DNA from: Halocatena pleomorpha
GTDB taxonomy: Archaea > Halobacteriota > Halobacteria > Halobacteriales > Haloarculaceae
Assembly: GCF_003862495.1 (NCBI RefSeq)
Contig: NZ_RRCH01000028.1
Location: forward strand, 124,001-188,000
Direction: 5' to 3'
Length of the DNA: 64,000 bases
Shown one piece after another: positions 1 through 64,000 of this stretch. How positions within the stretch are numbered: the first letter of the stretch is position 1; every line of letters begins with the position of its first letter. The translations under genes and the position numbers were made by a program. The notes beneath the pieces are model-generated. The model did not search any database, was not told the origin of the DNA, and saw only the letters and a program-made list of their open reading frames with translations.

Positions 1-231
1 GCGTTCATGGTCGGTGGAATGGCGGATCAAATCCAACACGGGGAGACTGGCTGGTTGGTCCGCCCGGATGACACGGATCGAATGACGGACCGAATAGCGG
101 ACCTCCTGACGAACGACCACCAACGGCGCACCTTCGGTGAAAACGGCCGCGAGTACGTTTTGGACCGGTTCACGCTTTCCGAAGTAGCTGATCAGTACCG
201 CTCGCTGACGAATTCACTACTCACACCGTGA
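1..231 (+). CDS. Glycosyltransferase family 4, C-terminal end only
   Basis: The gene enters from outside the window; only the last 76 codons are visible. The text reads GGMADQIQHGETGWLV and later RFTLSEVADQYRSL, which matches the end of a GT4 (GT-B fold) sugar transferase: the nucleotide-sugar binding loop followed by the C-terminal helix that returns to the N-terminal domain. It should transfer a sugar from an activated donor onto a growing glycan at the inner membrane face. Its stop overlaps the GTG start of the next gene (GTGA), so the two are probably translated together. Donor and acceptor cannot be told. Confidence 0.8.
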   Translation, partial: AFMVGGMADQIQHGETGWLVRPDDTDRMTDRIADLLTNDHQRRTFGENGREYVLDRFTLSEVADQYRSLTNSLLTP

Positions 232-1283
232 AAACTATGACACGAATCTTCTATCCGTACACCACTGGATCTGACAGTCCGATTCCGAATCTCTTTGAGA
301 ACATCGGCAAACACGTCGCCAGCGATGGGTACGAAATAACGATACTATCGAACCGACGAAACGGAATTCTGAACCACGCGGGTATACGTGAACGGTACGC
401 TGGAACTCCCGGGTCAGTGCTGCGCCGTCTACGGTATCTCGGTGCGTGTCTCGGACGTCACGATATCATCCACACCGGCGGGTTGGCACACTACACCATC
501 AGCCGAATTTCGCACGCTCGCAACCGCTCGTTGCGACATCTACACACTTTTCGTGTCGATGTCGACACGCCGACGTTCCCAACCGAACAAAAGCGGAGAC
601 TGCTCGAATACACTGACCGCGTGTCGGCGGTGAGCAAGCACACGGCAAGAACTGCAGAGGAGGCGTACGACGTCGATGTGGAGGTGATCTACAACGGGGT
701 GAATACCGACGTGTTCCATCCAAATCACACCGTGACGAATGGTAGTCTGTCCGGTCGGGAGGAAAAACCGACGTTCATATTCGTCGGGAACTTCGTGGAA
801 CGAAAGCGACCCAAACACGTCGTTGAGGTCGCCCAACGAGTGGATGACGCCCAGTTTCTCATGTTCGGTGACGGACCGCTGTTCGAATCGGTGCAGCGGT
901 CCGCCGACGGATTGGATAACGTGACGCTGCACGGTCGGGTGGACAAATCAGAGCTTCCCTCCGTGTACGCCAACTGTACCGGCCTTCTGTTCCCTTCGCT
1001 TCGAGAAGGATGCCCAAACGTCGTGATGGAAGCGATGGCGTCCGGCATCCCCGTCGTCGGGTACGACGCGACTTCCATGCCCGAACTCGTGACGCACGAG
1101 GAGACTGGTTGGTTGGCCGCCCCCGATGATATCGACGGGCTCGTCGACGGCGTACGCTTCGTGATGGAGAGGAAGGCTGACGATTTCTTGCATAAAACAC
1201 GAGGATATATCGAGGAGAACCATCGTTTCGACCGTATCGCTGAGCAGTATCTCCAACTCTACGACGAGATGCTGACGCGCTGA
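228..1283 (+). CDS. Glycosyltransferase family 4 (GT-B)
   Basis: A 351-residue cytosolic or peripheral sugar transferase of normal GT4 length. The N-terminal half is variable; the C-terminal Rossmann half has FVGNFVERKRPKHVVE (about 185-200), the GDGP turn (about 214-217) and the EX7E pair, E260 and E268, in LREGCPNVVMEAM. Family knowledge: these enzymes add one sugar with retention, usually on a lipid-linked oligosaccharide. The GTG start at 228 overlaps the preceding stop by four bases; an ATG three codons in (237) is the alternative. The previous gene is also a GT4, so this is a two-gene glycosyltransferase unit. Substrate unknown. Confidence 0.9.
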   Translation: MKTMTRIFYPYTTGSDSPIPNLFENIGKHVASDGYEITILSNRRNGILNHAGIRERYAGTPGSVLRRLRYLGACLGRHDIIHTGGLAHYTISRISHARNRSLRHLHTFRVDVDTPTFPTEQKRRLLEYTDRVSAVSKHTARTAEEAYDVDVEVIYNGVNTDVFHPNHTVTNGSLSGREEKPTFIFVGNFVERKRPKHVVEVAQRVDDAQFLMFGDGPLFESVQRSADGLDNVTLHGRVDKSELPSVYANCTGLLFPSLREGCPNVVMEAMASGIPVVGYDATSMPELVTHEETGWLAAPDDIDGLVDGVRFVMERKADDFLHKTRGYIEENHRFDRIAEQYLQLYDEMLTR

Positions 1284-1289
1284 ATTGCA

Positions 1290-2177
1290 CTACCGATAGC
1301 CGATGTCTCGAAGCCTATTTTCGACCGTCTCCGTCGCGGCGACGTCGGTCGTTCCGTCGGCTGTTATCTCCCTGCGACGGTCGAACGGCAGTTCGAGCCA
1401 TGGGACTTCCACCAGTTCCGGTAGATAGTACCCTCGCGGGTGACCGTAGACACCCATCCGACCGAACGAATTTCCGTGGTCGGCCGTTACGACAATTTTC
1501 CCGTCTATCGATTCCAGCAGTCGTTCGAGATGAGGAATCGTCAGTTCGAGATTTTCGACGTACGCCCGCCAGACGTCCTCTCGGGTCACGCGTCCTGTCT
1601 CCAATAGCTCCCAGATGGACGCGAAATCACGCTCATCCTCCAACACGCCACCGCCCGTGATGGTTCCGTGTTCTATCTCTTGACCGTGGTCACCGATAAA
1701 CGGATAATGCGGTTGTAGGAAATGGCTGATGACACGCTTGTCTGGATACGATTCGTGCGCTTCGAGCGTCTCCTCGACCATCGCTTTCGGCAGCACTGTC
1801 CGTAAGTCGTCGTCCCATCCGTCTTCCCATACTTGAACGACCGCGTGAAAATTCTCCTCCAGTTCGTGTGCCCGCAGTTGCGGCGTCGCGCTCACGTACA
1901 CGGTATCCGGCAGCGTCCGAGCCATGAAGTTCTCCTTCAGAAATTCGCTGGTGTGTGACCCTCGAGAGATCACTTTGGAAAGCTCGCCCTCAAACGGGAC
2001 GTGTCGTTCGAAGATATCGTACCGACAGGCGTCCAAAAGAACGAGCGTGTCCCAATCGCGATGGACAACGTCGACACCGAGGCGTCCGCGGACGTTTCGC
2101 TGAAAGTGCCGATAGAACTCCAGCGCTATCAGTCGAGGATTCGAAATTCCGGCCTTGAGTGATGCCAATTTCGACAC
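1290..2177 (-). CDS. Sulfatase-like hydrolase, alkaline phosphatase superfamily
   Basis: A 295-residue protein without signal peptide or membrane segment. Superfamily marks are LVLLDACRYD (metal-binding D49), a probable nucleophile loop RGSHTSEF with T76, and VVTADHGNSFG near residues 220-230 (metal-binding Asp and His). Thr as nucleophile is known from phosphodiesterases and phospho-alcohol transferases such as LtaS; true sulfatases need Cys or Ser. A phosphodiester chemistry on glycan or lipid carriers is therefore more likely than sulfate removal, but this is inference. It is shorter than classic sulfatases (400-500). The C-terminus is NRLRDIGYR, a tail shared with three other proteins of the cluster. 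It ends 7 bp from the convergent glycosyltransferase. Confidence 0.75.
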   Translation of the reverse strand: MSKLASLKAGISNPRLIALEFYRHFQRNVRGRLGVDVVHRDWDTLVLLDACRYDIFERHVPFEGELSKVISRGSHTSEFLKENFMARTLPDTVYVSATPQLRAHELEENFHAVVQVWEDGWDDDLRTVLPKAMVEETLEAHESYPDKRVISHFLQPHYPFIGDHGQEIEHGTITGGGVLEDERDFASIWELLETGRVTREDVWRAYVENLELTIPHLERLLESIDGKIVVTADHGNSFGRMGVYGHPRGYYLPELVEVPWLELPFDRRREITADGTTDVAATETVENRLRDIGYR

Positions 2178-2325
2178 GGTACACGATTATTGCGTTTAAA
2201 AATAAACCATTCGATTATAATATAATTTACAAAAACGAGCTTTCTCAACCAATTTTCACGAAAATCAGGTTCGCGATTTTCTCGACGACCCTTCCGCGTT
2301 GGGCGCTCGATCTGCTCCGATGCCG

Positions 2326-3057
2326 TCACTCGGCCAGAACGAGGTAATCACCGTCAGAAGGAAGTTCGACTTCGGAGAGGGGCGACCAGACATCGTCTTT
2401 CGTCCGGTGGTTCGTTGCCACCTGAAGTTCGTATCCCGCTTCGCAAAGGAGTTCGAAAACTCCCGCCGCCGAGTTCCCCCGGTCACGGAGATACGCTGGA
2501 TGAATCTCTACGAAAAGGTCCGGATGAACGTCGTCTAACGTCGCCCGCATTCCTTCCAACGCTTCGTATTCCCCTCCTTCGATGTCTATCTTCACGATGT
2601 CAGGGCTATTGTGTTCGAGACGATATTCGTCGATACTGATCGTATCATCACCAGACTCGGACGAGACGTACGCGTTGGTGAGGGAAATCTCTGGGAGGTC
2701 GAATTCGTGCGTCTGTTGCAGGAAGGCAAACCAGAGTGGGTTTGCGTCGAACCCGTGCGTCGAACTGGGCGAAGCAACGAGACAACTGAACTTCGTAAAG
2801 TATCCCCATCGACTTCCGATGTCGTAGTATGACGGGTCATCGAGTACCGACAGCCGTTCTTTCAGTTCGCGCTCTAACACCGGCTCGTACTCGCCGGCGG
2901 AGTCGTACTTCTCGACGAAGGGGGTGCCGTCCGGAACGACGAGTCGATACGTCCCCGCGCAGTTCTCGATCTCGACCGTCGTTTGGATCGAACGATATCG
3001 TTTCAGTTTCCAAAATACGTTCTCCAAAACACCCCCTCGAATTCGTTCCACTGCCAT
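2326..3057 (-). CDS. FkbM family SAM-dependent methyltransferase
   Basis: A 243-residue methyltransferase. SAM-binding motif I is YDIGSRWGYFTKF (about 78-90), the acidic adenosine contact follows in HGFDANP, and the FkbM hallmark DIVKIDIEGGEYEALEGM lies at 153-170. The family O-methylates sugars and polyketides; in a glycan cluster the likely job is methylation of a hydroxyl on a surface sugar, as is common in archaeal N-glycans. It lies on the minus strand between a sulfatase-like gene and a glycosyltransferase. The 148 bp between it and the next minus-strand gene (1290-2177) are A/T-rich and may hold a separate promoter. Confidence 0.85.
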   Translation of the reverse strand: MAVERIRGGVLENVFWKLKRYRSIQTTVEIENCAGTYRLVVPDGTPFVEKYDSAGEYEPVLERELKERLSVLDDPSYYDIGSRWGYFTKFSCLVASPSSTHGFDANPLWFAFLQQTHEFDLPEISLTNAYVSSESGDDTISIDEYRLEHNSPDIVKIDIEGGEYEALEGMRATLDDVHPDLFVEIHPAYLRDRGNSAAGVFELLCEAGYELQVATNHRTKDDVWSPLSEVELPSDGDYLVLAE

Positions 3058-3126
3058 ATGATTGCAGATAACTACATCAATGATAAAAAACCGCGGTGCG
3101 TCCTCCCTTCGTTACATGTTCAAACG

Positions 3127-4335
3127 CTATCTCGATCGTGACCCAGTCACTACAACGGTCGGTTCGTCGTTCTCAACCTCCGACGCGATCGCGTCGTCTA
3201 TCTGACTCCATAAGGTATTCCAACAGTGGGATTCGACGACCTCCCGGTTGCGGGTTCGACACTGCTCTCGGAGTTCTTCGTCGTCAGCCAGCGAGTCGAT
3301 GGTGTCCGCGACGGCTTCGGAGTCGTTTTCCGACACCAACTGTGGGTCGTCGAGCAGTTCGCTCGTTGCGGGCGTCCGTGTCGCCACGACGGCAGTTTCG
3401 GTGGCCATGTACTCGAAGATCTTGATCGGGTACGAGTCGAGAAAGTGGGGCATCCCTCGCTTGTACGGGAGCAAACACATACCGATGTCAGCATCGACCA
3501 TCTCCGCGAGTGCCGCTTCGTGCGGAAGTTTCCCTCTGTACTCGCAGTTCACGGGGAGCGATTCGATTCTCGCTTCGAGGGACGGTGCGACGTGTTCAAC
3601 GAACTCCTGCATGTTACTCGGACCACCACCCTCCGGCGATGGGCCGACGAGTACGAGCTCGACGTCGCTCTCACAACTCTCCAGCGCGTCGAACAGCACG
3701 TCGATGGCCCTGTGGTAGTACATGTTTCCGACGTAGAGGACCCTGACTGTGTCGGACTCGGCACGATCTATAGTTTCTGTTACATGTTCGACCGTTTCAC
3801 AGTCCACCCCACCTTTGATAACCGTCTTCCGGGACTCAGCGATTGCGCTTGATTCGTCACTTAGAATCACTCTGTCGGCGTGCCGATATCCGTACCACGC
3901 TATCCGCTGCATCAATCTCGTGTGGAGCAGCGAGATGCCCAGTTTGAGGTTCACTCGGGCTCGTTTGTTCTCTCGGCCGTCGGGGCTGTCGGCGCAGAAG
4001 ATCACCCATGGGGCAAAGCCAAGTCGGTGAAAAACTGCGACGGGTAGGATCGCATCGCCCGACCGGTCGGTTGTAACGAGGTCCGTCTCTCTTTGGCTTC
4101 GGAGGAGGTGAAAGGCCACGAAAAACGGGAAAAGGATGGCTCTAACGTACGCATTTCCGGGCGGCGTTTTGACGGTTGCTTCGGTGATGATCTCCGGTTC
4201 CTGTACCGGCGTTCGCGACAACACCGTCGTTGAGTGTTCCGTCGTTAGAAACTTCGGAAACTGATAGTTCGATATCGACGATGACACGTCGGAGGGTCCT
4301 ACAATCCCGCTCGTCACATACTTTATTTCAACCAT
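3127..4335 (-). CDS. Glycosyltransferase, GT4-like (GT-B)
   Basis: A 402-residue GT-B transferase. The C-terminal domain has VRVLYVGNMYYHRAIDVLFDAL, the VLVGPSPEGGG turn and a sugar-binding loop, CLLPYKRGMPHFLDSYPIKI followed by FEYMA, in place of a textbook EX7E. That longer loop is typical of GT4-like enzymes of exopolysaccharide clusters. The N-terminal part (VKTPPGNAYVRAILFPFFVA) is hydrophobic around residues 55-75 and could dip into the membrane. The start ATG at 4335 has an A/T-rich box about 30 bp upstream and almost no leader, as is usual in haloarchaea. Donor and acceptor unknown. Confidence 0.85.
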   Translation of the reverse strand: MVEIKYVTSGIVGPSDVSSSISNYQFPKFLTTEHSTTVLSRTPVQEPEIITEATVKTPPGNAYVRAILFPFFVAFHLLRSQRETDLVTTDRSGDAILPVAVFHRLGFAPWVIFCADSPDGRENKRARVNLKLGISLLHTRLMQRIAWYGYRHADRVILSDESSAIAESRKTVIKGGVDCETVEHVTETIDRAESDTVRVLYVGNMYYHRAIDVLFDALESCESDVELVLVGPSPEGGGPSNMQEFVEHVAPSLEARIESLPVNCEYRGKLPHEAALAEMVDADIGMCLLPYKRGMPHFLDSYPIKIFEYMATETAVVATRTPATSELLDDPQLVSENDSEAVADTIDSLADDEELREQCRTRNREVVESHCWNTLWSQIDDAIASEVENDEPTVVVTGSRSR

Positions 4336-4361
4336 TTTAGTATATAAAACACAGAAGAGAG

Positions 4362-4372
4362 TAATAAATATA
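4362..4372 (-). promoter_or_regulatory. Probable TATA box of the glycosyltransferase ending at 4335
   Basis: Read on the minus strand the box is ATATATTTATT, centred about 30 bp before the start codon. This is the spacing expected for a leaderless haloarchaeal transcript. No purine-rich ribosome-binding site is seen between box and start. Confidence 0.35.
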
Positions 4373-4446
4373 TGCGTTCGTTAGCCCCGATCGAGAATTC
4401 ACCGGTCGTTGGAAGCACATAACTACAACCAGACGATGCTCATATT

Positions 4447-5706
4447 ATGCGCAGTACTAAAAATGTTATTTTAATTTGTATAGATTGCTTACGAAGCGAT
4501 TTCGTTTCAGAAGATTACGCGAATACTCCCTTTCTAAACGAAAGGCGTGACAGGGGTACCTTTTTCACCAACATGCATTCTACGGCGACAACGACGACCC
4601 CGTGTGTGGCGAGCGTTCTCACCGGGAATTACTCCGAAACGAATGGGGTGAACTCCCATCACAACGTGCGTCTCAACCCGGAATTAGACACGCTTGCGGG
4701 AGTTTTCGGAGTCGAAGGGTACAACACGTACGCCATGGTGACCGGACCGATCGTTGAGGACACCGGATTAGACCGTGGGTTCAACCGCTTTTGGTACCGT
4801 GACAGGAACGAAAATCTCGTGGGCGACTGGCAGCAAACTGCGATACGACACCTCAACCGCTTGTCCGAACCGTTCTTCTTGTATCTCCACCTCTGGGAAC
4901 TGCACGGACCCATCGAAGTTCCCGAATCGTACGATCGAGCGAAATACGGGTCTTTAGGTGCACCGCACGCTAAAAAATACTCGCGAATGCTTTCAGCCCT
5001 TGACCGCGCCCTCGAAACGTTCTGTTCGGCGTTACCCGAGAACACGACCATCGCGTTCACGGGCGATCACGGTGAACACCTCACAGGCTGGGAGCGACCA
5101 TTTTACGGGTATTTCCAACACCTCCGGGATTATCTACGGTACGATCGGCAACTGGACGTTCGCCGCATCGAACGGACGGTGAACCGCGTCCACGAGAAAG
5201 TTGCTGGGCCTCGGATTTCGGACCACTTCGTCGAAGCGGGTCATGGACACACCGTATACGACGTCGAAACGAACGTCCCGTTCATACTCTCGTCGTCAAG
5301 GGACAAGGGGAAGACCGTGGATACGCTCGTGCGCCAGATAGACATCTTCCCCACCCTACTCCAAGCAGCGGGAATCGACGTACCCGAGACGACAGAGGGA
5401 ACATCACTGCTCCCGCCGTCGGACATCTCTGATAGAACTGCTTATATCCGTGCGTGCGGCCCACCGTACGTGCTTGGACATAGCGTCATGCGGTCCATCC
5501 GAGCCCGCAACTACAAATATATCGACTATCCGGAACGCGGGTGGTCTCCTGACCTCTATGATTTGGACGAGGATTCGGGCGAGCAACGTCCGATTTCGGA
5601 CGACGAACTGAAAGCTGAATTGGATGGAAAGTTACCAGAAAACAGATTGCGAGATCAAGAAAACCTCGACGTCGATAATCTGCTTCGTGACCTCGGATAT
5701 CTCTGA
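4447..5706 (+). CDS. Sulfatase family protein with Thr at the nucleophile position
   Basis: A 419-residue enzyme of the sulfatase/alkaline phosphatase superfamily, without signal peptide. The N-terminal metal site is LICIDCLRSD (about 9-18). The loop aligned with the sulfatase CxPSR signature reads T50-T-P-C-V and leads into ASVLTG, so formylglycine cannot form there; Thr is the likely nucleophile. The second metal site is FTGDHGEHL (about 205-215), followed by EAGHGHTVYD and a late NYKYIDYPERGWSPDLYDL block typical of sulfatases. Likely role: phosphodiester or phospho-group chemistry on surface glycans; sulfatase action is less likely. The C-terminus is LLRDLGYL. The first codons are unusually A/T-rich compared with the rest. 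Confidence 0.8.
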   Translation: MRSTKNVILICIDCLRSDFVSEDYANTPFLNERRDRGTFFTNMHSTATTTTPCVASVLTGNYSETNGVNSHHNVRLNPELDTLAGVFGVEGYNTYAMVTGPIVEDTGLDRGFNRFWYRDRNENLVGDWQQTAIRHLNRLSEPFFLYLHLWELHGPIEVPESYDRAKYGSLGAPHAKKYSRMLSALDRALETFCSALPENTTIAFTGDHGEHLTGWERPFYGYFQHLRDYLRYDRQLDVRRIERTVNRVHEKVAGPRISDHFVEAGHGHTVYDVETNVPFILSSSRDKGKTVDTLVRQIDIFPTLLQAAGIDVPETTEGTSLLPPSDISDRTAYIRACGPPYVLGHSVMRSIRARNYKYIDYPERGWSPDLYDLDEDSGEQRPISDDELKAELDGKLPENRLRDQENLDVDNLLRDLGYL

Positions 5707-5763
5707 GTCGTCGACGGTCCCGTTTTTACGAACAAGGTTCCCGTGACGCTCGTTTGTGGGCGG

Positions 5764-6834
5764 TCAATCGGTGTACCCCAGTGCGTTGAGTTGTTCTTCT
5801 ATCTCGTCCCGCTCCTCACGACTCAACCCGTCGCTTTCCTGCCTCTCGTTTCCCTGCACTGCCGTAGAAATCAACGCTTCTCGAATACAGTTTTTCACCT
5901 CGGTCGTGCACTCCGGTCTGGGGATATCGCCCCATGCGAGACTCGTACCGACGAATGCGTGATCCTTTCCGTTCAATTCGAACCCATGGTCGGAGAGCAA
6001 CAGGATACGGTCCGGATCGTACATTTTGATGAACCATCCCAAAACCGCGTCGACGTACTCGTACGCACGCCGAAATTCTGCGTTCCACGCCATCGAGTTG
6101 AGGCGAGGCGGTTGTAGTTTCGTCCCGAACGTATCGTTAATATACTTCACGACACGTTCTCCGACCCCCGTCGTATAGTACGGAAACGGCTTGCACCGAT
6201 GTCCCATTACGTCTGTTATCTGTGTCCCGTAAAACAACACGTCGACGGGGTTGTCGTTGAGCAGGGGAACGAGGATTTCTTCCCGTCCTCGTTGGTCCGC
6301 GGCTATCCACTCCTCGACGGGCAGAATGCCTTCGGAGTCCTCGTCACCACCGCCGACCAATCGTTTCGCTTGGAGCGACTTGAAGTCCCCTGGTAAGTAC
6401 TCCGTGAGAGAAGTTGGCTCAACAACTCGGTTCTCGTCATCTGCCGACGGATATCCTGAAATCATCCACGACCCGTTTTCGGTATCGATGTGTGCCGGAT
6501 ACGTATTAGCCATGAACGCCGCACCGACTCGATATCCATCGCTCACGAGTTCGTCGAATACGGTTCCGTCGTAGTGGTCGGTGAATACGGAGTCGCCTTG
6601 GACCCAACCACCTTTCGTGAGGCCGTGTTCTCGCTCGGTCCGTCCGGTATAAACGGTTAGCCACGCCGGACCCGTATGGGGAACTGGTTGCGTCCCTCTT
6701 CTACTCGCCATTCCGTTGAGTTCGCCCTCGTCTGACTCGATAAGTTCGGCTATCGTTTCCATTCGACCCTTTCGAATCAGATACTGCGTAACGCGGGGAT
6801 CCATTCCGTCGGCACCGAGCACGAGCAAATCCAT
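5764..6834 (-). CDS. Type I phosphodiesterase/nucleotide pyrophosphatase-like protein
   Basis: A 356-residue member of the NPP branch of the alkaline phosphatase superfamily. MDLLVLGADGMDP holds the first metal Asp (D9), HTGPAWLTVYTGRTEREHG holds the nucleophile T54, and LLLSDHGFELNGKDHAF holds the second metal Asp and His. There is no signal peptide. Known relatives cut phosphodiester or pyrophosphate bonds; here the substrate could be a nucleotide-sugar or lipid-phosphate sugar of the surrounding glycan pathway (inference). The C-terminus EEQLNALGYTD shares the LGY tail of the three sulfatase-like proteins nearby although the core is clearly divergent. The ATG at 6834 follows an A/T-rich intergenic stretch. 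Confidence 0.8.
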   Translation of the reverse strand: MDLLVLGADGMDPRVTQYLIRKGRMETIAELIESDEGELNGMASRRGTQPVPHTGPAWLTVYTGRTEREHGLTKGGWVQGDSVFTDHYDGTVFDELVSDGYRVGAAFMANTYPAHIDTENGSWMISGYPSADDENRVVEPTSLTEYLPGDFKSLQAKRLVGGGDEDSEGILPVEEWIAADQRGREEILVPLLNDNPVDVLFYGTQITDVMGHRCKPFPYYTTGVGERVVKYINDTFGTKLQPPRLNSMAWNAEFRRAYEYVDAVLGWFIKMYDPDRILLLSDHGFELNGKDHAFVGTSLAWGDIPRPECTTEVKNCIREALISTAVQGNERQESDGLSREERDEIEEQLNALGYTD

Positions 6835-6973
6835 CAGTAACCACTTTTTTATTGTTTCGACTAATCTTTATCGGTAACAGCACTGTGAGATTTATCCAAA
6901 TGTTGTCTTTTATTGATGTTCTACCGCTGGTGCGGATCAGCCGAATCTTATTTTCACCTCTACTTGTTTAGTG

Positions 6974-8479
6974 TCATCCATTTATCAATCCAAAAAACTC
7001 ATCAACGTCGATATAATCGAGCTTCAGGACGATTCCGATATAAATCGCGTAGGCGACCACGCCGTACAGAATCGCGCTGGAAAGCGTGTTGATACCGAGG
7101 TTGGCTACTCGGTTGACGCCGATTATGGCCAACAGGGAACAGAGTGTGACCGCGATGAAATCTTTCCTGACCGGAATGAGGCCCAGTTCCTTGTAGAGGA
7201 CCGACTCGTGTAAAATGTTGAGGAGGAAATACGAGATGGTTGTTGCCGTTGCTCCCCCGATAATGCCGTAGCGAGGGATGAGCAACGTGTTCAAGACGAT
7301 ATTCACTAGCAGCACGGTCATGTTGTTGTACAACAACGCTTTCGGTCGATTGATCGCTGGCATGATCGCCCCATTCAAACCAAACAATACGTGGGAGAAG
7401 ATACCGATCGAAAGCACTCCGAGAGTAACCGACATCTGCCCAAACTCCTGACCGAAGACGTTCAGTAAAATTACCGGAAATCCCAAATTTCCTATCATGA
7501 CTGGTAAACTCAGTATCATTAACCATTTCGTGACCTTCCTGTACACGTAGCGGATTTCGCCCGTTTTCCCGTTCTCGTAGAGTTGTGCCATGTTCGGCAT
7601 GAACAACGACCCCGAAGCGCCAAGGACTATCTGAACGAACAGGGCGAGGGAGAATGCGCTGGAGTACAACCCTACCGCATTTTCGTCGATGAAATATCCT
7701 ATCATCAGTGTGTCGGCGTTGTTCATGAGATACCAGACGCTCTTCGTGAACAACAGCGGTAACGAGAAGGTGACTAATGGTTTGATTTTCCCTGTATCGA
7801 GCGTTATGGCCCGAAAAATCCCGCTGGTCGTCTCGAAATCGTCACGGACGATCACATACACCGAAAGGACGGCCAACAGACTGATGAGCAAGTAAATAAA
7901 GAACATCGACTGTGCCAACCCCGCTTGACGAAAGCCAAAATACGCGACGATTCCGAACAAAACTATCTGAGACAGTTTAAATACGATGTCCTGGAGTGCT
8001 GTTTTGAACGAGGAGTAGTTCCACGCCTGGGTGGCCGCGAGCGAGATCGTGAATACCGTCGCGAACGGAAGAGATATTCCCAAGTAGAAGATGAAGACGG
8101 CACTGTTCACGTTGTCGAAGAACAGCAAGGCAATGTTTCTCGAAAAGAACGCCATACTCCCACCGACGAGTATCGAACTGGAGCCGCCGATCAACAGGGA
8201 GAGGGCATAATATTCCAACTGTTCTCTCCTTGTTTCCGCTATCGAAATATACCGCTTCGCTCCCGTGGTCAGCCCTAATACACAGAAGATCATGGCGAAA
8301 TCCATCACCGTCAGACCAAATCGTAGCTGCCCGAAAATTTCCGCCCCGAAGAGTCGAGTAACGAGAATCGTTGACCCGATTCCGAGCGGAACCCCGATCG
8401 ATTTCCCTAGTAAAGTTACAAGTGCTCCCCTGGAGATGTGCGAGAAGGTAGTCTCGCCTTCAACTTTCGTATCTACCAT
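6974..8479 (-). CDS. Oligosaccharide flippase (Wzx/AglR-type, MATE/MOP fold)
   Basis: A 501-residue polytopic membrane protein with about 14 hydrophobic segments and short charged loops. It opens with SHISRGALVTLLGKSIG, the usual start of polysaccharide flippases, and carries LMIGYFIDENAVGLYSSAFS, which resembles the conserved segment of Wzx proteins. The family moves lipid-linked oligosaccharides across the membrane so that they can be attached to S-layer proteins or polymerised outside. Its place among GT4 enzymes and next to a GT-C-like gene supports that role. It lies on the opposite strand to the GT-C gene, with a 205 bp A/T-rich divergent promoter region between them. Confidence 0.9.
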   Translation of the reverse strand: MVDTKVEGETTFSHISRGALVTLLGKSIGVPLGIGSTILVTRLFGAEIFGQLRFGLTVMDFAMIFCVLGLTTGAKRYISIAETRREQLEYYALSLLIGGSSSILVGGSMAFFSRNIALLFFDNVNSAVFIFYLGISLPFATVFTISLAATQAWNYSSFKTALQDIVFKLSQIVLFGIVAYFGFRQAGLAQSMFFIYLLISLLAVLSVYVIVRDDFETTSGIFRAITLDTGKIKPLVTFSLPLLFTKSVWYLMNNADTLMIGYFIDENAVGLYSSAFSLALFVQIVLGASGSLFMPNMAQLYENGKTGEIRYVYRKVTKWLMILSLPVMIGNLGFPVILLNVFGQEFGQMSVTLGVLSIGIFSHVLFGLNGAIMPAINRPKALLYNNMTVLLVNIVLNTLLIPRYGIIGGATATTISYFLLNILHESVLYKELGLIPVRKDFIAVTLCSLLAIIGVNRVANLGINTLSSAILYGVVAYAIYIGIVLKLDYIDVDEFFGLING

Positions 8480-8684
8480 AATTGGTTTCGAGTCTATTTG
8501 CAGATATCTGCAATAAGTTTTACCTCCTATAACGGTAAATGTTTTTTGTAAGCGATGATAGAATGTGTTACGCGGGTATCGGTGATCCTCGACATCGAAT
8601 CACTTCTTGTACGTTGGTCAAGACATCGTGCGGGCGACCACGTCGATCCCGAATCGAACACTCCGTATCTCTTTATGAATTAAT

Positions 8685-10463
8685 ATGAGACAAAAAATAT
8701 TTGCCATTACTATTCGATTACCATTCGTGGATAATCTTACGTCGAAAACAGCCCTCTATTTCTCTATCGCACTCTCCTTTGCTTCGATACTGATCGGATT
8801 CAGTATCAGTCATAGCTCCCGTCTTTATCCTTGGATGGGAATCGTTCTACTTCCGATGTTGCTGTGGTTGCTCGTTCCGCTTCCATTCTACTCTCAAGAC
8901 AGTTACTTAGCTATTTGTTTCACCGCTATCGTCGCTCTCGCGATCCTCTTTCGTGTGTACGTGTATCAGTATCCCGCCAGTATGATCGGTCTTGATCCCG
9001 ACGGATACGCATACTGGGTACAGGGTGTGATGGAAACTGGTAGCATTACCGCCGTGCGGGACAGTTTCTATTTGAAGGCACCCCTTTTCGAGGTCTTTCC
9101 CGCGATTGTCGGACTCCTCGCGGGCGTTGACGCCCCAACTGCGATGGTTGTGTACCCGGCGCTGACCGGTTTGCTATTCCCATTAACCGCCCTTCTCATC
9201 GTCAGAAAGCTGACCACGGACACGTGGTCCAAGGTCGCCGTTGTGGCGGCGGCTATTGCTGGATTTTGCAAAATGTCCGTCGTTCTCTCGTATCAACCCA
9301 TCGCTCAAACGTTCGGGGTGTTACAGTGGTGTATCCTTCTCGTTCTGTTGATGGGTTACGTGGAAACCCGCGATTCGAGGCGGATCGTCCCCATCGTGCT
9401 GCTCTTTGTCGCAGCAATCTTCACGCATAAACTCCCGCCGACGTTGATCGTCGCCCTTTCCGTCGCCTTCAGCAGCATGGTCATTGTCATCAACGGATTG
9501 GAAAAACGGGGGTGGCCGATTCTAAACTACAAAAAAGGAATTTCGACCGACAGGGTGGTTCTCACGGTGTCGTTGCTCTCCCTCATTCTCTATATTCAGT
9601 ACTTTCATGTCGGAGGGTTGGGATTACGGATGATTAACCGGGTTATTTTCCTCCTCCAGTCTGGGTCTGAGTCCGCGCTGTATACGCCTCCTCCTTCGTA
9701 TCATAACGCGGTACAGGTACAGAACACCGTTGCTAGCATTCTTCTTCGACGCGGCCACGGTCTCGTCCTCCTTCCGCTTGGCGGGATTTCGGGATTGATC
9801 CTAGTCGTCGCTAACGGACGAGATGACACAGTATTTGCGTTCTCCGCCGCTGTGGTCGCCTCGTTGTTCATCGTTGCTAGTCTCGTTGACCCTTCCATCG
9901 GCGGCGTGGGTCGGAGTCTGTATGTAGCAGAACCGGTGCTGGCCGCACTCGCTTCCGTATGCTTCCTACGATTGATACCCTCTCTTCTCGATTCGGATCG
10001 AAAAAGGATGGTGTTGATTTCCGTTGGAGCGGTTCTTGTCGGCTTCATCATCATTGCTCAAATCGCATCGGTGACTACTGCTTTACCGGATAGACCCACC
10101 AATTATCGAATGTATTTGACCGACGATGAGCTAGCTGGGAAACAGTTCGCAAACGAGTACGTATCGGGTGATATCTCCACCGACTCGTATTACGCGTCCG
10201 AGTCGACGATACGGTCGATATCCCGCCACGAAGACCATGAGTATCAGCGCTTGCGGCTGGGATTTTTGTTCAACTCGAACATGTCCACGTTGGAGTACAG
10301 ACATATCTTGATTAGGCCAGACGTGTACCTATATCGTTCTTCGAACGGAATTTTCAGGATAACGTGGGATGTGGACCAAAGACTGTCGAGCGAGTACCAT
10401 AAAGTCTACACTAACGGCGATTCCGTGATATTTGATCGAGGAAAGAAACGGGTTCTCTCATGA
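8685..10463 (+). CDS. Polytopic membrane protein, probable GT-C glycosyltransferase
   Basis: A 592-residue protein with roughly 12 membrane segments in the first 450 residues and a soluble C-terminal part outside. The loop after the second or third segment reads MIGLDPDGYAYWVQGVMETG (about 98-117); an acidic DPD motif in the first external loop is the catalytic mark of GT-C enzymes, which use dolichyl-phosphate sugars. A role in polymerising or adding the last sugar on the outside of the cell fits the flippase next door. It is not AglB: the WWDYG motif of oligosaccharyltransferases is absent. Function is inferred from topology and context only. Confidence 0.6.
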   Translation: MRQKIFAITIRLPFVDNLTSKTALYFSIALSFASILIGFSISHSSRLYPWMGIVLLPMLLWLLVPLPFYSQDSYLAICFTAIVALAILFRVYVYQYPASMIGLDPDGYAYWVQGVMETGSITAVRDSFYLKAPLFEVFPAIVGLLAGVDAPTAMVVYPALTGLLFPLTALLIVRKLTTDTWSKVAVVAAAIAGFCKMSVVLSYQPIAQTFGVLQWCILLVLLMGYVETRDSRRIVPIVLLFVAAIFTHKLPPTLIVALSVAFSSMVIVINGLEKRGWPILNYKKGISTDRVVLTVSLLSLILYIQYFHVGGLGLRMINRVIFLLQSGSESALYTPPPSYHNAVQVQNTVASILLRRGHGLVLLPLGGISGLILVVANGRDDTVFAFSAAVVASLFIVASLVDPSIGGVGRSLYVAEPVLAALASVCFLRLIPSLLDSDRKRMVLISVGAVLVGFIIIAQIASVTTALPDRPTNYRMYLTDDELAGKQFANEYVSGDISTDSYYASESTIRSISRHEDHEYQRLRLGFLFNSNMSTLEYRHILIRPDVYLYRSSNGIFRITWDVDQRLSSEYHKVYTNGDSVIFDRGKKRVLS

Positions 10464-10581
10464 CATAATTACATCGATATCCCGGTGATAGGACCAAGAG
10501 CATACGTTTTATCAATATGCCCTATTATTAATTAATAAAATATTACAAAAGTAACTTAATTTTGGAGATTGAATTGGTGCT

Positions 10582-11568
10582 ATGAAGATACTCGTCACTG
10601 GTGGTGCCGGTTTTATCGGCAGTCACCTCGCTGATAACTTCGCTCGACGAGGACATGACGTTACCGTCCTCGACAATCTCGAACCGTACTACGACCTCAG
10701 ACTGAAAGAACACAACATCGATGTCGGACATAGAGCAACAAGCGAGAGCGACGGGAGTTACGAATTCGTTGAAGGGAGCGTTACCGATACGACCCTTCTC
10801 GACGAACTGATCACTGGCACCGACATCGTGTTCCACCAGGCCGCACAGGCGGGCGTTCGGACCAGCGTTGACCACCCGAAAATGGTGACCGAATACAACG
10901 TTGATGGAACCGTCAACGTTCTCGATGCCGCCCGCAAAGTGAATGTCGAACGTGTCGTCCACGCTTCGTCTTCGTCCGTCTACGGCAAACCCGCGTACCT
11001 CCCCTACGACGAAGATCATCCACGATCACCCGTTTCCCCTTACGGCGTCTCGAAAGTCGCAGCCGAACACTACGCTCGTGTCTACAACGAGATTTACGGA
11101 CTTCCAACCGTTTCACTCCGCTACTTCACGGTCTACGGTCCGAGAATGCGTCCCAATATGGCCATCTCGAACTTCGTTTCGCGGTGTCTCCGAGGAAAAT
11201 CCCCCATAGTGTACGGCGACGGAACCCAAACGCGCGATTTTACCTACATAGCCGACATTGCCCGCGTAAACGGGAAACTGCTCACCACTTCCCAAGCAGA
11301 CGGCGAAACGCTGAACGTCGGTTCGACCGATACGATCGACATCCTGACGCTCGCTGAGACGGTCCGTGACACCATCGACCCGACCTTAGAGATCCAATTT
11401 GCCGAACGACAGGAGGGCGACGCGGAACACACTCATGCGGATGTTTCGAAGGCACAACGACTGTTAGATTACACGCCGACTCGTTCCATCCGTGAGGGGG
11501 TAGACGAGTTCATCGATTGGTATCGGGAGAATCGAGACTGGTATGAACCGCTCGTAATGAATTCCTGA
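10582..11568 (+). CDS. NAD-dependent nucleotide-sugar epimerase
   Basis: A 328-residue extended short-chain dehydrogenase. VTGGAGFIGSHL (5-16) binds NAD, HASSSSVYG (128-135) gives the catalytic Ser, and YGVSK has Y154 and K158. The segment DNLEPYYDLRLKEHN resembles UDP-glucuronate 4-epimerases more than GalE, so UDP-glucuronate/galacturonate or UDP-glucose/galactose interconversion is the best guess. It supplies donor sugars in the cytosol for the neighbouring glycosyltransferases. Length is normal and all key residues are present. The upstream 118 bp are very A/T-rich. Confidence 0.9.
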   Translation: MKILVTGGAGFIGSHLADNFARRGHDVTVLDNLEPYYDLRLKEHNIDVGHRATSESDGSYEFVEGSVTDTTLLDELITGTDIVFHQAAQAGVRTSVDHPKMVTEYNVDGTVNVLDAARKVNVERVVHASSSSVYGKPAYLPYDEDHPRSPVSPYGVSKVAAEHYARVYNEIYGLPTVSLRYFTVYGPRMRPNMAISNFVSRCLRGKSPIVYGDGTQTRDFTYIADIARVNGKLLTTSQADGETLNVGSTDTIDILTLAETVRDTIDPTLEIQFAERQEGDAEHTHADVSKAQRLLDYTPTRSIREGVDEFIDWYRENRDWYEPLVMNS

Positions 11569-11634
11569 CGCAAGGGCCGCGAGACGGACTGTTCGTTCTT
11601 TGACAGACACGAACGGTGAATACTGCTTTGTCGG

Positions 11635-12828
11635 CTAACGATGTTTATGGTATCCTTTTTCTGCTTCGACAGCGGCCTTCTTCCACGAATACTTGGCTGC
11701 CTCCTTTCGATTTCGTTCGCCCATCTGCCGTCGTCGAGTCTGGTCAGTTTCGAGCAGTGTGGACAGCGCATCAGCGAACTCCTCACTAGTCGCTGCGTCG
11801 GCGAAGACGCCTCCCTCTTCGGGAACGAGTTCGTGAAGGACCGGAAGATCGTTGACGACCACGGCACAGTTTGCGGCCATCGCTTCGAGGACCGAGATTC
11901 CGAATCCTTCCTGCCGTGACGGAAGGACGAATATCTCCGCTCCGTTGAGTAGGTCCACTTTCCGGCGTTCAGAGACGAATCCCAGAAAGTCGATCTGGTC
12001 GTGCAACCCTCGCTCTTCGACCATCCGCTCTAGCCGTTCCCGTTCGGTTCCGGTTCCCGCAATTGCGAGCCGTATATCTGGTTTCTCCCGTGCCAATATG
12101 GACATCGCTTCGACGAGTAAATCGATGCCTTTGCGTTGTTCCAACCGAGAGACAACGACCAGCTCGTAGGGTGATTCGTCAACGGCATCGATCCGCTTAA
12201 ACGGCTTCAAATCGATGCCGTTTGGGACGACGTATATCGGAGCGTCGACACCATATTGCTGTAACTGTTCTTTGGTGAGTTCCCGTGGTACCACGACAGC
12301 GTCATACAATCCCATACGAAGGAGGTTTTGAACGACGAGTTGAATGAGTCCGATAAACAAGGGATACTTCTTCAATGCCGTTCGGTCGTGATACTCGTGG
12401 ACGACGGCAACTGACGAGAGCGAAAAAATCTGTGCAATGGGTGCCGCTAAACTCGGATGGGGTGTGAAGTTGTCGACCAGCACGTCGAAATCGTCGCGAT
12501 AAACCAACGAGAGAATCGGGACGATGGAGAAGAACGGGAAGAGCATTCGAGAAAGATAGAAGTAGACCGTGGGAATTCTGGCCATCGTATCCGGGAGACA
12601 CTTCACGGTCTGTATCGTTACACCGTCTATTTGCCGTTGCGATGGGCACTCGGGATCGGTTCGGCTAACGAGCATATGCGCCCTGTGACCCCGCTTTGCC
12701 AGCTCCTTTGCCTCTTCAAGAATTCGAAGGTCACCACCGCCCCCCGATTCTGGATCCGTATTATTGAGATACAGGAACGATATGGGTTGCTCCGAGGAGC
12801 GTGGTTGAGTTTCTAATTTATCTGACAT
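11635..12828 (-). CDS. Glycosyltransferase family 4 (GT-B)
   Basis: A 397-residue GT4 enzyme. The start region SFLYLNNTDPESGGGGDLRI forms the glycine-rich acceptor-side loop, followed by LAKRGHRAHMLVSR. The C-terminal Rossmann domain has VVVSRLEQRKGIDLLVEAM, the AGTGTERERLE turn and the EX7E pair in SRQEGFGISVLEAMAAN. A hydrophobic stretch near residues 90-110 probably holds it on the membrane. It transfers a sugar onto a lipid-linked glycan; the specificity cannot be read. It converges with the epimerase gene, 66 bp apart, and is divergent from the sulfatase-like gene at 13094. Confidence 0.9.
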   Translation of the reverse strand: MSDKLETQPRSSEQPISFLYLNNTDPESGGGGDLRILEEAKELAKRGHRAHMLVSRTDPECPSQRQIDGVTIQTVKCLPDTMARIPTVYFYLSRMLFPFFSIVPILSLVYRDDFDVLVDNFTPHPSLAAPIAQIFSLSSVAVVHEYHDRTALKKYPLFIGLIQLVVQNLLRMGLYDAVVVPRELTKEQLQQYGVDAPIYVVPNGIDLKPFKRIDAVDESPYELVVVSRLEQRKGIDLLVEAMSILAREKPDIRLAIAGTGTERERLERMVEERGLHDQIDFLGFVSERRKVDLLNGAEIFVLPSRQEGFGISVLEAMAANCAVVVNDLPVLHELVPEEGGVFADAATSEEFADALSTLLETDQTRRRQMGERNRKEAAKYSWKKAAVEAEKGYHKHR

Positions 12829-13070
12829 AAATATCGTTACCGAGGGAGTTCAAGACGTGCGATGATGGACCGATTCGATCTCTGCTGACCCTGGAAGGAA
12901 TTGAGACATTGCATCAACACCTATTATTGTGCGAAATCTCCTTTAATGTAGTTACCATCCGCTATATTATAATGTTATATCTGTTGGAGAGGAAAGTTAT
13001 GAACGATATCCCTTGCTATTGATGTGTCTTTAGGATCCTTGTTTTACCGTTAGCCTCATTAACTATCGTC

Positions 13071-13080
13071 TATTATTTAT
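13071..13080 (+). promoter_or_regulatory. Probable TATA box before the sulfatase-like gene at 13094
   Basis: The stretch TATTATTTAT ends 13 bp before the start codon. The distance is a little short for a leaderless transcript, so transcription may begin inside the first codons or use the ATG as an internal start. Weak call based on composition only. Confidence 0.25.
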
Positions 13081-13093
13081 CTAACTGTAATAG

Positions 13094-14392
13094 ATGAAGA
13101 AAAATATTGTCCTTCTCAGCGTCGACGCTCTCCGGGCAGACCACCTCACTTGTTACGGATATGGCGAGAGGACGACTCCGAACATCGATACTCTCGCTTC
13201 GAATTCTCTTCACTTCGAAAACGCATATTCGACGAGTTCGCACACGCGCGAAGCGGTTCCGTCTATCCTCACTGGTCGTCACCCGACAAACGCCATTGTG
13301 GAAGATTTTTCACTTGACTCTGAGACCATCGCTACTTCGGTGGCCGACACGCACATCTCCGGAGCGTTTCACTCGAATCCGTACGTCTCTCGGGCGTACG
13401 GTTTTGATACAGATTTTGATAAGTTCTACGACGATATGTATCTCGGTCGAAGTCGGCTGTTTGCGCTCGCTCAACGCGCACTCGACAGGTTCGTCTTCAA
13501 CCGAGGGGAGTATCATGCGCGCGCTGAGGAAATCAACCGACGGTCACTCGACTGGATCGATTCGCTTGACGACGAAAATCCGTTCTTCCTTTGGAATCAC
13601 TACATGGACGTTCACGGACCGTACAATCCACCGTTTGAATCCTCACGGATCTCGAAAGTGGATGCACAGCGTCTCTACGATCGGTTGGCAAAGGGAGCGC
13701 CGTCTAAGGAGGACGTTCGGTTGGCGAAAAATCTCTACGATGGTGAGATTCGGTATGTCGATGCGTGGATCGGTCAGTTCCTTGATCAGCTTCGGAAACG
13801 CGACCTCTTCGAACAATCCTTGATCGTACTAACCGCAGACCACGGCGACCTCTTCGGGGAACATGGTCGATACGCACATCCACGGTTCGTGTATCCAGAA
13901 CTGACTCGCGTACCGATGATCGTTTCGACACCGAATGTCGCTCCGAATGTCATCAATAATGTGGTGAGTACGCTCGACATCTTTCCGACGATGCTCGATT
14001 TCCTCGATAAGTCGAGCGAAACACTGCCCGGTGAATCGTTGTTGTCTTTCGATGACTCCCGACGAAACGAGTTCGCCTTCAGTAGCGCGACTGGGGAAAA
14101 CGAGCGGGAGGGGTTACGACAGTTCGCTATTTACAACATCACGCGAGGATACCGAATGACGCGCGAGTTGGGCTCTGGGGATATCGTCTCCGAAACTGCG
14201 ATTCGCCTTCCGGACGGAGATGTGGTCGATGCCGAATCGCTTTCGGAACCAGACCGGGAGGCGTATGAATCCCTCAGACGCATACTTTTGAAGCACAGCG
14301 ACGAACAGTTGGGGACTCGATTCCAGAAGAAAGACGGAGCATCGACGGGCGATACGATCGAAAAACGACTCGAAGCACTCGGGTACAAGTAA
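13094..14392 (+). CDS. Sulfatase family protein with Thr at the nucleophile position
   Basis: A 432-residue sulfatase-like enzyme, cytosolic by sequence. The first metal site is VLLSVDALRADHL (about 6-18). The active-site loop reads T51-R-E-A-V then PSILTG; the Cys/Ser needed for formylglycine is replaced by Thr. LTADHGDLFGEHGRYAHP (about 255-272) is a complete second metal site. VSTLDIFPTMLDFL is the usual sulfatase C-domain block. The protein ends EKRLEALGYK, the tail common to the cluster. It is followed after only 4 bp by a GT4 gene on the same strand, which argues for co-translation and a joint task on the same glycan. Confidence 0.8.
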   Translation: MKKNIVLLSVDALRADHLTCYGYGERTTPNIDTLASNSLHFENAYSTSSHTREAVPSILTGRHPTNAIVEDFSLDSETIATSVADTHISGAFHSNPYVSRAYGFDTDFDKFYDDMYLGRSRLFALAQRALDRFVFNRGEYHARAEEINRRSLDWIDSLDDENPFFLWNHYMDVHGPYNPPFESSRISKVDAQRLYDRLAKGAPSKEDVRLAKNLYDGEIRYVDAWIGQFLDQLRKRDLFEQSLIVLTADHGDLFGEHGRYAHPRFVYPELTRVPMIVSTPNVAPNVINNVVSTLDIFPTMLDFLDKSSETLPGESLLSFDDSRRNEFAFSSATGENEREGLRQFAIYNITRGYRMTRELGSGDIVSETAIRLPDGDVVDAESLSEPDREAYESLRRILLKHSDEQLGTRFQKKDGASTGDTIEKRLEALGYK

Positions 14393-14396
14393 AAAG

Positions 14397-15527
14397 ATGC
14401 ACATTGTAGTACTTGCCGAGGAGTTCTATCCGAAGATAAGCGGCGGAGCGCTAGTCAGATGGCATTTTTGCCGATGCGCCGCAGAGCAGGGACACGAGGT
14501 CACGGTGTTTACTCCAAAACGTGAGGGGACGCTGCCCAAAGAAGTCGTTGACGGAGTAACGATACGGCGACCGATACCGTCCAAGCCGTCGAATTATCCG
14601 AACTACTCTCCGGTTTCAATGCTCACTCGTGCCCTGTATTCGATTCTCATGCTTCCCCTCGTGGCTCGATATCTGTCTGCGAACGAAGTCAAGACAATAC
14701 ACACCACTTCACACGCGTTGTACTGGTCGGGTACGGTGCTCTCGAAACTATTCAGCATCACTCACGTTACATTCGTCGGGTATACTCCGTCGATGGACGC
14801 TTCGTTTCAGATTTCGCCACGATTCATATTAGAACGAGTCAATTTTCGATTCTGGATGGGTGACGTCACATTCTGTCGTTCACCGAGAATCAAAGGGATT
14901 CTTGAAGCGAAGTCGTCCGCGTTCGCACAGGTCCTTCATGGAAATCTACAGACTGAGCAGATAGAGCAGGTCGCGGACGGACTCGACGTAAAGCGAACCA
15001 GAAAACGCCACGGTGTTACACCGGATTCGAACTTTCTCGTTTTTGTTGGACGGCTGGTTCCGATAAAGAACCCGACTGCAGTCGTCAAAATCGCCAAAAA
15101 GTTACCGTCGGAGTACGAGTTCATCGTCGTTGGCGATGGTCCAGAACGGAAGGCGTTAGTCGAAAGGATACAGAGAGAGCGGTTGGAGGACCGTGTGGCA
15201 CTCATTGGGAAACTTTCTCACGATGAAACACTCCGGACGATAGCAGCGGCGGATGCGCTCTTGCTCACATCAACCGCGGAAGCGTACCCGACCGTCGTTT
15301 TCGAAGCGCTCGCGCTGAGCTCCGATGTGTTCGCGACTCCGGTCGGTATACTTCCCCATCTGTCTCACGACCGACTTCACGTTGGCCCGTTAGACGAACT
15401 GCCTCACAAAATCGAGACGGACGAAATAGCGATGAAGACGGGGGTTGACGAACAGACGCTTGAGAAGTATTCGATACGAGCGTATATGGAGCGACTAATT
15501 ACTGCAGCTTCTAAGGCTATGGATTAG
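14397..15527 (+). CDS. Glycosyltransferase family 4 (GT-B)
   Basis: A 376-residue GT4 enzyme. The N-terminus HIVVLAEEFYPKISGGALV is the standard acceptor-domain opening with the GG loop. The donor domain shows LVFVGRLVPIKNPTAVVKIA, VVGDGPERKALVE and the EX7E pair in STAEAYPTVVFEALA. It is translationally coupled, by spacing, to the sulfatase-like gene before it (4 bp gap), so the pair may add and then modify the same residue. A perfect 7-bp hairpin directly after the stop may end or stabilise the transcript. Confidence 0.9.
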   Translation: MHIVVLAEEFYPKISGGALVRWHFCRCAAEQGHEVTVFTPKREGTLPKEVVDGVTIRRPIPSKPSNYPNYSPVSMLTRALYSILMLPLVARYLSANEVKTIHTTSHALYWSGTVLSKLFSITHVTFVGYTPSMDASFQISPRFILERVNFRFWMGDVTFCRSPRIKGILEAKSSAFAQVLHGNLQTEQIEQVADGLDVKRTRKRHGVTPDSNFLVFVGRLVPIKNPTAVVKIAKKLPSEYEFIVVGDGPERKALVERIQRERLEDRVALIGKLSHDETLRTIAAADALLLTSTAEAYPTVVFEALALSSDVFATPVGILPHLSHDRLHVGPLDELPHKIETDEIAMKTGVDEQTLEKYSIRAYMERLITAASKAMD

Positions 15528-15528
15528 G

Positions 15529-15546
15529 CGTTCTATCTCTAGAACG
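15529..15546 (+). terminator. Hairpin directly after the GT4 stop codon
   Basis: CGTTCTA and TAGAACG form a perfect 7-bp stem around the loop TCTC, starting two bases after the stop codon. No long T-run follows at once, so it may be an RNA-end or stability hairpin rather than a classic archaeal T-rich terminator. Confidence 0.35.
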
Positions 15547-15648
15547 TCAGTGTGAAAGCGGATAATAACATCGGGCTGGATCACATTGGGCTTCACAGAA
15601 TCAAATGATCTTGCAAAGTCGGTCTCGTGCGCAACCGTCTTCGTCTAA

Positions 15649-15699
15649 TGTCATTACACACGTACTGTTGTATTGTGTCATTACACACGTACTGTTGTA
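15649..15699. repeat. Two 24-bp direct repeats, 27-bp period
   Basis: Two identical 24-base copies, at 15649-15672 and 15676-15699, are separated by TTG. Each contains TCATTACACACGTACTGTTG. They lie in the gene-free stretch 15547-15926, which otherwise shows no readable gene. Two copies are too few for an array; they could be a binding site pair or a replication-slippage duplication. Confidence 0.85.
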
Positions 15700-15926
15700 A
15701 ACACAGGTGTGCAAGCCCTCTGTCCTGAGCGCTCAACAGTCCCAATCACAACAGCAACGAGCTAATGTACCAGATTGAGGGCGTGTTCCTCACGTGCGAA
15801 GTCAGGGAGATGAGCATCCTCCCGACAGACCTACGGTTGTCAACCTAGTTCAGTTGACCGAAGATATATTGCAGATGCAGAGAGGAGACCGTTGTCACCG
15901 TACGCCTGCCGATCGGCCGCGGACGG

Positions 15927-17024
15927 TCATCGAATCCAGGTGATGAAAATCGTGCGCGTGAGTCCGAGTGCATCCCCAAGCGTAGGCTTCTTGGTATTAC
16001 CAGCTTCCCGTTGGGTGACAGTGATAGGAATTTCGAGGATTCTAAGCCCGTTTTTACGAGCCTCGATGAGGAGTTCGGGTGCACTGAATCGCTCTTCAGT
16101 GAGCGTAAACTCGCTGAGTGTCGAGGTCCGAATTGCACGAAAGCCGTTGGTGCAGTCAGTGATTCCTGCCTTCGTCATCGCGTTGATGAGGGTAGTCAAG
16201 GCCCGAATACCGAACCGTCGGTGAACGGTGTTGCCCGAGCTGTCCGCCCCAATATACCGGGAGCCAACGACGTAATCCGCTTTGCCTGTTACGATAGGTT
16301 CGATGAGAGCATCAAGTTGTTCAACCGGATGTTGGCCGTTGGCGTCCATCGTCACGACGATATCTGCTCCATTCTGCCCGGCGATCTCGAAGCCCGTTCT
16401 GAGCGCACTGCCCTGTCCTTGATTGATTGGATGGATAACGACCATCGCGTCGGTCGATTCAAGCCGCGCCGCCGTCCCGTCGGTCGAACCATCGGAGACG
16501 ACGAGCGACGTGAGCGTATGGTCATGGACCACGTCGGGAAGCGACTCAACGACACCCCGGATGCTCTCAGCCTCATTGTATGCCGGGATGACGACACACA
16601 CTGTCGGCTCGTTGGGAGCGTCATCGTTGTCCGCCTGCTCGATGGCCAACGTCCGGGTGAGGTCGGCTACCGACTGCTGGTTCGCACGCATCTGTGCGAG
16701 CAAATACAGGATGATAAAGACCACCGCGGTGTTGACAACCAACGAGATCGCAAACGAGCGCTGATCGATCTTCAATGCCTCACCGAGCCGATCGAATACG
16801 TCCGGGAAGACACCAATAACAAGAGTCCCGACCGATAGTAATAGTGCAACGAGAAACTCTGTTTTCGAGAATGTCGTACGGTAGCGCTCGAATCCCCACA
16901 AAAAGATCACGACCGCAAGGACTAGCAGCACCCCTGTGAGTTCCCGGCTGTCGAGACCGGAAGCGCCCAGCACGACCGGATCAGCAGCTGATAGGTAAGC
17001 ACTGTATAGGGAGAATGGTATCAT
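15927..17024 (-). CDS. DUF2304-GT2 fusion, dolichyl-phosphate sugar synthase-like
   Basis: From the ATG at 17024 the protein has about 365 residues. Residues about 25-125 form a three-helix membrane part with the DUF2304 pattern (LVLAVVIFLWGFERYRTTFS, then IGVFPDVFDRLGEALKI). Residues about 140-365 are a GT2 domain: VVIPAYNEAESI, VVSDGSTDGTAARL, the donor metal site TMDANGQHPVEQLDAL and the later GSRYIG and NGFRAI blocks. GT2 enzymes of this type move a sugar from UDP or GDP onto dolichyl phosphate (AglJ- or DPM-like). DUF2304 usually sits in a small separate protein next to such an enzyme; here they are fused. An upstream ATG at 17159 would add 45 atypical residues and was not used. Confidence 0.85.
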   Translation of the reverse strand: MIPFSLYSAYLSAADPVVLGASGLDSRELTGVLLVLAVVIFLWGFERYRTTFSKTEFLVALLLSVGTLVIGVFPDVFDRLGEALKIDQRSFAISLVVNTAVVFIILYLLAQMRANQQSVADLTRTLAIEQADNDDAPNEPTVCVVIPAYNEAESIRGVVESLPDVVHDHTLTSLVVSDGSTDGTAARLESTDAMVVIHPINQGQGSALRTGFEIAGQNGADIVVTMDANGQHPVEQLDALIEPIVTGKADYVVGSRYIGADSSGNTVHRRFGIRALTTLINAMTKAGITDCTNGFRAIRTSTLSEFTLTEERFSAPELLIEARKNGLRILEIPITVTQREAGNTKKPTLGDALGLTRTIFITWIR

Positions 17025-17311
17025 ATACATGTTGCTACATGAATCTGATGGAAAATGTATCTCTGCTGTGCTACAGAATTTATTAAGTAATAACTTGGAC
17101 ATTAGCATTACGTAGGAGTTAGCTGGATAAATTTCTAATGCACAAGCAATGCTGAACATATCGACAGTCTACATTTCCCCATTAATCTGAGGTCGGCTAG
17201 GTACGATTTGTCATCGATATCTATTGGAGAAATTTAGATAGACAGTCCAAATTTCGTAGTCAACTCTGCAATAGGAACCTTATCTATCCATTATCAACTA
17301 CTAGTGGTACT

Positions 17312-17540
17312 GCTAGATTGGATCACGTTGTTTGAAGGCATTGATTGGCGACTGATTCTCCATGGTTTGGTGACTCCAGTACTGGTTGGGGTAGTCAGCA
17401 ATGGTCGGCGTTGGCTTAACTGCCATTCCGTGCTCCGTGAAATCGCTCAATCCGCATAGAATATGTCTGAAACAACTGCTCAACGATGTTGTGCTCGGAG
17501 TCGTTCAGGTCAAAGCCAAACTGTTCGGTGAGCCCGACCA
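17312..17540 (-). pseudogene. Transposase remnant, C-terminal end
   Basis: On the minus strand one frame reads FGFDLNDSEHNIVEQLFQTY and continues SMRIERFHGARNGS then stops; a neighbouring frame goes on with YPNQYWSHQTMENQSPINAF. Together these look like the end of a DDE/integrase-core transposase (the familiar 'RxERFH... YYNxxRPxQxLDxxTPxEAF' pattern). At least one frameshift and a stop break it, and the N-terminal two thirds are missing. The element family cannot be fixed by eye. It shows that the segment between the GT2 fusion and the beta-helix gene was once a transposon target. Confidence 0.5.
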
Positions 17541-17618
17541 GTGAGACGATACATTATTTCAGTAATTGTTATCGATAGGGTTATTTGCTTGTAATACGAA
17601 AGTATCTGGACGACAACG

Positions 17619-18581
17619 ATGCCCACAAACGATGCAGATAACGACGATAGTTCCGATGAGGACCCTCGCGAGGTCAGGCGAAACGACACTGAACGAGCAA
17701 AGCAGGACGTTACACTGGGCCGTCGAGATCTGATGAAGGCTGGTAGTGTCGCCGGACTGGCCGCACTTGTCAGCGGTGGGTTGGCAGCTTCGACTGGTTC
17801 CGTGAGAGCAGTCGCCCCCATATCGGCCGAAAGCGTCGACACCGGCAACTATCCTGGGCTCATCAGCCCGAACGGCGACCGATCGGTGACCGTGGACAAG
17901 ACCGGTGGTGGCGACTACACCTCGATTCAGGCCGCCGTTGACAACGAGGTCTACATGTTCATGCGCGACGCGCTGAACATCAACCTCCAGAGCAGTCAGA
18001 CCTACAACGAGGACGTGACGATCCCGGCCTACCTACCGGCCGAAATCGGAGAGATCGAGACGGGCGGCCAGATCGACATCAACGGCGGCGGTGCTGAAGT
18101 CAAGTCGCTCACGTGTTTTGGGGCAACCGGCATCGCGAACCCCCACGTCGGGGGCATCAACTTCGTCGGTACGTCGCCGTACACCGACGACCAAGCTTCA
18201 GTCGTCGCTCAGGGCGCGAGCAGCATCACCGTCAAGGACTGTGACTTTCTGCCCACGACCGATAGGACTGACCGTAACTACTGCATTGTCTACTACACCA
18301 TCACCGGCGGCAAGATCGGCCAGTGTACCCTCCGGAACTACCTGTATCAGGGCATCCGACTCAAGCGGTGGGGCAACGCCGAGATCCAGTACCCGACCGG
18401 CAATGCCGACGCCGCCCGCGAGGGCGAAGGAGAACTTGTGCGGTGCAGTCATGGCATGGGCTGGGTCCGGCACAATCAGGGTCCGTGGGAAGGCGAGGAT
18501 ATCTTCTACGTGCGTGGTGGCCAGGGCGTAGACGCCGACAACGGAATTACCTACTTTAATGGCGGCTCTGTTGGCCCGTAG
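17619..18581 (+). CDS. Tat-exported right-handed beta-helix protein
   Basis: A 320-residue secreted protein. The Tat signal is GRRDLMKAGSVAGLAALVSG (about 36-55), preceded by an acidic n-region. The mature part opens with DRSVTVDKTGGGDYTSIQAA, the start seen in pectin esterases and pectate-lyase-like parallel beta helices, and continues with short repeated turns (SLTCFGATGIANPHVGGINF, SITVKDCDFLP, GKIGQCTLRNYLYQGI). No pectinesterase catalytic Asp/Gln pairs are obvious, so it may bind or cut a polysaccharide of unknown type. It fits with the other exported carbohydrate enzymes of the window but stands alone, with transposase debris upstream. Confidence 0.7.
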   Translation: MPTNDADNDDSSDEDPREVRRNDTERAKQDVTLGRRDLMKAGSVAGLAALVSGGLAASTGSVRAVAPISAESVDTGNYPGLISPNGDRSVTVDKTGGGDYTSIQAAVDNEVYMFMRDALNINLQSSQTYNEDVTIPAYLPAEIGEIETGGQIDINGGGAEVKSLTCFGATGIANPHVGGINFVGTSPYTDDQASVVAQGASSITVKDCDFLPTTDRTDRNYCIVYYTITGGKIGQCTLRNYLYQGIRLKRWGNAEIQYPTGNADAAREGEGELVRCSHGMGWVRHNQGPWEGEDIFYVRGGQGVDADNGITYFNGGSVGP

Positions 18582-18785
18582 ATGGTGGGATTGATCCACA
18601 CGGTTCACGACAACTCGACCGGAGAACCATTTCAGTGAGGAATCATCTGAGGTAATCTCGAACAGTGCTTCCTCAAACTTGTGATCCGTTCCTTGATCCA
18701 TCGATAGGTTTGCGCCCACCTGCGACAAAGGCAACATGCTCAGGTGCACTGTAACAGTGCCGTAGATTGGAACGAGAGAGAGGCG

Positions 18786-18802
18786 CCCCTATCGATTTGT
18801 TC
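18786..18802 (+). repeat. Origin-box-like repeat downstream of orc1/cdc6
   Basis: CCCCTATCGATTTGTTC, the same motif as the boxes at 20314-20330 and 20472-20490, lies 11 bp beyond the initiator stop codon. Having a copy on each side of the gene suggests that the whole gene is framed by initiator binding sites. Confidence 0.7.
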
Positions 18803-18812
18803 CGGGAGGGAG

Positions 18813-20138
18813 CTACTGATTGATCTGAGCTTTCACGACTGTCCGTAATTCGTCCGCGTGGATGTTCTTCAGTCGCGAATCTTCTCGAAGTGTCTCAACG
18901 ATGGTGTTTGGGTCCTCTCCGAACGTAAACTCGAGGTAGCTCCCCGAATGCGGCCCCTGACTTTTCCGCTCTGTCTCGACCAAAGAATACGTCGTGAGTT
19001 CTTTCATCTTATTCACGTATGTTTCTTGATAATACTGGTCTGCATCAAGCGTCCTTGTCAGATATTGATACACTCGGTAGCTAAGCGGACTCTTTACTGC
19101 TCCAGTCCCAGTTTCCCGAGCAGCAGCAGCGGTCGCAAGGAGACAGAACTTCTTCTGAGTACTAATTCCACGAGTCACTTCTAGAACGCGGTTCTTCTCA
19201 ACCTTGTCTTGGGCTTCTCGAACGTGTTCTTCGCGGACTTTGTCCTCACCGGTTTTTTCTGCGATCGATCCTGCTGTTCGCATCAGGTCGATCGCTTTCC
19301 GTGCGTCCCCATTGGTTTGCGCGGCGAATGCTGCTGCGAGTGGGATGACATCGTCACTGAGTGCATCCTCGTGGAAAGCATCTTCCCGAGCTCGAAGAAT
19401 CTCTCGGAGTTGGTTAGCGTCGTAGTCGCTAAAATGAACGTCCTCAGGCGTAAATGAGCTGAGAGCACGACTCCCCACGCTCTCCATCATCTTTGTATCG
19501 TTAGTAATGGCGGTTACGGAGATTTGGGCGGTAATCTCGTCAGTGCTTCCAGCACGAGAGAGCTGATAGAGAAGACGAGAGAAGGCTGGTTCATCCTTAT
19601 CTCGACGCCCGACAAGCATATCGAGCTCATCGAGAATGAACACAACGGTGTCGTAGTGCTCGTTGATTAGCCGATAGAGTTCTCGCCATTTCTTCTTGTT
19701 TGAGACGCCGTGTTCTGGTACTTCAGCAGTTGTTCCGATGTCTTTGGCGACTTTTCGGGCCAACTCGTAGACTGCTGAGCCGAGAGTCCCGACGTTCTGG
19801 CAGTTCATCTGGATCACCCCAAACCTGATATCACGGCTCTCACAAAGCTCAACGATGTTCCCACAGACAGCGTTGATGATGAGTGACTTTCCAGTCCCTG
19901 ATGGCCCGTAGAGAAGGAGATTTGGAGGACGTTCATTGCTGATAGCAACACGAAGATGCTGAGTGATGTTGGTGAGCTGAGAGTCACGACCGACAATGCG
20001 CTCCTCGTCAACGATCTCGTTCGGCTCAAGAAGAGACCGATTTTTGATGAGACTTGCGGCCTCTTCCTGCTCAAGGATAAGATCTTTGATAGAACCCGTG
20101 GACTTGGAGGAGTTCTTAGGGCTAGGATCCGTGGGCAT
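18813..20138 (-). CDS. cdc6: Orc1/Cdc6 replication initiator
   Basis: From the ATG at 20138 the protein has 441 residues (an ATG at 20150 would add MGCG). It is an AAA+ ATPase: Walker A GPSGTGKS (about 78-85), Walker B FILDELD (about 167-173), a sensor-like AITNDTKM and the LRAREDAFHEDALS region. The last 120 residues resemble the winged-helix DNA-binding domain of Orc1/Cdc6. It recognises origin boxes and loads the MCM helicase. Six boxes with the core ATCGAT flank the gene, most of them just upstream, which makes this its own origin. Haloarchaea carry several such initiator-origin pairs, including on plasmids, so this does not by itself identify the main chromosome origin. Confidence 0.93.
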   Translation of the reverse strand: MPTDPSPKNSSKSTGSIKDLILEQEEAASLIKNRSLLEPNEIVDEERIVGRDSQLTNITQHLRVAISNERPPNLLLYGPSGTGKSLIINAVCGNIVELCESRDIRFGVIQMNCQNVGTLGSAVYELARKVAKDIGTTAEVPEHGVSNKKKWRELYRLINEHYDTVVFILDELDMLVGRRDKDEPAFSRLLYQLSRAGSTDEITAQISVTAITNDTKMMESVGSRALSSFTPEDVHFSDYDANQLREILRAREDAFHEDALSDDVIPLAAAFAAQTNGDARKAIDLMRTAGSIAEKTGEDKVREEHVREAQDKVEKNRVLEVTRGISTQKKFCLLATAAAARETGTGAVKSPLSYRVYQYLTRTLDADQYYQETYVNKMKELTTYSLVETERKSQGPHSGSYLEFTFGEDPNTIVETLREDSRLKNIHADELRTVVKAQINQ

Positions 20139-20313
20139 ACCGCACCCCACTCCAGCAGGATACTAAAAGATTCCTCCGTCGATTTCTTTTTGACCGCTAT
20201 GAGACTCAGGGGCAGAGAATCAAAGAGCTACTGCGTTTCACCTGCAGCCCTCCGACGATTTGTTAGGGAGGCTTTCTTTGGATAGTATCACGGAGCATAA
20301 ACACACCCTCTCA

Positions 20314-20829
20314 CCCCTATCGATTTGTTCGAACTATAAAGGAGGGATGAGAGTAACTTGACCTTGATTACGCTGCTACTTCCTGACCGAATATTTCCTT
20401 GAACGGGCTATTCCTCTTTTTATCCATTCGTATTTCTTCTAGTTTCAACACTAACCCAGCTAGTGGAGACACACCTCTATCGATTTGTTCGATATCGTCT
20501 CGGTCTCGAAAAAATGGAAAATAAGCTACAGAAGAAAAGGAAGGGAGTTTCTGGTTATGGAATATCTTACAACTTCATCAGTGCTAAGCTGTCTTCGTGG
20601 TGCTCTTTTTTGTGAGAACAAATCGATAGAGGTGTGAGGGTGGTTCCAGAGCCAGAACCTTGAAAAACATAATCTATCTTCTATTTAGAACTTCCCCATC
20701 CGTAGTTTCCCTCCACGGTTCGGGAACCATCTCCGTTTGGATCAGATTATCTTTGGATGTGTCCCAAACAAATCGATAGAGGTGACTCTGTGTGCGTGTG
20801 TGGTCCCAGCGAACAATCGATAAAGATGA
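20314..20829. other. Predicted replication origin (inverted origin boxes)
   Basis: Two boxes point right, at 20314-20330 (CCCCTATCGATTTGTTC) and 20472-20490 (CACCTCTATCGATTTGTTC). Two point left, at 20616-20634 and about 20766-20784 (reverse complement of the same motif), and a weaker left-pointing copy is at 20811-20829 (GAACAATCGATAAAGATG). The inner pair frames about 125 bp with A-rich stretches and no gene, the expected place for duplex opening. The design (initiator gene, then inverted boxes around an A/T-rich core) is that of haloarchaeal origins. The region 20151-20880 holds no convincing coding sequence. Confidence 0.75.
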
Positions 20830-21004
20830 TTCTGGATTCCAACAACCTGAATATAATTTCCCATTTAGTGACAATATATGACTGCCCAACTCAAACCGAT
20901 CAGCTCTGTACCGAGTCGAATTAGATTCGGTAACTACTGTAAACGACGGGGCTTTCCCCCCCTGATTTTCCGTAATATCTCGGGCTTGAGCGCTTTTTTC
21001 TGTC

Positions 21005-21670
21005 TCACGCTGTTTCTGTACGAATCTTCCCGCCTTTCAGTTGAACCACGGTGTCAAATCGTGGTTCGAGTTGCATATCGTGGCTAATGACGACGAGTGC
21101 GGTGTTGGCGGTCTCCTGCAGCCGAAACAGCAGATCCAGCACTTGTTCGGTCGTCTCGGGGTCAAGCTGGCCAGTCGGTTCATCAGCGAGCACGATGGCA
21201 GGACGATTCGCCAGCGCTCGGGCGATGGCGACCCGTTGTTTCTCCCCACCCGACAGTGTTGCGGGATAGTGTTCGGCGCGGTCCTCGATCTCCAACTGCG
21301 AAAGGAGCGTTCCGAGCCACTCTTCGTCTCGCGTGCCGGTGTGTTCCTGCGGGAGAGCAGCGTTCTCCCACGCAGTGAGATCCTCGATGAGTTGGAAGTC
21401 TTGGAAGATGAAGCCGAGTGTCTCCCGTCGAAGTTCGGCGCGCTTTCGCTCGGTGAGCGAAGCGGTGTCCTCACCCCGAATTCTGACCGTTCCGTCCGTC
21501 GGCGTATCGAGCAAGCCAAGAACGTTGAACAACGTCGTCTTTCCTGCGCCGCTCGGACCCTGAACGAGGAGTTGGTCGTCTGTCGGGATTGAGAGAGAAA
21601 CGTCCTCGATAACGTCCCGTCCGTCCCGAACGACACGAATGTTGTTGGCGTCCAACACGGTCTCAGTCAT
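21005..21670 (-). CDS. ABC transporter ATP-binding protein (LolD/MacB type)
   Basis: A complete 221-residue ATPase: Walker A GPSGAGKTT (about 39-47), Q-loop in FIFQDFQLIEDLTAWENAAL, signature LSGGEKQRVAIARAL, Walker B IVLADEPTGQLDPE and the switch His in VVISHDM. The sequence type is that of exporters working with FtsX/MacB-like permeases (lipoprotein, peptide or antibiotic export). No permease gene lies on either side, so its partner must be elsewhere or lost. It sits between the predicted origin and a long gene-poor stretch. Confidence 0.88.
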   Translation of the reverse strand: MTETVLDANNIRVVRDGRDVIEDVSLSIPTDDQLLVQGPSGAGKTTLFNVLGLLDTPTDGTVRIRGEDTASLTERKRAELRRETLGFIFQDFQLIEDLTAWENAALPQEHTGTRDEEWLGTLLSQLEIEDRAEHYPATLSGGEKQRVAIARALANRPAIVLADEPTGQLDPETTEQVLDLLFRLQETANTALVVISHDMQLEPRFDTVVQLKGGKIRTETA

Positions 21671-22512
21671 GGTTTCACCGGATTATTTTTGCTCGGTCGT
21701 ATTTTGATTCTAATGAGTTTATTTTCTTGAAATATCATAAGAAATAAATCTGGTTATTTCGACCGGTCTTTAGAGGTAAGCTCTCTACGGCTGATATTGA
21801 TTGCAGACGTGAGGAGTTCCTTCACACCTATCTCTGTCGTTTCTTTGCAGAAATATTTTTCTATTGTTTATCTAATGTAATATATGGGGCGGTATGTAGC
21901 ACCACGCCAGTTGATACTCACACAATCGATGCCGAAGATGATGACCCAGATTGGTGGTAGTGTGGCGGCCGTCAGAGAAAACGATTGCCGACTAAGAGTT
22001 CGAGACCGACGAGGAATGACGACAATTACGACTCTAAGAGCCTCATGAATTAGTTCATAAAGTGATAGAAGGAGCTTATGTACATAAGTTATCTAACAAA
22101 AATATCTCCGAGGTGAGTTAGACGTCCCGGAGTTAAAATCGAGCAAGAAATGATCTTCTTTTTGAACTATTATTCATTAGTCGAAACAAAACGTAGGAAT
22201 TGGCCGTTACCAAGTCAATCCGTTACAGGTGATTCCATCACGAGATTGGATGATTCTCTGTCCATCGACGACGATAAGATTAGCCATCAAATACTTCTAT
22301 CCAATCGTGATGGCGTCGGTAGCGCGACGAAGATAATGTCGATTTATCGACATTTATATTCGTTACGTCACGTCACTCTCGATGAGGCACGCGGCCATCG
22401 TCGTATCGACATCCCACGTCTAATGACACTATCTTCATAAATTTTAATATTTTATATTTAGTTAGTATTAATAGAAAGATTATTGTGCACCCCATAACAG
22501 ATGGTTTGTATC
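21671..22512. other. Gene-poor stretch
   Basis: About 840 bp without a convincing gene. Short open frames at 21885-22019 and 22150-22440 lack acidic composition, family resemblance and a promoter. The last 70 bp before the nucleotidyltransferase are A/T-rich (TTTTATATTTAG) and probably hold its promoter. Confidence 0.4.
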
Positions 22513-23247
22513 ATGAAAGCAGTTGTACTTGCTGCGGGGAAGGGAACGAGGTTGCGTCCCTTGACCGAAGAGAAACCAAAGGGAATGGTCGAGGTTGCGG
22601 AAAAGACGATTCTCACGCGTTGTTTCGAACAGTTACGAGAGTTGGGAGCAGAAGAACTTGTCGTCGTTGTCGGATATATGAAAGAAGAGATCATTAGCCA
22701 CTACGGCGATTCGTTCGAGGAGATCCCCATCACTTACGCGCATCAGCGCGAGCAAAACGGACTCGCTCATGCACTGTTGACGGTCGAAGAACACATTGAT
22801 AGCGACTTCATGCTCATGCTCGGCGACAACGTCTTCGACGCAAACCTCGGCGATGTAATCAATCGGCAACAGGAAGACCGAGCCGATGCCGCGTTTCTCG
22901 TGGAGGAAGTTCCCTACGAGGAAGCAAGCCGGTACGGTGTCTGTGACACTAACAACTACGGTGAGATAACCGAAGTCATCGAAAAACCCGAAAAACCACC
23001 GACAAATCTCGTCATGACTGGTTTCTATACGTTCTCACCGGCAATCTTCCACGCGTGCCAGCTCGTACAACCTTCGAACCGTGGCGAGTATGAGATTAGC
23101 GAAGCGATCGATCTACTGGTTCGTAGTGGCCGTACAATTGATGCCATTCGACTTGAAGGATGGCGGATGGACATCGGATATCCGGAAGACCAGGAGGAAG
23201 CGGAAGTGCGGTTGGAGGATATGGAAATGAAGACGCCGTCTACGTGA
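22513..23247 (+). CDS. Sugar-1-phosphate nucleotidyltransferase
   Basis: From the ATG at 22513 the protein has 244 residues; the family start MKAVVLAAGKGTRLRPLTE decides this over the ATG at 22501. It has the GxGTRL nucleotide loop, the KPKGMVEVAEKTIL block, the LGDNVF metal Asp and the VIEKPEKPPTN motif. It joins glucose-1-phosphate (or a similar sugar-1-phosphate) to UTP or dTTP. It lacks the C-terminal left-handed beta-helix of bifunctional enzymes. It lies upstream of a UDP-sulfoquinovose synthase, which needs UDP-glucose; making UDP-glucose is therefore a sensible role (inference). Confidence 0.88.
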   Translation: MKAVVLAAGKGTRLRPLTEEKPKGMVEVAEKTILTRCFEQLRELGAEELVVVVGYMKEEIISHYGDSFEEIPITYAHQREQNGLAHALLTVEEHIDSDFMLMLGDNVFDANLGDVINRQQEDRADAAFLVEEVPYEEASRYGVCDTNNYGEITEVIEKPEKPPTNLVMTGFYTFSPAIFHACQLVQPSNRGEYEISEAIDLLVRSGRTIDAIRLEGWRMDIGYPEDQEEAEVRLEDMEMKTPST

Positions 23248-23569
23248 AGAAACCAAAACGGCGAACAGAATCTCAGGTGTGGGTTTTACGTCTTTCAGAC
23301 CTACATTGCTAAGAAGAAATATTTGATTTTTAATGTTTTTATTAATATTATATTGAATTCCATGGTATTCGACTTGAGCGATCCAATGCTGAGGACATCG
23401 TTGGACAGATCTCTGGAATCGGTCGCTTCTGAGACATTCGGCGCACCGTATCCTCGATCAAAAAAGAGGTGTTGAGTGCCATCAGTTCGTCCTGCTTATA
23501 CCTAAGACACTCTGAGATGGATAAAATTAGCTAATATTTTTATTTAATTTATACTGGCTCAGAAAAAAT

Positions 23570-23581
23570 TTTATTATATAT
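23570..23581 (+). promoter_or_regulatory. Probable TATA box of the small protein at 23604
   Basis: TTATTATATATC sits 23-34 bp before the ATG, the spacing of a leaderless haloarchaeal promoter. The surroundings are A/T-rich, so the exact box is uncertain. Confidence 0.4.
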
Positions 23582-23603
23582 CCTATCAATAGTTGTGTGG
23601 GAC

Positions 23604-23720
23604 ATGACCGATAAAGAAGAGGAGAAAGCAGACGACGATAAAGAACATCTCGAAGATATTGAGGACGGTGCCGGATGCGTAGAGATTTGGGAGCGATTGA
23701 GTGAGCAACGAAAAGAATAG
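23604..23720 (+). CDS. Small acidic protein with a DGAGCxEIWExLSEQR motif
   Basis: A 38-residue protein: an acidic, charged first half (MTDKEEEKADDDKEHLEDIE) followed by EDGAGCVEIWERLSEQRKE. I recall closely similar very small proteins with the core GAGCxEIWExLSE from haloarchaeal genomes, of unknown function; this is memory, not a search. The strongly acidic codon choice in otherwise A/T-rich intergenic DNA and the TATA-like box at leaderless distance support a real gene. The single Cys could bind metal or form a disulfide. It stands alone between the nucleotidyltransferase and the sulfoquinovose synthase. Confidence 0.7.
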   Translation: MTDKEEEKADDDKEHLEDIEDGAGCVEIWERLSEQRKE

Positions 23721-23980
23721 TAATCAAAAAATGGAATCAAAAAATTACTATTAATATGTTAATTTATTACTAAATATATTAAATAGACTATATAAGTAAT
23801 TTTAAAATTACCGAGAGGATGGATGGAGTGGGATGCAAACATGAATTAGTGCTTAATTGATAGTGTTAAGTGTTGATGGCAACAATAACGATACTATCTA
23901 TATATTTCACTTAAATCTTGTTAATTTTAAAATCCAATATAAATACTTTTTATGTCCTATGTCCTTATTTCAAATAAGCC

Positions 23981-25186
23981 ATGACGGTATTACTAACTGG
24001 CGCTGATGGATACATCGGTTGGCCGACTGCGTTGCGAATTGCCGACCGGTCAGATGATCGCATCATTCTCGTCGATAACTTTGGTCGACGCGGGTGGGTT
24101 GACGAAATCGGAAGCACCAGTGCTGTTCCTGTGTGCTCGATGGATGAACGTCTAGGGGCTGCAAAATCCGCTCTCGGTCTGCACAACCTTTCGTTCGTAG
24201 AGGGCGATTTAACCGAGAAAGCATTCGTCGATAACCTCTTAGCTGTCCACCAACCCGATACCGTCGTTCACGCGGCTGCTCAACCCTCTGCACCGTATTC
24301 ACAGATCAATGGTGAGTGCGCAAACTACACGCAGCACAACAATCTACAGGCGACACGCAACCTTCTCTGGGGACTTGAAGAGAACGATCTTACAGATGCT
24401 CATTTTATAGAGACGACAACCACTGGCGTGTACGGTGCCCCGGAATTCCCTATTCCAGAGGGCGGTGCCGTGATGGAGAACGGCAAAGAGCGCGATGAGG
24501 TGCCGTTCCCGGCAATGGCTGGTAGCTGGTATCACCTAACTAAATCCCACGACGCGGCGAACATGCGGTTGGCGCATAAGCAGTTCGACATTCCGATCAG
24601 TGATGTTCGTACGTCTATCGTTTACGGCACCGAAACTGAGGAAACACGTGGCGAAAATTATCGACTCAAGACCCGATTCGACTTTGATTATTACTTCGGG
24701 ACGGTATCTCATCGCTTTGCAGCACAAGCAGTTGCTGGCTATCCTGTGACGGTGTACGGGAAAGGGGAACAGCGGAAACCGTTTATTAGTCTCGAAGACG
24801 CGGTTGAAGGGTTGGCACGATTAGCACTATCTGATCACGCTGCCCCTCCCGACGACTACGTCGTCTACAATCAAGTGACACGGCCAATCAGCATTGTAGA
24901 AGCGGCAAACACTATCGTAGATGTCGCCGCGGAGTTCGATTACAACGTCGCCGTTGAACACTTTGAGAACCCACGTGACGAGGATGAAACCCACAAGATG
25001 GAGATGGAAAACAGCCGCTATATGGATCTTATCGGCAACCAGACACAATTCTTCGAAGGAGGTGTTCGGGACATCTTCGAGACCCTTAGTCAGTACAAAG
25101 AGACCATTTCGAGCCATGAGGATCGGTTCCTCCCTAGCGTCCTGGAAGAGCGTATAGAACCCGAATCAAAGGTAGCGGTCAACTAA
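23981..25186 (+). CDS. UDP-sulfoquinovose synthase (SQD1/Agl3 family)
   Basis: A 401-residue short-chain dehydrogenase with the SQD1 pattern throughout: TGADGYIGWPTALRI (6-20) for NAD, DNFGRRG, AAQPSAPYSQI (98-109), TQHNN, TTTTGVYGAPEFPIPEG (145-161), YHLTK (184-188, catalytic Tyr and Lys), FDFDYYFGTVSHRF and VTVYGKGEQRKPFISLEDAV. The family makes UDP-sulfoquinovose from UDP-glucose and sulfite. In plants this serves sulfolipid; in Sulfolobus, Agl3 serves the S-layer N-glycan. With nucleotidyltransferase and epimerase genes around it, a sulfonated surface glycan or glycolipid is the likely product. Confidence 0.88.
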   Translation: MTVLLTGADGYIGWPTALRIADRSDDRIILVDNFGRRGWVDEIGSTSAVPVCSMDERLGAAKSALGLHNLSFVEGDLTEKAFVDNLLAVHQPDTVVHAAAQPSAPYSQINGECANYTQHNNLQATRNLLWGLEENDLTDAHFIETTTTGVYGAPEFPIPEGGAVMENGKERDEVPFPAMAGSWYHLTKSHDAANMRLAHKQFDIPISDVRTSIVYGTETEETRGENYRLKTRFDFDYYFGTVSHRFAAQAVAGYPVTVYGKGEQRKPFISLEDAVEGLARLALSDHAAPPDDYVVYNQVTRPISIVEAANTIVDVAAEFDYNVAVEHFENPRDEDETHKMEMENSRYMDLIGNQTQFFEGGVRDIFETLSQYKETISSHEDRFLPSVLEERIEPESKVAVN

Positions 25187-25206
25187 ATACAGGACTTCCA
25201 AAATTC

Positions 25207-25869
25207 ATGGATATTCTCGTCACAGGTGAGTGTGGTTACACCGGTTGTGTACTGGTACCGTTGTTGCAAGCCAAAGAAACGGTCGATACCGCTACCGGCT
25301 TGGATACCTTTTCCACTGGATCACCGCGAAACCTTCTTGGAGCGTGTATCAGAAGCGACTCAAATGTAGAATTTCAACGAGACGACGTTCACGATTACAG
25401 CAATGTCGAACATGCAACGCAGGGAGTTGATACCATCACTCCTCTCGAAGAAGTCACAGGAGTGTCAAGTACCTACGACCGAAAAGACGAGCGGTTACTC
25501 GTCGACTCCGTTTCCGATGAACACCTCCGAGGAACCGCGCTCCGGATAAGCACTAATTATGGATATACGCCCGGAGTCGGATTTCATTTTCCCATCAGCC
25601 AACTCACCTACAGGACGGCAACAGATCAACCACTCACCGAACGCGGTGACGGTACAAACAGACGGCCATTTATTCACGTCGGTGATGCCGCCAGGGCACC
25701 AAAACAAACTGCTTGCAATCCGGATACTTGGTCCGATATAATGTACAATATTGGTTGGGATGAAGAGAAAACCCGAGTGTCCGATACTGCAGAAATTATA
25801 TGTAAAACCACTAGTATAGATATTGATATTACATGTATCGAAAGAATGTACAATGAAAAAGTAAACTAA
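25207..25869 (+). pseudogene. Internally deleted NAD-dependent epimerase
   Basis: A 220-codon open frame of the extended short-chain dehydrogenase family, about 90-100 residues too short. The N-terminus ILVTGECGYTGCVLVPLL has the NAD loop with Cys and Thr where small residues are usual. The text jumps from SSTYDRKDERLLVD (about 87-100) straight to RGTALRISTNYG (about 108-119); the piece that should carry the catalytic Ser and YxxxK is missing. The far C-terminus is also cut. Reduction or epimerisation without Tyr and Lys is not expected. It follows the sulfoquinovose synthase by 20 bp and precedes an intact epimerase by 3 bp, so it was part of an operon. The frame is still open, so a non-enzymatic role remains possible. 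Confidence 0.75.
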
Positions 25870-25872
25870 ATT

Positions 25873-26862
25873 ATGAAATTTGAAACAAACACAACTGGTT
25901 GTCCGACCATCGCCGTCACTGGGGCTGCCGGTTTCATCGGTAGCCGTGTCGTTGACCGAATACAAGCGGTCCACCCGGAGTGGAACCTAATTGCCTTAGA
26001 TAACTTCTATCGGGGGTCAATCAGGAGGATCGGAGACGTAGACGTACAGCACGTGGATATTCGGAATCGTGACCGGTTGGAAGCGACACTCGACGGAGCA
26101 AATATCGTCATGCATCTGGCAGCCATCAGCGGTGTCGATGGTTGCGATACCAACCGAGATCTGGCGTACAACGTTAACGTTCAAGGAACAGCGAACGTAG
26201 TCTGGTATTGCCGGAAAGCAGGTGCTGGGCTCGTTTTCCCGTACAGCATGGCTGTGCTCGGTGATCCCACGACAACCCCGATCACGGTAAACCTACCACG
26301 GAATCCGTTGAACTGGTATGGCCGAACAAAACTCATCAGTGAGCATACTATCGAAGATATGGTGACTGATGCCTTCCCCGCGCATCTCTATCTCAAATCG
26401 AACATCTACGGTGAACATGAGATCAAGGGGAAGACGATTTCGAAAGAAACGGTCATCAACTTCTTCGTCAACCGAGTGTTCTCCGACCAACCATTGACCG
26501 TTTACGAACCAGGCACACAATCGCGTAATTATATCCACGTGAAAGATGTCGTACGCGCATACCTACGAAGCGGGGAAATACTGCTCGAACAGCTCTCGTC
26601 TGGTGAAACAGGTGTTCATCAGTACGAAATAGCGAGCAATGAAGACCCGAGTGTCATGGAAGTGGCCGAGCTCGTGGCAAAAATCGCTCTGGAGGAGGAA
26701 GGCATCGAGAAAGAGGTTGCTCTCGTCGAAAACCCTCGCTCCAGCGAGACGCTCGTCCCTGATTTTAAGGTCGATACGTCGAAGGCTCACGAAGAGCTCG
26801 GCTGGGAAATCAGACACACCGTTGAGGAGTCGGTTCGGGAACTTATTCGGAAGAAAGCGTAA
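25873..26862 (+). CDS. NAD-dependent nucleotide-sugar epimerase/dehydratase
   Basis: A 329-residue enzyme: VTGAAGFIGSRV (15-26) binds NAD, HLAAISGVDG is the conserved alanine-rich block, FPYSMAVLGDP supplies the catalytic Ser, and YGRTK has Y149 and K153. The SNIYGEHEIKGK and VTVINFF-like regions fit UDP-hexose 4-epimerases and related dehydratases. The exact reaction is unknown. It ends a run of sugar-nucleotide genes (22513-26862) on one strand and is spaced 3 bp from the broken epimerase, so all are likely transcribed together. Confidence 0.85.
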   Translation: MKFETNTTGCPTIAVTGAAGFIGSRVVDRIQAVHPEWNLIALDNFYRGSIRRIGDVDVQHVDIRNRDRLEATLDGANIVMHLAAISGVDGCDTNRDLAYNVNVQGTANVVWYCRKAGAGLVFPYSMAVLGDPTTTPITVNLPRNPLNWYGRTKLISEHTIEDMVTDAFPAHLYLKSNIYGEHEIKGKTISKETVINFFVNRVFSDQPLTVYEPGTQSRNYIHVKDVVRAYLRSGEILLEQLSSGETGVHQYEIASNEDPSVMEVAELVAKIALEEEGIEKEVALVENPRSSETLVPDFKVDTSKAHEELGWEIRHTVEESVRELIRKKA

Positions 26863-27238
26863 CCATCGAGATCGACTTTCGACTTCTATCTTCTCCCATG
26901 AATACAAATTTGGTACATTATTCCCAACTCGGAGATTCATGGCCAATCCGTCTCAGGTGTGGCTCGCTGTGAAAGTCCGCGAGCGCAATATCAATTATAG
27001 AATATAAATTTTATTTCATCAACAATATATACATATGAGATGCTGATTACTACACAATAGATACGTGCTTTCGTGGCTCAACATCCAATTTATTTCTCTG
27101 TTGATACCGATAGCTGATTCAAGAAAACACTAAATTTCATTTTTATGTATGTGAACTACCAACTATCATCGTAGTATACTACAGATAACACCTATTAAAC
27201 GCACCATTACAATAGATACACCCGACAAACCAACAACC
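26863..27238. other. A/T-rich intergenic stretch
   Basis: No gene seen. The last 100 bp before the repeat protein are rich in A and T and likely contain its promoter; no clear box can be singled out. Confidence 0.4.
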
Positions 27239-28771
27239 ATGCCTCAAGGCAAACACGGAGGTAAGCGTGACGAGAGCAGTGAACACATCGAACAGTCTCC
27301 CGAGCAAACGAGTGGTGGGAGCAGCAGCCTCACAGGATTCCAACGAAGAAAATTCCTGAAAGGTATCGGGATCGCAGGTCTTGGTACTTTTTCTGTCACG
27401 GGGATCTCCTCGTCCACAAGCGCGGATAGTAACGATGGCATGGATGTAGAGGGGGACAACGTGTATCTCGTCTTCGGTGCCGATACCTCGTCGGATAACC
27501 TTGATTCGTGGCTAAACAAACGAATGGATGATGTATCAAGTAATTCATCAACCCCTTATCTCCGGTATCAGGACGTCTCGCAGTTGAATGTCGCTGTTCG
27601 GGGGCTAGCCGTATCCATCTCTATCGACGGCGGGGAGGCACAGGCACTCCAGCGCACAATCCAGAAGAATTCGAACTTTCAGGCTGGAGAGGATCCTCGA
27701 TCGATGTCTGAAAGTAATGAGGAGAGGGAGGAGACGTTTACGAACATTGGAAACATCTACGTCATCTTAGCGGAGGAAACCGAACAGCACAAGTTCAACG
27801 GCTGGCATGTTAGCGGCGAAACATACCAACCCGACTATAACGAGAACACCGAGATTGATCAGGAACAAGACGTAGATCAGATCAACTTTAGCCTGCAGGC
27901 AGCAGCGATTTCGATCGCTGAGGGCGGAAGTCGCTCTAGGGCGCGTCAGCAGAATTTCCAGAAAAACAAGAACCTTCAGGCTGCGAGCGCGTTCTCTGAG
28001 AACAGCAAGAAAGATCACCGCTACCGCGGTGAATCCTTGAACAGTCAGTCTCAGGTTGTCAACCAGGCGAACATTTCCTTACAAGGTGTTGCAATCGCGA
28101 TTGCCGTCGGAGAGGGAAGCGTTGCGAAGGCATTGCAGGTAAGCCGTCAGATCAATAAGAATGCCCAGATCAAAGACGGACCAGTAGCCTTCGAACCGAT
28201 GTCAATCAAGGAGTTCGCAGCAAACGCCGAGATGGACGGCGATTACTCGGACTCGGACGTGAAGCGGGCAAAAGATGGTTCGTCCCAGCGGAATAACCGT
28301 GGTGACACCAACGGTATCGCGCAGTTCCAAGACAGTTTCCAGACGAACATCAACGCCCAACTCCTAGCTCTCGCTGTCGCGATTGACGAAAGCGAGGCCA
28401 ACGCCACCCAGGCCAGCTACCAAGGTAACTTCAACGCGCAGATCCTGGAGTCAAACGGAAACAACGTCAGGCCAGAGAGCACCGAACTCGTTACTGCAAT
28501 GAACGGAAAGAAGATGAAGGACGGCGCTTGGGGTGCTGACTACAAGAAGAAGGACAACCCCATTGAAAACAACTCCATCGAAAATTTCACGCAGGCTCAG
28601 GTTGTCAGGCAGTTGAATGTGAACGCGCAGTTCCTAGCGGTCGCCGTTGCCATCGGTCAAGGAGCCGCAACGGCGGAACAGCTCAACTTCCAGCGCAATA
28701 AGAACGTTCAGGTTTGCAAAACAGACGGTGACGTCAAGCGCGACAAAAAGAAGCGCAAGGTAGACTGTTAA
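27239..28771 (+). CDS. Tat-exported protein with five curlin-like Q/N/A repeats
   Basis: A 510-residue exported protein. FQRRKFLKGIGIAGLGTFSV (34-53) is a Tat signal. The mature part has five repeats of about 37 residues, near 112-148, 211-247, 272-310, 363-401 and 455-491. Each follows QxN-x-x-x-Q-x-A-hydrophobic/Ala strand, then a Gly/Glu turn (GGEAQA, GGSRSR, GEGSVA, DESEAN, GQGAAT), then Q-x-x-x-Q-x-N-x-NxQ. The linkers are polar and charged. Alternating Ala/Ile with ladders of Gln and Asn resembles curlin repeats (SxxxxxQxGxxNxAxxxQ), so a beta-solenoid or amyloid-forming surface fibre is suggested. Two NVYLVFGAD / NIYVILAEE segments (74-82, 172-180) precede repeats 1 and 2. No homolog recognised with certainty. 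Confidence 0.8.
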   Translation: MPQGKHGGKRDESSEHIEQSPEQTSGGSSSLTGFQRRKFLKGIGIAGLGTFSVTGISSSTSADSNDGMDVEGDNVYLVFGADTSSDNLDSWLNKRMDDVSSNSSTPYLRYQDVSQLNVAVRGLAVSISIDGGEAQALQRTIQKNSNFQAGEDPRSMSESNEEREETFTNIGNIYVILAEETEQHKFNGWHVSGETYQPDYNENTEIDQEQDVDQINFSLQAAAISIAEGGSRSRARQQNFQKNKNLQAASAFSENSKKDHRYRGESLNSQSQVVNQANISLQGVAIAIAVGEGSVAKALQVSRQINKNAQIKDGPVAFEPMSIKEFAANAEMDGDYSDSDVKRAKDGSSQRNNRGDTNGIAQFQDSFQTNINAQLLALAVAIDESEANATQASYQGNFNAQILESNGNNVRPESTELVTAMNGKKMKDGAWGADYKKKDNPIENNSIENFTQAQVVRQLNVNAQFLAVAVAIGQGAATAEQLNFQRNKNVQVCKTDGDVKRDKKKRKVDC

Positions 28772-28882
28772 CGGACGAAAATAGTAGCAGTCATTTATAT
28801 TATATTTTTTAAATATATTAAAACTATGGAATGTATGTACGCTTCGGAAATAGACTGTTAGGGAGCAAGCTGTCGAGATAAC

Positions 28883-29352
28883 TTACATACTGCGGACTTC
28901 CACGTAGGAAGTCAGCTCAAAACGTGGCATCGACACGTAACCGAAACGATCGACACGCTCAATTCTGCTATCTATATTGCAGTCGAATGTCTCTTCGGCA
29001 CGGCGGTTGAGGAAGATTCGACTTCGTGGTTATCGCAAGTGATCTATACGGCGAGGACTCACGGAGCGTCAAGGCGAACACGTTTTTGAACGAACAGTTC
29101 GACTGGCTTGTAGAACAGGAGATCCCGGCATACGCTTCCTCCGGCAACCACGATCCTGTTGGAAGTGCAACCGACTACGTCAGTCTACCGGACAACGTCC
29201 ACGAATTCGACCACAAGGAGCCGGAAAAGCTCTACTATCCGACGAAGATTCACTGAAAGCCAGAATCTGGGGACAGTCCTATCGCAATCGCCCCGAAAGC
29301 CGCTCGATGTATCGTCGATTCACGTCAGCCGACGACCGCCTGAATGAGACCG
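28883..29352 (+). pseudogene. SbcD/Mre11-like metallophosphoesterase, frameshifted
   Basis: Three frames must be joined. The first gives LHTADFHVGSQLKTW and EECLF-like text around 28883-29000 (metal motif I, D and H). The second gives VIASDLYGEDSRSVKA (motif II) and ASSGNHDPVGSATDYV (motif III) up to the stop at 29254-29256. The third gives ARIWGQSYRNRPESRSMYRR and FTSADDRL, ending in unrelated sequence near 29352. Two frameshifts, no clear start codon and no capping or C-terminal domain: it is dead. The intact family consists of Mn-dependent DNA-end nucleases or related phosphoesterases used in DNA repair. Nothing readable follows up to 30174. Confidence 0.75.
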
Positions 29353-30174
29353 ATCGCACGATCATCGATGCACTGCAGGGCGGGCGCGAAACAACGGGCG
29401 CGCCGACACACCCGATAAACATCCCCAGACAATCCGTGACTGACTCCGATGGTTGCGTGTGTGGGACTACGCAAGTTACTATTACGGGCCGGCCGCGTTG
29501 CACGGACTCGTCGAGTGAGAGCGAGGGGCAGTGTTCGCGTGTCTTCTAAGGTGATCGTCTTCTGTGCAAGAACATCTATTGGTAAATCCGTCTCTCTAGA
29601 GCCTGCTTTCACCACCCACCACCCCACGGTCCGAGAGACGCCGCACGATTGATCTGATTTTCCCGCACCACATGGAGTACAGATAGAAATAAAATATATT
29701 TTATGGGACTAGTTTCTGGACAATTTCAGTGGTTGCAGTGATTTACCCGTCTTGATCGCAACTGTTCGTCGAGAATCGGCTTCGTCTCAAAATGTTGAAG
29801 GAAATGGTTGTTTAATGGTCAAAAACTGTCATCATCTCGGCTAATGAATGGTCCTTATGAGAAAGGCGCTGTCAACTAAGGTGTCTGGACCGTTACAGTA
29901 TAATGTTGTCTATCAAACTGATATGTTTCTCCTTCCGGTCTTGGTAAATGAGTGGCTTTTGCAGCCTGAAGTCGTCTAAGTAGAATTTCTACTACATAAT
30001 CCATCTCGATATTTATCTCGCCAAACTACGTTTCTCTACTTCATATAACCATTAGAGGGAATAGTATCTATCGAATACTATGAGGAAGATTGGTAAGTTT
30101 TACTATGTCTATTAACTCATATAGTCAGACAGTATTCAATCGGATTTAACTCGGATACGAACTCATTGCTACCA
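29353..30174. other. Gene-free stretch
   Basis: A short open run near 29448-29518 reads WDYASYYYGPAALHGLVE then stops; it looks like the end of some protein but has no readable start and was not recognised. From 29650 onward the DNA is A/T-rich and without a gene. Confidence 0.35.
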
Positions 30175-30519
30175 ATGTCTGGACTTACGGCCGAGCTTCG
30201 ACGTGAACTGGAATCACATCTCAGTGCGAGCGCGATTACTAGTCTCGAAGCGGGTGAACTTGCACTCTTTGTGATGGAACCAGAGTGTGCATTCTTTCGC
30301 TTCGACAGCGGGACGTACGAGCGGGCAGATGTGTATTTCAGTATGCCGATTGACAATTCTCCACACCCCCAGCATCTCAAGGACAAGGCGTTCGCCACAC
30401 AAGTGGAATTAACGACAGCTGCCGACATCCACGCCCGTCTTCGCGAGCTAGACCAGATCTACGTTTGTGATGTAGCGGTGGGCTTCAACGACCCCTCAGC
30501 AGCGACCCAATCGGAGTGA
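30175..30519 (+). CDS. Small haloarchaeal protein of unknown function
   Basis: A 114-residue acidic soluble protein from the ATG at 30175 (a TTG at 30166 is possible). It starts MSGLTAELRRELESHLSAS, has a central EPECAFFRFDSGTYERADVY segment and ends with ELDQIYVCDVAVGFND. No signal peptide, membrane helix or metal motif is seen. Composition and frame use match real haloarchaeal genes. It converges with the large multicopper oxidase, about 250 bp away. Function not recognised. Confidence 0.55.
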   Translation: MSGLTAELRRELESHLSASAITSLEAGELALFVMEPECAFFRFDSGTYERADVYFSMPIDNSPHPQHLKDKAFATQVELTTAADIHARLRELDQIYVCDVAVGFNDPSAATQSE

Positions 30520-30770
30520 CGACCTACCCAGAGTATATTTGATCGTGATAATTGGTGTGCTGGTGAACACGGTGATACTGCGTCTGCAGGTTTCAGCTGC
30601 CGTTGTTCATGCGTATAGGGCTCACCTGCCAATTTCTCCAGTTGATCATCACTTGCGTCGCTCACGTGATCACCACTCGGTGGTTCATTGCCCTGTTGGA
30701 GACGATCACGATGGCGTTTCAATCACAAAATATGGTTGTTCTGGTGCGGTCGAACGGTCGTTTCTTCCCT

Positions 30771-33700
30771 TTATTGATTACTGGTCTCCTGAAGATGTGC
30801 GACAGTTTTGATCGAGTTATTCGTCGTGTTATTTAACAGCGTATCGAGGTTGGTCGATGTCGAGTTATGTAGTTGCTGCTGGAACGACTTGCCACCCGAT
30901 ATCCTGTGCGTTGTGTCTGTGTCTGTGTCGACGACGAGCGTGGGCGGTGCGGTGTTGGTTGCCGGCTTGACCGTTACATCGGTTCCGGCGTGTGCACCGA
31001 CTGTCTCACCGTAGAGAGCAATATCTGCGGTCGAGAGGTCGGTGATAGTCTTCTGTTCGGGGGTATTCATGAAGATATAGACGGCACCAGCGTTCGGCCC
31101 GCCGATAGTGCTCTCGGGCACGCCGACCACGAGATCAGTGGTTCCCGTCTCGGTAAGATCACCGCTGGCAACGTTCCAGCCAAGTCTATCTGCCGGCCGA
31201 AGGTCGGCTTTCGGTGCGTTCTCGGGTAGCGGTTGTATGGGTGTGGCGAATTCGTCCGGATTCCTTCCGACGCGGAAGATGCCCCAGAATCCACCTTCAA
31301 GCCGCCGGCGTTCTTTGAGTTCGCCGTACAGGAAATCGCCGGGACACTCAGCGAGTCCACCAGCACCGCTGACCATGTCCAACTGATCGGCACTCCCAAC
31401 CGTAAACCTATCATCAACACCGATGATTGGGGAGTCGGCTACTTGGGTGAAGCGTCGCCACTGGTGTTCCGACAGGTGGAATGAGAGGCCACGCGCTTTA
31501 TCAGCCATCTTACCGACGAGGAACCTGACGTCGTCACCGACCAACGCCTTGGGGAGTGGCGTTGCGGGATCACCGTGTGATTCCGAGTCGAAGACGAGAT
31601 GTTGATCGTCGGGCCCCGTCTGGAAGCGCCGGATAAATGGTTCTGAACGGTTGTTGATGGCTGGGTAGCCCTGATCCTCGCGATCACCGATCTGATTACA
31701 AGGGGCGTCGGCGTTCTCGGTGTCTGGGCCTGGTGGGACGACACAATTATCTGGATAATCACGATTGATGATGTATCTAGCGTCGCTCATCTGCAGCGTG
31801 AATTCCCGTCTATCTGCCCCATGCGGATTCTTGAGCATTGTACTGTCGCCTGCTGGGAGCGGCTCAGCCGTCACGGGATCAAGCCACGTCGTGTCTGGTG
31901 GTGTGACCACGAGTCCACCGAAGGCACCATGGTGGCGATGACTTCGTATGTCTGCGGTGTCCCAAAGTGCGACGAAGGGGTGATCTTGGTGCGGTGACCA
32001 CCGATATGTAATCGTTTCGCCTGGCGCGATCGTCTGGTCGAAATTGAACCCGACGGTTGCCCCGTCCGACCCGTTCACGTCGTAATCAGTATGCAGAGCG
32101 TGCAGCGAAATCCGATTCGAGGGCTCCCATGGCCGTTCGATCCGCATTAACGGGTGTGCGTGGTCGGCGTCAAGTTCGCACGGTAGTTCGTTCGTGAGAT
32201 TGATCTCGAGACAATCACCCTCGTTTGCCCGGATGATCAGCGGTTCGGCGGGCCGGTCGCCGCACTTGATATCCTCGACGTGTTCATCGAGTGCGAAGAT
32301 GATGCCACAGGGATCGTGGTCGCCGTACCCGTTGAACTCGATTTCCGTTTGGAACGCCGTCACGTTAACCTGCCGCACCGGCGCATTATCCGAACAGGGG
32401 TCGCCTGGATCTGGGGCTTTCGGCGGCTTCGTGCCGACGTTCTTGTTCTGCCGGGCATTCTTATCCGGCGGGAACACCTGCTCGTCGTTCTCGTCGTACA
32501 GTAGCTTCGCCTCGTACCCAAGGCGTTTGAGCCGTTTGAAGCCAAGGAATGGTGCGAAGTGACCCATTCGCCGTAGATCGGTCTTGGTGATGGGGTCGCC
32601 TTTCGGCGGGCCACGATCGGGGAGGGGCTTGAGATGCGGTGTTTTGGCGTCGAACACGCGATGAATCCCCCACATACCGGTCCAAAGATCATCGACGACA
32701 GCCGAGCCGTAGAGATAGTCTTGCACCGGCAGTCCGAACGGGTTGTTCATTCGCTTGAAGTCAGTGTCATCGTCCATGTGGGGTGGGTCAATGAAGAACG
32801 TGAACTGTTCGGAGGTGCCGATGATGTTCGAGACGGTGTCCTCGACGGCCAATCCCTCCGTCTCGAAGAACCGACCGTGCAGTTGGAAATTGTGCTGTTC
32901 TTCCCAGACGCCCTGAATCAGCCGAATCCGGATCGGGTCGTTCGAATACGCTTCGAGGACTGGAGTCGCTGGATCACCATGGACGGCAGAACTGAACGAA
33001 TACGCCGGATCGGGATCGCCGCGCTGGTAAACCGGTGTATTCCGGAGATTGATCGCCATCGTCCCACCGTTCTCGTTGTGTTCTTCCTCGTTGTTGATGA
33101 ACTCTCCCTTGCGATTAACGAGTTGCGCGAAGTCCTGGTAGTGGAGACAGAATTCCCGAAAGTCGTTCTGGCCCTCCGGCCGTTTGATAATCGCCTGTGA
33201 ACCACTCTTGATAGGGCTGCCCGAATATGGATCAAGGTACTCTGAACCCTCGGGTTCGACGATAAGAGCACAGAACTCTCCGTGCATGGCGTCGTCGATG
33301 CCGAAGATGTGATCGTGGAAGTAGATCGGGCCTTCCTCGTCGGCGTACCACCGGTAGGTCCGCTGTTGTCCGGGTTCAGTATCCTGATCGTAGTTGAAGC
33401 CCATTGCAAGCGAGTCCGAGCCCAGCAGATCGAAGCTCACAAAATGTGGGTGAATCGAGACCGGCCGTTCAGTCTCGTTTTTGACCGTTATCTCAACACA
33501 GTCTCCGACGTTCGCGCGAATGAACAACGGTTCGGGATTGAGCTCGCCGTTCCGAATCGCGTCGGCGTCTTCCTCAAGAACGTAGATGATTCCTTCGGGA
33601 TCGTGATCGCCATTGTCGTTATAGACGATGTCAGCGGGAAGCACTACGATCGTGTATTCTTTCACCGGAGCGTCTTTGCCAGCGGGCGGACCGCCGAATG

Positions 33701-35570
33701 CGGTGTTATCGATAAAGGGATCACACGGGTCGGCGTAGGGTGCGCCTGGTTGAATGTCACCGAGTGCCTGTTTTTCTTCAGGAGTGGGCTGCCGGCCAGT
33801 TACCGGCGGATTTGGTCCTGTTGTCTGAGGTGAGTCTGGGGGCGGACTTCCAACTTCTGCAGGGACGAAGTCCGGAAAGCCAGGGATTGGCGAGTCGTCC
33901 GGCAAGATCCCTTCCCTGAACGGCACCTCATCAGGCACTGGTTTGTTGGCGATTGTGGTGTTCGGCAGTGGCTTGAGACCACACTGTTCCTTATCGAAGA
34001 TACGGAAGCCGGCCCACATCCCCTCGCCATAGTGGGGGAACAAGTGACAGTGGAAGATATTATCCCCCGCCGTTCCGTGCGCTCCGCCGGCCCCGATTTC
34101 GAACGCCTCCTCGAAGGTCATATCCGGGCGAACTGTCTCGATAGGCCCAGACGCCTCTGATCCCTGCGCTTCGCCGTGTCCGGCGACGAAAAAGACGGGA
34201 TAAGTTGCCCCAAGACCGAGTGTCTGGGAGTCGATCGTGTCCGAATCCGTTCGACCTGGGATTGTCTTCCACCGATGTGCGTGCAAGTGATGGACGTGGT
34301 TTTCCTCGGTTGAGGCACCGACCGCGACGAACTTCATCGGGTCGCCCTTGTAGACGGGATACATGTTGTCCCCGCCACCAGGATCGCCGTTCACCCACGA
34401 GTTGTAGAAAAATTCTTCCAAGAGAGCCGTGTCGAGGTCGGGTGTTTCCGGTAAGTCCGGATCGGCGCGCTGACCAGTCGAATCAGCGCGATAGTTGATC
34501 GCGTGCACGGTCTGCTCCGTATCCGACTCGGGAAACGTCAGATCCGGATCCATCCCTTCAGGCGTGTGGTAGTGCGCAACGATCTCCCGGTAGCTGGTGC
34601 CCATAAATTCGGGATCGTGGATGTCTGCCTGAATTCCACTCCGCAGCTCCTTCCCGGTAAATGGGTCTGTCCACGTCGCTCCTTCGGGTTCGACAACTAG
34701 TGTGCCGAACAGGCCTTTCGAGAGGAGGTTTGCCTTTTGTGGTGGCTCCGCAGCGCTGTCCATCGCAGGATTCGCCAAGTCATAGAAGAAGTGGCCACCC
34801 TGATGGCTCGCGAACCAACGATACGTAATGGAGTCACCGGGCGCAACGGTCGTATCCGGGTTAAAACCGACTTTCGCCCCGTCGGAGTCTTTGACGTTGT
34901 ACGGAAGACTCGTCTGGTGGATCGACGCGTGACGATCCAGATGATTGATGAACTCGATTTCGACGAGATCACCCTCGTTCGCACGAATCACGAGCGGTCG
35001 GAGGACTGAAGTCGGAACGTCCTCGTGGTTATCGTCTTCACACCGATCCTCACCGTGCGTGATATCGAAGTCACACTCGACCTCATCGGTATCCGCACAC
35101 CGGTCTTTCTTATTGTTGTGCGCTCCCTTTTTGTGTTTCTTTCCTTTCCTGTCCTTTTTCTCCCGTCTAACGCTTGAGTAGAAGTCGAATCGCTCGTCAT
35201 CGTCGTCAGCCGCCTCGAACCCCTCATCGGGGAACGTGCCGGACGCCTCACGGGCGGCCTCCAAATCCTCATCGAGGACATACATCACCCCTTTGGGCTG
35301 ATGGAGTCCAAATCGATTATAGGGGATATCCACAGAAATCGCGTGTACTGTGAATGTGCGCACTTTCCCATTCTTAGCAGGCTCATCCGGAACCCTAGCA
35401 AGGATGTCCTCCGGGAGCACGGAATTGGCTAGATTCAGATTACTGATTCCCGTCGCAAGCGCACTGCCCCCCGCGAGAAACGACCGCCGCGAGGTATGGA
35501 CCTGATCGACGGCAGGTGAAGTATCCGTCGTGTTACTATCCAGTTCATCATTGGTTGATTCTTTTCTCAT
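30771..35570 (-). CDS. Giant three-module multicopper oxidase with FG-GAP-like end
   Basis: A 1599-residue Tat-exported protein (SRRSFLAGGSALATG, 27-41). Three related cupredoxin modules lie near 70-530, 640-975 and 1065-1435; each begins with a HDPxGIIYxLxE-type strand and an RANxGDxxEI strand. Module 1 has HVHHLHAHRW (425-434) and FHCHLFPHYGEGMW (506-519), which contains Cys508, His513 and Met518 of a type 1 copper site. Module 2 has HPH (707-709) and HDH (752-754). So all four classic copper motifs exist, but the late pair precedes the early pair. Module 3 keeps only scattered His. A Lys/Asp-rich insert lies at 120-185 and an FG-GAP-like repeat (DLVVGVPESTIGGPNAGAVY) near 1479-1498. Such enzymes oxidise phenols or metals outside the cell; manganese oxidases of MnxG/MofA type are also very large. 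Substrate unknown. Confidence 0.85.
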   Translation of the reverse strand: MRKESTNDELDSNTTDTSPAVDQVHTSRRSFLAGGSALATGISNLNLANSVLPEDILARVPDEPAKNGKVRTFTVHAISVDIPYNRFGLHQPKGVMYVLDEDLEAAREASGTFPDEGFEAADDDDERFDFYSSVRREKKDRKGKKHKKGAHNNKKDRCADTDEVECDFDITHGEDRCEDDNHEDVPTSVLRPLVIRANEGDLVEIEFINHLDRHASIHQTSLPYNVKDSDGAKVGFNPDTTVAPGDSITYRWFASHQGGHFFYDLANPAMDSAAEPPQKANLLSKGLFGTLVVEPEGATWTDPFTGKELRSGIQADIHDPEFMGTSYREIVAHYHTPEGMDPDLTFPESDTEQTVHAINYRADSTGQRADPDLPETPDLDTALLEEFFYNSWVNGDPGGGDNMYPVYKGDPMKFVAVGASTEENHVHHLHAHRWKTIPGRTDSDTIDSQTLGLGATYPVFFVAGHGEAQGSEASGPIETVRPDMTFEEAFEIGAGGAHGTAGDNIFHCHLFPHYGEGMWAGFRIFDKEQCGLKPLPNTTIANKPVPDEVPFREGILPDDSPIPGFPDFVPAEVGSPPPDSPQTTGPNPPVTGRQPTPEEKQALGDIQPGAPYADPCDPFIDNTAFGGPPAGKDAPVKEYTIVVLPADIVYNDNGDHDPEGIIYVLEEDADAIRNGELNPEPLFIRANVGDCVEITVKNETERPVSIHPHFVSFDLLGSDSLAMGFNYDQDTEPGQQRTYRWYADEEGPIYFHDHIFGIDDAMHGEFCALIVEPEGSEYLDPYSGSPIKSGSQAIIKRPEGQNDFREFCLHYQDFAQLVNRKGEFINNEEEHNENGGTMAINLRNTPVYQRGDPDPAYSFSSAVHGDPATPVLEAYSNDPIRIRLIQGVWEEQHNFQLHGRFFETEGLAVEDTVSNIIGTSEQFTFFIDPPHMDDDTDFKRMNNPFGLPVQDYLYGSAVVDDLWTGMWGIHRVFDAKTPHLKPLPDRGPPKGDPITKTDLRRMGHFAPFLGFKRLKRLGYEAKLLYDENDEQVFPPDKNARQNKNVGTKPPKAPDPGDPCSDNAPVRQVNVTAFQTEIEFNGYGDHDPCGIIFALDEHVEDIKCGDRPAEPLIIRANEGDCLEINLTNELPCELDADHAHPLMRIERPWEPSNRISLHALHTDYDVNGSDGATVGFNFDQTIAPGETITYRWSPHQDHPFVALWDTADIRSHRHHGAFGGLVVTPPDTTWLDPVTAEPLPAGDSTMLKNPHGADRREFTLQMSDARYIINRDYPDNCVVPPGPDTENADAPCNQIGDREDQGYPAINNRSEPFIRRFQTGPDDQHLVFDSESHGDPATPLPKALVGDDVRFLVGKMADKARGLSFHLSEHQWRRFTQVADSPIIGVDDRFTVGSADQLDMVSGAGGLAECPGDFLYGELKERRRLEGGFWGIFRVGRNPDEFATPIQPLPENAPKADLRPADRLGWNVASGDLTETGTTDLVVGVPESTIGGPNAGAVYIFMNTPEQKTITDLSTADIALYGETVGAHAGTDVTVKPATNTAPPTLVVDTDTDTTHRISGGKSFQQQLHNSTSTNLDTLLNNTTNNSIKTVAHLQETSNQ

Positions 35571-37113
35571 AGTTTTCTCACCTCTTCTAAAAGCGTTTAA
35601 CCAATAGTTACATACAGTATACCCATAAGCTAACGTTATATATAATATATTTAACTACTATTATGGCCCGTCTATAGTTAGATATACACCAATACCAGTT
35701 GATTCCATTAGGATTCAAACTCAAACCATTCAAATTTATATTGCAATCGTTCAAGAATTCCTCCCGTTCGGTGATTGCCTTCCGGTAGACGGTATTGTCC
35801 GCTTCTATTGTCGGTTCTATTGACATTAGGGGCGTAGAATCCATCGTCACATCTGCGATCGACCATAGCCATTGCCATGCCCCAGTGGATGCAGTTCGTC
35901 GGAGACAGGACATGATAAGGATAGTCACTGGCTGTCAGGGACAGAGACGGTGCAGTTCGGGTACGAAGTTATCGTCCAAGACCAGAGGAAGAATATCAAA
36001 CTCGACGAAATAAAGACATCGCGTTTACGATGAAAAGCCCAGAGTTGCCTAAAACATAGCAGTTAGCGGGTATTATCCACCAATTCATTACTATTTTTGC
36101 CTGTGTAGTACATATGTATGACAAATCTACCTAACCAGTATCAGATTGTATTGTGGGACTAGTTATAGATAGGCCAATGAGTGACGACAGCAGTACGAAC
36201 GAGACCAGGATTGATCGGAATTACCCTGCTACGGACAACTGACACCGGGGGCAGTTTGTGTACCAACGGCATTCCTGGAGCGTACATCCCACTTATTTAC
36301 GATAGAATTAGGAACAAAATTTTCTGAGGCCCTGTTCCCGTTTACACGCCGAAGTAGGGGATCGACGCTAACTTCGGCGGACAGATTCTTGCAAACGGCC
36401 ATTCTCTCCGGGACTGTACCTGCTGAGCAGTAGCTCTCTTACCCTAATTGTTATAGATGGCTACAGTTTAGAATTATTTACAGAGTCGGTGATATTGTAT
36501 CTCCTTCTTACTGTACTCAACACCGGTTGGAAACAGCTGAGTTCAAGCGATTGCCTGGTTACCTGATTGCTATCAGCTGAACGCAGCCGATGAGACGAGT
36601 CTCGTTACACTCTTACATTCGTAATGAATAGCAGCCCATGACACACACCCGTGAGACCGATCTAACGAACCTGACACCACTTCAATTACCAGATTGCCGT
36701 CTAAAGCACGACACTCGTCGATCCGATCCTTTCGCTATACGATCACTTCGTGTCGGATCACTGTTGTTCGCTTCTGCTATCGTGGCGCTTCAGCGCACCG
36801 TGTGACGAGGGTCGGTGTTCCACTTCATCGTATTCACGTAGACCAACTCTGTAATGCAACCATCACTCAGGCTAGATACTGGACTGTAAACGATACATGA
36901 TGAAATTTGTCTATTTGCTGGAGACTAAATAGAATATTGACATATCTATCCGCTCCGAGTACGTTGATTCTAAGTATAAACCGTGGAACGAATAAATGAC
37001 GTGTTTCATATAATATTCAATAATGGTAAGTTGAGTATCAATTTAGACTGTCAGGTCTATCAGTGAATCTCCTCTAAACCAAAGGCCTGACCAGCGCAGT
37101 AGTCGACAAGAGG
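35571..37113. other. Long gene-poor stretch
   Basis: About 1.5 kb without a gene I can support. The region just upstream of the oxidase (35571-35660) is very A/T-rich and should hold its promoter. A 55-codon frame at 36638-36805 (starting MTHTRETDLTNLTPLQLPD) lacks acidic composition and family resemblance. The rest shows no repeats or RNA-like structure that I could see. Confidence 0.4.
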
Positions 37114-37420
37114 TTGGATCCTATCGCTGACGCTCTGCACCACTCAGAGATATATAGCGAGCTCACCTCCGAAATCTACTGGACGGAGGACGGCGCCCGC
37201 GAGTTCGACGTGTCGATCGAAGGGAAAGAGGTCGTTTCAAACCTTGACATCCACGGCTGGATCAGCCATGACGCCGTGTGCGTCGAGGCTATCTTTGGGA
37301 TCGCGGACAACACAACTGTGAGCGCTATCGGGATCGCTGGTACAAACGGGCCACGACCGTGCCGTCTAACCCGATCCGCGGATCTATGAGGGACGCGCTT
37401 GATATTGCTGAGACAGAATC
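37114..37420 (+). pseudogene. Remnant of an unidentified gene, frameshifted
   Basis: From a TTG at 37114 the text DALHHSEIYSELTSEIYWTE, then EFDVSIEGKEVVSNLDIHGW and AVCVEAIFGIADNT has good haloarchaeal composition. It then breaks; the next frame continues with CERYRDRWYKRATTVPSNPI and RGSMRDALDIAET. A single frameshift near 37318 would join them. The start is not a good one and the reading runs into the end of the TrmB gene on the other strand. The family was not recognised; the piece may be the end of a longer protein once next to the TrmB-GH81 pair. Confidence 0.4.
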
Positions 37421-38537
37421 ACCACGTCATCAAGGTGATGTCCTGCGTACCGTCGGCGTCTGCACTCGTCGGTTCGTCGAATTCGATCGCGTTGAAGGAG
37501 ATCCGGACTGCCTCAATATCCTCATAGACGGTGCCCCACCCGCCGACGCTGTACAGGCCGTTGTCAGCGGCGACCTCCAGCCGTAGGAATCCGGCCAACT
37601 CCTCGAACGACGGGCATCTCTCAGGGCGGTAGACATCCGAGTACGCGATATCGGTGACACGCCCGGTGATCTCACAGGGTTCGTTCGTGTCGACCCATGT
37701 TCCCTCGACCGTCACGGCGACACTCGCTCCGTCCTCCCACAGCGGCGCCACGTCCCGGACGAACTCTTCGAGGGTCACGTAGACGTACGGCGGGCCGGTG
37801 TCTTCATAGACCGTCTCCCAGAGGGCCCAGACGCCCGTCTGGAAGTACCAGTGGAAGATAAACGAGAGGATGTAGTCATCGATCAGGACGCCGAACGGCC
37901 TGTTGGCCCAGTCGTTTGGCGTGAAGCACGTCCACGTGCGGTCCGCTACGAGTAGAAACGGTCCTGGGATCCGGCACGCGCGGAGTTCCGTTACTGTCCC
38001 CTCAAGGGACTCCGCGAGTCTCTCCTCCAGATCGATTCCGTATACGGCCACCTTCGTGACGACACCACGGTCATGTGCGTCCGCAAGGGCGTTCGTCAAC
38101 GCCCGGAACTGATCGACGGTTGCTGACAGTTCAATAAAGCTCTCCGTGTCTCGGATCAAGTCACGGGCCCGGTCAACGACCGTCTCCTCGTGCTTGACGA
38201 CGCTGACCATGTGGTCGCTGATCGCTGGCCGCTCCCACCGGTCCTCAATCGCGTCTGCCGCCTTGTTCATCAGCTGCCCCCGAGACCGAAGTTCACGGAG
38301 GACATCGATCGGCTCTCGTGGACGGGCGTGGAGTTTGTCCTGATCGAACGTCTCGATGTAGTCCATCCGTTCGAGATCGCGGAGGACATCGTAGATCTGG
38401 GACATCGGTACGGAACATCGCTTGGCGACCTTCACGGCTGGCATCATTCCTTGCTCGAGCAACGTGACGTAGGCGTCAGCCTGGTATGAGGTCAACCCTG
38501 CGCCCTGTAGCGCGTCTTGGAGCGGGTCTCTATCCAT
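37419..38537 (-). CDS. TrmB family transcriptional regulator
   Basis: A 372-residue regulator. Residues about 1-75 form the TrmB winged helix (LQDALQGAGLTSYQADAYVT, then VAKRCSVPMSQIYDVLRDLE and a DYIETF wing). Next comes a coiled linker (VLRELRSRGQLMNKAADAIE), then the C-terminal sugar-sensing domain (residues about 120-370). Family knowledge: TrmB proteins bind sugars and repress or activate sugar uptake and metabolism genes. It follows a GH81 glucanase gene on the same strand with about 200 bp between, so control of beta-glucan use is a reasonable inference. Confidence 0.9.
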   Translation of the reverse strand: MDRDPLQDALQGAGLTSYQADAYVTLLEQGMMPAVKVAKRCSVPMSQIYDVLRDLERMDYIETFDQDKLHARPREPIDVLRELRSRGQLMNKAADAIEDRWERPAISDHMVSVVKHEETVVDRARDLIRDTESFIELSATVDQFRALTNALADAHDRGVVTKVAVYGIDLEERLAESLEGTVTELRACRIPGPFLLVADRTWTCFTPNDWANRPFGVLIDDYILSFIFHWYFQTGVWALWETVYEDTGPPYVYVTLEEFVRDVAPLWEDGASVAVTVEGTWVDTNEPCEITGRVTDIAYSDVYRPERCPSFEELAGFLRLEVAADNGLYSVGGWGTVYEDIEAVRISFNAIEFDEPTSADADGTQDITLMTW

Positions 38538-38733
38538 AGCTTCATAAGAACAACAATTGCTAATCAGTCTTTTGCAAAGTCAGGGCGCAGAGTGACGCCG
38601 TTCACCAGTACCAGTATCTTCGCTCACCCTGCCAGACAGTCGGGCCGAATCGTTTGTATCATTCAGTAGTAGATCGGCCAGAGAGACACCGACCGCGTCT
38701 GACTTACTGACCGGAGAGCGGTTGGGCAGGCAG

Positions 38734-41334
38734 TCAGTACTCGTGAGTAATCGCGTCGGAGACGTACTGCCCACCAGCACCGTCGTCCCAGACGAATCGG
38801 ACGTTGATAGAGTCGCCGTCGTCAGCGGTGTCGCGTGCGTGGCGGTGGGTCCCCCCATCGGACTCCATGCGGTAGCCGATCCAGCCGCCGTCATCGAACT
38901 GGATGTCCGCCCAAGCGGCGTCGTTGTTCGGATCGAACGTCCAATAGCTGGTGTCGCCGTCGTCGGTGACAATGGCGGTCCAGTTGTCGCCGGAGTAGGT
39001 GGTTGTACTGTCACCGCCGCCGCCATTACCGCCGTCACCGGTGTCGTCGCCTGCAGACGTGGCCATCGAATTCGGAGGGATGTCCAGTTGCGCGCCGTCG
39101 GAGAAGGTCACGGTTGTAGTGGAGTCACCAGCGTTGTAGGCCACGTAGGTCCGCTGACTGCCGTCGCTGAACACCTGGTAGAACGGTGTATCTGCGGTGA
39201 CGGTGCCGTCCGGTGAGCCCATCTCGCGGAGGTTATAGATCCAGTGATACGTCTGAGCGCGCGTGTGTCCACCTTCGATTTCGTAGGTGTTCTTCCGCGC
39301 TTCGAACTTCTCGACAGCGTCCTGTCCATCCGAAAGCGCCCGATACATCCACATGATGTCCGGCCAGTAGTCGAATTCGTCAGTGCCCTTGTTCTCGACG
39401 AGTTCGTTGTAGTTCTCCTCCGGCACCGCGTCATCCCATCCCAAATGCAGCGAGTAGCCAGCGAGTGGCAGCCAGTTGATGCCATGGATTGCTTCCTCGT
39501 TGGCAGTCCACCAGGTGGCGTGGGCATAACCGTTGCCCCACACCATCCCGGCGGTCCCGTAGTCCCACGAGTCGGGGTGATTCGCGTTGTCGGCGTCGAA
39601 CCAGTATTCGTGGACAGCGTGGAGTTCAGTCGTGTAGAGGAAGACGCCGAAGTCGCGTAGCTCCTCGTTGCCCGTGTACTCGCCCCACTCGATGATCGCC
39701 GCATATGCGTTGAGCGCCTCGGATGATGATTCCTGGTTGTTCCCGTCGGCGAACTCGGCACCGCCGCCTTCCGCCCAAGAGTGCCCACAGTACGGACTGA
39801 AGTTGCGTGCAAACGGGAACATGTCGTCATCACGGCGAGGATTGGCGTAATCGCGGATCAGGTGCTCGACCATACCGCCCCACTGGTCCTGAGCGCCCCA
39901 CTCAGAGTTGGTGCGCGCGATCTCGGCAGCGGCGCGCACGTAGTACCCGTAGTGAAAGTGGTGATCAGACAACGACGACGCCGACCCGTGGCTCTCGGGA
40001 TATCCCAGTAGCGACTTCCAAGTGTCATCGTAGTAGAACAGTTCCGTCGTTCCGCTCTCGGCCTGAAGCCACCTCTCAAGGTGATCCCGCAGCGAGCCAA
40101 CGATGTCGTCGCGCTTGCCGCTCAGGCCAAACTGCTCGGCCAGCGCCTTGCTCTCGACCAGCCGACCGTAATCTTTGCCGACGTTGTACGTGTCGGGGCC
40201 CTCAATCGAGGTGTCGATCTCTTCGATGTATCCCTGCAGCTCTGCGGTGTCGTAACTGCCCTCGTCGGGTAAGAACGGGAGCATGCCGCCGTAGTCGTAC
40301 GTCGTCGAAAACGATGACTTGGCGACGACACGCATCTCCCCGCGCTGGGACGTGTAAGTCGTCTCTAGCGTGTCGTCATCGCTGTGCTTCCACTGATGGG
40401 GGTGCAAAGCGGTGATCGTCCCTGTGGTTGCGCTCTCGGCCCTGTCATCCGTCTCGAAGTTGTAGGTGGTGTGGACTGCAGCGTTGGCTTGGTCGTACTC
40501 CCAGTCGACCCGAGTGTCGGTGACGAAGTTGTACGCGTAGTCCTCGAACGTTCCGAGGAAAGCGGTCTCGGGTAGGGCGGCGATCGAGCAGTAGCCAGCG
40601 CCGCCGAGGTCGTTGGTGAGTGTGTCGGTGCCGACGCCCGACCAGGTCGTTCCGGACGGAGCGAACAGCCCGTAGTGGTGCCCACCAACGGTGACGCCGA
40701 GAACGTTCCCTTCTTCAGTCCAGATCTCTGGCGCACTGTCGAATTTGATCACGGCTCCGCCGCCCTCGTACTCGCAGAATACGAAGGGTGATCCTTGTGC
40801 GAACGTTGTGCGCAACGTCGTGGCACTCCCCTCGCCCCAGAGCGCGTCAACCGACCAGTCGCCGTGATCGTCCAAGCGCGTGTCAGCGAAACTGTCGGTA
40901 CCTGCGTGTCCGATTGTCAGATCACGGCCGCTGTTGTCCATCACCGTCGTCGTGCCGTCAACCCAGTTGGTCGGGTTCTTGACGAGGAGCCCGTCGTCTT
41001 CCGCCCGAAGCATCAGCGGCTGGGCGAACATGTTCTCCGAAAATGCGTTCCAGACTAGACTCGACCACCAGTCGTTGGTCGGAACCGGCTCATCACCGAA
41101 CCCTGTGGTCGTCCAGATTGCATCCTGAGGTGCTTGCGCACCCGACGGCAACGCCGTCGTGTAACTGCCGTTGCCAACCGGCACATGGTTGCTCGCACTG
41201 GCAGTGCTGGCCCCACCGACCGTCCACGCCGCCGATGCTGCGCCGACCAGCTTGCAGTAATCCCTGCGCGATACGTCGTTCGATTGCGCTTGACTGTCGA
41301 TCGCTTCGTCGTTCGAAGATTGTTCGTTGCTCAT
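38734..41334 (-). CDS. GH81 endo-beta-1,3-glucanase with C-terminal binding domain
   Basis: An 866-residue secreted enzyme. The Tat signal is SRRDYCKLVGAASAAWTVGG (about 22-41). The GH81 domain begins with PVPTNDWWSSLVWNAFSENM (about 78-97) and MLRAEDDGLLVKNP, and contains the family's catalytic region ADGNNQESSSEALNAYAAII with its Glu pair. It cleaves internal beta-1,3-glucan links (laminarin, fungal or algal glucan). After a Gly/Asp linker (DDTGDGGNGGGGDSTT) comes a domain of about 85 residues, WTAIVTDDGDTSYWTFDPNN onward, that looks like a carbohydrate-binding module. It is next to a TrmB regulator on the same strand. Confidence 0.9.
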   Translation of the reverse strand: MSNEQSSNDEAIDSQAQSNDVSRRDYCKLVGAASAAWTVGGASTASASNHVPVGNGSYTTALPSGAQAPQDAIWTTTGFGDEPVPTNDWWSSLVWNAFSENMFAQPLMLRAEDDGLLVKNPTNWVDGTTTVMDNSGRDLTIGHAGTDSFADTRLDDHGDWSVDALWGEGSATTLRTTFAQGSPFVFCEYEGGGAVIKFDSAPEIWTEEGNVLGVTVGGHHYGLFAPSGTTWSGVGTDTLTNDLGGAGYCSIAALPETAFLGTFEDYAYNFVTDTRVDWEYDQANAAVHTTYNFETDDRAESATTGTITALHPHQWKHSDDDTLETTYTSQRGEMRVVAKSSFSTTYDYGGMLPFLPDEGSYDTAELQGYIEEIDTSIEGPDTYNVGKDYGRLVESKALAEQFGLSGKRDDIVGSLRDHLERWLQAESGTTELFYYDDTWKSLLGYPESHGSASSLSDHHFHYGYYVRAAAEIARTNSEWGAQDQWGGMVEHLIRDYANPRRDDDMFPFARNFSPYCGHSWAEGGGAEFADGNNQESSSEALNAYAAIIEWGEYTGNEELRDFGVFLYTTELHAVHEYWFDADNANHPDSWDYGTAGMVWGNGYAHATWWTANEEAIHGINWLPLAGYSLHLGWDDAVPEENYNELVENKGTDEFDYWPDIMWMYRALSDGQDAVEKFEARKNTYEIEGGHTRAQTYHWIYNLREMGSPDGTVTADTPFYQVFSDGSQRTYVAYNAGDSTTTVTFSDGAQLDIPPNSMATSAGDDTGDGGNGGGGDSTTTYSGDNWTAIVTDDGDTSYWTFDPNNDAAWADIQFDDGGWIGYRMESDGGTHRHARDTADDGDSINVRFVWDDGAGGQYVSDAITHEY

Positions 41335-42169
41335 AGTTGTTGCTGATAGCGCCCCGGCGTGACGTCTCTGCGACGGCGGACCCTGTCTGCTGGTCTCTCC
41401 GCTTTAGTGACCGTCGCGTTCCAGCGCCCGTAAAGCCGCTGTGCTATCTACCCGGTTGCCACGCCGTTGCACGCTATCATCAAAATGTTGCAGTGGTATC
41501 TATTATATCTTTCCAATAGGAACATTTACACCATTGGATTCAAAAGGTATTTTTCATTTACGGGCTACCGGTCCCCTTGATTCCCGCTGTTCAAGCGACG
41601 GTCATTACCCGGACTACGATCCGGCGACGATACTGTCTTGTCAAATAGCCAGAGATCGATAGGAACGATCGGTAGGCCACGTGAGCGATGTTCGGGCCGT
41701 CTTAGACCTCTGCGATCGTGCCGGAACGAGTCGTCTTCTCGTTGCACGAGACCACACCCGCTCGCCACGATCAGCCGTTGGCCGATCGGGTGGGTGTGTC
41801 ACGCAGTGCGAGCACTTGGTTCGTGATAGCACTGGCTCATCTGGGAGACGATCAAGACCGAATCTCTGCGCAAGCTCTTGGTGCTGGATGCCGGGCCGGG
41901 TAGCCATCAGTAAGGTGTGTCGAATGGACCATCGAGCGCAGTAGAAGCCTCACAGAGCGACGTCCGATTACAGATATGTTCGCAAAGTTTGATCCCAACA
42001 AGATATGCATCAGTCAAGTGTCTAGTGTGAACCGCCATCTGTAATTATGATCATCGACGAGAGCATTCGGCGTTCTTATCTAGCCTTGCTTTGCTAATCG
42101 GGCGCATGAAAAAAACATCTTCAGCCCCCCGTAATACAGACAAAGCAGGTGTTTACTCCAATCTGTACG
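41335..42169. other. Gene-poor stretch between GH81 and creatininase genes
   Basis: No supported gene. A GTG-started frame at 41718-41903 on the plus strand (VPERVVFSLHETTPARHDQP) and a minus-strand frame at 41641-41907 overlap. Neither has family resemblance that I could confirm; one of them may be a gene remnant. Confidence 0.35.
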
Positions 42170-42928
42170 TTATGTCGCTTCACGTTCGTTCCGAATGTGT
42201 TGAACGTACTCATTCGTCACTTTCTCGATGATGCGTTCTCCAGCCTCGGCAGTCGCCTTACGGGGATCGCCGAGGACACCATTCTCGGTGATTGATTTGA
42301 ATCCCTCGCTAAGTAACCGTGCGGGAGAGAGGTCTCCTTCATACCCTTGCTCACAGTGTTCTCCCTGTACGAGTCCGTCGTTTATCGCCAGTACGATTGC
42401 TGTTTCGGCTGCACCTGCATGAATCACGTCTTGATCGTACTCAATGCCTGCCTCGATAAGCCCGTCATTCAGTAACTGCATATGCTCCTCCAAGTCGGCA
42501 AGCGTAATCACGCTGGCACTGATCTCTCGCCCAATATCAGGGGCCACAGTCTTGACAGGAGCAAAGTTCCCACCATGTGTTGGTATCAGAACGATATACT
42601 CGAACCCGTGGTCGTCCAACGATCGACAGTACGAACGGATCATGTTCATCAGCGTCTCAGGTGGTACCGTGATCGTCCCTGAAAATTCCATGTGGTGACC
42701 GGAACAGCCGGGACGGATTGTCGGTGCGGCCAGGGCATCGCCGAGTTGCTCTGCGATTCGGCGAGCGAGTTCATCACCGTCAAGCGTGTCCATATTGAGT
42801 GGCAGGTGTGGCCCGTGTTGTTCGATCGAACCGACGGAAACGATTACGGTCCGTGTTCCAGACTCAAGTGCCGATTCAATGTCTGGCCATGCCATCTCCG
42901 CAAGGAGGATCGATCTACGAGAACCCAT
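42170..42928 (-). CDS. Creatininase family amidohydrolase
   Basis: From the ATG at 42928 the protein has 252 residues; the ATG at 43006 would add 26 residues of poor composition. Family motifs: LAEMAWPDIE, VSVGSIEQHGPHLPLNMDTL (metal-binding Glu, His and Asp), SGHHMEFSGTITVPPET, PTHGGNFAPV and HAGAAETAIVLA. The family cuts cyclic amides or formamides with a dinuclear metal site; members include creatininase, mycofactocin MftE and the FAPy deformylase ArfB of archaeal flavin and F420 synthesis. The context does not decide which. An ECF transporter operon lies 4 kb away on the same strand. Confidence 0.88.
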   Translation of the reverse strand: MGSRRSILLAEMAWPDIESALESGTRTVIVSVGSIEQHGPHLPLNMDTLDGDELARRIAEQLGDALAAPTIRPGCSGHHMEFSGTITVPPETLMNMIRSYCRSLDDHGFEYIVLIPTHGGNFAPVKTVAPDIGREISASVITLADLEEHMQLLNDGLIEAGIEYDQDVIHAGAAETAIVLAINDGLVQGEHCEQGYEGDLSPARLLSEGFKSITENGVLGDPRKATAEAGERIIEKVTNEYVQHIRNEREAT

Positions 42929-43032
42929 CGGTGAGTATTCTGTGGGTAGGAATGAAATGCTTATGGTTATCCCACAACAATATGATTCATTCTGCCACGA
43001 GTACATTATTCTACATAATACACTGTTGAATA

Positions 43033-43398
43033 ATGGCGCGAAGCTGCTGTTCCACCGTTGCTGCCGCGAATCTGCCGTTGCAAGTGACGTTTGTCATCTC
43101 CGCACCACCCACCAACCTCGCTGAGTTCTCCGAGCAACTCCGTGAGATTCAGGGCGTGATAGACGTTCGTGAGATGTTGGCTAGCCGACGAAATATCCGC
43201 GTTGATGTGGTTGGCACCAGTACAGACGACATTATCACAGTCACCGACGCGATCCACGACCTTGGGGTAGAAATCGAGTCCTCAGAGATGATGCGACAGC
43301 GCCACGTCCAGCCGTTCAACCACTTCTTCCTGCAAGGTACTGAGAAGACAGATGCACGCACAGCTGATGTAGCAGACGAAGAGCTACCGACCGAGTGA
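43033..43398 (+). pseudogene. Lrp/AsnC-type regulator without its DNA-binding domain
   Basis: A 121-codon frame whose recognisable part is LPLQVTFVISAPPTNLAEFS onward, through EIQGVIDVREMLASRRNIRV and SEMMRQRHVQPFNHFFL. This is the C-terminal ligand-binding (RAM) domain of haloarchaeal Lrp/AsnC regulators. The N-terminal helix-turn-helix is missing; the first 17 residues (ARSCCSTVAAAN) are atypical. It is either a remnant or a stand-alone RAM protein that could pair with other regulators. It starts close to the divergent creatininase gene, which it may once have controlled. Confidence 0.65.
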
Positions 43399-43571
43399 AC
43401 GGTGGCTGAGTTCGGGATTCCACAGAATCGGGCGCAAATTTTCGTGTTCTCACATCATCCAATATGGGAATCACAATTTCATCACGCGTATTTCGCGAAA
43501 ATCCGAATCTGAGCATCTACGTTCACGATAGTCTTATCCGTCTGCCGATCCTCTCACTAGTGTGAAGAGAT

Positions 43572-43595
43572 CCTGAAGGACGGTTAGCCTTCAGG
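43572..43595 (+). repeat. Perfect 8-bp hairpin before the wHTH gene
   Basis: CCTGAAGG and CCTTCAGG pair around the loop ACGGTTAG, followed by GGGGGC and 21 bp later by the start of the wHTH gene. It could be a terminator-like hairpin, an RNA end from an IS200/IS605-type element, or an operator for the regulator downstream. Confidence 0.5.
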
Positions 43596-43616
43596 GGGGC
43601 ACTTCTTGAGGCTACA

Positions 43617-43916
43617 ATGAACGACAACATCTTCGACGCACTCAGAGACGAACACCGCCGAGAACTGTTACTCGATCTGCTTGAACACAACCCACAGAGC
43701 GTCACGAACCAGAGCACCGCAGACGGGCGGCCAGAGCAAGCGGACGCTGACCGGCAGTTGCAGATAGCGATGTACCATACCCACCTTCCAAAACTCGAAG
43801 ACTACGGATTTATTCAGTGGGATGAGAATGAGAATGAGAACGAGATCGTCAAGGGACCACAGTTCGGGGAGCTTCGCCCACTACTTAAATGGATGAGCGA
43901 CTCCGGTGAGTGTTGA
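43617..43916 (+). CDS. Winged-helix protein, DUF7344-like
   Basis: A 99-residue small regulator: MNDNIFDALRDEHRRELLLD forms helices 1-2, DADRQLQIAMYHTHLPKLED the recognition region, and YGFIQWDENENENEIVKGPQ the wing, ending with a short helix (LRPLLKWMSD). This layout is the common haloarchaeal DUF7344 (ArsR-like) pattern. The DENENENE stretch is a small simple repeat in the wing. A HalOD1 gene follows after 64 bp; such pairs are frequent in haloarchaea and may act together in signal output. Confidence 0.8.
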   Translation: MNDNIFDALRDEHRRELLLDLLEHNPQSVTNQSTADGRPEQADADRQLQIAMYHTHLPKLEDYGFIQWDENENENEIVKGPQFGELRPLLKWMSDSGEC

Positions 43917-43980
43917 GTGCCTTCGATGGAATGTCTAGGCGACCAGTAGTGGTATACAGTTGTCCTTCTAAATCAATACA

Positions 43981-44223
43981 ATGGGTCCATCGCCACCACG
44001 CTCCGTTGATGAATCGCTCAGCAGGAACGTTATTGAGGCAGTCGCCACAGAGATGAATATTCACCCGACAGAACTTCCAGAACCGTTGTACGACGCCCTT
44101 GATCCCGATGCTCTGGATGTCCTGTTCGTAAACAACGACGGAACAGGCGGGGAGGTAACGTTTAACTACTGCAGCTACTCCATTACCGTGACTGCGGAGG
44201 GCAACGTGTCCGTCGAAACATGA
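43981..44223 (+). CDS. HalOD1 output-domain protein
   Basis: An 80-residue protein that is one HalOD1 domain: SVDESLSRNVIEAVATEMNI, then the strongly conserved PTELPEPLYDALDPDALDVL and a beta hairpin (GGEVTFNYCSYSITVTAEGN). HalOD1 is a haloarchaeal output domain found alone or attached to sensor and response-regulator proteins; its molecular role is not settled. It lies downstream of a winged-helix gene with the same direction, so the two may be co-expressed. Confidence 0.88.
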   Translation: MGPSPPRSVDESLSRNVIEAVATEMNIHPTELPEPLYDALDPDALDVLFVNNDGTGGEVTFNYCSYSITVTAEGNVSVET

Positions 44224-44440
44224 CGAAACTCCCAGAGACCGGCCAGATCAGTTCTAACTCGTGGGGTAACTGTGAGACACATCGCCAAACGACTCCAATC
44301 GGTCACGGCGGCGGTCGACATCCCGAAATCGGTGCTGGTTGGTCAGGAGACCGCCGACCGACCCGCGGATCAGACTCAGCGAGTTCTTTCAGGCGTTCGT
44401 CTCCAATAACGCGACAAAGAGGAGCTGACGACTATATCGA

Positions 44441-44542
44441 TTACTTTCGTCGAAGCAGCTTCCGTCCTTTCTTGATGATTCGTTGCTTGACGCTTGATGG
44501 CAGCCGGTTCCACAGTCGACGAGCCGTTTTCAATTTGCTCAT
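44441..44542 (-). CDS. Candidate very small basic protein
   Basis: A 33-residue open frame, MSKLKTARRLWNRLPSSVKQ followed by RIIKKGRKLLRRK. It has 14 Lys/Arg and no acidic residue, a sharp contrast to the acidic haloarchaeal proteome. It would form an amphipathic cationic helix. It may be a small membrane- or nucleic-acid-binding peptide, or the tail of a lost larger protein. No clear promoter is visible. Confidence 0.35.
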   Translation of the reverse strand: MSKLKTARRLWNRLPSSVKQRIIKKGRKLLRRK

Positions 44543-44750
44543 TGTAGTGGTGTCTGTCCCCCAGACATCTATCCTTTGGGCACGGTGACCGTTAGTGTGG
44601 TGGCTGTCCTCTAATCCTTAACTACTCACGCAACCAGACTTCAACCCGAGTCGGGTTCTGTCTATCACCGTTCGACAACGAGCGGTGGCACCCCGAACAC
44701 GCGAAAGCTAAGGCCGATAAGAAGACGCTGACACCAGTTACTGACTCCGA

Positions 44751-44990
44751 CTAGATACGTGAGTCGATGTACTGTGCTTTCCAGTCAGTCCGAGCGTCGA
44801 TCTCACGCCGGCCCTGTTGCGTCAGGCTGTAGTAGTTCGTTCGTCGGTCGAGTTGGCCCTTCTCGACCAAATATTTCTCGTCAATCGTGTCGAGGTTTAG
44901 ATACAGCTGACCAGCGTGGATCTCTGTCTCGTCGTAATTCGCAAGCTCGTTTTTGACCGCTAGTCCGTGCGGTTCGTCGGCCGCGACGCG
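44751..44990 (-). pseudogene. PadR-type regulator, 5' end lost
   Basis: The minus strand reads VAADEPHGLAVKNELANYDE, then IHAGQLYLNLDTIDEKYLVE and GQLDRRTNYYSLTQQGRREI before the stop at 44751. This is the haloarchaeal PadR winged helix (usual text: GLAIKEELE, LYPNLDTLVDKGLVEKG, RRTNYYxLTxxGRREI). Upstream an in-frame TAG (near 44990) stops it and no start codon remains, so the first helix is gone. PadR proteins are small repressors. The remnant ends near the NUDIX gene region. Confidence 0.7.
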
Positions 44991-45163
44991 TCCCGATGGG
45001 GAATCGGGCTAACATACCAGCTTCGGATAGTGAGACGTTCCTAGCTCGGCTGCCTCCAGATACTGCACTCGGAGGACCACTCCCCACTCAGCCATTCCTC
45101 GGCCCGTGAATGGTCTTCCCACGACTGATATTACCTCCTATTCCGAACACTGTAGACGTAGCG

Positions 45164-45700
45164 ATGTCAGACACTACCACTCACTATGTTGGCAAGCTCA
45201 CCCAGAAGGCGATCCTGTTCGGCCCAGACGATCAGGTGTTGCTCACGAAATGTGATGATCACTGGGAACCACCCGGTGGGACGTTCGAGTACGGGGAAAC
45301 ACTCGTCGGCGGACTCCGTCGCGAGCTTCAGGAGGAGTTATCCATCGACAGTCGTGTTGGGCCACTTGTTGAAGCGATGTACGGCGGATGGATCGACGAC
45401 GCGACGGGCGCGCCGATGGTGACGCTCGTCTATCGCTGTGAGACTGACGAGCGGGCGATTTCCCTGAACGACGAACACGACGCGTATGCGTGGCTCCCAT
45501 CGGAAACAGCAGCAACACGACTGGCCGACGCGTTTGTTCGGCTCGACCGAGCCGTCGAACGAGCGGCCGCCTTCGACGGCTCCCAACCGTTCGCGGCCGT
45601 CACGAACCCATACGCAGCCACCGACGTGAACCGGGAGACCGTCCTTGAACAGCTCGCGGCTCTTCGGGAATCCGTATCTTCTGGTTCCAGTTCGGAGTAG
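45164..45700 (+). CDS. NUDIX hydrolase
   Basis: From the ATG at 45164 the protein has 178 residues; the ATG at 45110 adds 18 residues of unlikely composition. The NUDIX box GX5EX7REUXEEXGU is present at residues 39-61: GTFEYGETLVGG, then LRRELQEELSID. The family removes nucleoside diphosphates linked to another group, such as oxidised nucleotides, ADP-ribose or nucleotide-sugars, with Mg. The substrate is not evident. The second half (AVERAAAFDGSQPFAAVTNP) is helical and specific to haloarchaeal relatives as far as I can tell. Confidence 0.88.
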   Translation: MSDTTTHYVGKLTQKAILFGPDDQVLLTKCDDHWEPPGGTFEYGETLVGGLRRELQEELSIDSRVGPLVEAMYGGWIDDATGAPMVTLVYRCETDERAISLNDEHDAYAWLPSETAATRLADAFVRLDRAVERAAAFDGSQPFAAVTNPYAATDVNRETVLEQLAALRESVSSGSSSE

Positions 45701-46082
45701 ATCACTGTGACATCGGTCGAACTCAGTGCATTAGAAAGTAAGCGACAAACTGCGTTCACGCCGTTGAGCGTCCTGCGTGCTCTATTTCGTCAACGGTGAT
45801 TCGCTCTATGCAGCGGCACACTGGGGAATGAACTCCTGCTGCGGAAGCACAGAATTAGACCAAACTGTCTGCACTCATCTGTCATTATGAAATACTCCCG
45901 GAAAGGAACTCCCCCCTGATTTCGATTCTGGCTTCGCACTCATATCGGTAGTGTGATATCCTCCCCGGCGTGAACGGCGGGTTTCTCTCCTTGTAGAAAG
46001 ATAGGTGTTTCCCAAGCAGCGAGATTGCCGAATCCGTGATGGTGACAGCTCTCCAGATCGTTAGGTGGAAATGAAACGTCCG
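45701..46082. other. Intergenic stretch with an IS605-like end
   Basis: No gene. At 45957-45992 the text CCTCCCCGGCGTGAACGGCG followed by GGTTTCTC resembles the right end of haloarchaeal IS200/IS605 (TnpB-only) elements, where CCCCGGCGTGAACGCCGGGG forms a hairpin. No transposase remains, so this is at most an element scar. Confidence 0.4.
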
Positions 46083-46880
46083 TTAGGAAAGGGCGGCCTT
46101 GAAGACAGTGCGAACCACCTGCCATTCGGTGACGCCGAAACGCGCGATGAGAGCCCCACAAACTAGGACGAGTCCGCCGCCGACCAATATCGCGTCTCCC
46201 ACATCGAGTTTCGACGGGATCTCCCGATCACGCCGGGTCGCCGCCGCGAATCCACGCATCTGGAGGACAGCCATCATCGTGTTCGCCCGACGAACGATCG
46301 TGATGACGACCGGAACGAACAGTCGCCAAATGCCGACCAGAAACGCTATTGGTCTCCTTCTCCGCATCTCAACTCCCTTTAATCGCATCGCATCAGCAAT
46401 GTCGAATATATCATTCAAACTAGCATAGATGAGTAAGAACGTATATTCGACGGTGAAGCAAATCACTTCGGGAACACCGAGTCCACGTAGGCCGTCCGCG
46501 ATTTCGTTAGTCCGCATCGTCGAGAAGAGGCTGACGCTGACGAACAGCGCAGCCGCCCACGCGAACACGATGTTGAGAGCGAATCCGAGTTCTGATAGGG
46601 AAGGGAGCTGACCGGCTAAGAGTTGGTCGCTCGCCGCGAAAGCGGTGATCGAGAGGATGTTCGGCACCTGAAGCAGCCACAACCCAGCGACCCACTTCCA
46701 CGAAAGGCGTGCGACGAGAGCCATACACAGACCGATCCCAGTTAGTGCCGCCATCCACTGCCACGTCGGAGCGATATAGAGGAAAGCGACGAGTAGCGCG
46801 AACACGAACAGTTTTGCCCGAGGATCACGGCGATGCAAGATCGTATCGTGCTCGTGATAGAGTGTCGGTACTCGTCCCAT
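46083..46880 (-). CDS. ecfT: ECF transporter transmembrane protein EcfT
   Basis: A 265-residue membrane protein with about five to six helices. It begins with LYHEHDTILHRRDPRAKLFV, the usual EcfT opening with the DPRAKL motif, and carries the coupling-helix region LRGLGVPEVICFTVEYTFLL and LKGVEMRRRRP, plus ARRANT-like ANTMMAVLQMRGF. EcfT connects the ATPases to the substrate-binding S component in vitamin and metal uptake. Its ATG lies directly after the stop of the ATPase gene (0 bp gap), so the two are co-translated. It is the last gene of an S-AA'-T operon. Confidence 0.9.
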   Translation of the reverse strand: MGRVPTLYHEHDTILHRRDPRAKLFVFALLVAFLYIAPTWQWMAALTGIGLCMALVARLSWKWVAGLWLLQVPNILSITAFAASDQLLAGQLPSLSELGFALNIVFAWAAALFVSVSLFSTMRTNEIADGLRGLGVPEVICFTVEYTFLLIYASLNDIFDIADAMRLKGVEMRRRRPIAFLVGIWRLFVPVVITIVRRANTMMAVLQMRGFAAATRRDREIPSKLDVGDAILVGGGLVLVCGALIARFGVTEWQVVRTVFKAALS

Positions 46881-48599
46881 CTACGACACCTCCGGTATCG
46901 ATGTGAGTTTCGAGACGAGTTCATCAAGGGTCAGCGCGTCGACACCGATGCGGCTGGCTAGCTGCCCCGCTCGTGGAAGACGAAGCCACCACTCCGAAAG
47001 TGTCTCTTGGCTGTGTTTCGTGAACACGTCCCGTGTCGATCCAGCGAGCGCGACCGAACCGTCATCGAGAACCGTCACGGTGTCAGCAACGTCACAGACG
47101 AAATCCATGTCGTGCTCGATCAGGATCACGGCCTTTCCCATCTCCTGCAAGCGACTGATAGTACGTCCAACTCGTCTTCTGGCGGCTGAATCGAGACCAA
47201 CTGTCGGCTCATCGAGAATGAGCACTGAGGGATCGAGGGAGAGAGCTTGTGCGATCGCCACGAGCTGACGCTGCCCTCGGGGGAGCAGCGTCGGATCCCG
47301 ATCGTGCAGCTCTTGTTCAAGTCCGACAAGTTCACTGACGCACGATACCCTGTGGTCGATGTAGCTGTTGTCGTAGTGTTTCCGTTTCGACAACAGACCT
47401 GTCCGTTCATACTGATGACGGTGGAGTGGGAAGGCGATTTCGGATTCAACCGTGCGCTCGCTGAGTCGTTCGTCCGGATTCTGGAGCGCAATACCGATTG
47501 TACGTGCGAGTTCGGACGCGGTCTGCTCATAGGTATCGACACCGTCGATCGAGATACGGCCGGACATCGGTTCGAGTAGTCCGACGAGGAGTTTTCCGAG
47601 GGTGGTCTTTCCCGCTCCGTTTCCGCCAATGATCGCGTGGACTCCGCCTGCACGAACTTCGAGATCGACATTCGAGAGTGCCGTGGTTCCGTCTGGATAC
47701 TGGTACGTCACGTCCGAAATTCGGACTAGGGTCTCGCCGGGCCGATCACCGTCTGTCGCCGGCTGTTCGCTGTCCACTTCCGATAGCGTCGATGATTTGA
47801 CTGCTTCTTCGAACGCTGCCGCCGTGAGCGGTGTCTCAAAGAGATCAAGCGCACGGGCGGCGCGAAGACACACGGGCGGTGTGATAGCGCTCTGATCGAG
47901 GAGATCCTCATCTCGAAGAACTTGCTCGGGAGGCCCAAACGCGACGCTTTCACCCGCAGAAAGAACCAACACGTGATCAGTGAGACCGATCAGCATGTCG
48001 GGGTCGTTCTGTGCGATAACCAGTGTCGTCTCACCTGCTAGCTCATTGATGAGTGTTCTCACATCTGCCGTCCCCATGGGATCGAGCATTCCGGTTGCGC
48101 TGTCGAAGATGATAACGTCCGGATCCATTGCAAGCGTCGTAGCGATAGCGACCTGTTGTTGTTGCCCACCGGACAATTCCCAGGTTCGCTTGTCCACCTG
48201 CTCGGTGAGACTTACCGTATCTAACAGTTTACGAGCACGGTCTTCGCTCTCCTCTCTTGAGACGCCACGGTTGAGGAGCGGGGACATCACTTCACTGAGT
48301 ACCGTTGGCTGAGTGAGTTGTGCCGTGTAGTCTTCGAAGACCATTCCGACACGGTACGCCATCGCTTCGTTGGATACCTCGCGTGGGTCGAGTCCACAAA
48401 CGGTGAGTTCACCCGTTGAACTGCCCCCCGTAACTTGGGGAATGAAGCCAGCAAGAGCCATACACAACGAGGTTTTACCGGCTCCAACGGGTCCGACGAT
48501 TCCGAGGACCTCCCCCTGTTCGATGTCGAACGTAATCCCTGACAAAGCAGGGGTCACTGTTCCGGGATATCTAAATGTAAAATCACAAACGTTCAACAT
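46881..48599 (-). CDS. ecfA: ECF transporter ATPase, two fused ABC domains (EcfA-EcfA')
   Basis: About 572 residues from the ATG at 48599 (MLNVCDFTFRYPG). Two complete ABC cassettes: the first has GPVGAGKTSL, WELSGGQQQQVAIA and VIIFDSATGMLDP, where Ser replaces the usual Glu/Asp-Glu spacing (DSATG instead of DEPTG); the second has GGNGAGKTTL, LPRGQRQLVAIAQAL and LILDEPTVGLD. The lack of the catalytic Glu in the first Walker B suggests that one of the two ATP sites is weak. The unit powers uptake through EcfT and the S component encoded beside it. Fused ECF ATPases are common in archaea. Confidence 0.9.
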   Translation of the reverse strand: MLNVCDFTFRYPGTVTPALSGITFDIEQGEVLGIVGPVGAGKTSLCMALAGFIPQVTGGSSTGELTVCGLDPREVSNEAMAYRVGMVFEDYTAQLTQPTVLSEVMSPLLNRGVSREESEDRARKLLDTVSLTEQVDKRTWELSGGQQQQVAIATTLAMDPDVIIFDSATGMLDPMGTADVRTLINELAGETTLVIAQNDPDMLIGLTDHVLVLSAGESVAFGPPEQVLRDEDLLDQSAITPPVCLRAARALDLFETPLTAAAFEEAVKSSTLSEVDSEQPATDGDRPGETLVRISDVTYQYPDGTTALSNVDLEVRAGGVHAIIGGNGAGKTTLGKLLVGLLEPMSGRISIDGVDTYEQTASELARTIGIALQNPDERLSERTVESEIAFPLHRHQYERTGLLSKRKHYDNSYIDHRVSCVSELVGLEQELHDRDPTLLPRGQRQLVAIAQALSLDPSVLILDEPTVGLDSAARRRVGRTISRLQEMGKAVILIEHDMDFVCDVADTVTVLDDGSVALAGSTRDVFTKHSQETLSEWWLRLPRAGQLASRIGVDALTLDELVSKLTSIPEVS

Positions 48600-48686
48600 C
48601 AATGCCCACCCCACCGTGAGAGAATGGTAAGTGAGTGGACAGAGGTTGTCGCCAGTGTGGTTAAGTGGGCTCGTTTACACCACATA

Positions 48687-49289
48687 TTACTCAATCCTCT
48701 CGACAATCTGTTCGATATTTGTCCCTTTTGGTGCAAAGCCAAGAAAACGCTCGATTCGCCCGTAGAGTGCTGTAACACAAGGGAATAGTGGAATGATTCC
48801 CAGGATGATCCCGTGAGTGATCGTGTTACCGATGAGGCTCACGAATGCGGCCTCCATCGCTTCTCGTTCAATCAGCACGAACGCGCTTGCTTCGAAGCTC
48901 GCCTGAACGAATGCACCCACAATCGCACCAGTAGCGAGCTTGAAACGATTTGTTGGATCGTTACGGAAAAACCAGCCAGCAACGGTAAAGCCGACGAGGT
49001 AGCCGACGAATCCGAACGGATCGTCGAATTCATACCCCTCGATGAGATCTAGAAACCCCTCACCGAGTGCTGCACCAACGCCAATCGCCACAGTTGGACG
49101 GCCCCACGGTACCAGCGCGAGAACAACATATACGATGAAAAATGGTTTAAAATCGACATCAACGAAGTACTCTCCGAATCGTTCGGTGATCAATAATCCC
49201 CCAACGAACAGCACCGCGGTGATTCCGGCGATCACGATCAGCTTTGTGGTCGGATACGGTTGGCCTAAGCCGAAACGATTCCCGAGCAT
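48687..49289 (-). CDS. ECF transporter substrate-binding S component (predicted)
   Basis: A 200-residue membrane protein with about six helices: LIVIAGITAVLFVGGLLITE, FFIVYVVLALVPWGRPTVAI, then VGAALGEGFLDLIEGYEFDD with the typical GxAxGxxxxD/E pattern of S components, a FGFVGYLVGFTVAGWFF helix and two more. The position as first gene before the fused ATPase and EcfT supports the call. The substrate is not readable; it could be a vitamin or a metal. The EGYEFDD loop is acidic. No riboswitch-like structure was seen upstream. Confidence 0.75.
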   Translation of the reverse strand: MLGNRFGLGQPYPTTKLIVIAGITAVLFVGGLLITERFGEYFVDVDFKPFFIVYVVLALVPWGRPTVAIGVGAALGEGFLDLIEGYEFDDPFGFVGYLVGFTVAGWFFRNDPTNRFKLATGAIVGAFVQASFEASAFVLIEREAMEAAFVSLIGNTITHGIILGIIPLFPCVTALYGRIERFLGFAPKGTNIEQIVERIE

Positions 49290-49579
49290 GCTGGGGTATC
49301 ATTCATGCAAAATGTGATAGTTTATATTTCTCCTATACTAGGGATAGTACCCATCAATATACGCACGTTATGATATATACCTAAAATATTTTAACTATCA
49401 ATTAATATTATCTGAATGTTGGGAGAATTATTTCTATTCTGATAATAAACTGGCTGTGAATCGATGCATCAGGCAGAGTAGTTGGAGAATCCAATATATC
49501 ACTGCTCCCTACCTTGGAGAATCGCGGAATCAATATAGGAAGAATAATAACGGTTGCGTCACCGACTAATGATTATAGC

Positions 49580-50119
49580 ATGACACGATCATCTGCTATT
49601 TCACGACGGACGATGCTTCGGGGTGCCGCGGGAATCACAGCTGTCGGTGCCGGACTGACCACTACTACCGGCTCAGCCCTCGGGCGCGAGGGTCAAGGGG
49701 GAAGCGGCGTCGTCGCTCCGCACACGTGGCAGCGACACGATACGAATACCGCGTCCCGGTTTAAGATCATCGATAAGCTCGGCCTGCAAGAGTTCACCTG
49801 CAATGGCACCACGCGCACGTGGGCGTGCTACCGAATCGAGTTCGAAAACCAGCCAACGGCCGAGGCACACAATCTCCTCATGAATTCAGATCGACGAGTA
49901 GATACAGTTGAGGGAGGTCCCTACCCTAAAGGCCGGGGATATCAGAGCCAGGATGGATACACGGGCTGGCACGAATTCACTGGCAATCCGCGCACATGCA
50001 CCCATTACGACGGTGGACTGATTGTCGGCGGTCATGAACAAGAGCAAGCATTCCGCGTCTCATTTAAGCCCACCCAGAACGCGAACGGGAAACGGAACAA
50101 ACACGGAACGCAGCGCTAG
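49580..50119 (+). CDS. Tat-exported protein of unknown function
   Basis: From the ATG at 49580 the protein has 179 residues; the ATG at 49514 would add 22 residues before the signal. SRRTMLRGAAGITAVGAGLT (about 8-27) is the Tat signal. The mature part has four Cys, in FTCNGTTRTWACYRIEF and in TGNPRTCTHYDGG (with the first two close to one disulfide), and a basic tail NGKRNKHGTQR. WHEFTGNPRTCTHYDGGLIV suggests a compact beta protein. Not recognised. It lies between the ECF operon and a decayed IclR gene. Confidence 0.65.
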   Translation: MTRSSAISRRTMLRGAAGITAVGAGLTTTTGSALGREGQGGSGVVAPHTWQRHDTNTASRFKIIDKLGLQEFTCNGTTRTWACYRIEFENQPTAEAHNLLMNSDRRVDTVEGGPYPKGRGYQSQDGYTGWHEFTGNPRTCTHYDGGLIVGGHEQEQAFRVSFKPTQNANGKRNKHGTQR

Positions 50120-50331
50120 ATCGTTCCCACTGCAGCTCCCTGCCTCAAACGTAACAGAATGGGTAGCGAGACCTACGACCCATTCTGTACTTATGACATC
50201 TACGACGATAGCGAATACGAGAAGGGGAATTCGTGCTGACGTCGCAGAGTCGCTATCATATCTGTAGTCTGTTAACTATCCTCATCGAAGTGTCCCAAAG
50301 GACAAAATAGCGCTAACAGCTCCGTCTTATA

Positions 50332-51082
50332 ACTCATCTCTATCATCGCGGCTGTTTACACGACTTGCTGACGAACGTCGTCGCAGTAATCGCGCTGAGT
50401 CGTTTTGAAGGACCAATAATACCGATCGCCTCGACGGGTTCATCATGAAAGAGAATAGGGACCGCGATTTCACGATTTTTGATGTCGGCACGGTGTGACT
50501 CCGCTCGAGATCTATCGTAGTCAAGCTCAGCGATATACGGAATTCCACCCACATTCTGATTAGTATATATATAGCATCTACCTTTTCAATATATTTGAAT
50601 TCAGAAATAAGAACATCTCTCGATATCTGTTCTACTGAGCGGGATGTCTGGTTGACGCCGAGCGAAAAACTTTCAGTAGAAGTTGCGCCGCTTGCTCCGT
50701 ACGCCAAGGGTACTTTCCCCATGGGACTGTCGAGCATTGGGATCTACGTCCCGACGCTCAGCGGCTGGGAGACTTTCTGTCCGTGTGAAGTATGGACGGC
50801 GACAGTCGCTTCGCCTTCTGGAACGTTCAAACAGACGAGTTCTCCCGTCACCTTCGCCAAACTGTCAGCTTCTCCTTCTATCGCTGGCGGTCGGCGGATA
50901 ACGCCGCCGCCAACTCTTTCTCTGCGCGTATCCGTCAGTGATATCGCCGTCATCCACGAGGAATCTCCGAAAAGTAACATAATCTTGTTAGCTAATGAAT
51001 CAGCGAATCGTGCTACTACTACAGTATTCGGATCTATAAATCGGCAATACAGTGCTTCTAGCGGTGGAATTTTGGATATCAT
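50332..51082 (-). pseudogene. IclR family regulator, multiple frameshifts
   Basis: On the minus strand the order of pieces is that of an IclR protein. TGELVCLNVPEGEATVAVHT, SHGQKVSQPLSVGT come from one frame, YVPMLDSPMGKVPLAYG from the next, and IPYIAELDYDRSRAESHRAD, REIAVPILFHDEPVEAIGII, GPSKRLSAI from a third. These are typical of the effector-binding domain (haloarchaeal IclR: 'AVxVHTSHGxxVVQPxSVGT'). The N-terminal helix-turn-helix is hard to read and probably damaged too. It is divergent from the GH10 xylanase gene and probably once controlled it. Confidence 0.75.
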
Positions 51083-51321
51083 TGATTCGATACTGCCGTC
51101 TTCTTGCGTTCAGCAGAGCAAGATGTTCTGAGCGGGGGGTTTCCCACCAAAGGTCTACATGACCCAGATATTTACCCAAAAGGTTAGTTTTAATAATAAA
51201 TATATAATATGTATATTTGGAATCAGAATAGGCTGGTGATCAAGTGTAGAGGCTTAGGGTTCGGGACAGATACCGCGGAGCTGTTCAGGAACCGTGTGCT
51301 TCGACCATCAGAAAATAATAT

Positions 51322-53301
51322 ATGACACAAGAAAGTCCTAATACGGAGACAGAGGAACCGAAGAGGAACGATGAGGCAGATCAGAATGTGGACCATCCGG
51401 TGGCCTGCGGACGCGATTCGGAGTCGTCTGTGGGCGAGAACGGCCGGGGGGCGTCGAGTGAGTCGTTCGTCAAGGGCTGTGTGAGCGAGTCCGGAATCAT
51501 CGGCCGGCGCGACTATCTGCGAGTACTTGGGAGCGCCAGCGTAGCTGGACTCATCGGTTCACCAACCGGGACAGCGACGGCACAGAGCACTTTCGACGAG
51601 GCGGCAGCCGACCAGCGGATCCGCGAAACTCAGATGGGATCGCTGATGATCGAGGTAGTTGACACAAACGGCGCTCCCATCAATGGCGCATCGGTTAACG
51701 TAGAGATGCAGGAACACGACTTCGGTTTCGGGACGGCGCTCGGAGCCGACCAACTGATCAACCAGACGAGCGACGGCGATCCCTACCGGGAGCACCTGCT
51801 AGACCTGTTCAACACTGCGGTTTTGGGCAATCAGATGAAGTGGCGCTTCTGGGAGGAGAATCAGTCGCTGGCCGATGCCGCTGTTGACTGGCTCGACCAG
51901 CACGGCTTTAGAATTCGTGGCCATACCTGCATCTGGGGGGCACCTGATGCCTACGCGATTCCAGCGGACATCCTGACGGCCATCGAGAACGATGACGGCC
52001 AAACCGTCCGGAATCGGTCGCTGCAGCACATCCGAGATATCATCACCCACTACGGCGAGCAGATTGAGGAGTGGGACGTCGTTAACGAGGCGCTGCACCG
52101 GGGCCAACTGCACAGTGCAGTGTATCCGGGCCAGATCAACCTTGACGACCTCCCTGCGGGTGAGATCCAGCCATGGCGCTCACCACTGCTGGCTGATTGG
52201 TACGCTGAGGCGCAGTCGGTGATCGACGAAAACGGTCTCGACGTCGGTATTTGTACGAATGACTATAACACGCTGACATGGGCCTATGCACGGGAGAGGT
52301 ACGCCTCTCAGCTTGAGTTCCTCGGAAATCAGGGGATCGATCTAGACGGTATCGGACTCCAGGGGCACATCGGGCCGACCCTCGGCTCGGGCGATCCGTG
52401 GAGCTACGCCCGGATCAATCAGATGTTCGACCACTACGCCGGTTTCGGTGCCACACAGCGAGTCACCGAGTTCGACATGGCTGGCAGCGACTGGAGCGGT
52501 CACCAGCAACGGGCTGACGTGATGGAGCGGTACCTCAAGACAGCCTTCGGTCACCCAGACGTCACCGACTTTCTCATCTGGGGCATGTGGGACACGACCC
52601 ACTGGCGGAGTGAGGCTCCGTTCTTTGAGGAGGACTGGTCGACGAAACCTGCTTACGACGTATACACGGGGCTGGTGTTCGACGAGTGGTGGACGAGCGA
52701 GTCCGGGACGACCGACGGCAGTGGCTCTTACGTCGTCGACGCGTTCCTCGGCCAGCACAAAATCACTGCGGAAACGGACAGTGACTCCGCGACGACATCC
52801 GTCGCCGTGACAGATTCGTCTGGAACGACCACAGTGACGATCACTATCGACGCGAGTGGTACTGGCGACGAACTCGTAGTCAACGATTACGATGGCTCGC
52901 CCGCATGGCCGGGAACGAACGATCTCGGGCAGTGGTGCGGTGGCGGATCGTTCCAGAACGGCAGCGGCAGTGTCAGTAATGGCGCTCTCGTCGTCGAGTA
53001 CGACGACGGTGGCTGGCTTCAAGAACAGATCAACCAGGATGTCAGTGACTACAGCACGCTCGTCCTTGACGTGAGTGGGGCCACTGGCGGCGAAGAGAGT
53101 GAGATCAGCCTCAGCATGGGCGGCGCAAGTGGTCTCCTCAGCGATCTCACCAGCGATTCCATTGGCACGAGCACCTCCAGCGTCGCGGTCGATCTCGAAG
53201 CTGCCGGCGTCGATCGCACCGCCTCCTCACTCTCTATTCGCTTGAACTTCTGGCAGGGCGGCACCAGTACGCTCACTATCGAAGAAATCAGACTCGAATA
53301 A
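51322..53301 (+). CDS. GH10 endo-beta-1,4-xylanase, Tat-exported
   Basis: A 659-residue secreted xylanase. The Tat signal is GRRDYLRVLGSASVAGLIGS (61-80), behind a very long, acidic n-region of 60 residues. A small beta domain (LMIEVVDTNGAPINGASVNV, 108-127) comes before the catalytic barrel, about 130-455. WDVVNEALHR holds the acid/base E256 and VTEFDMAGSD the nucleophile E383; RGHTCIW and GIGLQGHIGP are further GH10 blocks. After a Ser/Thr/Asp linker, a domain from about 518 to 659 (VVNDYDGSPAWPGTNDLGQW, ending LNFWQGGTSTLTIEEIRLE) is probably a carbohydrate-binding module. It cuts xylan chains outside the cell. Confidence 0.93.
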   Translation: MTQESPNTETEEPKRNDEADQNVDHPVACGRDSESSVGENGRGASSESFVKGCVSESGIIGRRDYLRVLGSASVAGLIGSPTGTATAQSTFDEAAADQRIRETQMGSLMIEVVDTNGAPINGASVNVEMQEHDFGFGTALGADQLINQTSDGDPYREHLLDLFNTAVLGNQMKWRFWEENQSLADAAVDWLDQHGFRIRGHTCIWGAPDAYAIPADILTAIENDDGQTVRNRSLQHIRDIITHYGEQIEEWDVVNEALHRGQLHSAVYPGQINLDDLPAGEIQPWRSPLLADWYAEAQSVIDENGLDVGICTNDYNTLTWAYARERYASQLEFLGNQGIDLDGIGLQGHIGPTLGSGDPWSYARINQMFDHYAGFGATQRVTEFDMAGSDWSGHQQRADVMERYLKTAFGHPDVTDFLIWGMWDTTHWRSEAPFFEEDWSTKPAYDVYTGLVFDEWWTSESGTTDGSGSYVVDAFLGQHKITAETDSDSATTSVAVTDSSGTTTVTITIDASGTGDELVVNDYDGSPAWPGTNDLGQWCGGGSFQNGSGSVSNGALVVEYDDGGWLQEQINQDVSDYSTLVLDVSGATGGEESEISLSMGGASGLLSDLTSDSIGTSTSSVAVDLEAAGVDRTASSLSIRLNFWQGGTSTLTIEEIRLE

Positions 53302-53944
53302 CTGAGATGTCGTGCGCGCGTTTCTTCTGCTCTCGATAGCTACCGTGACGCTGAGGATCACGTTGCCACCGAAACAATCAAACGGGAAGGGTTGGTCGAT
53401 GGCGACTGGAACCTGTGGTAGCGTGAAGTCACAGACTGAATCGGTCAGCAGGTCACGGTGACCATCGAAGGCGGGGCATTGCCGGCAGAGTCGGCGTTGG
53501 TGACGCCGGCGGAGCTGAACCGGCACATATCGGCTCGAGAACGTCAACAGCGGCCTCTTGATGGAAGTCGCCTCCGACAGGACGATGGCGCGAACGTCCA
53601 GCAGTGGAACTACTTTCCTTCCGAAATAAAAAATCAATACCTCTCGAGGGCGGTGTGATCGTCTCCCTATAGAACTTATCAGCAACATCTGGGCGAGGGA
53701 ACCTTCGCCGCGCAAATCAGACGCTTCTTCACCGGCGACGGAACCGACAGACAAAAGGATGAGTTGTGTTCCGCCCGTGAGCGGCACCTCGATGCCGGGG
53801 TGGAGTTTGCACAAGCTGACGACAACGCCCATGATGGCGATGCTGACGCCGGTCCACGTGACAACGTTTTCGAGTGCAGTGCGTGGGGAATTCTATCTGT
53901 GAGAGTGGTCTGTGCGGGTCATGCGTCAACGGCTCAATGCTTGC
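53302..53944. other. Intergenic stretch with a decayed region
   Basis: No supported gene. Open runs on both strands (for example 53227-53832 minus and 53458-53658 plus) have poor composition. Short texts such as VVTWTGVSIAIMGVVVSLCK on the minus strand (about 53800-53860) look like a membrane helix of a lost small membrane protein. Confidence 0.35.
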
Positions 53945-56119
53945 TTACACCGAATTGAATCTCCACTTCTGGTTGTCGCCGCTGTTCCACCCCCACTGAA
54001 TAACATCGGCACCATCTGACGTACCTCCACCCGAGACATCCATCACGTAGCCGCTGTTGGCGTTTTCGAGGCGATTGGTCCCGTCGCTTTGTTCCACGAC
54101 ATTCCACTTCTGGTCGTCAGCCCCAGTCCAGGACCACTGAATGAGTGTCGCTCCTTCGGTCGTCGACCCACTGTTGACGGCAAGAACTTTTCTACTGTTG
54201 ATATTCTCGAAGCGGTAGGTGCCGTCAGCGTTAACGATAGCTTGCCAGTGTTGGTTGTCGCCACCGCTATAGCTCCACTGGATGACATTGTCGCCATTTG
54301 CGGTGCCGTCATCTTCAACGTCAGCGACCTTTCCCGAGTTGATATTCTCGATGGCGTAGGTCCCCTCCGTGATTGCGCCGTCACCGCCACCGGTTGAGTC
54401 GCTCGTGACCCGAACTCCCGCCCAGTCGGTGTGATTATAATCGATGTTGTCGGTGTGGCTTACGGGTGTAGTAATGAGTTTGAGCGTGTTCACGCCGGAG
54501 ATATCCACGGCGATCGACTCCGTCGCGGCAGAAGCAGTCATGGTGGGACTCTCGTAGAGCTTGTCCGCGTCGCCCCAGACTTCAAAGCGCGCGCTCGCGT
54601 TGCTACTCGTCACCTCGTCGTCGATACCGATATCGGCTTCGAAGGTATCGTAGTTCCCCCCAAGGTGGACGACGATCTGAGAGTGAGCGTGTGTACCGAT
54701 CCCCTTGTCGTAGGTGGTACCGTTCAAGACGATCGTGTTGCCTTCGATAGAGGCGTCCCGTTGGGTAGTGCCCCAGTTCTCAAAGGCTGCCATCCAGTGC
54801 CAGTCGCTGAGGTACTGGGTTGGTTGCGTGTCTTCACCGCCTGCGTTCATCTCTACGCGGAACATCTCGATGCCGTGGCCCTGAACTGTCGCGCTGATCG
54901 ATCCCGACGTGTAACTGTCGTTGTGGTTCCACAGATCCCGGAGGTAGTACTCGTCGGCCGAGGGCATCCCGATCTCCGACGCCGTCGTCAGGATGGTCGT
55001 TGGCGAGGTGCTCCGGTTGAGCAACGCGACTACTCGGTTGTTGTTGGTGACGGGCTTGACCCACACCTCTTGGTCGCCGTCGTCGCGGACTTTATAGCCC
55101 TGAACGCCCGCAGGGTCTTGATTGACGTCGATGACTTCCTGATTCGTTAGGATATCTACTTCTGTCTGGGTCATATCTCGAGGGTCATTCCCGGCGAACA
55201 GCGGTGCGGCCATCAGACACCACATGCCGAAGTGAACCCGCTCTTCCGACGTACTCAGCCCACCGTTACCGACTGCCAGCATGTCGGGATCGTTCCAGTG
55301 TCCCCAGTTGGCGTGGATATGGGTGTTATTCTGATCCGCGTGGTCGATGATATCCATGATCCCCCACGTCCAGTCATCGGAGGTCCACGATCCCTCGTGT
55401 GTGATGTCGCCAGTCGTCCGCCAGAGGTTACCGCCGTGGCGCCAGGACCACTGCCATTCGTCGTAACTACCCCAGGAACACTGGCTAAACACGATGTCCC
55501 GGCCGGACTGGTCAAGCGCGTCTGACATGGTCGAGAACCGCTCCCAGGCGCTCCGCCCAAGATGATCTCCACAGTTATCGTACTTGAGATAGTTGACGCC
55601 CCACGACGCGAACGTGTCCGCGTCGTTGAACTCATTATCGATACTGGCAGGCAGTCCCTGACACGTTTCCGTGCCAGCCGACGAATAGACGCCGAGTTTT
55701 TGACCTTGATCATGGATGTGGTCCGCCAGGCTGTCGATCCCATCCGGGAAGGTATTCGGGTTAGGGGCGAGATTGCCGTTGGTATCGCGCGAATCAGCCA
55801 TCCAGCAGTCGTCGATGTTAACGAACTCGTACCCCACATCCGTCATCCCGCTCGATACCATCGCATCGGCCGTCTCTTTGACGACTGTCTGGTCAATGTC
55901 ACAGCGGAACGTGTTCCAACTGTTCCATCCCATTGGGGGTGACTTCGAAAGCCCTCCCTGATGTGACGCGGTCGCTGATCCGACGGCGCCGAGTCCCAGC
56001 ATCGATATCGCACCGACTGCCGTGATCGAGCCAAGGACATCTCGTCGGCTGAATTGTGGGCTGTCTGTGGTTGTTTCGCGGATTGTACGGTCATTCGACT
56101 GTCGTGCGTGTTTCGTCAT
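53945..56119 (-). CDS. GH27 alpha-galactosidase with NPCBM and ricin-type domains
   Basis: A 724-residue Tat-exported enzyme (SRRDVLGSITAVGAISMLGL, 24-43). GH27 barrel about 57-330: SPPMGWNSWNTF, VNIDDCW, LGVYSSAG, the nucleophile D181 in NYLKYDNCG and the acid/base D238 in WRTTGDI, and HWNDPDML. A small beta domain follows to about 425. An NPCBM-like domain (about 432-560: YLSDWHWMAAFENWGTTQRD, YDKGIGTHAHSQIVVHLGG) and a C-terminal ricin-type beta-trefoil (about 580-724: QWSYSGGDNQHWQ, QWSWTGADDQKW, QWGWNSGDNQKW) bind sugars. It removes alpha-galactose from galactomannan, raffinose-type sugars or glycans outside the cell. Confidence 0.93.
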   Translation of the reverse strand: MTKHARQSNDRTIRETTTDSPQFSRRDVLGSITAVGAISMLGLGAVGSATASHQGGLSKSPPMGWNSWNTFRCDIDQTVVKETADAMVSSGMTDVGYEFVNIDDCWMADSRDTNGNLAPNPNTFPDGIDSLADHIHDQGQKLGVYSSAGTETCQGLPASIDNEFNDADTFASWGVNYLKYDNCGDHLGRSAWERFSTMSDALDQSGRDIVFSQCSWGSYDEWQWSWRHGGNLWRTTGDITHEGSWTSDDWTWGIMDIIDHADQNNTHIHANWGHWNDPDMLAVGNGGLSTSEERVHFGMWCLMAAPLFAGNDPRDMTQTEVDILTNQEVIDVNQDPAGVQGYKVRDDGDQEVWVKPVTNNNRVVALLNRSTSPTTILTTASEIGMPSADEYYLRDLWNHNDSYTSGSISATVQGHGIEMFRVEMNAGGEDTQPTQYLSDWHWMAAFENWGTTQRDASIEGNTIVLNGTTYDKGIGTHAHSQIVVHLGGNYDTFEADIGIDDEVTSSNASARFEVWGDADKLYESPTMTASAATESIAVDISGVNTLKLITTPVSHTDNIDYNHTDWAGVRVTSDSTGGGDGAITEGTYAIENINSGKVADVEDDGTANGDNVIQWSYSGGDNQHWQAIVNADGTYRFENINSRKVLAVNSGSTTEGATLIQWSWTGADDQKWNVVEQSDGTNRLENANSGYVMDVSGGGTSDGADVIQWGWNSGDNQKWRFNSV

Positions 56120-56826
56120 GGAGTCCTCTCGTGACTGGTCTCGACGAGTGTATAGTTTGTCTCACAGCCACATATCTACATGTATTAAACTTTTACTTTA
56201 ATATTATTATAAATATATTTTAATAATTTCTAAATTATTACTATCTATATTATATATTCCATTGAGACGCCCGGTCGTGTTGTAGACTAGTTCGAAAACA
56301 CGCACTATGACAACGCGGACCGTAAACGTGCTATAGACGATAAGTTCTTTTCCTCCATTTTATGTTCTGATGTCGCTTAGATGAGGTTTATAATTCACGA
56401 TATATCTCGTCAGCGCAAATTTCACAAGTGGCTGTGCATTAGAAATTTTACTTGTCCATCATTGGTGTTCATCGGGTATCTCGTCACAGTATCTCAGATC
56501 AAGTCGCATACCGAGAGAAGCCGTCCCGTGATACGATAGTGCAAATTCCATCTCTACCTGTATGAGTAAAAGCCCTTTACAGAAATCTATCCTCCGAAGT
56601 AGAGGGCGGCAGTGGCGAGATTTGCTATATCGATATGCGGTTTATTCCTGCCACGCATATCTTATCCCATTTAGCCGTTGGTTATCCAGACTGTGGCCGT
56701 CTGGAAAGACACAATACCTATACGTAAGCTGTCCGTATCACGCTACCAACCGAATATGACCGACTCAGATTCACCCCTAACCACAGCACACCGGTTTCTT
56801 CTGAGAGAAACCAGAGAGACAGGATC
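56120..56826. other. A/T-rich gene-free stretch before the integrase
   Basis: About 700 bp without a gene. The first 110 bp are extremely A/T-rich and probably contain the alpha-galactosidase promoter. A short frame at 56562-56759 has a basic composition unlike haloarchaeal genes. I saw no tRNA or obvious attachment-site repeat here. Confidence 0.4.
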
Positions 56827-58131
56827 ATGAGCAACGAGACTAGCACCACGGCCAGCGAGCACTCGGATCAGACCGACGATCCCGCGTGGACGCTGCTCGA
56901 TCTCGATGGACTTGTCGATGCGTACTGGGAACTCGTCGCTCCGTCGATGCGCGAAGAGGGACTCGATCCTGAGACCGAGCGCCCAACTCACGAATGGCTC
57001 TCGGCTCACGGCTTTCGGGGGCTGATCTACGCGCTTCGGGAGTACCACGACCGGACCTTCGGGGAGTTCTGGGCCGATGATCTCGAACTGGATGAGCGCG
57101 ATGACAGCTACGACTGGGGAACAACCCACGACCCAACCGTCGACCTCTTGGAAGCCTACCTCGAGAGTCGGTCCGAACGTGGGGACCTCAGCGCGTCATC
57201 CACCGATACACTCCGGTACCGGCTCGCACACTACGTCCGCGCCTACCAGAGCGTCAACGACACGGACGACCTCCTCGCCCCGGTCGCTCGTGACAGCGAT
57301 GTCCCAGCGTATGAGGCGACGGACGCTGCGTGGGCGGCGTTTGACGCCCTCGACGACGATCTGGCTCCACGAACGATGCGCCGGATCCATGAGGCCGTCG
57401 ACAGCTGGTACGCCCACTTGGTGCGACGCAAACGAGCGGCGGTCAACCCCGTCGCCGGACTCGAAGACGAATATCGCTGGCGTCGCCGCACCGACACCAC
57501 TGGCGAGACACGCGCGAACCCGGCGCTCGACGCCACGCACGTCCGAGCGCTCTACGACGCTGCCACGACACCGACCGACCGCCTCCTCGTCGTCGCACTG
57601 TGTGCGTGGGGCCTGCGCTCGGGGGAGGTAGCTGCGTTGCACCGCTCCCAACTCGTGTTCGATCCTCCCGAGGCCGATGTGCCCTATGTCGACTTCGAGG
57701 AGCGAAAGAACGGCCCCGGACAGGTCTCAATCCTCTATGGACAAACGGCGGCGACCGACCGGCTAGCCGAACTCAACGAACGTGACCACTGGACCGGCTA
57801 TCTGTTTCCTTCTGATCGCTCCGCTGCAGGCCATCGGACACGCCAAACCATCCTCTCGTGGTTCGACGAACTCGCTGCTAGCGCCGACCTTCCAGCCGAG
57901 ATCGACGGCCAAAAGCCGATCCCGCAGATGGCCCGACGCTTCTGGTACGACGCCTACTCAGCGACTCAGGAGGCGATCCTCACTGACGTCGGTGAGATCG
58001 CTGCTGAACAGGGCAGTGCGAGCGCCGAGGTCGTGCTTCAGGAGTATCTCTCGCCAAACCGGCGGCGGCAACTCCGCCGACAGTACATGCGCGAGCGACT
58101 CGCGCAGGCCTTTGGAGAAACGACACCATGA
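56827..58131 (+). CDS. Tyrosine-recombinase-like integrase
   Basis: A 434-residue protein. Residues about 95-205 form a SAM-like core-binding domain (TVDLLEAYLESRSERGDLSA, TLRYRLAHYVRAYQSVNDTD). The catalytic domain begins near 235 (ALDATHVRALYDAATTPTDR) with LCAWGLRSGEVAALHRSQL, which carries the first catalytic Arg. PQMARRFWYDAYSATQEAIL stands where the second catalytic box is expected, and LQEYLSPNRRRQ holds a possible Tyr. The long acidic N-terminal part is a haloarchaeal trait. The role is site-specific DNA recombination for a provirus, plasmid or island. A 13-codon frame (MNNDIGAAIEDTQ) overlaps its stop as ATGA, perhaps the start of a lost partner gene. Confidence 0.75.
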   Translation: MSNETSTTASEHSDQTDDPAWTLLDLDGLVDAYWELVAPSMREEGLDPETERPTHEWLSAHGFRGLIYALREYHDRTFGEFWADDLELDERDDSYDWGTTHDPTVDLLEAYLESRSERGDLSASSTDTLRYRLAHYVRAYQSVNDTDDLLAPVARDSDVPAYEATDAAWAAFDALDDDLAPRTMRRIHEAVDSWYAHLVRRKRAAVNPVAGLEDEYRWRRRTDTTGETRANPALDATHVRALYDAATTPTDRLLVVALCAWGLRSGEVAALHRSQLVFDPPEADVPYVDFEERKNGPGQVSILYGQTAATDRLAELNERDHWTGYLFPSDRSAAGHRTRQTILSWFDELAASADLPAEIDGQKPIPQMARRFWYDAYSATQEAILTDVGEIAAEQGSASAEVVLQEYLSPNRRRQLRRQYMRERLAQAFGETTP

Positions 58132-58169
58132 ACAACGATATCGGAGCAGCGATTGAAGACACTCAATAG

Positions 58170-58985
58170 AGTTGTATCAGTTCCGGTTCAGTAGTGTCAA
58201 TACGGCAATACTGAAAAGCTATGATGCTATAAACAATCTAACATATTTTTAATATGAATTGGAAATGGGAGATAGTATATTAGTTCCACTCCATCCACCG
58301 CCTGCGAGCAGGTTGTCAGATCAACCGACCACCATTCCGCTTGAGACGCTAACGGCCAGCAACGGAAACGTATTCGCTCGACTGTGAGGGCACCTAAGGT
58401 CACGATTACGGTCGAGGAAATCACAGAGGTGTTTGTGCTTGTGTACCGACGGTAAACGGGGTTTCTTTTGCACCTAGATTGATATTCGCAGTGCTTGGAA
58501 CTCGCACCAAAGAAGACTATTGGGGTGTCTGCGGAGGCTTACCACCGTCGATGGGGTTGCTTCGTTGGGTATCTCGAAAACGAACTGGAGAACTTCTTTT
58601 CCACCAATTTCCATTCTAACGCAGAACTATAGGATCTTGTAGTAGAGGATGCATTTCAACTTGAAAGAGGTTGCATATACTGAATTACATCATATAGATA
58701 TAATCATTCAATTGAAGGCCACAAACGTGCGATCGAGGAAAACGAATTCGAACAACGATTATAAAATAGCTTCCACATGGAGTTTCGACTACCTGAATGA
58801 ACACACAGATTGGTTCTATGACAGAGCTGTCATCCCGCCGTCTGACACGGTAAACCATGTCGTCGAAGGGGAGGACCCTTACAGCGTCATCATCGCACCA
58901 TGTTCATCAGTTCCTCACTCGATGGAATCGTCGGTTGTACAACCGTGACGAATCCGGTTACCATTATGGGTCATTTCACCGCCCT
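58170..58985. other. Gene-poor stretch after the integrase
   Basis: No supported gene. The frame at 58649-58948 has a second half (STWSFDYLNEHTDWFYDRAV, then VEGEDPYSVIIAP) with gene-like composition, but its first half is A/T-rich and it was not recognised. It may be a remnant left by recombination. Confidence 0.35.
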
Positions 58986-60527
58986 TTATGAAACGAATCG
59001 CCAGCGCTGATGATCTCCAGCGCTCCACGTCCATTGTTGAATGTTCGCAGCGTCCGACATCGACCGGTTCGCGACGTCGGCAGCCTTGCCGCTGTTAGCG
59101 TTCAGTAGTTGGTAGGTGCCGTCGCCGTTGTCCACAATATCCCACTCCTGACACGCGTGGCCCGTGTCCGTGTACTGCCGGATGTTCGCGCCGTCTTCAG
59201 TAGACGCGTTCGCTACTTCGAGGAACTGCCCACTGTTGACGTTCGTGATGTCGTACGTCCCGCTGCTGTTCTGGGTAACGTTCCACTGCTGGCACGTACA
59301 CCCCGTGTCAGAGTACTGCCGGACGTTCGCGCCTACGCTCGTCGAGCTGTTCGCAACCTCCAGGTACAACCCGCTGTTGACGTTGGTAATGTGGTAGGTG
59401 CCGTCGGCTATCGGACCACCGCCGTCACAGTAGCCGCCTAAACCGGGATTGGTCATCTGTGTGGATGGCGTCCCGTCGCAGCCGATCACCGGCCAGCCGT
59501 TCTCCCACTGGATCGGATCCAGGAAGAACTGTCGCGCGGGCGGCCAACCGTAGTTCCCTGCGTACTCCGGTCCTTCGGTGTCGTAGGCGTGGTAGACGAA
59601 CCACCAAGAGCCGTCGTCAGCGACTGTCACGTCGCCGTGGCCTGGCCCTATGAACCGAGCGTTGTCCCCAAGGTGGGTTGGACCTGCATTCCACTCGTCG
59701 CGGTCAAGCATCGCGGTCCCGTTCATGTCGTAGTACGGCCCAAGGAAGTTCTCCGATCGCCCGACTTCGATCTCGTACGTGCTGTCGAATCCAGCACAGC
59801 AGTCGCCAGTCGAGCCGAAGAAGTACCAGTAGCCGTCCCGTTGGAAGATGGTCGAACCCTCGTAGGCGCTCCCGACAATCTGGTCGAAGGTCCCGGACCG
59901 GAAGTCCTGAAGGTCAGCAGTGAGTTCCACCACGTACACGCCAGCGAAGTTGCCCCAGAAGAGGTACGGCGTCCCATCGTGGTAGACGAAATACGGGTCG
60001 ATGGTGTTGCCGGGATAAGGATGATCTGGGTTGGAAAGGATCTCCCCGTGGTCCGTGAAGGGACCATCGGGCGTGTCGGATGTAGCGAAGCCAATGCCGG
60101 GTACGAGGCTGTCGTCGTCCTCTCGCGGCCAGAGCGAGTAGAACAGTACCCACTGGCCGTTGTGGTAGTGAATGTCTGGAGCCCAGACCGAGCCGTATAG
60201 CCAGCCGGGTCGCGAATCGAACGCCTCGCCCTCGTACGTCCAGTTGACGAGATCCGATGAGGAGAGGATGGGCACCAACATCTCGTCGGCGTCGTTGCTA
60301 TAGCTCATGTTCGAAGCGTACGCCCACCAAGTTCCATCGTTGGCGCGATGAATCGTCGGGTCCGCGAAGTCCGGGCCGTACAACGGGTTGTGGTAGTGTG
60401 TAGCGCTAGGATCTGCCATCACCGAACCAGTCGAAACGGTCATTCCCGCTGCTCCGAGTGCCCCCGTGCTAAGTATTTTCAGAACGCTGCGTCGATTTAT
60501 CCCACTATTGTCATGACCATTCGTCAT
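58986..60527 (-). CDS. GH43 glycosidase with C-terminal ricin-type lectin domain
   Basis: From the ATG at 60527 the protein has 513 residues. The Tat signal is NRRSVLKILSTGALGAAGMT (11-30). The five-bladed GH43 domain spans about 45-370: FADPTIH with the general base D56, APDIHYHNGQW, NTIDPYFVYHDG with the pKa-modulating D177, and GSAYEGSTIF with the general acid E223. A beta-trefoil of about 140 residues follows: three blocks of the type QQWNVTQNSSGTYDITNVNS, CQEWDIVDNG and HQRWRFVS with NSGLYLEVAN/NSGQFLEVAN. It cuts arabinan, arabinoxylan or xylo-oligosaccharides outside the cell; the exact bond is unclear. Confidence 0.92.
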   Translation of the reverse strand: MTNGHDNSGINRRSVLKILSTGALGAAGMTVSTGSVMADPSATHYHNPLYGPDFADPTIHRANDGTWWAYASNMSYSNDADEMLVPILSSSDLVNWTYEGEAFDSRPGWLYGSVWAPDIHYHNGQWVLFYSLWPREDDDSLVPGIGFATSDTPDGPFTDHGEILSNPDHPYPGNTIDPYFVYHDGTPYLFWGNFAGVYVVELTADLQDFRSGTFDQIVGSAYEGSTIFQRDGYWYFFGSTGDCCAGFDSTYEIEVGRSENFLGPYYDMNGTAMLDRDEWNAGPTHLGDNARFIGPGHGDVTVADDGSWWFVYHAYDTEGPEYAGNYGWPPARQFFLDPIQWENGWPVIGCDGTPSTQMTNPGLGGYCDGGGPIADGTYHITNVNSGLYLEVANSSTSVGANVRQYSDTGCTCQQWNVTQNSSGTYDITNVNSGQFLEVANASTEDGANIRQYTDTGHACQEWDIVDNGDGTYQLLNANSGKAADVANRSMSDAANIQQWTWSAGDHQRWRFVS

Positions 60528-60996
60528 GCAATTTGGGATAAGATACAAAGTTATAAATAATTTTCCCAGTAAATTAATAATCTTTTATGAAGAATAAATA
60601 GAGTATACGCGGCAGAGGGTACTACGTCGCGCTAAAGGATCACCCTTGGTCTTAGTAGACCCACGGCTGGACGTTCACGTCGTCGCTCCTGTCGGCTGTT
60701 GGGGACACACACCACGAGCCCGTTGACATTCTCGATGGAACAGCAGCCCGCCGCAATAATCGACCACAACCACGATTCTCGCTCATCCGTTTTCGCCGAC
60801 GACGAGTGTGTTCATAATCGAACGCGACTGCTGCGACGACCGCTCCTCGTTGCTTCTCACTCCATGTGACGTTCGATGTGCTCATGGATCGCCTTGCGAC
60901 TCGCGCGTGATCACGATTCAAGCCCTCATTATTACGGTGGCCCGAGTTTGCCCATAACAACCGCTAAAGGCCAGCCTGACCTGCATTCAGTTCCGA
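60528..60996. other. Intergenic stretch before the metal exporter
   Basis: No supported gene. A/T-rich DNA next to the GH43 start (60540-60600) probably carries its promoter. A minus-strand frame at 60652-60960 (MSTSNVTWSEKQRGAVVAAV inside it) is basic and broken; it could be transposase debris. Confidence 0.35.
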
Positions 60997-61857
60997 ATGT
61001 TACACTCAGACGCACTTGGACTCTTGATCGGTTCCGTAGTCCTCGGGGCAGCTCACGGCGTTGAGCCCGGTCATGGCTGGCCCGTTGCCGCCTCATATGC
61101 TATTGATCAGACGAATAAATGGCTGTATGGTTTTGCTGCGAGTCTCATCCTTGGGATTGGTCATCTCATCAGCAGTATCGCTATGGTGGCCGTGTTCTTC
61201 TATGCAAAATCGTATTTCAGCCTCACCCAACTCAATGAACCGCTCACGATCGGCGGGGGAATTCAGATTGGTGGGCCGGTCAGTCTCGTCGCTGGGTTTT
61301 TACTGATCGCACTTGGTATTCGCGAATACACGAGTGGGCACTCACATGGTGCTGGGCAGTCTCACTCGAACGACCACGGTCATACCGATCAGTCGCATGG
61401 GCACAGAGACCACTCTCACGACGGCGACGCCCACAGCCACGATGCTCACTCTCACAGCCATGATGATCATGCACACACAAGTGATGGGATTCTTACGCGA
61501 CTCAATGAATACATTCCATTCGTTGAGGGACATTCACACTCTCACTCCCATGCGGACCTCGACGAGGCTGGGGATCGGGGGCTCCTTGGGATCGCGTGGT
61601 TCGCGTTCCTCCTCGGATTTGCACACGAGGAAGAATTCGAGATCATTGGGATCTGTGCCGGTTCAAACTACTGCCTCGAACTCATGAGCGTCTACGCGCT
61701 GACGGTGATTCTCGGGATTGTCACCCTGACAATGCTACTCGTCGCCGGGTACGAACACTATGAGGAGGAGGTGGAACAATATACACCGTACCTGCCAGCG
61801 TTCTCAGCAGCAGTACTCATCATCATGGGGCTGGGGTTCATTACCGGCCTGTTCTAA
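60997..61857 (+). CDS. NicO/RcnA-type nickel-cobalt exporter
   Basis: A 286-residue membrane protein with six to seven helices. The first helix carries LGAAHGVEPGHGWPVAASYA, the HxxEPGHG metal motif of RcnA/NicO proteins; FLLGFAHEEEFEIIGICAG in the second half is its counterpart. Between them, residues about 112-185 form a His/Asp loop with dozens of His (SHDAHSHSHDDHAH, EGHSHSHSHAD) that should bind Ni, Co or Zn. Family role: export, sometimes uptake, of Ni and Co. It stands alone; no NikR-type regulator or metallo-enzyme gene is near. Confidence 0.85.
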   Translation: MLHSDALGLLIGSVVLGAAHGVEPGHGWPVAASYAIDQTNKWLYGFAASLILGIGHLISSIAMVAVFFYAKSYFSLTQLNEPLTIGGGIQIGGPVSLVAGFLLIALGIREYTSGHSHGAGQSHSNDHGHTDQSHGHRDHSHDGDAHSHDAHSHSHDDHAHTSDGILTRLNEYIPFVEGHSHSHSHADLDEAGDRGLLGIAWFAFLLGFAHEEEFEIIGICAGSNYCLELMSVYALTVILGIVTLTMLLVAGYEHYEEEVEQYTPYLPAFSAAVLIIMGLGFITGLF

Positions 61858-62371
61858 GCTGCGAGCAACTCGATACCGATAGGCAGTATCTCGACAGAGA
61901 ATAGCTGGGAAACTTTTCGAGCGTGTCTCAAGGACGGCGACAATACGGACTGTTAAGACCATTGTTGGCCACTGTAGTACACGAGGAGAGCGTTCCAGAG
62001 CGGTGCTTTGTGGATTTTCATAAGATCTGTATACAGAGAGAGCTACGAAGATAGCCCTGACGCTCGTGGCTTGAGAAACGTTTATGATATTTGCAATAAG
62101 ATATTCACTTCCTGTTACAACACCCAGAAACCCAACACGGGACTGAAGCGGAGTCATATGTCTCTGCGTTCTGAGTCGTTATCACTGTCATAGTATTTGA
62201 GAACACGGCGGAATTGGAATCGTCGGGAAAGCCGCGCCGGATATGCTAATAGAGCGCCCAAGCACCCAGGATATCCACCACAGGAGTGGCGGATAACTTC
62301 ATGGTTTGTCGTCACAGTAATTACTCAACCGTGATTTTTGTTCCCATGACTTATGTCGTGTCGTAGTCCGC
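61858..62371. other. Intergenic stretch with a hairpin at its end
   Basis: No gene. At 62272-62295 TATCCACCAC and GTGGCGGATA pair over 10 bp (one G-T) around the loop AGGA, near the end of the small coiled-coil gene that reads towards it. It may serve as that gene's terminator. Confidence 0.4.
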
Positions 62372-62563
62372 TTATTCGAGCTGAGCAAAAAACGCGGCAG
62401 CCTTATTTTCGACTGTTTTGTTGAAGTTTCGCTGTGCTTCACACAGCCGCGCAACCTCGACGTGATATTCTTGAATGACATTCTGAACATCATATTTTAG
62501 CTGATCGACACGGTCTTTTTGCCGGGCAATGAATGCCTCAAGTACTTCGTTGCTCTCAGTCAT
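62372..62563 (-). CDS. Small coiled-coil protein
   Basis: A 63-residue helical protein: MTESNEVLEAFIARQKDRVD, then QLKYDVQNVIQEYHVEVARL, CEAQRNFNKTVENKAAAFFA. Heptad-like spacing of Leu, Val and Ile suggests a coiled coil; no signal or membrane segment. Function not recognised. Gene-like codon use and a downstream hairpin support it. Confidence 0.5.
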   Translation of the reverse strand: MTESNEVLEAFIARQKDRVDQLKYDVQNVIQEYHVEVARLCEAQRNFNKTVENKAAAFFAQLE

Positions 62564-62809
62564 TCAGTCTGAAAACCTTTCATCGCCCAGTCACCGCGAC
62601 GATCGGCACCGCGACGGTGCTGTACTACAGCGATGGTAAGCGATAGCAACGGTGAGTAGAGCGTTATACGATTCCGTGTGGGAGTTCGACGCAGTGTGCG
62701 TCTTCTAAACGTTCTCGGACCCAGAGGTGAACTACCACATCCTGAATCACGGGTTTCGAGTGCGAGACAATGAGCAGATGTCTGAGCGTTTGTTTCGATT
62801 ATCGGGGAG

Positions 62810-63475
62810 TTAGGCTATAATGGCGAGATATCCTGCACACCATCCCACGTAATTGCTACCATCCCACACGACAGGTCGCCAGACGTAGTCGCCCACCTCC
62901 AATCGAGGGTAGAAGACCCACCCGCTTGATCCATCGGGTACCGTCGTAACCACCTCCCCATCAAGGCCTGGTTGGGCCCGTGTGTTTAGATTAGCAGTGG
63001 CGTTTACAACACCCCCGTAGCCAGGATCAGGCATGCTGCCCACGTTGTCAAGATATTCTGCGGCACACCATCCCACGTAATAATTACCGTCCCAGCCAAC
63101 AATCTGCCAGGTGTAGCCGTCCATCTGCAAAGGGCCGGACAGGATCACCCCGGTTGCGTGGGGTGGCATCGTTGCAACCACCTCCCCGCCGAGTCCCGGT
63201 TGGGCCCGTGTGTTTAGATCGTCGGTGGGGGATACCCGGGTATCGACGCTGTAATCAGCAGTCACGGCGTTCCCGTCCACAAACGGGCCGGAGTGCTCGC
63301 TCTCAGGCGTCTCTGGGACACTGGCTGCCCCGGTACCAATAGTAGTTCCCGCCATTCCGAGAATGCCGGTCACTGCTGCTTTTTTCAGAAACCCTCGACG
63401 TCCTTGTGAGGAGTCGGTCTCTGCTCTGTTCTCGTCGTTCGATTCGCCCACGTGCGCCGATTCGTCGGTTGGCAT
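62810..63475 (-). CDS. Tat-exported protein with two SH3b domains
   Basis: From the ATG at 63475 the protein has 221 residues; the ATG at 63508 would add 11. GRRGFLKKAAVTGILGMAGT (about 25-44) is the Tat signal. Two SH3b-like repeats follow: DDLNTRAQPGLGGEVVATMP with YTWQIVGWDGNYYVGWCA, and ANLNTRAQPGLDGEVVTTVP with YVWRPVVWDGSNYVGWCA. The pattern LNxRxxPG...GWC is typical of bacterial SH3 domains that bind cell-wall or surface polymers. No catalytic domain is attached, so it may be a binding or anchoring protein. The two repeats are strongly alike and arose by recent duplication. Confidence 0.85.
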   Translation of the reverse strand: MPTDESAHVGESNDENRAETDSSQGRRGFLKKAAVTGILGMAGTTIGTGAASVPETPESEHSGPFVDGNAVTADYSVDTRVSPTDDLNTRAQPGLGGEVVATMPPHATGVILSGPLQMDGYTWQIVGWDGNYYVGWCAAEYLDNVGSMPDPGYGGVVNATANLNTRAQPGLDGEVVTTVPDGSSGWVFYPRLEVGDYVWRPVVWDGSNYVGWCAGYLAIIA

Positions 63476-63888
63476 GCAGATCACTTCACCACGAGCGATA
63501 GCAGGCACGGATTGATTATCACGTAACCGATTGAAAAATCAGTCACAACCTACCGATGATATATAAATATTCGGGATGGTTACTGCTTGTCCCGTCTTTC
63601 GCTCGCGCCTCCACGATACCGATATGTCGATTGACGTCGAAGTCGAACCCTCGTAGTTTCAGGAACAGGGATGATCGTGGAGTGGGGCGTTTTGTGTGTA
63701 TTTTCTCAGTGCCGACAGCACCTCTTCCAAGCCATCGTATTTATATCAGTAATATATTATGTTGTTGCACGCCCTCTCCCAGTAGCTCGTTTGACACGGA
63801 GATTGTCTATCAGAACCAAAAAATCATCACGATTAATCTGATTTAACTTATTCTCTATTCATTAATATTTCCAGTTCTACATTTCCCT
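63476..63888. other. Intergenic stretch
   Basis: No gene seen. The A/T-rich run at 63835-63875 (TTCTCTATTCATTAATATTT) may hold the promoter of the lipoprotein start that follows. Confidence 0.35.
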
Positions 63889-64000
63889 GTGAAGCAATCT
63901 CGGCGAACGTTTCTCACCACCGGTGGAACCACGTGGCCGTCGCTGGTTGTGTTGGCCACGATCCAGAGCCGCCGTCTGGACAGCTCACCGCCGGGGAACA
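63889..64000 (+). pseudogene. Start of a Tat lipoprotein, frameshifted, cut by the window edge
   Basis: From the GTG at 63889 the text is MKQSRRTFLTTGGT, a Tat motif. The original frame then gives TWPSLVVLATIQS, but another frame gives NHVAVAGCVGHDPEPPSGQL, with the lipobox VAGC and a normal acidic mature start. One frame change near 63930 would join signal and lipobox. The mature protein lies outside the window, possibly a substrate-binding lipoprotein. A sequencing error would also explain it. Confidence 0.5.

Follow-up and report, generated by a model that had tools for sequence, protein, structure and literature searches.

What kind of exported protein is encoded at 27239..28771 (+) of the Halocatena pleomorpha window, and is it an archaeal counterpart of the curli subunits? 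The window, as we use the word, is the whole stretch of 64,000 nucleotides that we analysed, and the open reading frame of 510 aa lies where the original prediction had placed it. That prediction had proposed, as a candidate, a Tat-exported, curli-like fibre subunit built from five repeats that share a ladder of Gln and Asn residues, with long charged linkers and without curli secretion genes nearby.

The five repeats turned out to be real and in register. Each is a unit of ~48 aa reading AxVxQxQxVxQxNxNxQ..AxAxA-DG(S/G)-xAxAxQxSxQxNxNxQxGxAxAxN, in which strands of alternating Ala/Ile/Val flank a Gly/acidic turn, and the first ladder Gln of R1 to R5 falls at residues 111, 210, 272, 364 and 454. 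The units occupy 27551..27706 (R1, E 1.3e-19), 27848..28003 (R2, E 7.5e-18), 28034..28192 (R3, E 4.5e-17), 28310..28465 (R4, E 2.2e-16) and 28580..28735 (R5, E 4.1e-18) of the plus strand, and the second half-ladder follows the first after 27 residues, or 28 in R3. The half-ladder Q...Q.N...Q occurs 9 times in the protein vs 0.03 times expected from 5000 shuffles (maximum 2), and the full two-strand unit occurs 4 times vs 0.000 (none in the 5000 shuffles). Overall, 50 of the 55 ladder positions are retained, and three of the losses (two Gln to Arg, one Asn to Ala) are found in R1, where the ladder is partly degenerate and the letter make-up departs from the rest. The linkers are indeed charged and range from ~10 to ~47 aa, but long linkers are an arrangement known from Fap rather than a novelty (PMC12392863).

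Searches of Pfam, NCBIfam and PDB sequences, both with the protein and with profiles, returned nothing significant. Curlin membership was rejected on several counts: the curlin profile PF07012 scored over its cut-off in none of 59 genomes of the class and had no match at E<=1 in the window's genome, while the E. coli control matched; an hhalign comparison with the CsgA/B repeats aligned 5 columns only (E 0.084, probability 0.7%); and the curlin motif SX5QXGX2NXAX3Q with its period of ~22 aa was not found in the protein, where the half spacing is 27 or 28. The curlin-like logic of the original prediction survives in the inward Gln/Asn ladder, the predicted strand-turn-strand design, the five repeats and the predicted extracellular export, but the protein is not a curlin by sequence. 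FapC proteins are defined by repeats of ~38 aa that carry conserved networks of Asn and Gln and are joined by variable linkers, and 94% of them have three repeats (PMC12392863); their published motif with three ~38-aa repeats was not found here either, the five ~48-aa repeats following another consensus. Since it has neither the curlin features nor the FapC motif and repeat count, the protein is, as judged from its sequence, the founder of an undescribed haloarchaeal family and a member of neither curlin nor FapC. Plasmid records label its relatives "hypothetical protein", or "PGF-CTERM sorting domain-containing protein" where such a tail is present, and a literature search, with subscription papers outside its scope, found no paper on this haloarchaeal family.

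Of the 391 genomes of the class, 85 (about a fifth) had a family match at E<=0.001, very few of these being weak, N-terminal-only matches. Most members fall into one taxonomic family (Natrialbaceae, going by the named loci) and others belong to Haladaptatus, Halalkalicoccus, Halogranum, Halegenticoccus and Halomicrococcus, while three further genomes of the window's own genus are without a family protein. The named relatives are often plasmid-borne, and an Orc1/Cdc6-like gene of the window (18813-20150), a relative of which (L034:5381-6883) adjoins the ladder gene of Haladaptatus litoreus, suggests a plasmid-type replicon or island; together, these observations fit an accessory, transferred gene. 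Two further genes of the window, encoding a TrmB-type regulator (37419-38537) and a GH81-type glucanase (38734-41334), are shared with the Halogranum ladder locus (L036:6452-7570 and 1533-4208). In Haladaptatus genomes that carry other, intact copies, the ladder gene was also seen in truncated or broken form (L085:8094-8381; L063:8301-8981).

Nearly all members have exactly five units, most with 10 half-ladders, and in 203 units from 43 proteins the half spacing is 27 (161 units) or 28 (42 units) and never another value. The consensus of 160 units with a spacing of 27 is A-x-V-x-Q-x-Q-x-V-x-Q-x-N-x-N-x-Q..A-x-A-x-A..DG(S/G)-x-A-x-A-x-Q-x-S-x-Q-x-N-x-N-x-Q-x-G-x-A-x-A-x-N, and nine ladder positions of the 27-spaced units are 100% Gln or Asn, most of them being fixed by the very ladder pattern with which the 203 units were picked (N35 was free). 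Since this search pattern pre-selects some letters, the alignment of the 43 proteins serves as the independent test of conservation: its invariant columns are overwhelmingly those of the Gln/Asn ladder, found in all five units, with a few Ala, Gly and Ser of the turn. Conserved and variable residues alternate, from which we read that the ladder, carried by imperfect repeats, faces one side. When the window copy was compared with 21 relatives, identity reached 92% in the ladder and 63% at the remaining inward positions, as opposed to 32% for outward positions and 33% for the linkers. These patterns indicate that the ladder is under strong purifying selection across the whole family. Outside the repeats, the motifs YLVFGAD and FxGW are conserved; the former lies in an N-terminal DNVYLVFGAD stretch (27455..27484, +), where F79 and G80 are invariant and Y76 and A81 near-invariant across the family.

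On the family tree, no branch is longer than that of the window copy (1.32 vs a median of 0.12), which makes its retention of the ladder striking. Because of this long branch, its degraded R1 and its lack of a small partner (see below), this most diverged member may be drifting or decaying, or else specialised.

Extracellular export of the window protein is predicted from its signal motif. The N-terminus, RRKFLKGIGIAG, was recognised by inspection as a twin-arginine signal, with the twin arginine ahead of a hydrophobic stretch (RRKFLKGIGIAGLGTFSVTG) in a signal region at 27338..27424 (+) that includes ...QRRKFLKGIGIAGLGTFSVTGISSSTSA. The match to the Tat profile is weak (E 0.19 for the window copy, up to 0.0038 in relatives), and the curated TAT cut-offs are reached by neither the window copy nor its relatives. 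By motif and inspection, 22 of the 43 members carry a twin-arginine motif and the other 21 have non-Tat, mostly Sec-type N-termini, one of these (L037) sitting within the otherwise Tat-type branch. A twin-arginine signal is thus present as originally claimed, export in the folded state being a putative reading of it, but it does not define the family; since half of the members are non-Tat, a Tat-folded fibre cannot be the key idea, and Tat use is not the point of the system.

C-terminal tails also vary among members. In the window copy, a Lys/Arg-rich tail (28715..28768, +; CKTDGDVKRDKKKRKVDC) ends on a Cys residue, and a Cys lies within the last 10 residues in 10 of 21 members of the Tat group, whereas members of the Sec group have almost none. 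Lys-rich tails were found in 14 of the 43 members, the window copy included; other carriers are L034, L038 and L043-L049, the tail of L049 being His/Lys-rich. Such tails are unusual for a haloarchaeon, given the acidic proteomes of these organisms, and their putative role would be to bind anionic polysaccharide, as supported by sugar-nucleotide genes immediately upstream of the ladder gene (22501..26862, +; identified by Pfam), namely an NTP_transferase (22501-23247, +) and epimerases (23981-25186 and 25873-26862, +). In five relatives the C-terminus is a PGF-CTERM-like tail, which a profile backs in L053, L079, L081 and L022 (the last being a copy of the L070 protein).

AlphaFold2, run with the family alignment, predicted that each repeat consists of two long strands connected by a tight turn, with pLDDT values of 89-97, in line with the curlin-like logic. 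In a model of the trimmed core, R2 to R5 each comprise a strand of 29-30 residues and one of 18-23 residues, with pLDDT up to 95-97; the linkers are mostly below 50 and the pTM of 0.57 is moderate. These models are of a single chain and are silent on intermolecular stacking. A Foldseek search with the core model against 350,542 PDB chains ranked two FapC chains and Pontibacter CsgA as its top three, at non-significant E-values of 0.045, 0.2 and 0.6, with probabilities of at most 0.06 (0.02 for the top FapC) and TM values of about 0.05-0.17, and all three chains recurred among the five best matches of the full-length model. We take this as a hint of likeness to FapC and CsgA and not as fold identity: because the matches are non-significant and the TM values very low, neither a curli-type nor a Fap-type fold was assigned.

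In line with the original prediction, none of the nine window genes scanned with Pfam is a csg-like secretion gene, and the neighbours identified are unrelated to fapABCDEF. One neighbour, convergent with the ladder gene, encodes an exported multicopper oxidase-like protein of 1599 aa (30771..35570, -; Pfam Cu-oxidase_3/_2 and, at the C-terminus, an FG-GAP repeat) that synteny makes a possible accessory: in Halalkalicoccus, Haladaptatus pallidirubidus and Natronococcus amylolyticus (L035:1195-5724; L039:10-4839; L044:11030-15712), a homologue is found at 1.5-3.1 kb from the ladder gene. As only 6 of 30 sampled genomes have the oxidase, in three of them elsewhere in the genome, it was rejected as an obligatory partner. 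Because the choice of the window was not independent of this neighbour, we regard the oxidase as an island companion that offers a lead.

The absence of partner genes holds for the window but not for the family, since small exported proteins, one to four in number, adjoin 28 of 54 named loci; co-occurrence is judged on this locus count, as a 42-genome tally of small proteins includes matches to the large protein. The partner genes are upstream and divergent in 41 of 44 cases, at a median distance of 0.8 kb, and most encode 105-170 aa (a few are longer), usually with one ladder unit and with a conserved Sec-type signal (MKRALTLALTVALIGSLxFMGFAGTAAA). They occur mainly in the Sec-signal branch and, within the window's branch, only at L036, L037 and L051. 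No small one-unit partner was found in the window's own genome, where the sole extra match, L136, was rejected as a partner: it lacks a ladder, although a signal peptide is present. The arrangement at the 28 loci recalls that of csgB/csgA and fapB/fapC, and by this analogy suggests a pair of major and minor subunits. Small one-unit proteins with Sec signals also form tandem arrays (L062:2731-7269; L083:6366-7022; L069:6058-6779; L079-L084), of up to four copies, and in some of them the ladders are degenerate and very rich in Gln and Asp. In Haladaptatus salinisoli, whose genome has 25 unit matches, small ladder genes form a further array at a distance from the large gene (G394:C1:62136-63897).

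The reading that we favour, with a probability of roughly 0.58, is that the protein is the major, extracellular, self-stacking beta-arch subunit of a cell-surface matrix, functional-amyloid-like and analogous to FapC and CsgA, with units and linkers in the manner of FapC and a simple arch in that of curli, its stacking, polymerisation and matrix role being inferred. The protein carries an export signal and five units, each predicted as two strands and a Gly/acidic turn with half-ladders 27-28 aa apart, in which the inward ladder Q-Q-(V)-Q-N-N-Q / Q-(S)-Q-N-N-Q stays near-invariant across the family as outward residues and linkers drift. Units would stack in register, their Gln and Asn side chains forming hydrogen-bond ladders, such that one chain makes a five-layer solenoid with its linkers looped out, and successive monomers would extend the stack end to end as a fibre within the matrix. 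In relatives, the small one-unit secreted proteins may cap, nucleate or co-polymerise, and Lys-rich or archaeosortase (PGF-CTERM) tails may anchor the fibre, either on anionic polysaccharide or on the cell envelope. A broader version, which we hold tentatively and at somewhat less than even odds, is a two-component haloarchaeal functional amyloid that would have evolved independently of curli and Fap. Its major subunit, exported by Tat or Sec, would have five layers and an unusually wide beta-arch with a Gln/Asn ladder, its divergently encoded minor subunits would have one layer, and the unit would be re-used without a signal peptide in a few Firmicutes.

Could the units stack within the chain and go no further? 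A monomeric beta-solenoid adhesin or spacer, displayed at the surface by members with PGF-CTERM or Lys tails and binding polysaccharide or neighbouring cells, would fit the five units of nearly all members as a finite solenoid, the PGF-CTERM anchors of five relatives, YLVFGAD and FxGW as possible caps and the polysaccharide genes upstream. However, most members lack an anchor, the repeat number of FapC is fixed as well (94% with three, PMC12392863), and separate one-unit ladder proteins, which make little sense beside an adhesin, fit a nucleator or co-polymer, so that we consider this explanation unlikely, although a serious one. A sheath or S-layer-associated lattice protein that coats cells instead of forming free fibres, like the amyloid sheath proteins of Methanospirillum and Methanothrix, is improbable: the archaeal amyloid precedents are sheaths (PMC6242892, PMC11576556) and the C-terminal Cys seen in roughly half of the Tat group might form cross-links of the kind suggested for sheath proteins, but Cys is nearly absent in the Sec group, the sheath core described from methanogens and related archaea has two sheets, each of six antiparallel strands, and our searches gave no profile or fold match between sheath proteins and the ladder protein.

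The oxidase could also be more than a companion if the repeat protein were its substrate or carrier, for example cross-linked or metal-loaded; the pair occurs in four genera (those of the window, Halalkalicoccus, Haladaptatus and Natronococcus) and L049 has its His/Lys-rich tail, but most family genomes have no oxidase and it may merely travel on the same plasmid-type island, which leaves such a scaffold very improbable. Lastly, that the Gln/Asn-rich repeats arose by low-complexity expansion without structural function would suit the divergence of the window copy and its degraded R1, yet it is contradicted by the conservation pattern (the ladder-to-linker contrast in identity, the fixed 27/28 spacing and the adjacent partner genes), and we rejected it as barely credible.

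Beyond the archaea, ladder units were matched in 2 of 398 genomes of the Firmicutes phylum. Tandem genes with Gln/Asn-ladder units and no signal peptide were seen in Firmicutes MAGs (Thermincola, Clostridiaceae; L088:7977-10289, L089:7950-10218, L090:8025-9541), with extra C-terminal domains, and the units of L089 and L090, which were outside the search profile, scored E 2e-17 and 7e-16. In L088, these genes adjoin two YheC/D ATP-grasp genes and a capsule-synthesis (PGA_cap) gene; YheC/D proteins are spore-coat-associated in Bacillus, and the Firmicutes proteins are possible spore-coat or exosporium candidates. Shared ancestry and convergence towards a single structural rule could both account for the likeness.

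If the favoured subunit does form fibres, then curli-like Gln/Asn stacking arose more than once and works in near-saturated salt, without a curli or Fap secretion channel. The family would also yield salt-stable scaffolds, and its ladder, already mapped by conservation, lends itself to a test of key positions.

How does the ladder protein compare with known systems? In haloarchaea, Haloferax volcanii biofilms have a matrix with a putative amyloid that binds Congo red and ThT, for which the gene is unconfirmed and HVO_1403 was suggested (PMC4180959). The ladder protein is missing from nearly all genomes sampled in the window's taxonomic family and is for that reason an unlikely source of this staining; for haloarchaeal biofilms that stain amyloid-like, the ladder family is a concrete and widespread candidate with an apparent major/minor arrangement. 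Described archaeal amyloids are mostly methanogen sheaths, and the MspA/SH proteins of Methanospirillum and Methanothrix are likewise archaeal, exported and amyloid-like with imperfect repeats (PMC6242892, PMC11576556), but they build a tubular coat on a core of two six-stranded sheets.

CsgA and CsgB share with the ladder proteins strand-turn-strand units, inward Gln and Asn, five units and separate major and minor subunit genes, and their S-x-(hydrophobic)-x-(hydrophobic)-x-Q resembles the S-x-A-x-A-x-Q that opens the second strand here; they differ in their unit of about 22 aa, against ~48 aa with predicted strands of 18-30 residues, and in the long charged linkers of the family, which has no PF07012 match over the cut-off and no profile-profile match. 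FapC and FapB differ in their three units, their motif, the Greek key of FapC as opposed to the simple two-strand unit predicted here, and a minor subunit of three units instead of one; the ladder protein is archaeal and uses Tat or Sec export. An outer membrane is not expected in archaea, nor is the outer-membrane porin of Fap in such a system. The likenesses to FapC and FapB, whose principles and those of CsgA have been described (PMC12392863, PMC12822426), are units of ~40 aa that each form one cross-beta layer in Fap, long variable linkers (PMC12392863), a conserved inward Asn/Gln network, a fixed unit count and a separate gene for the minor subunit.
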